Positions 1-32,736 of a stretch of 32,736 bases of DNA are shown here, in pieces. The stretch is from a virus. The stretch spans positions 1 to 32,736 of the IMG/VR virus record IMGVR_UViG_3300035698_015632. The stretch is one strand, 5' to 3'. The first letter of the stretch is position 1. Every line of letters starts with the position of its first letter. The notes below the pieces were generated by a model. It made no database searches, was not told where the DNA came from, and saw only the letters and a list, made by a program, of their open reading frames with translations. Made by a program: the position numbers and the translations under genes.

Positions 1-57
1 CAGGACCAACCTCAGCAGGACCAACCTCAGCAGGACCAACCTCAGCAGGACCAACCT
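1..57 (+). repeat. 15-bp in-frame tandem repeat encoding AGPTS
   Basis: The unit CAGGACCAACCTCAG occurs three times without change (1-15, 16-30, 31-45), and a fourth copy (46-57) diverges at its end. Copies are identical at DNA level, which implies recent slippage expansion. The period is a multiple of three, so copy number can change without breaking the frame. The array probably continues left of the window. Confidence 0.9.
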
Positions 58-164
58 TTTCAGGGCCTAAGGCAGATACGCAGAAAGATGACACCGCAGG
101 AGCTTTTTCTGAGGGTAATGATGACATCAAGATTGACGGGGATGGGGAAAATCCATTTAATTAA
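1..164 (+). CDS. 3' end of a gene with disordered, repeat-bearing, acidic C-terminus (possible SSB)
   Basis: This is a partial gene cut by the left window edge; the frame beginning at base 3 is open to TAA at 162-164. The visible 53 residues start with almost four copies of the pentapeptide AGPTS, then a Gly/Lys/Asp-rich stretch, and end in an acidic tail finishing DGDGENPFN. A Gly/Pro/Thr/Ser-rich linker followed by an acidic tip with Pro-Phe near the end is the plan of bacterial and phage single-stranded DNA-binding proteins, whose tip (for example DDDIPF in E. coli) recruits partners. Here an extra Asn follows PF, and the DNA-binding domain is outside the window, so the SSB idea is inference only. 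A strong terminator follows 25 bases after the stop, so this gene ends a transcription unit. Confidence 0.6.
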   Translation, partial: GPTSAGPTSAGPTSAGPTFSGPKADTQKDDTAGAFSEGNDDIKIDGDGENPFN

Positions 165-189
165 TTGTCCAGTTGATTGTTAGTGAATT

Positions 190-214
190 GGGGCGCGTTA
201 AAGCGCCCCTTTTT
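190..214 (+). terminator. Rho-independent terminator
   Basis: A perfect 7-bp GC-rich stem (GGGGCGC / GCGCCCC, 190-196 and 203-209) with a six-base loop GTTAAA is followed at once by five T's (210-214). It lies 25 bases downstream of the stop of the repeat-bearing gene and upstream of the glycosyltransferase gene, so it separates two transcription units. It also argues against the TTG start at 177, which would translate through the hairpin. Confidence 0.88.
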
Positions 215-248
215 GTTGAAATTTATCAATTATTGCTTATTATTCGAT

Positions 249-2234
249 ATGGATAAAAAAACCATTTTGTTTCATTCTAACCATTCCAAAAGTAAGACGG
301 GATTTGGAAGACATTGTAAGGCAGTTTTAAAATACCTGTATAGCACGGGAAAATATCGAGTAGTTGAATTCGCAACAGGCGCAAATTTCAATAACCCAGA
401 ATTAGAAACAATGCCTTGGGAGTGCAAGGGTTCTTTGCCCGACTCTCAAGCTGAATGGCAGCAGATTCTCGCAGGTCTTAATTTACACGACCAAGAGATT
501 AAAAAACGTGCGGTGAATTATGGGGATTATCATATTGACAAAATGATAAAAGACTACAAGCCTGATATTTATATTGGGACAGAAGACATCTGGGCCTTCA
601 ATGGGTATTTTGACAGGCCATGGTGGAACAAGGTGAACTGCATGATCCACACAACGATTGACAGCCTCCCCATCTTGCCTGATGCGATAAATGCCGCAGA
701 GCACATTAAGAATTATTACGTTTGGTCTAAGTTTGCTGAAGATGCGCTACATGAATTAGGGCATAACCATGTAAAGACTTTGCACGGAGCAATTGAAACA
801 AAGCAGTTCTTCCCTTTTAAACCAGAGGAAAAGCTCCTCCTTCGAAAACGCTTGAACCTCGCCCCAGACGCATTTATTATTGGGTTTGTTTTTCGCAATC
901 AACTGAGAAAGTCAGTAGTCAAGCTATTGCAGGCATTTAAAATGTTTTGCAACCAAAACCCTCAGTCAAACGCATACCTTTTGCTTCATACTCATTGGTC
1001 AGAGGCTCGTGGCTGGAATATTCCCGCACGTATGAAAGAGATTGGCATCGATCCAAATCGAGTTCTCACAACTTTTTATTGTCGGGCGTGCAAAAGATAC
1101 GAGATAAAACCATTTGAGCTTCCAGCAGAAGAGTGGAAAAAAACCAGCATTGATACGTCTAAAGGGCAGAATAAAGATTGCCCGATATGTAGGACAAGAA
1201 AATCTCAGACAACAGTAACGATTTCAGAGGGAGTCAACGAGCACCAGCTAAACGAGATCTACAATTTGATGGACGTTTATTGCCATCCGTTCACTTCAGG
1301 GGGTCAGGAGATCCCTATTCAGGAAGCCAAACTTACGGAGCTTATCACACTTGCCACAGATTATTCATGCGGAAAAGAATACTGCACTGCAAAAAGCGGT
1401 GGTCTACCTATCGAATGGGAGGAGTATAGAGAACCTGGAACTGAATTTATTAAATCTGCAAGTAGCGTAAGGTCAATAGTTAAGGGCTTGAAAAAGGTTT
1501 CTAAAATGACTGCGGCCCAAAGGGGAAAAGAAGGGAAGAAAGCGCGGAAATATGTTCTTGAAAACATGAGCGAGGAAGTAATTGGTAAGGAGCTTGAAAG
1601 AATTATCGACACGATGCCCTTAGTAGAATGGGATTGGAATTTCGATAAGCCCACGCTGCAACCTGATTACGCCCCACCAGAAGTTGAAGATAATGAAGTC
1701 TGGTTGAGATCCCTCTACAATAATATTCTCCTGTTTAAAGACATCAAAAAGGATGACAAGGGATTACTGTATTGGATTGGAGAGTTGAAAAAGGGAAAGC
1801 CCCGAGGGGAAATCCTCAGTTATTTTCGTGGAGTTGCGATGCAGGAAAACCAAAAGAACAAAAAGACAGAAGTCAGCAAGTTCTTCGATGATACGGGGAA
1901 CAAAAAAATCTTACTTGTTATCAAGGAAAGCTTAGGAGACTGTTTTATGGTGACTGCCTTGTTTGAATCTTTGAAAAGGCAATACCCAGACCACGACCTT
2001 TATGTTTCGACAGAATACCCAGATGTTTTCATGGGGAACAGACACGTCTACAAGACGATTCCGTTTCACCCAACCTTTGAAAATGAATTGCTTATGACTG
2101 GTCAGGCGGCAAGAAAGCCTATCGTTGATGTCTTTTTATTGCCAACAATTTCAACACAGAAAATGCTGAATTATCTTTCTAACGAAAACTTAGCATTCAA
2201 TCTAGAACTCGACGAAATGAAAGGTGCAAGTTGA
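249..2234 (+). CDS. Multidomain glycosyltransferase: GT4, DUF4214-like module, N-terminal half of a GT9 domain
   Basis: From ATG 249 the protein has 661 residues. Residues 1-450 look like a GT4 (group 1) glycosyltransferase: a GFGR segment near the N-terminus and a nucleotide-sugar-site segment GGQEIPIQEA around 351-360, which keeps the second Glu of the family's E-x7-E pattern but not clearly the first. A CxxC...CxxC pair (Cys 278, 281, 311, 314) is inserted just before that site and could bind zinc. Residues about 483-536 match the DUF4214 pattern (LY-N-L, D-x2-GL-YW, L-x-G-x2-R). Residues 551-661 (start ILLVIKESLGD) resemble the N-terminal Rossmann half of a GT9 heptosyltransferase-type enzyme. 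The expected C-terminal half is in the next gene. I prefer ATG 249 to TTG 177 because the earlier start would read through the terminator, although no clear Shine-Dalgarno precedes 249. The likely role is modifying host surface or virion sugars in the cytoplasm; the substrate is unknown. Confidence 0.75.
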   Translation: MDKKTILFHSNHSKSKTGFGRHCKAVLKYLYSTGKYRVVEFATGANFNNPELETMPWECKGSLPDSQAEWQQILAGLNLHDQEIKKRAVNYGDYHIDKMIKDYKPDIYIGTEDIWAFNGYFDRPWWNKVNCMIHTTIDSLPILPDAINAAEHIKNYYVWSKFAEDALHELGHNHVKTLHGAIETKQFFPFKPEEKLLLRKRLNLAPDAFIIGFVFRNQLRKSVVKLLQAFKMFCNQNPQSNAYLLLHTHWSEARGWNIPARMKEIGIDPNRVLTTFYCRACKRYEIKPFELPAEEWKKTSIDTSKGQNKDCPICRTRKSQTTVTISEGVNEHQLNEIYNLMDVYCHPFTSGGQEIPIQEAKLTELITLATDYSCGKEYCTAKSGGLPIEWEEYREPGTEFIKSASSVRSIVKGLKKVSKMTAAQRGKEGKKARKYVLENMSEEVIGKELERIIDTMPLVEWDWNFDKPTLQPDYAPPEVEDNEVWLRSLYNNILLFKDIKKDDKGLLYWIGELKKGKPRGEILSYFRGVAMQENQKNKKTEVSKFFDDTGNKKILLVIKESLGDCFMVTALFESLKRQYPDHDLYVSTEYPDVFMGNRHVYKTIPFHPTFENELLMTGQAARKPIVDVFLLPTISTQKMLNYLSNENLAFNLELDEMKGAS

Positions 2235-3409
2235 AACTTTTAACATCATATGCCTTATCAACTGGATCGAAGATAGGGAAGCCTTTCGTTTTCAGATCTT
2301 ATTATCCACTCCCATTTGAAAAATACGTAACGATTCATGCCTCTTCTGGGATGAATTCGAAAAATTACAGTTACTGGCAAGAAGTAATTGATTTGCTGAA
2401 GCCATTTTTAGATAAGAATGGATACAAATTAGTTCAGATAGGAATGAAGAAAGATCCTCAGATCAAGCACTGCCATAACCTATTGGGGAAGAGCAACATC
2501 CATCAATCCTGCTATATCTTGGAGAACTCTTCGCTGCACTTAGGGAACGATAGTTTTTCCGCACACGTTTGCGGCGCTTTCGAGGTTCCACTCGTCGCGG
2601 TTTACGGAGCAACGACAGTCAAGAACCATGGCCCTTACTTTGTGAATGAAGACAAGGCCCGCTTGATTGAATCTGATCGAGATGGTAACCTTCCAACGTT
2701 TGCAAAGGAGGAGAGCCCAAAAATGGTAGACCTTATAAAGCCAGAGCAGATTGTTCAGGCTGCATTAGACCTGCTGGGCTTAGACTCTTCAGAATTCAAG
2801 CATGAGTCAATGGTTTTTGGCCCAAGTTATAGTGGTGATGTGACGGTTGAATTTGTTCCAGACCATATCCTGCCCAAAGAATACTTGTCAGGTGGCCTGA
2901 TAAACATCAGAATGGATTATAATTTTGACGAAAAAATAATGGCAAGCACGGCGAGTCAAAGAGAGGTTCATGTAATTTCCGACAAGCCCATCAACACTCA
3001 TTACCTTCGAGTTTTTCGACACAATATCAAGAAACTCTCTTTAGAGGTTACGCTGGAGACTGAGTTGGGCTACTTGGAAGAGGTGTCCTCTACTGGCGTC
3101 CCGATTGAATTAATCACAAAAGAAAAAGACAAGGAGAAATTAAGCGCCTTGCGTTTTAAATTCTTCGATTATTCAATCTTGGAAGATACTGAGTTTTCAA
3201 AAGAAAAGCTTGACCTGAAAGAAGAGTCCTGCTACAATGTTTTTTATAAAGCAAATAAATTTATCCTTTCAAACGGAAAGATTTTTCTTAGTCGAGCAGA
3301 TATGATTGCGGGGAATTCGATAGAAAATTTCAACAGCAATGTGAAGCCGATTATTGACGAGGAAGAATTCTGGAAAGAATCAAACTATTTTTACCTATTT
3401 AGAAAGTAA
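2231..3409 (+). CDS. GT9-type glycosyltransferase C-terminal half plus unknown C-terminal domain
   Basis: The 392-residue protein starts at TTG 2231, sharing TTGA (2231-2234) with the stop of the previous gene, so translation is probably coupled. Residues 30-135 carry the C-terminal half of a GT9 (ADP-heptose:LPS heptosyltransferase-like) fold: the beta strand KYVTIHASSG, then LHLGNDSFSAHVCGAFEVP and VAVYGAT, equivalent to the family's GNDSG-x-H-x-A-x3-GxP and ALFG-T motifs that bind the nucleotide sugar. The N-terminal Rossmann half sits at the end of the preceding gene, so the two proteins together supply one GT9 enzyme. Residues about 190-392 form an additional domain I do not recognise. 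Either the enzyme works as a split pair or the junction is a frameshift; the neat stop/start overlap favours a real split. Confidence 0.75.
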   Translation: MKLLTSYALSTGSKIGKPFVFRSYYPLPFEKYVTIHASSGMNSKNYSYWQEVIDLLKPFLDKNGYKLVQIGMKKDPQIKHCHNLLGKSNIHQSCYILENSSLHLGNDSFSAHVCGAFEVPLVAVYGATTVKNHGPYFVNEDKARLIESDRDGNLPTFAKEESPKMVDLIKPEQIVQAALDLLGLDSSEFKHESMVFGPSYSGDVTVEFVPDHILPKEYLSGGLINIRMDYNFDEKIMASTASQREVHVISDKPINTHYLRVFRHNIKKLSLEVTLETELGYLEEVSSTGVPIELITKEKDKEKLSALRFKFFDYSILEDTEFSKEKLDLKEESCYNVFYKANKFILSNGKIFLSRADMIAGNSIENFNSNVKPIIDEEEFWKESNYFYLFRK

Positions 3410-3414
3410 ACAAC

Positions 3415-4278
3415 ATGGAAAAAAAAGACAAAGATGCCGTTCAAGTGCCACCTGCGAAAAAGAAAGGGGGTCGCCCAGAGAAAGTAACATTTGATGATAA
3501 TCGCGCAGAAATGGTGAAAAGGTATAAGCGTGACGAGAATGGACTGCTCGAAAATGTTCCCCATGAATTTAATGAGGATGGATCGGTTAACTGGAAGGCA
3601 ATGATTCCGAAAAAACACATTGTCTTTTTTGATGAGTGGTTCGAAAGAAATAATATAGAGATGCCGAAGGGAAAATCCTTGGCAGATGTTGAAAATCCAG
3701 AAGAATATAAGGATGAACAGCTTTTGATCTTACTTGCTGGCTTTAAAGAGGTTGCAAGAATCCGTGGAATAAATAACGTTTCAAGAAAGGTGTGTGAGTC
3801 CAGCTTTGAAAGAGCGGTCGTTTCAACAACTGTTGAAGTCATCCCAAACTATGAAACAAGCTTTAACTCGCTCACTTATACGGGCACTGCGAACGCAACA
3901 GTCCACAACACCAGCGACAACTACCAAGCGTTTCTGGAGAGTATCGCCGCGAATAGAAGTTTTGTTCGAGCAATCAGAAATGCTTTGAATATTGAGGTTG
4001 TCGGGAAGGACGAGGTAGCAGACGCAACCTACGAAAGTGGGAAGGAAGATGTCGGAGCAACAGACCCTTCACAGACACTTGCAGTGATAGCCGCTGACTA
4101 TTCTACTGAGATGGATGGAAAAATGACGAAGCTTGACAGCTTTAAAAAGTTCAGAAGATTTTTAGTAGAAAAGGGAATCAAGGATGCGTCAGAATGGGAG
4201 GATTGGAAAGACATTCCAATTGCGCTCATATGGAAGCTCATAAGCCAGATCAAAAAAGCTGCAACGTCTACGCTTTAA
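3415..4278 (+). CDS. Putative DNA-binding/recombination protein with AT-hook-like motif, possibly Rad52-like
   Basis: A 287-residue protein begins 5 bases after the glycosyltransferase stop, so it is in the same operon. Its basic N-terminus contains KKKGGRPEK (15-23), close to the AT-hook core GRP. The core (about 110-195) reads FKEVARIRGI, then a beta-rich segment TYTGTANATV, then a helix IAANRSFVRAIRNALNI. A variable beta sheet followed by an A-x-R-A-x-x-RA-R-like helix recalls Rad52-type annealing proteins and, from memory, an uncharacterised protein of marine T4-like phages. The C-terminus (240-285) has Trp-rich helices. Function in DNA annealing or repair is inference. Its stop overlaps the stop of the opposing tail operon. 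Confidence 0.55.
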   Translation: MEKKDKDAVQVPPAKKKGGRPEKVTFDDNRAEMVKRYKRDENGLLENVPHEFNEDGSVNWKAMIPKKHIVFFDEWFERNNIEMPKGKSLADVENPEEYKDEQLLILLAGFKEVARIRGINNVSRKVCESSFERAVVSTTVEVIPNYETSFNSLTYTGTANATVHNTSDNYQAFLESIAANRSFVRAIRNALNIEVVGKDEVADATYESGKEDVGATDPSQTLAVIAADYSTEMDGKMTKLDSFKKFRRFLVEKGIKDASEWEDWKDIPIALIWKLISQIKKAATSTL

Positions 4279-5063
4279 GTAGTGGTGACGACTAGAGCTT
4301 TCACGAACAAGGCGTGAACTCTCAAAACGCTTCTTGTGAATGGCCACCTGATGAAAAGCGCTTGCGGTAAATCAAAGGCGCTTCCATCATTATAATCCAT
4401 CACAGCGGTTTCGTAGTCTGCTGAAAAGTTTTTTGTTGCAGAGATAAAATTTCCACGGGTTGATGTGGTCTGTCCAGTGATCTCTTGGAATCCAACTTGG
4501 ACCTGTTGAGAAACCAGCCCCTTGTTTGTTACTGCGGTTTTTAAAAGCCAGTAGGAGCAATACCCTTCTGTGCCAATCATATCTGAAGGCGAGCCAAAAT
4601 TGAATTGTTGTGCGCCGCTTTCAAAGTCAGAGTTTGCCGCATCCACTTGGTAACCAATGTGTAAGCCATCGTCGGAGTCCATATTTACGTGGACCTCTCC
4701 GCCATTCAACAGGATCGACGAGTCTCCGCTTATTTCGTCAGCGTTTGTGATGCCAATAAAATCAGATCCAATTTCTCCCACATCTACATAGTCCCTACCA
4801 GAGTCTTTTATTCCATAGCAAAGCCTATTTAGAAAGTCATTGTTCCCTCCAAACGACAGGGACTGGTCTGCTTGAGCAAACTCAGAGTTAAAGCCACCTG
4901 TGACCCCCTTGTTCTTGACAACAGAAACGGCAACGCCAACCATAATCTCTTCCCACTCAGATACCCGATTTGTAAAGGGCATCAAAAACGAAGTAGTGCG
5001 AGGAACAATTAACGCGTTGTCCCCAAAATGACTGTAAATATACGGGTCGTTATACTGACCCAT
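4275..5063 (-). CDS. Putative virion (tail tip/fibre) protein, last gene of the tail operon
   Basis: A 262-residue protein that I do not recognise. It starts with MGQYNDPYIYSHFGDNALIV, is rich in Gly, Ser, Asn and aromatic residues typical of beta-structured virion proteins, and lacks a signal peptide or membrane segment. Its ATG overlaps the stop of the upstream fibre-like gene (TAATG, 5061-5065), so it is translationally coupled to it. Position after the gpJ-like gene suggests an accessory tip, fibre or receptor-binding component, but this rests on context alone. Its stop codon overlaps the stop of the convergent plus-strand gene, leaving no space for a separate terminator. Confidence 0.6.
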   Translation of the reverse strand: MGQYNDPYIYSHFGDNALIVPRTTSFLMPFTNRVSEWEEIMVGVAVSVVKNKGVTGGFNSEFAQADQSLSFGGNNDFLNRLCYGIKDSGRDYVDVGEIGSDFIGITNADEISGDSSILLNGGEVHVNMDSDDGLHIGYQVDAANSDFESGAQQFNFGSPSDMIGTEGYCSYWLLKTAVTNKGLVSQQVQVGFQEITGQTTSTRGNFISATKNFSADYETAVMDYNDGSAFDLPQALFIRWPFTRSVLRVHALFVKALVVTTT

Positions 5064-6163
5064 TAGTCAACCCCTGACCACGAATACCTAAATAGAACGT
5101 TTAGAACGAAGTCTTGCTCCTTGTTGAACCCTTCATCAAATATGTAGACGTAGTTATTATTTGCGGCAGTGAATCCACTTTCGGTTAGAGCGTCTGATTG
5201 CGCTACTCCTAGTCCCATGCTTTTCCAACCAGTATAATCCGCAAAATCTCCAGAAACAAAGAATCGTTTGGTCTTTGTATAAGATCCAGAAGTATAGGTA
5301 AAGTGATGACATCTATTTTCATGGTAGCCAGATTCTGCAACCGAGCGATCCACGTCGCTTCCAATAGGGGCAAGTTCTGTTTCATTGTCAGAAAGAAAGC
5401 CCCACGCGACAACCGAAGGTTCATTGGCTCCGCTGGTGTCATCGTAGAAAGTCGTGAGACCTTCCGAGTCAACTGAGGATAGTCCAAGGCTTTGGATTCC
5501 TGCATGCCCCGAAGAAACACCTGTATACCCCGTAATAACGCTTCCAGTATAAAACTGGTGTCCAGAGTCGTATGCAACACTTAACTCGTATATGACGCGT
5601 AAAAATTGCCCTTCCTGAAGAACGATTGGGGAATGCTCTGTTGGATCTCCGCTATGAGTAAGTGTTCGGGAGAAAAGAGGGGACGTTTCGTATGGAGCCC
5701 ACCCTACTTCTGTGTAGATAACATCTGGTGTCTCGCCCGTTTCACCCACGGGGTTTTCGGCGAAATCCCAAGTTCGTCTCATGACGATTCCAGTTTCTGT
5801 TCCGTTCTCTCCAAAAAGCCCAGACGTGTTACATCCACTAAAACTATAAGGGGCGACAATGAAGCCAGTAAAGAAGTCGGTTGGACCCGCGACACCAAGG
5901 CCACCAAGGATTGGGCTCTGAAATGCGGCACCATACACGCTTTCATAATCTCCCGTAGAGCCTGTTGGATCTGTAAAATCCCCTAACCGACACCACTGGA
6001 AACAGTCTGCCCATACAAGGTCATTCACATAATCAAGACCTGACCCAAAAATATGGTTGTGGCCAGAAGAGGTCTTAACAACTTCGTCGCCGTCAATAAC
6101 AAGCCATTGATAATTTCCATGGACCCTTGTGACAATCTTTTCTTCTATTGTTCTCTTTTTCAT
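5063..6163 (-). CDS. Tail tip/fibre-like structural protein, paralogue A
   Basis: The protein has 366 residues from ATG 6161-6163, preceded by TAAGG at a 5-base spacing; the longer reading from TTG 6184 would overlap the previous gene and lacks this site. It is clearly paralogous to the product of 6565-7605: both share a segment with EVG or EIG followed by a short stretch and LFSR, the pattern YELxVxxD, GxxSVDxxGxTxxYDx, NEP...GFLS, SDVDRSVA / NSVDRSLA, and end in a strand pair finishing FRYSW or FRHSW. No enzymatic motif is visible. The likely role is a beta-rich component of the tail tip or side fibre. Host-recognition function is inferred from its place downstream of the gpJ-like gene. Confidence 0.62.
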   Translation of the reverse strand: MKKRTIEEKIVTRVHGNYQWLVIDGDEVVKTSSGHNHIFGSGLDYVNDLVWADCFQWCRLGDFTDPTGSTGDYESVYGAAFQSPILGGLGVAGPTDFFTGFIVAPYSFSGCNTSGLFGENGTETGIVMRRTWDFAENPVGETGETPDVIYTEVGWAPYETSPLFSRTLTHSGDPTEHSPIVLQEGQFLRVIYELSVAYDSGHQFYTGSVITGYTGVSSGHAGIQSLGLSSVDSEGLTTFYDDTSGANEPSVVAWGFLSDNETELAPIGSDVDRSVAESGYHENRCHHFTYTSGSYTKTKRFFVSGDFADYTGWKSMGLGVAQSDALTESGFTAANNNYVYIFDEGFNKEQDFVLNVLFRYSWSGVD

Positions 6164-6168
6164 TTTTA

Positions 6169-6173
6169 CCTTA
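6169..6173 (-). promoter_or_regulatory. Ribosome binding site deciding the ATG at 6163
   Basis: Minus-strand TAAGG lies 5 bases before ATG 6163 and includes the stop codon of the preceding gene. It supports this start over the upstream TTG at 6184. Confidence 0.65.
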
Positions 6174-6524
6174 TCCAATTTCAATGCCAGAAATTTTCAT
6201 ATTTACATAACCACCAGAAGGCTCCACCTCTATACTTGCGTGAATCGAATCCCCAGCTTCCATAACAGTATTTAACGATGCAATATTGGTGGTGTTTTCT
6301 TGGACTGGAAACTCAGAGAAGTATTTGACTTGTTCAGAAACCACCTCGCCGCTTGGGACAAAGTATAAGTTTGCATTCATGTCCCCACTAGACGAGTTGC
6401 AAAAAAGAATTTCCTTTACAAGTGTTTTGTATCCAGAGGGGGTTGAGTAGTATTCCCAATCTGTTGTGTCAAGGGGGCGGACTCCAGTCGTTAGAGCTTT
6501 TGTATCGAATATTGTGTCTGGCAT
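6171..6524 (-). CDS. Small beta-rich virion protein
   Basis: The product has 117 residues. It contains a Gly/Tyr-rich start, a segment LVKEILFCNSSSGDMNANLY (residues 35-54), a strand pair ending YFVPSG, a MEAGDSIHASIEV stretch and a terminal MKISGIEIG. Small phage structural proteins often show this kind of order (hydrophobic strand, CN-ss-d, FVPSG, GD-I), probably a beta sandwich; I know no assigned function for them. It sits between the two paralogous fibre-like proteins and ends immediately before the next start. A decoration or fibre-connector role is possible but unproven. Confidence 0.6.
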   Translation of the reverse strand: MPDTIFDTKALTTGVRPLDTTDWEYYSTPSGYKTLVKEILFCNSSSGDMNANLYFVPSGEVVSEQVKYFSEFPVQENTTNIASLNTVMEAGDSIHASIEVEPSGGYVNMKISGIEIG

Positions 6525-6564
6525 GTTTAACTTATTTTATAATATTTACACTAAAATTCTACTT

Positions 6565-7605
6565 TTAATCAATCGATAGACCGAAGTATGTAAGTAGAGG
6601 GTTTTGTTTTAAGAAGATCGAAGCGTCTTCCTCTAAAGAGTAGAACAAGGTTCTGTATGCTTCTGGGGAGTTTAAGGATGGCCAGCGGCCCCAAGAATGT
6701 CTGAATGTGAGGTTCAAGTAGGTGCCCAGTTTATCAAAGTTTGCGCTTGCAACATAAATTAGCCCCGTGTTTTTATATGGCTGTGTAGAGGCTCCCATTC
6801 CAAAGCTGCCCCATGAGACATCAAGCCCCTCGATGGGGGAAAGGCGAACAAGCTTGTCTCTATAAAAAGATCCCAGTGTATATGATTGCAAAAGAACGCT
6901 GATTTCTAAATTCGTGGCAAGGCTACGATCCACGCTATTTGAAAATGTCGCAGGTGCAGCATCATCTGTAGAAAGAAACCCGTTTCCCGCTTGGGAGGGC
7001 TCGTTACATAAATCTCCATTGTCGTAAATGACGGTTGTCCCCACGGTATCAACACTTGCGATTCCAGCGTATTGGAATTGTAAAACACCATCCATTGATA
7101 GCCCATCTATAGGGTTGTCAATTCTTAAGGGGACATTTGCTGGATCAAAATGCACATATAGTTCATATTGAATGGCTAACGTAGATCCCGCTGGAATTGC
7201 TGCGGGCGAACTTAAAAGGATTCTTGAAAATAAATCACCAGTAGATTCTGCGGCGAGTCCGATTTCTGTAAAGGTCGTTTCGGATTCAACTGGAGCGGAA
7301 AGGAAGGTTCTTTTTAAAATCAAAACATCGCCAGAAAGAGTAGTTCCCTGAGAGTCATCTTCAAAGGCATAAACATTAGATCGGCTCAATTCAGAGTCCA
7401 ATGAAGTCTGAGATACAACTGGCTCGGAAGTCCCGTCGCCAAAAGCACAGAATTCAAATGATGCGGCCCATGTTTTCGTGGCGATACCATCAAGCCCAAC
7501 ATCAAGGATCAAGTTTGGCTGTCTCCCCTCTGAACAATCTGTTATCTTTCGCTCGCTATTTAAAACAGCCCAAGAAAGAAATCCCTGTGTCGTAATATTT
7601 AACAT
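6565..7605 (-). CDS. Tail tip/fibre-like structural protein, paralogue B
   Basis: A 346-residue protein whose ATG lies two bases after the stop of the upstream repeat protein, with no evident Shine-Dalgarno, so it probably depends on coupling. It aligns along its length with the product of 5063-6163: FTEIGLAAESTGDLFSRIL, YELYVHFD, GIASVDTVGTTVIYDNGD, NEPSQAGNGFLS, NSVDRSLA, WGSFGMG and FRHSW all have counterparts. It carries about 40 extra residues at the C-terminus after FRHSW. The first ten residues, MLNITTQGFL, are not a signal peptide. It is likely a beta-structured tail tip or fibre protein; function is inferred from position. Confidence 0.62.
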   Translation of the reverse strand: MLNITTQGFLSWAVLNSERKITDCSEGRQPNLILDVGLDGIATKTWAASFEFCAFGDGTSEPVVSQTSLDSELSRSNVYAFEDDSQGTTLSGDVLILKRTFLSAPVESETTFTEIGLAAESTGDLFSRILLSSPAAIPAGSTLAIQYELYVHFDPANVPLRIDNPIDGLSMDGVLQFQYAGIASVDTVGTTVIYDNGDLCNEPSQAGNGFLSTDDAAPATFSNSVDRSLATNLEISVLLQSYTLGSFYRDKLVRLSPIEGLDVSWGSFGMGASTQPYKNTGLIYVASANFDKLGTYLNLTFRHSWGRWPSLNSPEAYRTLFYSLEEDASIFLKQNPLLTYFGLSID

Positions 7606-7607
7606 TT

Positions 7608-8390
7608 TTATGGCGTAAGAATATCCCCGAAAAATCTTGCTTGTAAATAAGCCTCTTCTTTTTGTTCGGAAAGCTCTCCAATTTCTGGTGAGTAAAAGGC
7701 GTCAAAGCTGATGCTGACCATAGACGCATCTACAGAAGCAAGCCTACTTTTTTCAGCAAAATATTCCAGCTTGTTAAGAATCATGCTTTCTCCCACAATA
7801 TCCTTCGATTGCATTGGGGCATGTTTTAAATAGTATTTGCTTTTTGTTTTTTCTAAGCCCTGAAAAGCCGCGTCCCTTTTGTAGAATTTGGGAAAGAGGT
7901 GGTAATACTCTTGCTTGCTAAGGACAACACCTTGTTCAGAGCTATCCCTTTTGTAGAGTTTTGGAAAAGCGAAATAATATCTGAACTTTTCCACAGCAAC
8001 ATCCTCGCCACTAACATCAAAGAAATCAAAGACCCCTCTTAAAAATGGATAGTATTCAACCTTCTCTAGGTCTACACCCTGTCCAGAAGCACTAGAAGAA
8101 TTTGTCAAGGCATAGTTTCGCTTATACTGCATTTTAGATGGTTCAATTGCGACGCGAGAGGTGTCTACATAGTCTGAGCGTAGAAGCTTGAACCTTTGCT
8201 CCGCAACAATATCCACCCCTTCCATCCCAACGTCCGCACTTTTCTGGTTTGGTTGGTTTGGGTTCCAAAACAGATAGCCGTATTTCCATTGATCAGATTG
8301 ATCGTCAAAATTTCCGATGGTATAATTCTCGAAACCATCATACATGACAATTGCTGTTTGAGAAAAGAATATGATGGGATAAGTGATCAT
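7608..8390 (-). CDS. Repeat-containing tail protein downstream of gpJ
   Basis: From ATG 8388-8390, which overlaps the gpJ stop (TAATG), the product has 260 residues; earlier in-frame starts would lie inside gpJ. After an N-terminal region with YDGFENYTIGNF (17-28), residues about 54-223 form roughly seven repeats of 21-26 residues with a loose consensus V-x-L-x-K-x-EYY-x2-FPK-x-YKRD-x4-QG. The two central copies (131-154 and 155-178) are the most alike. Tyr/Lys-rich repeats of this kind suggest an elongated virion fibre or an attachment surface. I recognise no catalytic motif. It is likely co-translated with gpJ and may bind to or extend the tail tip. Confidence 0.6.
   Translation of the reverse strand: MITYPIIFFSQTAIVMYDGFENYTIGNFDDQSDQWKYGYLFWNPNQPNQKSADVGMEGVDIVAEQRFKLLRSDYVDTSRVAIEPSKMQYKRNYALTNSSSASGQGVDLEKVEYYPFLRGVFDFFDVSGEDVAVEKFRYYFAFPKLYKRDSSEQGVVLSKQEYYHLFPKFYKRDAAFQGLEKTKSKYYLKHAPMQSKDIVGESMILNKLEYFAEKSRLASVDASMVSISFDAFYSPEIGELSEQKEEAYLQARFFGDILTP
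7857..8000 (-). repeat. Tandem 72-bp coding repeat (two closest copies)
   Basis: Two adjacent 72-base units (7929-8000 and 7857-7928) encode YYFAFPKLYKRD and YYHLFPKFYKRD. At DNA level a core of about 25 bases beginning TCCCTTTTGTAGA on the plus strand is nearly identical between them, which marks a recent duplication within an older, more diverged series of about seven units. Confidence 0.7.
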
Positions 8391-11300
8391 TAAGAGAAGT
8401 TGTTGTTTATAACAGCTAATACGTTGCTTGTATCGAGACTCGTGCAGGCAATCAGCCCCGTTTCCCCTTGAGTGAAAGAGGGTTGTTCTCCATCGGGCCA
8501 TTTAAACGTAGTGTTGAAACTTACCGCACCTGCGCCGCTGGCATAAACGTTAATAAGATAAGTTGCGCCATCTCTGACAGATCCAGTCTGCGCTCCGATT
8601 TCCAACGCAGTGCTATTAATCAAGTCCAAGTTCAGAATGTTTGACTCACCGAAATCAATGTCATACGTTCCGTTTTCAACAGTGCTTCCACTAATAAGAA
8701 CTCTCGTAGGTCTCCTGAAAGTGCTTTCTCCTCGAACCTCAAGCGTCGTCAACGCTGGGCCGACAGCATAGCCAGATCCTTCCGAGGACCATGCGCCATG
8801 CCTGTTGTCGAACGTGAGGGCGCGAACTTTAGACTGATACATTCTATCGTAAATTGGAGTGGGAATACTTAGCTCAACAGAGTTTCCTTGTTGGTTCGCA
8901 TTGCTTACGAAAAAGTCGCTGTAATAATCAGCTTGGTCAGTGTAAACATCTAATTCATAACCAATAACATCTTCTGATTGGTGCTTGCTCCAAGAGACAT
9001 TTAAAACAGCCTGCTCGTTACCGCTGGAATCAGAAGGGTAATAAGGGTTTACGTCAAGATCCCATCCAGTGTGGCTTTCAAGCTCCACAAGGCCCATCGC
9101 TTGAGGGCCGCTAATAATCATGCCGCCTGTTGTGAAATCGTCAATAATCGCCCACCATAGATAGCCCGACGCACCATTGTAACCAATGGAACCATTCAAG
9201 CTTGCACGGACGAAATGATCCTCAATGTCAGGAAAAACAGTCGTTTCACCTGACCAGAAAACAACGCCGCTGAAATCTGGGATTTGTTCTTGTGGGGAAA
9301 TGATATACTCGAAACTGTTTGCCGTGACCTTTGGCATCGACAGTGCGCCGCTTGATGGAGCAGGGTTAACAATTGTTTTTGTTAGGGTTGCCGTTAAATT
9401 AGGGAGCGCATGAGAGATTGCTTCGATCCTCAGTGTTCTGAGAGGCCAGCCCGTTAAGGTGTCACCACCCATTATGGCGGGATCTCCCATTGTTTGCCCA
9501 ACCGTAATGAATTCATCCCAATCAGTTGAGAACCAACGAGAAACGGGATTATTACCTTCGTCAAGATATCTCAAATCTATGTATTCCATGTATGGGTATC
9601 TTGCATCTCCAGTCACCTCAAGACCGCCAGAAGGTTGGAGTGCCACGTAGAATTGCGGCTCTTGGGAATTATACGTTCCGCTTGTAAGCGTTTCAGGAAA
9701 ATTAAAATCAGCATTTGTCATTTCTATACGTGGTGACATCGCTGAGTTTTCAGGGTTCACGACTTCAACTATTGTTGACCCGCAGATCTCAGAAGAAACA
9801 GCGCCACCGATTTGCACCGATCTCGCGCAAATTTGAACCGAGCCCGTATTATCTGGGTAATATTTTGAAAGAAAGAATCCGTCATTATCAGGATCTTCCC
9901 AAGTTCCCAACTCTGTCCAATCTCCTGATGGAAGACCACGGCCAGATGCTTGGTAATAATCAGCATTTGATCCCGTTGATCCCTCAATCGAAGCGACTAC
10001 ATAAACAGTCGAGCTATCAATGTCATCTATATTTAAAAATCCTGAAAGCGAAATTGACTGTGGGGGGCCGATAGGTAGGTTGTCGTAGGTTACGTCTGAA
10101 ACGGTTGATGCTACAAACCCAGACTCTACCTGTCCATATTTTTCCGCAGAGTATTCTAGAGCGGTGATTCTCACTGACTGCTGTTCCGTCTCTGTCATTG
10201 TAAGAATGCGGTAATCAGATGCGCCAGAAATTATTCCAGAGTTATTTGCTTGGATTGTCCATGTGCCGCCAATATATCTTTCTGAAAACGGAGCATCAAG
10301 AGTGACATAGCTTGTGTCTCCCGTGAACCCGAAGCCAGATATGCTTTGAGTCTCTAAGAATGTTGGAGCAATATCTCCAGTTTGGTTCAAGCCAGTGACG
10401 CCAATGTCTGGGTTTGATCCCGTATAAGTTGGGTCTCTGTATCCTTGAGGTATTGAAAGCGTAAGGTTGTAAGTGAAGAATGGATCTTCTGGAAAGTCTA
10501 CATACCTATCTAAAGTAACGACATCTTGAGACGCGCTGACATCTAAGGTTCGCCCACCAGACTTCCTTCTTAGTCTAAAATCATCGTAAACAGAGATGAT
10601 ATGACCAGGTCTAGTGTAAAGACTGTTCGAGCCTACGTCAAACGAAACAAATTCAGTTTCTAAACGTTCGGACAAGAGAGTCCACGTTCCTACGCGGTGA
10701 GCTTGCCCGCGACTTGTGCATCCAAATGCTGCAGTTTCGCTCTCTCTTATTCCGTATCTTATAATCCCCTCCATGTCCTCTACCTGTTCGATCTTGGGTC
10801 TGAACATGTCTTCGGGGTCATTCCATCTCACAAGGGCCACCGTGCGCCTCTGAGCACGCTCTGATGAACTGTAATTAAACATTCCATCAATAACATTTGC
10901 ATTGGTGAACTGTTGGACGGGAGATTTTGGGAGATCTTGGACTGGAAAAATTGCTCCACCTAACCAGTAGGTGATTCCTCTAAATGTAGAAGCAAGGTGA
11001 TTCATCACAGTAAAAGCTTCTTCGTTCTCAGTGAGAAATAAGTTGCAGGCAAAACGAGGCTCCATAAACGCGGCCCACAAGAGCCAATCAGAACTTGACT
11101 CGCTAGGCTCAGCGATGCTTGGGTCTCCGCCTCCAGCATTTACCAATTCATCGCAGTATTGCGCAATTTGGTAAAGCGTCCACTTGTCAACTTTGTCCCC
11201 TGGAATATACTCTCCTAATCCATAACGCTTGTCAGTAAGCATGTCGTAAAAAATCCATGCAGGATTATCTGTCCAGACTTTTGTTGACGAAAAACTTCCA

Positions 11301-12322
11301 TCCCAAATTACTGGATATTGAGCACGATTCATGACAATTTTACGATTTCCAATACCAACATCTCCTTCGCTTGCGGTTGTTATCGTTTCCTGGTAAGGGA
11401 AATACTGTGTGGGAACATACCCCACTGGAACCTTAATCTTTTTTAGCCTGAGGCGATAAGCGCGTTGTGGCAAGGTTGGAAAGGTTTTTGCGTCAAACGT
11501 AAGGGCGTTTACAGCGGTATTTGGATACGTGTATCTGAATTCTGTCTTTGCGATAACAGATTCAAGGTGAGTTTGCGCTTGGATCTTTGTTGTTGTCTCG
11601 TCGTAATCCTTTGACACTCTTGAAATCTTTATTTTCCAATAGTTGGTTTTTACGTTTGGATCTTTTGTCAAGGGGACGTTAGAGCTTATAACAAACCCAC
11701 CGCTACTTTTCTCTCTCGTAGAAACCCTTTCCACAAGGCTGTAGGCTCCCCCATTCAGACTGAAATATATCCTATAAGAAGCGAAAGTTGGAATGACATC
11801 CCCAGCAATCCTACCCCCACTTGAATCTGCAACCGTTTCCATCAACGCTGGAATCTTAACGTTCACTTGAGCGCTTGTGGCATCAGGATATGTGTTTGAA
11901 GAAAAATAAACAACTAAAGGTCTAGCCTTTCTTATGCGTGTTGATGATGGGAGTGGAAGTGGAACTGCCGCGCCCGCGTAATCTGCTGATCCAAGCTTTG
12001 TTGAAAATGGAGGGATTTGATTATCGTCTCCAAAAACACCTGCTCTGAAATGAGTGCTTACAGAGTGTTGGACAGTTGGGAAATCAGACTGGAGAAAGGG
12101 AACCTCATCAAGGAAAATGGATTGCTGCTTTCTTGTATCTGCGGAACCCACCCCAGATGGACCAGGATCTACCAATCCTTCGATCTCTCCAACACACAGG
12201 GCATCAACAACATGCGCCTCTCCAGTCATGGAAATCGTGTCTGCCGTTTCCCGTGGCTTTCGTTGAGTGGGAGCAGTACTACCTTTTGAACCTTCGATAT
12301 TAAATGGAATTAAATTAGCCAT
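8390..12322 (-). CDS. J: Tail tip central fibre / host specificity protein, lambda gpJ-like
   Basis: A 1310-residue protein (lambda J is 1132). The N-terminus has the family signature KPRETADTISMTGEAHVVDA, then GEIEGL and KQQSIFLDEVPF. Residues 350-425 contain WTDNPAWIFYDMLTDKRYG, then WTLYQIAQYCDELV and EPRFACNLFL, the hub-like part; around 548 comes GTWTLLSERLETEFVSF with TRPGHIISVYDD. The centre is likely a chain of fibronectin III-like domains. The last 110 residues (from about 1200) contain FKWPDGEQPSFTQGETG, a Trp/Gly-rich beta motif I have seen at the ends of other phage tail proteins. gpJ forms the tip of the tail, closes the tube and carries the receptor-binding end. The gene follows gpI with a 10-base gap and lacks a strong Shine-Dalgarno. 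Confidence 0.9.
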   Translation of the reverse strand: MANLIPFNIEGSKGSTAPTQRKPRETADTISMTGEAHVVDALCVGEIEGLVDPGPSGVGSADTRKQQSIFLDEVPFLQSDFPTVQHSVSTHFRAGVFGDDNQIPPFSTKLGSADYAGAAVPLPLPSSTRIRKARPLVVYFSSNTYPDATSAQVNVKIPALMETVADSSGGRIAGDVIPTFASYRIYFSLNGGAYSLVERVSTREKSSGGFVISSNVPLTKDPNVKTNYWKIKISRVSKDYDETTTKIQAQTHLESVIAKTEFRYTYPNTAVNALTFDAKTFPTLPQRAYRLRLKKIKVPVGYVPTQYFPYQETITTASEGDVGIGNRKIVMNRAQYPVIWDGSFSSTKVWTDNPAWIFYDMLTDKRYGLGEYIPGDKVDKWTLYQIAQYCDELVNAGGGDPSIAEPSESSSDWLLWAAFMEPRFACNLFLTENEEAFTVMNHLASTFRGITYWLGGAIFPVQDLPKSPVQQFTNANVIDGMFNYSSSERAQRRTVALVRWNDPEDMFRPKIEQVEDMEGIIRYGIRESETAAFGCTSRGQAHRVGTWTLLSERLETEFVSFDVGSNSLYTRPGHIISVYDDFRLRRKSGGRTLDVSASQDVVTLDRYVDFPEDPFFTYNLTLSIPQGYRDPTYTGSNPDIGVTGLNQTGDIAPTFLETQSISGFGFTGDTSYVTLDAPFSERYIGGTWTIQANNSGIISGASDYRILTMTETEQQSVRITALEYSAEKYGQVESGFVASTVSDVTYDNLPIGPPQSISLSGFLNIDDIDSSTVYVVASIEGSTGSNADYYQASGRGLPSGDWTELGTWEDPDNDGFFLSKYYPDNTGSVQICARSVQIGGAVSSEICGSTIVEVVNPENSAMSPRIEMTNADFNFPETLTSGTYNSQEPQFYVALQPSGGLEVTGDARYPYMEYIDLRYLDEGNNPVSRWFSTDWDEFITVGQTMGDPAIMGGDTLTGWPLRTLRIEAISHALPNLTATLTKTIVNPAPSSGALSMPKVTANSFEYIISPQEQIPDFSGVVFWSGETTVFPDIEDHFVRASLNGSIGYNGASGYLWWAIIDDFTTGGMIISGPQAMGLVELESHTGWDLDVNPYYPSDSSGNEQAVLNVSWSKHQSEDVIGYELDVYTDQADYYSDFFVSNANQQGNSVELSIPTPIYDRMYQSKVRALTFDNRHGAWSSEGSGYAVGPALTTLEVRGESTFRRPTRVLISGSTVENGTYDIDFGESNILNLDLINSTALEIGAQTGSVRDGATYLINVYASGAGAVSFNTTFKWPDGEQPSFTQGETGLIACTSLDTSNVLAVINNNFS

Positions 12323-12332
12323 GAATTATAAA

Positions 12333-12950
12333 TTATGAGTTATACCCGTTTATATATTGCCTGTAATCTCCTGGATAACCGATATTAAGGCTTCCTTCCC
12401 CAGGGCTCTCTTCTGAAGAGCCCGAACCAGTTGCCCTGCCATAGACAAAACGAACGCTAATTGGAATTGGGTGTATGATCATCTCTCCATAGCCTACTGG
12501 CAGTGGTTTCCCTTGTTTTGCGGGCTGTGGACCACCACTAAAAAGGTATGAATCCTTTCTTGCAGAGTCCGAACTTTTACCAAAATCAACCTGTGGGTCT
12601 GGAGCCATGAGGGCGGAAACCACAGCCATTACAATTGCTACAACCAGTTGGATCAACAAGCTGACTGGGTCGATCCCCTTTCCTTTGACTATGGGAAAAA
12701 TATGAACGTCTTCCCCCCCTATAGGGCCATCAATTAATCCAACATCCTCTCGATCATTGAGAATAATATCCTCTCCGATGACAAAATTGTAGTCGATTCC
12801 TTTCTCTGCTGTTTCTAAAAGATATTTGCAAAACTCGTTTTTTGTATTCGCGTTAAAAGCGCAGACCATCTCCCTTATGGTTTTGACCTTAAGCTCCCAC
12901 TCTCTTCCAAATTTTCGCCCTAAGCGACCATGTAAATATATTTTACTCAT
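12333..12950 (-). CDS. I: Tail assembly protein, lambda gpI-like
   Basis: The protein has 205 residues. Residues 1-90 follow the gpI pattern: MSKIYLHGRLGRKFG, an acidic/hydrophobic beta-grasp-like domain, and YNFVIGEDI. A hydrophobic segment at about 95-116 (SLLIQLVVAIVMAVVSALMA) could span a membrane, as in other gpI proteins, and a Gly/Pro-rich tail follows, including VGYGEMIIHP. It lies between the gpK-like and gpJ-like genes exactly as in lambda, overlapping the gpK gene by 8 bases. gpI is needed for tail tip assembly or gpJ loading but is not a major part of the finished tail. Confidence 0.85.
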   Translation of the reverse strand: MSKIYLHGRLGRKFGREWELKVKTIREMVCAFNANTKNEFCKYLLETAEKGIDYNFVIGEDIILNDREDVGLIDGPIGGEDVHIFPIVKGKGIDPVSLLIQLVVAIVMAVVSALMAPDPQVDFGKSSDSARKDSYLFSGGPQPAKQGKPLPVGYGEMIIHPIPISVRFVYGRATGSGSSEESPGEGSLNIGYPGDYRQYINGYNS

Positions 12951-13680
12951 CCATTAAACTCCTGTGACGTATGACTTTATAAATTCTCTTTAAAACTCGA
13001 TCATTAATTTCTGTTACCCGAGATCTTTGACCTGCGAGATGTTCTAAAATACGATTGTTTCCCCAATAGAGACCACAATGGTTTGGTGTTTTTGTTCCCC
13101 CAATCTTAAATAGAATGGTGTCGCCCTTTTGAATTTTTTCCAAAGGGATATCTGCGAATAATTCTTTTGGGCAGTTCTCTTCAAAATCTAAAAAGTTGTA
13201 ATTTTCCTCTGATGCAAAACTCCATTTGATATGTATGTTATTTTTGACGCGGTAATAATCCCTATTTAATAGATGACACTGCCAAATTCCACGGATGAAG
13301 GGTCTTCCGAAAAAGGGTGCAGGGCGATAGTTTTCTGGCTCGTAATAGTGCCAAGTATCATTAGGGTTGACATATAGCAACATGGGAAGCTCTAACTCCT
13401 CCGATAGCTCTTTGTCAGACGAAGAAAAGCGATTGTATTTCTCGCGCAAAAAAGTATCATTGTGAGAATGGTAAATTGTAAAAAATCTTGTTGCTCTATA
13501 ACGCCTTGTGTATTCCCTTGGGTCAATTTTAAACTTCCTTACTTTGTCTCTATGAATATTCTCACATGGGACCACTTCGGACTCTCCAGAAATAAAATCT
13601 GCATAGATCAAACCACACGCCTCATTTGGTGCTTCGCTAAGAGCGTGCTTTTTTACTTGTTCTCGAATTGATTTGTTCAT
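12943..13680 (-). CDS. K: Tail tip peptidase, lambda gpK-like: JAMM domain plus NlpC/P60 domain
   Basis: A 245-residue protein with two enzyme domains. The N-terminal JAB1/MPN (JAMM) metalloprotease domain has Glu20 in EACGL, the zinc-binding H71-S-H73, and S86-x-x-D89. The C-terminal NlpC/P60 domain has Cys135 (GIWQCHLLNRDYY), His201 (NHCGLYWG) and His214 (LEHL), in the usual order of the Cys-His-His triad, although the common DC is replaced by QC. In lambda, gpK acts in tail tip assembly; the P60 domain could also cut peptidoglycan during entry. The start overlaps the upstream gpL stop (TAATG). Confidence 0.88.
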   Translation of the reverse strand: MNKSIREQVKKHALSEAPNEACGLIYADFISGESEVVPCENIHRDKVRKFKIDPREYTRRYRATRFFTIYHSHNDTFLREKYNRFSSSDKELSEELELPMLLYVNPNDTWHYYEPENYRPAPFFGRPFIRGIWQCHLLNRDYYRVKNNIHIKWSFASEENYNFLDFEENCPKELFADIPLEKIQKGDTILFKIGGTKTPNHCGLYWGNNRILEHLAGQRSRVTEINDRVLKRIYKVIRHRSLMDE

Positions 13681-14696
13681 TATGATTTCGTATTCTCCAT
13701 TTCCGCCCTTGAAAGACCTGGATAAGCAAACATCCTTAGTTTGTCATCAGGGAAGCGGCAGCGACAACCGTCGATCCTTTGTGAGCAGGCGTCCCTCAGC
13801 CAAAATGCTGGTTGAGATCGTGTTGGGTATAGGTTCTGTGTCGAGGTGTGTGCGGTGCGGCAAACGTAAAAATAATGCTTGAATGGGTGTGGAACGTCGT
13901 CTTCAGTTCCTTGGTTTGTGACAATCTCAATGAAATCTCCAACCTCATAAGAAACTCCCACTGCCCATGTCCCACGATCATTCAGGGTATACCCCCAACC
14001 TGCTGGAGCGGCTTCTTCGAATTTCCTATTGTCAACTGTGGCAACGGGCTTCGTGTAATCAACCCCACTTCTTACGGTAACATCTCCTGCAAGAATTGCG
14101 GCATTGAACGAACACGTCGAATCATTTCGATAGCTCGCATTGCATTGGGTGGCGAACATACGGGCTCTAGGAAGGTGGACTCCTTGGACCTCTAAGATAG
14201 AGGCGCATTCGATTTCAACGAATTCTTTATTTTCTTGAACGATATTATCAACGTAATAAATATCCGCAGTAACTGTTGCGTCTGGGTCGTGAGAGCCGAA
14301 CGGGTTTGTCCCACCCCATGTTTGACCATCTAGAAACTTTGCGAACGTTCTGTTTCGTGTAAACTTCGCACCAACCATTCCCAAACTCTCTCTCAAATAA
14401 TAAGAAACGATACCATCTGGATTGCCTATCGTTAACCTTGGTCGTGGTAGCGTAGAACCATCTCCCTTGATTGCGTTGTTTTTAAAGTCTATTGAGATTG
14501 GCATGTAATGTCGAAGTGGGTCTCCAAAATAGATCCCTCTTCCGCCCTTCTCTTCTTTAAAGTTGTAGAAGTAAAGGACTTGCTGAGATGGGGGAAGCTT
14601 GACACCGTCGATCATAGACATGTCGAGTTCAAAAAGCTCGATCATCGTTGACGGGGCGAGACTATAAGACTCTCTTGTTACAATTTTTTTTGCCAT
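13680..14696 (-). CDS. L: Minor tail protein, lambda gpL-like, with inserted carbohydrate-binding-like module
   Basis: A 338-residue protein, about 100 longer than lambda gpL (232). The fold's beta domain is followed by the gpL cysteine pattern CNASYRNDSTC (Cys185, Cys195) and DACSQRIDGC (Cys304, Cys311), which by analogy with lambda coordinates an iron-sulphur cluster. Between the two halves, residues about 241-299 hold an insertion, GTWAVGVSYEVGDFIEI...HYFYVCRTAHTS...FW, that follows the W-Y-GD-Y-C-H-W pattern of CBM5/12 chitin-binding modules. The same kind of module begins both gpM-like neighbours. The gene is TAATG-coupled on both sides. The gpL call is strong; the module call is from pattern only. 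Confidence 0.87.
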   Translation of the reverse strand: MAKKIVTRESYSLAPSTMIELFELDMSMIDGVKLPPSQQVLYFYNFKEEKGGRGIYFGDPLRHYMPISIDFKNNAIKGDGSTLPRPRLTIGNPDGIVSYYLRESLGMVGAKFTRNRTFAKFLDGQTWGGTNPFGSHDPDATVTADIYYVDNIVQENKEFVEIECASILEVQGVHLPRARMFATQCNASYRNDSTCSFNAAILAGDVTVRSGVDYTKPVATVDNRKFEEAAPAGWGYTLNDRGTWAVGVSYEVGDFIEIVTNQGTEDDVPHPFKHYFYVCRTAHTSTQNLYPTRSQPAFWLRDACSQRIDGCRCRFPDDKLRMFAYPGLSRAEMENTKS

Positions 14697-15214
14697 TATT
14701 CTTCGTCTCCTACGAATCGAGCGTTTATGTCATTGATATTGAAAGACTTAAACTCATGCTTCCAAGACGTGCAAACATATTTCCGTTTCTCAAATCCATT
14801 TGGAGAAGTGAAAAAGAATGGGTCTACGCCTCCCTTGAATTCAAAAAAGGCAAGAAGACTTTTCGTTTCCCTTGTATCGATACCTTGAAACACACACCCA
14901 AATTCAGGCCGTGAATAAGTCAGTCCTTTTTCTGAGATTTGAGAATATCCATCACCAAATTTTAACTCTACCAAAAGTGGGGTGGTATCAATAGACGAGC
15001 TATAAGTAGGTGTCCAAACATCTTCAAAGTTCCACCCAGACGTATCTTGAAACTCTAACCAAGATCCAGTGTCTGTTAGAATATTGCCAGAATTGTCATC
15101 TGTGCGAGAAACGTAGTAATGATACGAAGAGCCGCTTTCTATAACGTCATATTGACTATAATTTTCCCCAGACGAATACTCTCCAATCTGAACTTGATAA
15201 ATTCCTGATTCCAT
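14696..15214 (-). CDS. M: Minor tail protein, lambda gpM-like, second copy
   Basis: The product has 172 residues. Residues about 66-172 match the gpM/phage minor tail family: EDVWTPTYSSS, KFGDGYSQISEKG, SLLAFFEFKGG, FFFTSPNGFEKRKYVCTSW. The N-terminus (12-52: YSSGENYSQYDVIESG, YYV, SWLEF) is a separate CBM5/12-like module absent from lambda gpM. It is paralogous to the product of 15236-15802. A good AAGGA precedes the start with 5 bases spacing. gpM joins the tape measure to the tail tip early in tip assembly; its stop overlaps the gpL start. Confidence 0.84.
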   Translation of the reverse strand: MESGIYQVQIGEYSSGENYSQYDVIESGSSYHYYVSRTDDNSGNILTDTGSWLEFQDTSGWNFEDVWTPTYSSSIDTTPLLVELKFGDGYSQISEKGLTYSRPEFGCVFQGIDTRETKSLLAFFEFKGGVDPFFFTSPNGFEKRKYVCTSWKHEFKSFNINDINARFVGDEE

Positions 15215-15235
15215 TTTCTTCCTTTTCCATTGTTA

Positions 15236-15802
15236 TTACACTCTTCCTTGTTGACCCTCTCCTTCTAATCCTGCGCTTACGATAGGATTGAATGATTGTC
15301 TAAATATTGCAGAAATAGCATCTTTCCTAAATGATGAATAGCTCATCCCCCAATTCGAACATACAAATTTCTTGGCCACATTGTAGGGTTCTGGAAGGGT
15401 ATAGGTGAACGCATATTTGCCGCCCATGAATTCGAAAAACGCCAAAAGACTTTGCGTTTCCTTGGGCTTTCTGCCAACAAAAGAAACCTCTATATTCTGC
15501 TTCAGGGAATTGATCCCATCAGACTCTCTTTGTATAATCCCTTCACTTAACTGCCTACTTACGGTTCTTGGGGAGTTGTTCGTAGAGACAGAATGGGTCG
15601 GAACCCAAACGTCAGAAATCTCAAAGCCGATATCTCCAAAGCGTTTCCAAAAAGAGTTGGACGTTGTCGCAGGGGCGTTTCCTTGGTTTTCGTCCACGGC
15701 AGACACGTAGTAAATATCACTGTTTTCTACAATGTCATACCTTTCATAAGAGGTTCCACCGCTGTAAGCTTGAACCGTAATGTTATGTATAATGCCTGCC
15801 AT
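15236..15802 (-). CDS. M: Minor tail protein, lambda gpM-like, first copy
   Basis: The product has 188 residues and the same plan as its neighbour: an N-terminal CBM5/12-like module (YSGGTSYERYDIVENSDIYY...FWKRF, about 13-55) followed by a gpM domain (DVWVPTHSVS, QRESDGINSL, SLLAFFEFMGGKYAFTYTLP, KFVCSNW). A short tail GEGQQGRV ends it. The FGDGYxQ strand found in most gpM proteins is degenerate here (LSEGIIQRESDG), so the two copies have diverged. It is the first gene after the tape measure, where lambda M sits. A weak AAGAAG precedes the ATG. Confidence 0.83.
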   Translation of the reverse strand: MAGIIHNITVQAYSGGTSYERYDIVENSDIYYVSAVDENQGNAPATTSNSFWKRFGDIGFEISDVWVPTHSVSTNNSPRTVSRQLSEGIIQRESDGINSLKQNIEVSFVGRKPKETQSLLAFFEFMGGKYAFTYTLPEPYNVAKKFVCSNWGMSYSSFRKDAISAIFRQSFNPIVSAGLEGEGQQGRV

Positions 15803-15833
15803 CTTCTTGTATTATAGACGCTTTTCTTCTATT

Positions 15834-18800
15834 TTAAAGTTTGCTTGAGTTTTTATTTAGAGACCCACCTGGACGTTTCTCTTCTCTTATAAATTCTAGA
15901 ACTAATTGCTTTAACTTTCCAGAAAAAGCACGTCCTTCGAGAGTGTTTGTATTCGTCGTATCTTCATCACCCTTACCATCTGGGGCGCTTTGGTTGCCAC
16001 CTTTTCCGCCGCCACCAAAACTTATGTTAATTTCAACATTGGTATCTCCGCCGCCACCTGTCATTGGAGCAGCAGCGGGAGCGGCAAGAGGAGAGCTTGT
16101 TGACCCACCGACAACCCCGCCGCTTGCGAAACCATTTGCGCGAACAACCCTTGTGCTTGGCATTGGGGCGGAAGGAGCGCTCACGGAAAGTCTTGGAGAG
16201 TTTATGATAGGGCTGACAGCGCCGCCGCTTGCAAACCCACGAACTGAAGGAGAAGGGTCTGAGAAGCGGATTGGGGTTGAGGTCCGCATGCTTGTGCTTG
16301 TATTCGTCAAATTAGAGATATTGCCGCCTCTATTGAACGTGCTAATATTGGAAGGGGAAAATACGTGACTTGAAGAGAAGCTGTTGCTAACAGTGTTGCT
16401 AATTGGTGAGAGGCCATTAGACTGTCTAATAGTATTCGTTGCTCCCATCAATAAATCTGGATTAGAAGCTTCGCTTGAAGACATCATGAGAGGCGCAAGG
16501 CTTGATGCGCTTGTTTTTGAAGGCATCCCTAAGCTTGTCGTAAATTGTTTGCTAACACCAGAGAGAACGTCCCCGTCCCTGAAACTTGCGCTTCCTATTC
16601 CATCAATCATTCCACCGCCCGCAAAAGAAGGCGTTTCATTTGGAACGTAATGCGCGGCACCTTGAGAGGAGAGCCACTTGTTAAGCTGCTCAACTGACAT
16701 GTCTTGACCCAGCTTGTGATTCTCTACTCTTCCAGCCCCGTCTGAACTGTGATGCTCAATACTTACTGTCCCGTCTGGTCTCACGCGAGTAATTGAGCCC
16801 TTTCCTTGGATTACTGACTCTTCAGTTGGTGGTGGAGATGGGGCAAGCAATGCGCTCGCACCTAGAGAAAGAAGACCTGGGAGTAACGCCTCTCCGAACT
16901 TCCCAAAAAGCCCCGTCTTATTGCCCTTACCAGAAATTGTAGTAGGTTTCATGTCGGAGATATCAGCCATATTTGGAGTGCTAATACTACCTCCAAAAGG
17001 ATCTTTTCCTAATGAGGCGACAGAGAAAGGCGCTGGGGTGTCTGTTCCAGCAAATTCCATTTTGTGTAAGAGGCTCGATGTGCCACTGTCATCCCCTCCC
17101 TTGCCTCCGAAAAGGTTGCCTACGCCGCTGAACGTGTTTCCAAAGCTTGATCCAAAATCTTTAAGAAAACCCCCACCAGAAGGAGCGCTCCCACTTAATG
17201 CGCCGCCGATGCCACTGACTCCACCAGTGATGGCACCGCCGATACCGCCCATAAGAGCGCCTTTTCCGATATCCTCTCCAGTTACTGCCGCAGTCAAGCC
17301 ACCAACTCCCGCGCCAACAAGAGCTTGCGAGAAGACTGATCCAAGTAACGCCCCTAAGAACGCCCTTTCTATCTGACCACCCGCAGCAAATTGACGGTTG
17401 TTGATTGTTTCTAATGCGCCCTTTCCATAACGGTTTACAGCGTCTTTCTTTAAGATGAATGTTCCTGCTGGGAAATTCCCAAGAAGATCATCTTTCGTGC
17501 CGCTTCCACCCTCTAACATTCCACCGAAGGCACTTCCTTGAACGCCCCCAAGATTGGGAAGTATGCCGCCATCAATTTTTGCTTCCCCACGATTGAGGGA
17601 CTCCATGAAGTCTTTTCCGTAGAAAGAGACAGCTTGGGGATCAAAGGCAAATTCTCCGCCCGTTACAAGAGCGGGCACTCCCGAACGTGTTCCACCGCCA
17701 TTGTTGAAAGAATCGACTATTCCGCTGCTTGCCTTGCTGTTTCCAAATAGGCCGCCGATGAAAGTTCCGACTCCAGAAGTCGCCTCTCCAAAAGCTTGGT
17801 CGAAGTGGGTCTGAGAAAGGTCTGAAAACATATCAGACAGCATTTGCCTGAAACTGTCGCCCATGGCATCAAAAACACTTATGCCCTCTGATTTTAAACG
17901 CTTGAAATCTTGAGCACTGGAAACAACCGCTTCAGAAAGCCCCTCTGAAATCGTGCTGGCAACATTGGACCACGCAACCTCTATTTCGGAGGTATCTTCA
18001 AGGTCGGCTTTTAAAAGTTGGAACCCTTGACCCAAGCCCTCTTTAATCTGTTCTATCGTGGAAAGAACTTCTACGTCCTTTTCAAAATCAACCTTAATAT
18101 TAAGCTTAAGATCCTTGTTTGCGCGAAAAGCGATTTCTTTCAAATCAACAATAAGCCTTTTACGCTCTTCATCTGTTAGAGTAGGTGAAATGTCAATGCG
18201 CATTTTTGCTTGGCGAATTAAGCGGGAAAGATTAATGCCTGATTCTGCGACGGTGGATGCCGTGGTTAGTGGGCTGAGATTTCCTAAGCGGGTCTCATTG
18301 ATCTCCCCTGTAGGGCCTTTAAAGCTTGAAAGAAACTTACCTAACTGAGCGATTCTTTCGTTCTCTTTGAGTTTCGCTGCCTTCGCTTCAGGGACTGGTT
18401 CTTGAGATGGGGCTCTGTTGGTATTGTTTCCACCGAAAGCCCCTCGAAGAGACTGCGTAAAGGGTTGGAGGAAATCTGCGATTGGTTTGAAAATTGAACG
18501 AACCACTGTTTCAGATGGCTCAGTTTCAGGCTCAATTCCTCTGGTTTTATTCGCGGTAGCGACGGCTTTTGTCAATTGTGACGCGATCTCAGGTGATTCA
18601 GTTCCAGACATGGCTTCCTTAACCCTGATCTTAAGTCTGGCCTTAGCGTTTTCAACAGCGGCATTTCCAACAGCGGAAGCTCTCTCTAATACGATTTTAT
18701 CAGCAGGGTCTAAGCCCTCTTGCCCGAGTAAGAATTTCGACCTGTCTGCCGCAGTCCCACTTCGAGCTTTAAGAAGTGGGGTCGCCTTGTCTAATGCAAT

Positions 18801-21800
18801 TTGCCTCTCGCCAATACTTGTAAGCTTTTCTTTTTCTATTTTTATTTTTCCTTCAAGGGCGCGAGCACCTTTCAGCACCTTTCTATCGGCCTGTTGGTCG
18901 GGTCCGTAATTGTCTGTAATCACGGAACCAATTAACGATTCCATAGCATCCCCAACGGTAAAACTGGGGCCTTCCCATACAAGCGTACTGATCGCCTCCT
19001 CAAGCCTTGTGATATTCGCAAGGGTGTCTGCCTTTTCGTTTGAAAGAAAACCCTTCTCTTCTTTTGACATCGCGAAATCTGTCGTAACCTGCTTATCAAG
19101 TTGTAGAACGGCCTTATTCACAAGATCTGCGCTTTTTGCCTCTGCGGTTTTACCTAGATTGAGATTGACTAAATCTTGTAATTTGAGACTTGTTTCTCCT
19201 GTATTAGAAGCGATGCTTGGTAACGCATTAAACTTATCTCCAAAAGCAGTCTGCATCCCTGACACGATGGCGTCCGCTGTCTTAGACTCGTCTGCCTTAA
19301 ACAGGTTTTTGAACGTTTCATTTACAATCTCAGTTCGTTGCTCAGACAACTTCTCAGCAGAACGAGCGATGTCCTCTAAAGCTCCGAATGATTCCTCAGA
19401 AACGCGTCCTTCTGCGCCTGATATCGCCCCACGAAGAGAACCACCTTGGTCTATTGAATCTATAATGCCCTGAATAACAGACGTTTCCGCGCTACCCTTT
19501 CCAACACCACTTAGTTGAGACTGTATGATTCCAGAGGATTTACGATCAAACTCTTCTGCAATAGATACCTTGTTTTGGGTTTCGTCGAACGCTCCTTTTA
19601 CACTTGGAAACAGACGGCGGAATTCAAGCTGAGCAATAGTAGATCCCCTTCTTCCTCTCTCTCCTTCGACCCCGCCAAAACGGCTTTGCCTTGCAGACCT
19701 ACCAAAATTTGCTAATGCGGGAGGAGTCTGGAACCCGAATATATCGCCACCGAATGCCTGAGACTTTTGAGCACGAAACAAGGCCCCCGTTTGAATTTCA
19801 TTAGAGTCTACAAATTTTTGAGAGTTTACTGTGGCGTCAAAATTTATCTTTTCGACTTGAAGAATTTGGTTGTTTTTGATTTTCTCTAACTTCACTTGTC
19901 CCAGACCAACCTCTTTAGCAACAGCAAGCATCGCCCCAGAGTCTTTGTCCAATACTTCAAGAATTTTCTGATTAATGTTTTCACCGCCCTTTGACTTTGC
20001 TTGAACCCCTTCTTTTCTAAGGAAAGACCTTAATGCTTTGGCAAAGTCTTCTTCAGCACCCTCTATTTGACTCAGTCTCTTTATCTTGACCCCTTCCAAA
20101 TCAATGCGTGTCTGTAGGTCTAATTGCCCTTTTTCTGATAAGTTCGGAGCCAAAGCCTTTGCTTGTTCGCTCGCTCGATTCAGAGTAACGTCCCTTACAG
20201 CATTGTTTCTTATGTTAGTGAGACCTGTTGTCAAGTTCAACGATCTTGATAACCCACCAACCTCGCTTTTAAAATTTACAAGTGCTCGTTGACTGTCCAG
20301 TAAGACCTTGGCCAAGGCGTTACCCTCAAGCTTCAAATCTTTTACCCGTTCTAACAACACAAAGAAGTCAAGTGCCGAAAATTCATCAGTCAAACTATTG
20401 GTTAGGGTCACTGCACCTTCTGAGCTTATTCCAAATTTAGAAAGTGCAAGGTTTAACTCGTTAACAACCTCTTTGGAATTTTCGCCTTCAGTGATTCCAA
20501 AGGCTTGAGCCTTAGTGAAAGAAGCGCCTATATCCCTTCGCCTCTCCCTTGTTAAGTCTGGGGCATTTCCGACTATACGTCTAATCAAAGGGTCTATTTC
20601 TTCTCGCGTTGCGCCGCTTTTCAACCCTGAAAGTAGGTCTCTTTGAACTGAGTCGGCAGAAAGAATTAAAAATCCAGATGTCTTATTCAAAACAGCGAAG
20701 TCACGGTCAAGCTCTGAACCAACTCTTTTCTTATTCAACTCTTTTTGGGTTTTTGAAAGTATTTCCTCTTGTTCGGGTTGATTTCCTTGGGTTTTTCGGA
20801 ATTTTTCTGCAAGTCCTGCATCTCCAGTATTTATCAGTATCGTCTCCAAGGTTTGCTGGAAGACAGAAGCTTGCTGAGCGGTGATGTCTGCGCCTGATTC
20901 AAGAATCGAATTAAATTTATCTTGGACCTTCATGTATTCTTGGATAGAGTTCGTCACCTTGTTTTGTGCTGAAACAGCACTCTCTGCCTCTTTCGAAAAG
21001 TCTTTGACACTCTTGTTCATCGGATCAAGAGCCTTTACAAGTCCAATACCCAATCCAATAAGACCAATTCCAATAACACCCTTTTTCCCAAATAAAGCTC
21101 CATAGCCGATACCTTGCGCTGCGCTTCCAGCAACTGTCGCTGTTTTTGATGTTGCCCCTTCAGTCCTGTCCGCGACTTGATCAAAAAAGCCCCCGACTAA
21201 TGGAGCGAGAAACGCTGCACCGAAGCCAAACGTAGAACCCCTGCCCGAGCGGGCTTCCTGTCCCTGTGAGAACGCCCCTCTTACAGACCTTCGAGCTTCG
21301 CCACCTAATCGACCGCTTCCAACCTGTTTAAGCAGTCTATCTCTATCTCTCTTGTCTGTCCCCATTAAACCGCTGAGAAAGCCGCCCTTCCTTAATTTTG
21401 TTAATTCCTTTTCGTTTTTAATCTGAAATTCAGTAGCTAGACCTTCCTCTCTCCTTGCCTTGAAGGATCGTGCCAATAAATTTGATTGCTCCCTAGAGGT
21501 TTCTTGAAAGAACTTTCCTCTTTCTGTGTTTTTTGGTGCTGTTTCCAGCTTCCTTATTTCTGACGGAGAGAATCCCTGTTCAGATAGCGCGGAGGACGCC
21601 CTTCTTTTTGTGAGTTCTTGGAAATCCTCTCTTGCGATGCCCTTTTCTTTTCCCTCGATAAAAGCTGCTTGGACACCCGTCAACCTTCTGTCTTCTCTAA
21701 TCTGTGAAATTCTCGTGGAGATCGCTTTAGTGCCCTCAAGTGTCGCGCCTCTTTTCCTTGTGGCCGCTTCTTTCTCTGACTTTAAAGATTTTTGAATGGA

Positions 21801-24800
21801 GGTGTTTGCCTCCCTGAACACTTTTTCAAAGAAATCACGACTTACCTTGCCAGTTGAGTTTTTGAGTTTCTGGATTTCTTGGAGACTGAAGCCCTTGCCC
21901 TTAAGAGACCTTGTTGTTTCCTGTAACGCGATTGCTCTTGCGTCCGCAGGTGTCTGCTTGCTTATTTTCCCCGAAACAAAATCAGACTTGACTCTTTCCA
22001 ACCTGTTATTTTCGATGGCTGCCTTAACCTTCAGTCTTCCCTCGATTACAGATTGGTTTACCTGAGAGGCAAGAGGTGTCGCGCCCCGCACTCCAGAGGC
22101 GAGTTGAGAGACCCCAGGTAGGTTTTTTTGACGTGTGCGAATTTGACGTTGTTCGTTAGCAAGGCTTCTTGAAAGTTTTCTCGTTTCCTTCGCTGTGTCT
22201 CCAGTGAAGTTGGTTAGTCCATTAAGGGCTTGTCTTGCCTTCTTAATGTCAGTGCCGTAGTCTCTTATCTTGCCGCCCGTCTCCCTAGCTCTTTTGTTCA
22301 GTTGCTGGAAAACATTCTGGACTTCAATGTCCGTTAGGTTCTTTGTGGAAAATCCACCAACTAAATTAGGAATAAGTCCATTGGATGCGTTTGCACCTGC
22401 GCCCGCGCCCGCGCCCGCGCCCGCAAATTTTACGTTCTCTCCACGATGAGCAACTAAAGCGTCTTGTAGTGAGTTTTCTTGGAGCGAGTTGAAAACGCCG
22501 AGTCCTTGAGGATTCGCTGAATTTTTTAATGTTGCATTTGAGCCGACACGAATAGCATTAGAGGCGTCACTTGGGGAAACCCCTAAGCCGCGAAGCGCTC
22601 CCACTTCTCGCTGGACTGACTCGCCCAAGACTGTTGCGAATTCAGGAATTTGCCCTGCTGCAGCACGCTTTATCCCCCTTAGACCACCAGCATCCAAAAC
22701 CTTAAAATCTGGAAAGGAGAAATTTGGAGGTCTTGCATCGAAAAGCTTAAGACCATCTTTTTTCATCGCACCAAGTCTTGCATCAATACCTATCTTGGCC
22801 TCTCTTTGGGTAATAAGTCCACGGTCTATCGCATCTTGAACGTCCATTTTTGCACGCTTCGCAATAAATGAGCCACCTTCCCCTTTTCCTAAAATTTCTA
22901 CTCCATGCCCTTTTCTGGCAAGGTGAACTTGGTTGAACAAGCGATTCTTTTCATATTTCTGGCCCTGTTGATAAAACTTTCCGATTGCCTGCGGACCAAT
23001 TCCAGGATATGTTCTTTTTAGGAATGACTCAAACTCGTCGTCACTTTTTCTACGACTGAAAACTGCTTTTTGACCATTGAATTTTATGGTTTTAACTATT
23101 CGCGTAAGGCCCTCGAATCTTGCGAGATTTGGGATTATTCCATTCGCGAATCCAAAGCTTCTGATCTTATCGACAATATCGTCTGGTCGAGAGCTTCTAT
23201 CCACGGACTTAACAAACGAGGACATGCCAACATTAGATTTCATTCTTGGGAATACCTTGTTCCCAAATTTTGAGGCAAGTAAAATTGCTTCTTCGGGTTT
23301 TTGTGCAAAAAGTTTATTTGCTCCGAGTCCTGACTCTTTCTTAAACCATGCGTCTTGTATTAACGATCTTCGCGCTATTGGTGGTAGACCTGCGAGGTTA
23401 GGGATGACTCCAGACGCAACGTTTCTAACGTTTCCAAATTTCTTGAGTGAGGTGATTCCTCCTGCGGCGTTAATCATGTCTCGATTGAACACGGCACTTC
23501 CCGAAGAGCCCATGAAGTTCTCAACAACTTTCTCTCCAGAGTGGGCAACAATTGGACCGCGTTTACCACCGCCAAAATCAAAGCTTGGGATGACTCTTGG
23601 CTTGTCAGAGGGTCTTGCCCCTCCTATACCACTTCGAACTGACTGAAACTCTTCTGCGACGGCTGGGAGGATACCCTCTGCGGCAGTGGGGACAGCGCCG
23701 CGACTTTTCACGGATAGCACACCTCCAGCGCCCCTTCGGAATCCTGCGGTAACTGCGATCCTAGAGTAATTCAACATCTCTCTATTAAGCACTTGCTGGG
23801 CAAGAATTTCCTTTTGGAGAATCTTAAGTAATACCTCTTGTTGAGAAGCGGCACTTTTTGATGAGCGCAATTGGAGGAGGTATTCCCCGCTATTTCTTTT
23901 CAGCACGTCGCCAATGCTTTTTTGCAATTGAATTTGTTGGCTAGTTGCCCCATTAACCACACCCATTGATTTGACAACGTCTTTTGCAAAGACGAAGGTT
24001 TCACGCAAGATGCGAACAAGAATGATGCCCAACGCAATAAGAACTGGACCGCTCAAGACATTGCTTACCCCACGAACAAACCCTTTCGCAAAGTCAGACC
24101 CAATTCCCTCTCCATCAAGGGTATTGTTGAAGCTGTTAATGACACCGTTAAACACGGCGACAATCGTTTTTAAATTATCCCCGATACCAATGTCACCCAA
24201 CTTCGCAAGTGCTTTCTGCAAACCGAGAACACCTTGTTTTGCAAGCGTATCTAAGGTTTGGTTCAAGTTTTCGTTACGACGAATGGCGTCGTCCGTAGCG
24301 CCGAGAGACATGCTTAACGCGCTGTTGAAAATACTATACTCTTTGCTCAAATCTCTTACTACGGCAGAAACGATATTGACTTGACGAACACCACCAAGCA
24401 ACTCTCTAATTTTTGCAGCCTTTAAAACGTCTTTACTGTCAAGAGACGTAGAGATCGCTAAGAGCTTCTGCATTCCTGTTTGTGTCGCATCAATTTCGAC
24501 ACCAAGACTTTTCAATTGATCGATTCTCGAAGAACTTTGAATTCGTGCGAAAATGGTTTTGAAAGCATTACCAATAACAGCACCACCACGAGCAGTTCTT
24601 TGCTGGACTGCCGTTGTAAGAGCAAGTAACTCATCAAAGGAAATATTGGCATCCTGTGCGGCGGAACCTGCACGAGCCAAGGAGTCTGCCAAGTCTTTCG
24701 CGCTAACAGCGAACCCTGCGTCAACAATAGCAAACTTGTTGATAATCTCTGTGGTATTCAAGGCGGACTGTCCAAATCCATTAACGGCGGCGGTAAGTGT

Positions 24801-25334
24801 CTGAACGGACTGTGCAGCGTCAAGTCCAGAAATACGAGTAAGGATCAGCGCGTCACGAGTCCTTATTAAGGTTTCCTCCATGCTCAAACCTTGACGAGAG
24901 AATTCAACTGCGGCCTCTGTTACCGTCGCAAAAGATTGAGCGGTTTTTTGAGCAACTCCGAAAAGCCTAGAACCAAATTTTTCTAAATCTGATGAAGATG
25001 CTCCGAAGATAACATTAATATCTACAAGACTTTTTTCAACAAGGCGTGTCTGGAGAAGAAGCTCTTTAAATGATTCTGTGATCGAACGAACAATACCAAC
25101 GGAAACACCGAACGCAACAACACGGGCGGTAGAAGCTGCAAGTGACTTGTTGAATTCGTTCGCTTGTCCAGAGATTCGCCCTAAGGCTTGGGAAGCGTTT
25201 TTTGTATCGGCGTGGATAGGAATAGGACGTGACGAAATTGTCCTTTGTGCTTGTAAAGCACCTGAGACAATCTGACGCTCCATTTGCCTCGTGTTCGCTC
25301 GAACATCGATAGTAACTGCGGGATTTCTTGGCAT
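15834..25334 (-). CDS. H: Giant tail tape measure protein
   Basis: A 3166-residue protein located between the tail-assembly genes and gpM. Residues about 95-330 match the TP901-type tape measure core (TRLVEKSLVDINVIFGASSSDLEKF, FSRQGLSMEETL, TRISGLDAAQSV). Hydrophobic segments occur at 427-445 and 1411-1436, and a Gly-rich one at 2657-2715, as expected for the ends ejected into the host membrane. Residues about 550-1000 hold inserted regions separated by IPNL-type motifs (640, 730, 892, 984), including a kinase-like loop at 866-884. A 106-residue duplication lies at 1107-1297. Copies of a VPALVTGGEF-type motif lie at about 2552 and 2620, and FAxGG motifs recur in the Gly/Ser-rich C-terminus. 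The protein sets tail length and acts in DNA ejection. At about 0.15 nm per residue an all-helical ruler would be near 470 nm, but the insertions make this an upper limit. Confidence 0.93.
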   Translation of the reverse strand: MPRNPAVTIDVRANTRQMERQIVSGALQAQRTISSRPIPIHADTKNASQALGRISGQANEFNKSLAASTARVVAFGVSVGIVRSITESFKELLLQTRLVEKSLVDINVIFGASSSDLEKFGSRLFGVAQKTAQSFATVTEAAVEFSRQGLSMEETLIRTRDALILTRISGLDAAQSVQTLTAAVNGFGQSALNTTEIINKFAIVDAGFAVSAKDLADSLARAGSAAQDANISFDELLALTTAVQQRTARGGAVIGNAFKTIFARIQSSSRIDQLKSLGVEIDATQTGMQKLLAISTSLDSKDVLKAAKIRELLGGVRQVNIVSAVVRDLSKEYSIFNSALSMSLGATDDAIRRNENLNQTLDTLAKQGVLGLQKALAKLGDIGIGDNLKTIVAVFNGVINSFNNTLDGEGIGSDFAKGFVRGVSNVLSGPVLIALGIILVRILRETFVFAKDVVKSMGVVNGATSQQIQLQKSIGDVLKRNSGEYLLQLRSSKSAASQQEVLLKILQKEILAQQVLNREMLNYSRIAVTAGFRRGAGGVLSVKSRGAVPTAAEGILPAVAEEFQSVRSGIGGARPSDKPRVIPSFDFGGGKRGPIVAHSGEKVVENFMGSSGSAVFNRDMINAAGGITSLKKFGNVRNVASGVIPNLAGLPPIARRSLIQDAWFKKESGLGANKLFAQKPEEAILLASKFGNKVFPRMKSNVGMSSFVKSVDRSSRPDDIVDKIRSFGFANGIIPNLARFEGLTRIVKTIKFNGQKAVFSRRKSDDEFESFLKRTYPGIGPQAIGKFYQQGQKYEKNRLFNQVHLARKGHGVEILGKGEGGSFIAKRAKMDVQDAIDRGLITQREAKIGIDARLGAMKKDGLKLFDARPPNFSFPDFKVLDAGGLRGIKRAAAGQIPEFATVLGESVQREVGALRGLGVSPSDASNAIRVGSNATLKNSANPQGLGVFNSLQENSLQDALVAHRGENVKFAGAGAGAGAGANASNGLIPNLVGGFSTKNLTDIEVQNVFQQLNKRARETGGKIRDYGTDIKKARQALNGLTNFTGDTAKETRKLSRSLANEQRQIRTRQKNLPGVSQLASGVRGATPLASQVNQSVIEGRLKVKAAIENNRLERVKSDFVSGKISKQTPADARAIALQETTRSLKGKGFSLQEIQKLKNSTGKVSRDFFEKVFREANTSIQKSLKSEKEAATRKRGATLEGTKAISTRISQIREDRRLTGVQAAFIEGKEKGIAREDFQELTKRRASSALSEQGFSPSEIRKLETAPKNTERGKFFQETSREQSNLLARSFKARREEGLATEFQIKNEKELTKLRKGGFLSGLMGTDKRDRDRLLKQVGSGRLGGEARRSVRGAFSQGQEARSGRGSTFGFGAAFLAPLVGGFFDQVADRTEGATSKTATVAGSAAQGIGYGALFGKKGVIGIGLIGLGIGLVKALDPMNKSVKDFSKEAESAVSAQNKVTNSIQEYMKVQDKFNSILESGADITAQQASVFQQTLETILINTGDAGLAEKFRKTQGNQPEQEEILSKTQKELNKKRVGSELDRDFAVLNKTSGFLILSADSVQRDLLSGLKSGATREEIDPLIRRIVGNAPDLTRERRRDIGASFTKAQAFGITEGENSKEVVNELNLALSKFGISSEGAVTLTNSLTDEFSALDFFVLLERVKDLKLEGNALAKVLLDSQRALVNFKSEVGGLSRSLNLTTGLTNIRNNAVRDVTLNRASEQAKALAPNLSEKGQLDLQTRIDLEGVKIKRLSQIEGAEEDFAKALRSFLRKEGVQAKSKGGENINQKILEVLDKDSGAMLAVAKEVGLGQVKLEKIKNNQILQVEKINFDATVNSQKFVDSNEIQTGALFRAQKSQAFGGDIFGFQTPPALANFGRSARQSRFGGVEGERGRRGSTIAQLEFRRLFPSVKGAFDETQNKVSIAEEFDRKSSGIIQSQLSGVGKGSAETSVIQGIIDSIDQGGSLRGAISGAEGRVSEESFGALEDIARSAEKLSEQRTEIVNETFKNLFKADESKTADAIVSGMQTAFGDKFNALPSIASNTGETSLKLQDLVNLNLGKTAEAKSADLVNKAVLQLDKQVTTDFAMSKEEKGFLSNEKADTLANITRLEEAISTLVWEGPSFTVGDAMESLIGSVITDNYGPDQQADRKVLKGARALEGKIKIEKEKLTSIGERQIALDKATPLLKARSGTAADRSKFLLGQEGLDPADKIVLERASAVGNAAVENAKARLKIRVKEAMSGTESPEIASQLTKAVATANKTRGIEPETEPSETVVRSIFKPIADFLQPFTQSLRGAFGGNNTNRAPSQEPVPEAKAAKLKENERIAQLGKFLSSFKGPTGEINETRLGNLSPLTTASTVAESGINLSRLIRQAKMRIDISPTLTDEERKRLIVDLKEIAFRANKDLKLNIKVDFEKDVEVLSTIEQIKEGLGQGFQLLKADLEDTSEIEVAWSNVASTISEGLSEAVVSSAQDFKRLKSEGISVFDAMGDSFRQMLSDMFSDLSQTHFDQAFGEATSGVGTFIGGLFGNSKASSGIVDSFNNGGGTRSGVPALVTGGEFAFDPQAVSFYGKDFMESLNRGEAKIDGGILPNLGGVQGSAFGGMLEGGSGTKDDLLGNFPAGTFILKKDAVNRYGKGALETINNRQFAAGGQIERAFLGALLGSVFSQALVGAGVGGLTAAVTGEDIGKGALMGGIGGAITGGVSGIGGALSGSAPSGGGFLKDFGSSFGNTFSGVGNLFGGKGGDDSGTSSLLHKMEFAGTDTPAPFSVASLGKDPFGGSISTPNMADISDMKPTTISGKGNKTGLFGKFGEALLPGLLSLGASALLAPSPPPTEESVIQGKGSITRVRPDGTVSIEHHSSDGAGRVENHKLGQDMSVEQLNKWLSSQGAAHYVPNETPSFAGGGMIDGIGSASFRDGDVLSGVSKQFTTSLGMPSKTSASSLAPLMMSSSEASNPDLLMGATNTIRQSNGLSPISNTVSNSFSSSHVFSPSNISTFNRGGNISNLTNTSTSMRTSTPIRFSDPSPSVRGFASGGAVSPIINSPRLSVSAPSAPMPSTRVVRANGFASGGVVGGSTSSPLAAPAAAPMTGGGGDTNVEINISFGGGGKGGNQSAPDGKGDEDTTNTNTLEGRAFSGKLKQLVLEFIREEKRPGGSLNKNSSKL
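21444..22016 (-). repeat. Internal ~106-residue duplication in the tape measure
   Basis: Residues about 1107-1191 and 1212-1297 align almost without gaps at an offset of 106: ENNRLERVKSDFVSGK with EDRRLTGVQAAFIEGK, KGFSLQEIQKL with QGFSPSEIRKL, and DFFEKVFRE with KFFQETSRE. The copies are diverged in sequence, so the duplication is old. Confidence 0.75.
22399..22424. repeat. Hexanucleotide GC-rich microsatellite in the tape measure
   Basis: Plus-strand GC(GCCCGC)x4 from 22399 to 22424, read on the minus strand as an Ala-Gly dipeptide run (AGAGAGAGAGA, residues about 971-981) just before a SNGLIPNL motif. The unit is six bases, so slippage alters linker length by whole residue pairs without frame loss. 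It stands out in an otherwise AT-rich region. Confidence 0.85.
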
Positions 25335-25384
25335 ACCTTAGACCTTGGTAATAAGACTCTATTTAATTTACACCATTTTTTTTA

Positions 25385-26389
25385 CTAAACGCCCATCAAG
25401 TTCATAATATCATGCATATTTAAACTTTCTTCATTACCAGCGTCCTTCTTCTTTTTGAGTTCGTTTTCGAACGTCGTAGAATTGGAAGTGTCATATCCCA
25501 TAGCCTTGTAGTCTTCCTTCGTCGCACCAACAATAGAGACAGCCGCATCTTCTCTTGTATTTTCCATTTTCTTCCTTCCCTCTTTTGCCATCTTGACATA
25601 ATCCATAAGGGCATCAGGGTCTTCGCGAATGTGATCTGGAACGTTTTCGATTTCTTGCAGTAAGCTTCCAAAGGTTTTTGAAAATGACGCAAGCCTGATT
25701 TGAAAGTGCGATAAATTACAAATTGGAAGGCCAAAAAAATGATAGAGGTTTTCCCCGCTCATTATCCAATACAGTTGATAGAAGTCTTGGATTGCGAGCC
25801 TTTTAAGGTTTCCATCCTGCATGTCTTCCATCGAAATATTGTAGCAAGAAACAATCGCCCGAAGATTTCCATCGGTAGACTCTTCGCTGCTTTGATCTAA
25901 AAGAGGAGTTATAAACCCCTCGTCCTTGTATAGGCTTCGAGAGATATAGTATCTATTGATTTGCTTGTCCGCATAAGACTCCGCCGTTATACCAACGCAC
26001 TTCTCTCTTTCAGATGCCTTTTCGCAGTATTCCTCTTCAGCCTTTTTAATGGCTTCGTTTTGGTTGTCAACTTGAGCTTTCAAAAAAGCGTTCGCCTTAT
26101 TGTCGGTTTCAGATTGAATAACCTTCTTTAGCCCTTCCAGTTCGCTCTCGTCGTCATCTGACCAAACGCCGCCATCCTTGAGAACCTCAAGCATCTCTTT
26201 CTCCGTGGGAACTCCGTCACGAACCGCCTTGTCAACAAAACCCTTGTGAATGATTTCCAAGTCTACCTGATCATGATGGGAGAGGTGCTTTATATAGACT
26301 GGCTTATTTTTTAAAAAGCCGATAGTAAACCCACGCGCTACATCGCTGAAGACCCTACGAAGCAACCCAAGTCTTTCTTCATTAGACAT
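25385..26389 (-). CDS. Tail assembly protein in chaperone position (distal)
   Basis: The product has 334 residues, mostly helical and charged, with HHDQVDLEIIHKGFV (38-52), a long acidic/Lys-rich helical stretch (about 80-130), and a conserved-looking segment QIRLASFSKTFGSLLQEIEN (235-254). It overlaps the upstream gene by 8 bases and ends 50 bases before the tape measure, the place occupied by the G-T tail assembly chaperones of lambda. It lies in the +1 frame relative to its neighbour, so the usual -1 frameshift fusion would not reach it. Tandem stops (TAG TAA) end it. Chaperone function is inferred from position. Confidence 0.6.
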   Translation of the reverse strand: MSNEERLGLLRRVFSDVARGFTIGFLKNKPVYIKHLSHHDQVDLEIIHKGFVDKAVRDGVPTEKEMLEVLKDGGVWSDDDESELEGLKKVIQSETDNKANAFLKAQVDNQNEAIKKAEEEYCEKASEREKCVGITAESYADKQINRYYISRSLYKDEGFITPLLDQSSEESTDGNLRAIVSCYNISMEDMQDGNLKRLAIQDFYQLYWIMSGENLYHFFGLPICNLSHFQIRLASFSKTFGSLLQEIENVPDHIREDPDALMDYVKMAKEGRKKMENTREDAAVSIVGATKEDYKAMGYDTSNSTTFENELKKKKDAGNEESLNMHDIMNLMGV

Positions 26390-27173
26390 TTCCCTCTTCC
26401 ATGTCTTTTTCTAAGTTCACGAAATCTTCATTGTCTGAAGCAGCGCCGTTATACCAGAAGCTAATGAAATATGCGAGTTTCTGTCTTGATAGGATGTAAA
26501 GCTCGTCAGGATCTTCTTCTTTTTCGTAATAGCTCTCGACTCTCTCCTCAAAGGTTTTCCCCTTGAAGAATGGAGTCCATTCTGCGTTCCCATCTTCCTT
26601 TTCGTCCTCCTCAATATGAGTAAGCATAAGAGTATACCATAAGATCACATGGTTTGATGCCTTGACATCTGCCGTGTGCTGGAAAATTCCGCTGTAAGAA
26701 GATTCAATGTCTGCGATTTCTTTTCGAATCTCGTTGATCTCTTCGATAATTCTTTTGAAATCTGATTTCTGGTTTTTTGTTGGGCGCTTAACCTTGACAC
26801 CAATCGCAACAAATTCACTCTGTAGCTCGGCGAGCTTCTTGTATCTTTCAGTAAGGTACTTCGCCTCATCACTTGTCAAGAGACCTCCCGTATCTGCGTA
26901 TTTCTTCGTGATCATTGCACGAGTTAAAATACCCTTTTTAATAAGCTTTGACTGCTCAATTGCAAACTCTAAGTCTGCCTCATCCATTTGCTTTCGCGTC
27001 GGACGGGCAATAACAAGTCGTGTGGGGATCTTTTTCTTGACCATGCGAGTTTCTTTCACCTCGACGCCCTCTTCATCTTTCTTAATCTTAGTATCGGGAA
27101 CTTCTTTCGTCGTTACGATTTCAAAACTATAGATTTCCTTATTCGAAACAATTCTCTCTTGTTTTTTTTCCAT
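26382..27173 (-). CDS. Tail assembly protein in chaperone position (middle)
   Basis: From ATG 27173 the protein has 263 residues: a basic N-terminus (MEKKQERIVSNKEIYSFEI), a helix-rich centre with LVIARPTRKQMDEADLEFA (residues 53-71), and an acidic C-terminus (WYNGAASDNEDFVNLEKDME). I prefer 27173 to the GTG at 27209, which overlaps the previous stop, because AAGGA lies 9 bases before 27173. The second to fourth codons, GAA AAA AAA, give a run of eight A's just after the start. The location between tube proteins and tape measure suggests binding to the tape measure and guiding tube polymerisation; no catalytic motif is seen. Confidence 0.62.
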   Translation of the reverse strand: MEKKQERIVSNKEIYSFEIVTTKEVPDTKIKKDEEGVEVKETRMVKKKIPTRLVIARPTRKQMDEADLEFAIEQSKLIKKGILTRAMITKKYADTGGLLTSDEAKYLTERYKKLAELQSEFVAIGVKVKRPTKNQKSDFKRIIEEINEIRKEIADIESSYSGIFQHTADVKASNHVILWYTLMLTHIEEDEKEDGNAEWTPFFKGKTFEERVESYYEKEEDPDELYILSRQKLAYFISFWYNGAASDNEDFVNLEKDMEEGNV

Positions 27174-27182
27174 ATTCCTTAT

Positions 27183-27187
27183 TCCTT
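27183..27187 (-). promoter_or_regulatory. Ribosome binding site deciding the ATG at 27173
   Basis: Minus-strand AAGGA with 9 bases to ATG 27173. A second AAGGA overlaps closer at 27176-27180, but its spacing of 2 is too short. It supports 27173 over the GTG at 27209. Confidence 0.6.
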
Positions 27188-27205
27188 GTTCTTTCCTTAT
27201 TATAC

Positions 27206-27442
27206 TCACTCATCGTCAAAATCCAAGTCAATTCTGTAATTTTTCACTTCAGAGATAAGGTCTCTAATAAAATCATTACCATGATCTAAAACCCTTTTTC
27301 TTAAATGGGACATTCTCTTCTGCGAAAGAATTTCTTCTTCTGCATTGATATCTTCCAGCGTCATCAACAAACTGCGACATAAACGATTCGTATTTCTTCG
27401 AATTTGAAACTCGAACAAATCCTTTAAATTTCCTATCTTCAT
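27206..27442 (-). CDS. Small helical protein, first gene of the tail-assembly group
   Basis: From ATG 27442 the product has 78 residues, mainly charged helices (KDLFEFQIRRNTNRL, EDINAEEEILSQKRMSHLRKRV) and an acidic end DLDFDDE. The start at ATG 27440-27442 is preferred to GTG 27478, because AAGGA lies 6 bases before it and the GTG falls inside a terminator hairpin. A short acidic helical protein directly after the tail tube genes fits a gpG-like tail chaperone subunit, but I cannot assign it firmly. The -1 frame beyond its end is closed by a TGA just before the next start, so no frameshift extension is possible. Confidence 0.6.
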   Translation of the reverse strand: MKIGNLKDLFEFQIRRNTNRLCRSLLMTLEDINAEEEILSQKRMSHLRKRVLDHGNDFIRDLISEVKNYRIDLDFDDE

Positions 27443-27448
27443 ACCTTT

Positions 27449-27453
27449 TCCTT
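27449..27453 (-). promoter_or_regulatory. Ribosome binding site deciding the ATG at 27442
   Basis: Minus-strand AAGGA with 6 bases to ATG 27442. It supports this start over the GTG at 27478 inside the hairpin. Confidence 0.65.
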
Positions 27454-27459
27454 TATACT

Positions 27460-27535
27460 TGGACAAACAAAGGGCCACTTTTAAAGTGGCCCCTTAAATT
27501 TATCGCTCAACCTTAAAATATAGCCTGATGGCTAT
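27460..27535 (-). terminator. Tandem hairpins, probable (partial) terminator after the tail tube genes
   Basis: Minus strand, directly after the tube protein stop: a 6-bp hairpin ATAGCC-ATCA-GGCTAT (27520-27535) followed by ATTTTA, then a perfect 21-base palindrome-like hairpin (27472-27492) with arms GGGCCACTT / AAGTGGCCC followed by TTTGTTTG. Only the second has a near-ideal terminator form. It lies inside an operon whose downstream genes have no obvious promoter of their own, so it may act by partial read-through and lower expression of the assembly and tape measure genes compared with the abundant tube protein. Confidence 0.75.
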
Positions 27536-28641
27536 TAAGTGGCTGAACCACTAATAAACAAGCCATTATCCGTATCTTCTGGGCCACCAATCTGAGCAGA
27601 CCATACAAGGTCAACCGTTTGGTTCGCGCCGATAGAAGAGTTGAAGGTTTGACTATCAAGCTTTGCGTTTTTGAGAGTATACAACAGGGAAATTGGACCT
27701 GTTCCCGTGCAACTTGGCTCTCTAAGGGTGACTGTTAGGTCATTTGCCGTATCTGCGCAAATCATGTCCGCAAGACTTCCTGAGTGTAACTCTGCAACGT
27801 TTGCAGTAACGTTTAACGAAACTGTAACTGGGAATGTAATTTCACGACTGAACGCAAATTTAGATCCTAGCCTTTGGAGAGGTTCACGAGCAATTGGGAC
27901 TTGCAACGAAAAGGTTTGAATGTGCGCAGTTCCCTCACTATACTGATCAGTTACTTTTGCGCCGAAAGGAGTATTCAAGGTTAGAGTCACGTCTCCTGGT
28001 TGTAAAGCGCTAGGCTGTCCAGTTCCTTGAAGTGCGATTGGAAGAACATAATCAACGCCTTCAACTGCAAGGCCGTTTTCTGGATTGACAGCAGGAATAG
28101 CGTAACCACTAGAACCTGGATCAATCTTCATGTTAAGGGCTTCAACAGTGACGGACGCCGTTGGCAACCCTCCAACCGCTGCTTCCGCAGTGTAGTTACT
28201 TAAAAATCCGTTTCCGACACCTACAGTCGTTCGGCTTGTTTCAGCCACATTGCTGACCGCGTCGGTTCCTTCTGGGGTCGTGAGAATAAAATAATTACGC
28301 TCATCAGTAACATTTGTTAAAATGCCAGAAATTGTAGAGACTGCGCCTCCAATATCAAGGCCAATCCCCGTCTCATTTGTTCCGTCAGTAAGAAGATAAT
28401 TAAAATCTAATGAAACGGTTGGTGATTCAAGAATAATCCTGTCGATTGCGGCAAGTTGTCCGAATTGGTTAACATCTTGTCTTGCAACGTTAAAAGCATA
28501 GCTTGCTGACTGGACACGGTAAAGTTCGTTTGTGTAGTTTCCAGATGCCGCACCAGAAGGGTGAATATGTGTTCCACTCGCAGGACTTGGGCCAGCGTAT
28601 AATGCTTGTGATTGGTAAATGACTCTTTTTCTATTTGACAT
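27535..28641 (-). CDS. Major tail tube protein, paralogue 2
   Basis: A 368-residue protein that begins MSNRKRVIYQSQALYAG. It is homologous to the adjacent upstream product: shared elements include V-YQS-A, VQSASYAFNVARQDVNQFGQ, GFLSNYTAEAAVGGLPTASV, LQPGDVTLTL and HIQTFSLQVPIAREPLQRLG (residues 243-262), then FAFSREI. Position just before the tail assembly and tape measure genes, length and Gly/Ser/Thr-rich beta composition indicate a major tail tube subunit, with an extra domain compared with the 250-residue tail protein V of lambda. The hairpins after its stop fit a highly expressed structural gene. An AAAGAAAT stretch is the only weak Shine-Dalgarno. Confidence 0.8.
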   Translation of the reverse strand: MSNRKRVIYQSQALYAGPSPASGTHIHPSGAASGNYTNELYRVQSASYAFNVARQDVNQFGQLAAIDRIILESPTVSLDFNYLLTDGTNETGIGLDIGGAVSTISGILTNVTDERNYFILTTPEGTDAVSNVAETSRTTVGVGNGFLSNYTAEAAVGGLPTASVTVEALNMKIDPGSSGYAIPAVNPENGLAVEGVDYVLPIALQGTGQPSALQPGDVTLTLNTPFGAKVTDQYSEGTAHIQTFSLQVPIAREPLQRLGSKFAFSREITFPVTVSLNVTANVAELHSGSLADMICADTANDLTVTLREPSCTGTGPISLLYTLKNAKLDSQTFNSSIGANQTVDLVWSAQIGGPEDTDNGLFISGSAT

Positions 28642-28721
28642 AATTTACTATTTCTTTAAAATTCAAAGTTTGAGTTATTTCTTTTTACACAGCTTTATGT
28701 AAAATGGGAATTGATAACGAG

Positions 28722-29783
28722 TTAAATTACAATGCTAGTATCAAGATTTCCACTAATTATAACATTACTCTCTCCATCTGTTTGACCAAACCCATCATCA
28801 ACAGGAGCGCATGGAATAGAAAACTGTAAGTCTACAGCCGTATACCCGCCTACAGAGTTTGACCAACCAATGTTTTCTAAGTAAGGTTTTCTCAAAACAA
28901 AATTAATCATTTGAGTTGTTGAACTTCCCGTTTCGACTGGTTGCCAAACCCTAACGACAAAGTCATCATCAATAAATTTTCCCGCAACAAGCTGGGTCAT
29001 TTCATCAGAGTCTGTTGTTGAAGAGGTTGCCTTGAAACCAGACATTATTGCGCTAATCTGCGCGGTCACAATTACGGGAGACTGCAACTCCCTAGAGAAT
29101 GCCTTCTGCTCTCCAAGTCTAATGAGTGGCGTGCGACCGAGAGGAATACCAATGTTAACGCTTTGAACGTGGACCCCGTTGTCAGCAATACCAAATAATC
29201 CTGTTGGCAAATAAAGCTGCATATCTTGCGGGCGCAAGGTTGGACTTAAGTCACTTGGGGTGTCTACAGAGAAGGATGAAGTTGAAACCCCTGCGTCTAA
29301 TCCTTCCATAGAGAAAGAAACCTTTGGAGCCTGCCCTACAGAAGCTTGAAAGCTGTAATTTGTGAGAACACCTTCAGAAATAGAAAGAGTAGAGAAAGCG
29401 CTTTCCGTTCCTTCTAATACCATTTCTCTTATGGCTACATCAATATCGCTCCATGAATACTGGCTTGAGATAGTGAGGGCGTCAACAATCGAGGTGCTTG
29501 ATGGTCCAGCGGAAGTTCCTGTTTCCATTGCTCCAGTTCCCATCAAACCAAGCGCTTGTTCTACGTCATAACCAGTTGGAATGTATTCGCTTTGAAAGTT
29601 TACTGTTGGCCATTGATTTGCTGATCGGTATGGCATCACCGAAAACTTACCAAGTCTTTGCACGTTGTTTCGTTGGGCACTAAAGTTTACGCCGACGGAC
29701 TGTAAAGTTGGTAGGGTTGTTTGACTATTTGTGTCTCCAGTTGGCTTTAAAGCCACTGATTCTGATTGGTAAAAGACGGCCAT
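28722..29783 (-). CDS. Major tail tube protein, paralogue 1
   Basis: A 353-residue protein that starts MAVFYQSESVALKPTGD. It aligns with the downstream product in the same order: LQSVGVNFSAQRNNVQRLGK, NFQSEYIPTGYDVEQALGL, GVLTNYSFQASVGQAPKVSF, LRPQDMQLYLPTGLFG and HVQSVNIGIPLGRTPLIRLG with AFSREL. The pair is a clear tandem duplication. AAGGA precedes the ATG by 9 bases. It probably makes a tube ring; whether the two paralogues alternate in the tube, form different sections, or one is a decorating protein cannot be told. An 80-base gap separates it from paralogue 2. Confidence 0.8.
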   Translation of the reverse strand: MAVFYQSESVALKPTGDTNSQTTLPTLQSVGVNFSAQRNNVQRLGKFSVMPYRSANQWPTVNFQSEYIPTGYDVEQALGLMGTGAMETGTSAGPSSTSIVDALTISSQYSWSDIDVAIREMVLEGTESAFSTLSISEGVLTNYSFQASVGQAPKVSFSMEGLDAGVSTSSFSVDTPSDLSPTLRPQDMQLYLPTGLFGIADNGVHVQSVNIGIPLGRTPLIRLGEQKAFSRELQSPVIVTAQISAIMSGFKATSSTTDSDEMTQLVAGKFIDDDFVVRVWQPVETGSSTTQMINFVLRKPYLENIGWSNSVGGYTAVDLQFSIPCAPVDDGFGQTDGESNVIISGNLDTSIVI

Positions 29784-29833
29784 AATTTATTTCCTTATCC
29801 TATTGAATTCTAATTAGGTTACACTCTTTTCAT

Positions 29834-30691
29834 TTAATTGGGAATCCTTGGGTCGCTCAAATAAAAATCTGCATATGCCATCGACATGTTAGAATTTCTT
29901 TTTTCTTGCGTTCCCCCAATTTTTGAAGCAAAGACACGCTCTACATAAGCCAAATGCCCAGAGTTCTCATCGATGGTATTTAAATAGTTGTAATCCCCAC
30001 TAAGAGAAGATTTGAGATCCCCGTATTCGTTAAATGGGGTGACTCCAATATCATCGAAAATTTTAATATGCTTATGAGCTTTATTCATGAATAAGGACAC
30101 ACAAGCATCCATATTAAACCCATCGTCTGTTACAAGAATGACTCGGATTTTAGTTTTAGATTCGTCTGTTCCACCAAGAGCCCAAGGTTTATTCTCTAAT
30201 TCGATGGAAGAGATAAAGCATGCGGGCATTGCATAGGAGTAGGGCTCTACGCCTGAAACTATGTCCTGATCAAAGCGGCTATTTTCTATGTATCGCTTTT
30301 CAAACAAGATCTCTTCTTCAAAATCTTCGACAACATAGACGTTAAAATCCTTGTAAGCAAAATCTCCACTGAGATCTGACAAGCCCGATCCAACGCTTTC
30401 GTCGAATAACACGCGGCCATTGTCGTAATCGATTTCCAATCCAGAGACACCCCTTGCTATAAATTCCCCGCTCACATAAACGCCACTTGGGATGTTTATG
30501 CTTGTAACGCTGGAATCTGCTCCCCACTGTTTGAAGGGGGATGAATATGGGATTTTTCCACCAAGCTGGGAATCTTCGTTATAATACAGGTTCGAGGAAG
30601 CGTTTTCGTAACCCTCTCCATCTGACAAAATCGTATGGTCAAGCCAAAGATAGAAGCTAGAGACGACCTTGTTTACGTATTGGTCTTGCAT
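29834..30691 (-). CDS. Putative head-tail connector or tail terminator protein
   Basis: The product has 285 residues. It starts MQDQYVNKVVSSFYLWLDHT, then shows a beta-rich middle with GGKIPYSSPFKQWG, GLEIDYDNGRVLFDESVG and YKDFNVYVVEDFEEEILFEK, and later MPACFISSIELENKPWALGG and YADFYLSDPRIPN at the end. I do not recognise the family. Its position directly before the tail tube genes, after the neck genes, is where siphophages carry the tail terminator or tail-completion protein. The start overlaps the previous stop (TAATG). Connector role is by context only. Confidence 0.58.
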   Translation of the reverse strand: MQDQYVNKVVSSFYLWLDHTILSDGEGYENASSNLYYNEDSQLGGKIPYSSPFKQWGADSSVTSINIPSGVYVSGEFIARGVSGLEIDYDNGRVLFDESVGSGLSDLSGDFAYKDFNVYVVEDFEEEILFEKRYIENSRFDQDIVSGVEPYSYAMPACFISSIELENKPWALGGTDESKTKIRVILVTDDGFNMDACVSLFMNKAHKHIKIFDDIGVTPFNEYGDLKSSLSGDYNYLNTIDENSGHLAYVERVFASKIGGTQEKRNSNMSMAYADFYLSDPRIPN

Positions 30692-31338
30692 TATGAAAAC
30701 AGCCTTCCAATTGTATTTTTAAACATGTCTAAGATTTTGCTGATGTATGGGTAAGCTTCGATTGAGTTCGGCAACACCTTATTCTTTAGTTGCAGCGCAA
30801 CTCCAGTCCTACTGTATTTTCTTGCAAGTCTTGGATCAAGGTCAAACAGGACGGCGTAATGCCGAACATTCTCATTTAAAGATCCATCCTCCAGCATTTT
30901 TGCCCACGATGCATTTCCAACACCCCATTGGGCGAGCTTAGTGACATCTTCGATTTCCAACTCTGTTGGAACGCCCATTTTGAACGTATATCTCAAGTTA
31001 ATAGGAGGGCCAACTGAAGTAATAGGAATGTGTCTATTTAAAAGAGCGTCCAAGTTTCGGGTTGGGTCTCCAGATGGGAAGCCAAAAAACGTGTAAAGAT
31101 TTACATTCTCCCTTTCGCCGCGTGGGCCACCATAGCTGATCAATCCAGATTCGTGCGGCGCAGTTTTGCCACCTTGTAACTCTTTGGTAACTGGATCATT
31201 TTGAAACTCTCTAATCATAAAGCGTTTTGCAACGTTGGATTTTTGTCGAGCTTGACCCAAGGCAAAGTGCTTTCCAGTGGTTGTATTCCAGAACTGTTTC
31301 GCAAATTGCAACCTTACCTCTTTGGTATTGACCTTCAT
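30691..31338 (-). CDS. Putative neck/tail-completion protein
   Basis: The protein has 215 residues and is basic at the N-terminus (KVNTKEVRLQFAKQFW, then AKRFMIREFQNDPVTKELQGG and NLYTFFGFPSGDPTRNL). The pattern of a helix ending in EF-x2-D-PVT-EL-x-GG followed by NL-FGF is one I associate with neck-region proteins of other tailed phages. Placement between the head-closure-type gene and the connector protein supports a head-tail joining role, perhaps like HK97 gp10. The start overlaps the previous stop. No enzyme motif is visible. Confidence 0.55.
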   Translation of the reverse strand: MKVNTKEVRLQFAKQFWNTTTGKHFALGQARQKSNVAKRFMIREFQNDPVTKELQGGKTAPHESGLISYGGPRGERENVNLYTFFGFPSGDPTRNLDALLNRHIPITSVGPPINLRYTFKMGVPTELEIEDVTKLAQWGVGNASWAKMLEDGSLNENVRHYAVLFDLDPRLARKYSRTGVALQLKNKVLPNSIEAYPYISKILDMFKNTIGRLFS

Positions 31339-31790
31339 TAATCAAGGCTCCTCAATATCAACATTTTATAACTGGAGGTGAACATTCCATGTGGGATCTC
31401 GTCTGAGATGACTTGAAATATTTTGCTGTCAAATTCTATCCTGTTCACATTTCCCAACCAATTGAAATCCTCATTAGACATCTTCAAGCGAACCTCGCCA
31501 GAATCTATGCTGAGTTTTAGATCGTCGCCTTTTGTTGCGTCAAGGGGAGTCTTTGGTTTCTCCCCTGCAAAATAGAAAATACGGGCATAAATCAAACGCT
31601 CTGATTCCTCATATCTTACGTTGCTGGTCTTTGGCCGATTTCCGTAAATATGGTTGTAGTTCGGGTTAGATGATACAATAACCCTCTTTCCATCTTTAAA
31701 GGCTTTTATGGGCCGTCTAAACGTGTCGTGGATGGAATTAAAGGCATCGTCTATACTCGCTTTGTTGGCGTCTGAGATTAAACTTACCAT
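31338..31790 (-). CDS. Putative head closure/head-tail adaptor protein
   Basis: From ATG 31788-31790 the product has 150 residues. A longer reading from 31883 would overlap the preceding gene by 92 bases, whereas 31790 lies one base after its stop. The sequence has an N-terminal helix (MVSLISDANKASIDDAFNSI), strands around VIVSSNPNYNHIYG and LIYARIFYFA, and a C-terminal beta region (IDSGEVRLKMSNEDFNWLG, FQVISDEIPHGMF, KMLILRSLD). Size and alternating strand character fit small head-closure or adaptor proteins found next to the portal in tailed phages. I recognise no family with certainty. Confidence 0.52.
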   Translation of the reverse strand: MVSLISDANKASIDDAFNSIHDTFRRPIKAFKDGKRVIVSSNPNYNHIYGNRPKTSNVRYEESERLIYARIFYFAGEKPKTPLDATKGDDLKLSIDSGEVRLKMSNEDFNWLGNVNRIEFDSKIFQVISDEIPHGMFTSSYKMLILRSLD

Positions 31791-31791
31791 T

Positions 31792-32256
31792 TTAGTTAAG
31801 GACAGGAGAAGATGGAGCGTCATCGCCCGCAACTTGAATTGGATTTGCGAGGTTACTTTTGTAATACCCGATGCATTTATCAAGCTCTAATTGAGCATCT
31901 CTTTGCATCCCTCGATATAGTTTCAAAAGCTCACCGCGATTGGTTCTTGTTATCTTGCTGTCTCCCTCTGACAAGTTTGACCAGTCCATTGTGCTCTCGT
32001 CAAAAATCCCATTGATTGCCTCATACGTTCTTTGCTCAAAATACTGGATCTTATACATCTGTTCATAGATAGAACTTTCCGTCGTTCCAAATGATGGAGA
32101 GAAGTCATCGCCAGAAATGGAGAAGGAGGTATCTATTTTGATGTTTAGACCGCCAATATTAACCTCCGACCAACCACTGATTGAAACAATGGAGACGTTT
32201 GAAGGGCTACCCAAGTCTACCCATACGCCAGAAGCAAAATCGCCAATACTAGACAT
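31792..32256 (-). CDS. Putative head-tail connector protein
   Basis: The product has 154 residues. It starts with a beta-rich region (FASGVWVDLGSPSNVSIVSI, residues 7-26) and continues in a helix-rich half with MDWSNLSEGDSKITRTNRGE (90-109) and LYRGMQRDAQLELDKCIGYY (112-131). The LSEGD-S-I-R-N motif followed by a helix with a terminal YYKSN recurs in neck-region proteins of other large phages as far as I recall; its function is unknown. It sits close to the head module and is followed by the head closure candidate. No enzyme motif is visible. Confidence 0.5.
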   Translation of the reverse strand: MSSIGDFASGVWVDLGSPSNVSIVSISGWSEVNIGGLNIKIDTSFSISGDDFSPSFGTTESSIYEQMYKIQYFEQRTYEAINGIFDESTMDWSNLSEGDSKITRTNRGELLKLYRGMQRDAQLELDKCIGYYKSNLANPIQVAGDDAPSSPVLN

Positions 32257-32259
32257 GGC

Positions 32260-32697
32260 TTATGATCCCTCTCTAAGAATTCTTCGAACTCTTTTCGTCT
32301 GCTCTTCAGACGCATTTTGAATCGAATCATCTGGGTCTACCCAATTGCTCATGTCAATTTGCGTATTTTTTCTTGCTTGAACTCTGTATTCGCGAGAAAG
32401 GCGACCTTTTAAAACGCGCCTATCAGAAACGGGAAGTAGCCCGACTCTTGTCGCAAGTCTTTGTAAGTCTACAAGGTTCATTTCTGCCATTTGAGTTTCG
32501 AGGTCTTCCAAATTCTTTACTTTCCATGGAGAGGCTGAAGATCTTGTTCCGAGGATATCGTCAAGCGTTACCACAGCGGCCATTGGGTCTGGAGAGGGAA
32601 GCATTCCACTTACAACGTTAGTTTTCTTAACCACTTTTTCTCTTGCCACGGTTCTCTTTGCGGCAACCTTTTCACCTGTTTCTAATTGTTTTGTCAT
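32260..32697 (-). CDS. Small basic protein with SAP/HeH-like motif, head region
   Basis: The protein has 145 residues. It has a basic, low-complexity N-terminus (EKVAAKRTVAREKVVKK) and a predicted helix-extended-helix around MAEMNLVDLQRLATRVGLLP followed by RRVLKGRLSREYRV, the layout of SAP/Rho-N type nucleic-acid-binding motifs. The C-terminus is charged (EQTKRVRRILREGS). AAGGA lies 5-6 bases before the ATG. Position at the head-side end of the tail cluster suggests a head-completion or DNA-associated virion protein. The domain call is pattern-based and moderate at best. Confidence 0.5.
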   Translation of the reverse strand: MTKQLETGEKVAAKRTVAREKVVKKTNVVSGMLPSPDPMAAVVTLDDILGTRSSASPWKVKNLEDLETQMAEMNLVDLQRLATRVGLLPVSDRRVLKGRLSREYRVQARKNTQIDMSNWVDPDDSIQNASEEQTKRVRRILREGS

Positions 32698-32736
32698 CTT
32701 ATTCCTTTGATTTGGTTTTCAAACTCTCTTACACGG
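32694..32736 (-). CDS. 3' end of an upstream head-region gene (partial)
   Basis: On the minus strand the frame ending TGA at 32694-32696 is open to the window edge and encodes RVREFENQIKGIR. It overlaps the next ATG by ATGA, as many genes here do. Only 13 residues are visible, so no product can be named; the other two frames hold stops. Confidence 0.45.
   Translation of the reverse strand, partial: RVREFENQIKGIR

Follow-up and report, generated by a model that had tools for sequence, protein, structure and literature searches.

The window analysed here is the whole of a virus record of 32,736 bases, whose minus strand carries a tail cassette in the lambda-like order of tape measure protein, gpM1, gpM2, gpL, gpK, gpI and gpJ:

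15834-25334, minus strand: tape measure protein, 3166 aa, PF10145
15236-15802, minus strand: gpM1 (gpM copy 1, distal-tail protein), 188 aa; PF05939 core at residues 66-171, 44.6 bits, cut-off 39
14696-15214, minus strand: gpM2 (gpM copy 2, distal-tail protein), 172 aa; PF05939 core at residues 67-167, 63.6 bits, cut-off 39
13680-14696, minus strand: gpL (tail hub, Fe-S protein), 338 aa; PF05100 at 85.1 bits, cut-off 25; TIGR01600 at 103 bits, cut-off 70.75
12943-13680, minus strand: gpK, with JAB and NlpC/P60 domains
12333-12950, minus strand: gpI, assigned by position
8390-12322, minus strand: gpJ

gpM1, gpM2 and gpL are genuine lambda-type tail-tip proteins. Both gpMs were recognised by the core profile of the lambda gpM family, with a tail-tube-like fold in the predicted model of gpM2, and gpL, whose PF05100 and TIGR01600 matches lie in the N-terminal 200 residues, combines profile scores above the cut-offs with four cysteines (C185, C195, C304 and C311) that correspond to Cys173, 182, 205 and 212, the [4Fe-4S] ligands of lambda gpL (PMC10721106). 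Genes, gene order, core folds and the four Fe-S cysteines are alike in lambda (PDB 8iyk; PMC10721106). The tape measure protein is very long, which suggests an unusually long tail. Far from the tip genes, positions 177-3409 on the plus strand of the window hold two adjoining ORFs with glycosyltransferase similarity, the first a weak, sub-threshold group 1 match and the second resembling family 9 heptosyltransferases (E = 4.4e-10), possibly providing a phage-made change of surface glycans.

Compared with their lambda counterparts, the three consecutive tip proteins each contain an extra module some 50-65 residues long:

15635-15796, minus strand: gpM1 N-terminal CBM5/12-like module, residues about 3-56; E = 1.9e-10 with an HMM from other phages
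15047-15199, minus strand: gpM2 N-terminal CBM5/12-like module, residues 6-56; E = 2.6e-5 with an HMM from other phages; block pLDDT 86-92
14112-14144, minus strand: gpL Fe-S cysteine pair 1, Cys185 and Cys195, invariant in 35 homologues
13986-14090, minus strand: gpL insert, linker stretch outside the modelled module (residues 203-237), from the alignment; low pLDDT around 200-210
13794-13985, minus strand: gpL CBM12-like module, residues 238-301, directly before Cys304; E = 7.9e-11 with an HMM from other phages
13764-13787, minus strand: gpL Fe-S cysteine pair 2, Cys304 and Cys311, invariant in 35 homologues

This arrangement bears out an earlier note on this DNA, which had described a patterned segment in each of the three proteins, placed at the N-terminus of both gpMs, interrupting the Fe-S cysteine pattern of gpL, and missing from lambda; its span of 13800-15769 falls a few residues short of the modules at both ends. 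The whole gpL insert comprises residues 203-303 (14090-13788, minus strand) and separates C195 from C304, where the loop of lambda gpL is short, at about 22 residues. Lambda also lacks the N-terminal gpM module and has one gpM, compared with two here. Over the full set of stop-to-stop ORFs in the window (30,638 aa), the motif [YW]xxGxxYxx[GY]D[VFI] had exactly three matches, one each in gpM1, gpM2 and gpL, against 0.0 matches per scan across 200 shuffled sets. HMMs were built from the modules of other phages, with the window sequence excluded, and searched against the 346 window ORFs. The gpM-module HMM matched gpM1 and gpM2 and the gpL-module HMM matched gpL, far above all other window ORFs and with none of 2000 shuffled controls scoring as well, and a joint gpM and gpL HMM found all three proteins and no other window ORF. 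The gpM-type and gpL-type profiles are themselves homologous (hhalign 92%, E 5.8e-7; 91.5%, E 8.7e-7 in a second comparison).

We used predicted structures (AlphaFold, AF2) of gpM2 and gpL, an approach the earlier note had suggested, to examine the fold. In the model of gpM2, with a mean pLDDT of 82.6 and values of 86-92 over most of the module, the core superposes on lambda gpM (8iyk_E, Z 9.8), and the 109 residues of lambda gpM align to residues 56-172 only, skipping the module. Residues 6-56 instead match the CBM5 of Serratia ChiB (449-496; Z 6.8, rmsd 2.4 Å over 47 residues). The gpL model (mean pLDDT 79.5) matches lambda gpL (8iyk_L) with Z 18.7, the 232 residues of the latter aligning on either side of the insert; its module mostly exceeds 85, apart from a less well predicted loop near 264-267, and residues 240-305 superpose on the CBM of the Vibrio cholerae chitin deacetylase DA1 (rmsd 1.6-2.0 Å over 49 residues, Z 4.7-5.1). 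The orientation of this module relative to the core is uncertain because the pTM of the model is 0.55. Both modules adopt the small three-stranded CBM5/12 fold in these models; the Z-scores of 4.7-6.8 for the CBM matches are middling, yet cover the whole small domain. Whole-protein Foldseek searches gave results dominated by the cores.

Sequence profiles point the same way. Among the PDB sequences matched by the gpL-insert profile, 8 of 13 are CBM5/12 domains of chitin-active enzymes, mainly chitin deacetylases and ChiA1, each match being weak (E 0.015-0.33), and the top match of the gpM-module profile is a chitin deacetylase, weak when taken alone. Single, sub-threshold matches to Cu_bind_like, DUF4959, SprB and Prion were inconsistent between members and were dismissed. 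That the segments might be lineage-specific parts of the gpM and gpL cores, resembling CBM5/12 by chance, is in keeping with Pfam matches that stay under the cut-off, but the separate, well-predicted fold, the CBM5/12 matches by both sequence profile and structure, and the lambda core alignments that skip the segments leave this reading largely refuted and, in our estimation, extremely improbable.

The resemblance to chitin-active enzymes (1e15, 1ed7, 4ny2, 3wx7) extends to fold, length and the core Tyr and Trp, and the gpL module retains the YxCxxxHTS...P...W pattern of CBM12. It does not extend to the chitin-contact aromatics. CBM12 has a single binding Trp, which we take to be Trp687 in ChiA1, within the GWEP stretch; the corresponding position held Trp in 0 of 53 phage modules (column partly gapped). 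In CBM5 the chitin contacts are made by two adjacent aromatics, Y-W or W-W, and a third aromatic, over the core Tyr and Trp (PMC8449059), and the two positions of the pair were aromatic in 0/53 and 2/53 modules (columns partly gapped). The aromatic hydrophobic core itself is preserved, with the core Tyr kept in 49 and the closing Trp in all 53 of the modules. This residue test was anchored on the CBM12 reference, because a MAFFT alignment with both CBM5 and CBM12 references had wrongly aligned the WW pair of CBM5 with the closing Trp. The PF02839 (CBM_5_12) search that the earlier note had proposed stayed below the 26.2-bit cut-off, with a window best of 21.3 bits for the isolated gpL insert and no score for the gpM modules. 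The loss of the chitin-contact aromatics leaves crystalline-chitin binding of the known kind unsupported, including the suggestion in the earlier note that chitin might be the ligand, and for the same reason we call the modules CBM5/12-like instead of assigning them to the family. A different ligand is possible, and an extra strand aromatic, Tyr or Phe one residue before the core position in 38 of 53 modules, could form a different binding surface.

The retention of core residues alongside lost ligand aromatics also suits a structural adaptor that has kept the CBM5/12 fold and binds virion proteins, for instance by holding side fibres in place or fastening the gpM ring or rings to the gpL/gpJ hub. 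The closest phage fold match to both modules is in cyanophage A-1(L) (8kec; PMC10966104; rmsd 1.4-1.6 Å), where residues 139-184 of 8kec_a match gpM2 residues 6-56 with an rmsd of 1.4 Å over 44. Chain length suggests that 8kec_a is the short tail fibre gp33, a fibre of a contractile tail, in which case segment 134-184 appears to lie in the wedge-binding joint domain that anchors the fibre to the baseplate (PMC10966104), a structural use of the fold. This adaptor role is the main rival to glycan binding, and we consider it unlikely, though well worth keeping in view; its third support, the co-occurrence of gpM and gpL modules, is bound up with the distribution of the modules among phages.

Scans of viral contigs with single gpL, gpM1 and gpM2 queries recovered the 100% identical contig only, and many relatives of gpL and gpM were reached by alignment-seeded scans. 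The closest relative (L015, 43% gpL identity) has the same layout of two module-bearing gpMs and a gpL with the insert. A module-bearing protein seeded these searches, so the following counts describe a survey and not a census: the 134 distinct classifiable gpLs comprise 50 with the module, 75 canonical proteins and 9 with a different insert. Where a partner gpM could be scored, module-bearing gpLs were accompanied by a module gpM (32), a gpM with another N-terminal extension (4) or a canonical gpM (0), and canonical gpLs by a canonical gpM (68), another extension (4) or a module gpM (0). The spacing from Cys2 to Cys3 is mostly 22-23 in canonical and 72 upward in module-bearing gpLs, with no protein between 34 and 71 in the survey. 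On a quick tree of gpL cores the module is explained by two changes, which fits one old gain, so that shared ancestry is the best account of why gpM and gpL modules occur together. We therefore set aside co-occurrence as a sign of functional coupling; it provides no evidence of contact between the modules and does not favour an adaptor.

The module is accordingly best read as an ancient trait passed down within a broad lineage of environmental phages and not as a private graft, and the word "grafted" in the earlier note, taken as a recent event, does not fit. Cores of module-bearing homologues are 25-35% identical, and the gpM and gpL modules are very divergent, some with large extra domains nested inside or alongside, which suits exposed decoration better than the fixed interface expected of an adaptor. 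tblastn of module-bearing gpM and gpL against cultured phages gave mainly core matches, with no module carrier recognised by a method that is weak for such divergent modules. A scan of genome contigs returned eight loci, and those inspected have a canonical gpL, so that no host could be assigned. Two candidate carriers were rejected, a Proteus plasmid match (91% query coverage) with a canonical gpL and a marine single-cell virus match with a different insert and no module.

The inter-cysteine loop of gpL also takes unrelated inserts, coiled-coil-like in S-CBS4 and L047 and of another kind in L052, so it is a general, permissive insertion site. Such permissiveness is what would be expected if the module were a small mobile domain, neutral or of slight use as decoration, tolerated at exposed sites with no specific ligand, as are phage Ig-like domains. 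That both proteins have kept the module despite deep divergence, across 50 distinct gpLs, argues for selection and makes neutrality improbable.

Several related tips showed further variations. The gpL loop holds a coiled-coil-like or another beta domain in L008:2453-3856, L047:2278-3459 and L052:2114-3049, and a CBM5/12-like stretch is present at the gpL N-terminus in L056:2767-4383. A domain of about 70 residues is nested between a strand and the closing Trp in the gpM modules at L025:1044-1796, L174:2228-2983, L176:2228-2980, L097:2719-3453 and L161:479-1219, and Prochlorococcus phage MED4-184 (L010:1923-2495) has a beta-rich insert within the gpM core. The ORF at L183:3-2987 (plus strand), with a gpM core (PF05939, residues 205-310), starts with a metalloprotease domain of the matrixin type (Peptidase_M10, E 2.5e-13, residues 67-168, HELGHVFGLTH), so that the distal-tail ring of this related phage includes a protease. 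In Marine virus AG-345-A17 (MH327491; L215:1513-2505, plus strand) a gpL homologue that lacks the Fe-S cysteine region contains, judged by eye, a cupredoxin-like insert (HPLRIK...YYCSTHGNSMG) within the N-terminal domain. An ORF of 308 aa resembling GIY-YIG homing endonucleases, again judged by eye, lies between gpM and gpL at L025:1802-2728 and L026:2073-2999.

Insertion into the hub Fe-S domain has precedent. In the RcGTA hub (Rcc01696, residues 168-249) and that of marine roseophage R4C (162-243), a putative saccharide-binding domain splits the Fe-S domain between the same two cysteine pairs as in gpL; it has been described as oligosaccharide-binding and as resembling the insertion domain of the phage LKA1 tailspike. 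The RcGTA tail was counted to carry 21 oligosaccharide-binding sites, of which six belong to the distal-tail ring and three to the hub; they were proposed to enable RcGTA to work through the capsule. Putative saccharide-binding sites on the distal-tail ring of RcGTA and R4C parallel the modules on gpM here. The insertion site is shared; the inserted domain is described as LKA1-like in RcGTA and R4C and is CBM5/12-like here, and 6tba_7A and 8gtc_P align with the gpL model over the N-terminal domain only. In Gram-positive siphophages such as skunaviruses, evoDits carry a carbohydrate-binding domain on the hexameric distal-tail ring that promotes adsorption to polysaccharide-coated hosts, and a skunavirus distal-tail insertion of this type restored adsorption to EPS-bearing lactococci (PMC10688798). 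evoDits have an internal insertion in one protein, whereas the modules here are N-terminal on the gpMs and spread over three proteins.

Given the analogous RcGTA and R4C hub domains and the skunavirus distal-tail insertion, we propose that the modules probably make outward-facing, weak, multivalent and reversible contacts with a host surface or capsular glycan other than crystalline chitin, a reading we favour with clear reservations. gpM1, gpM2 and gpL would act as ordinary lambda-type tip proteins, each bearing one CBM5/12-fold module. The lambda tip contains six gpM and three gpL (PMC10721106), making the multivalent collar of the earlier note plausible: 6 or 12 modules would come from a single mixed gpM ring or from two stacked ones, with three more from gpL. 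Facing outward on the tip, they may bind the glycan weakly and reversibly and thereby keep the tip close to the surface until gpJ or fibres, the probable receptor-binding parts, engage the true receptor. Counting against glycan binding are the lost chitin aromatics, the PF02839 score below the cut-off, the structural match in A-1(L) and the middling Z-scores. Of the earlier proposal, the fold and a plausible multivalence stand, chitin is unsupported, recent grafting does not fit, and sugar binding is a role we infer.

The split Fe-S domain allows a more speculative extension, in which glycan capture by the gpL module pulls on the Fe-S domain and helps to open the tip. We regard this coupling as very unlikely; if true, it would mean that the so far unexplained iron-sulphur cluster of gpL helps the phage to sense the host surface. 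Distal-tail and hub proteins with glycan-binding decorations are already known, and we found no description of a CBM5/12-fold module carried by the gpM ring as well as the gpL hub across environmental phages. The modules are compact, expressible adhesin candidates, and the loss of their chitin-contact residues makes the ligand a testable question.
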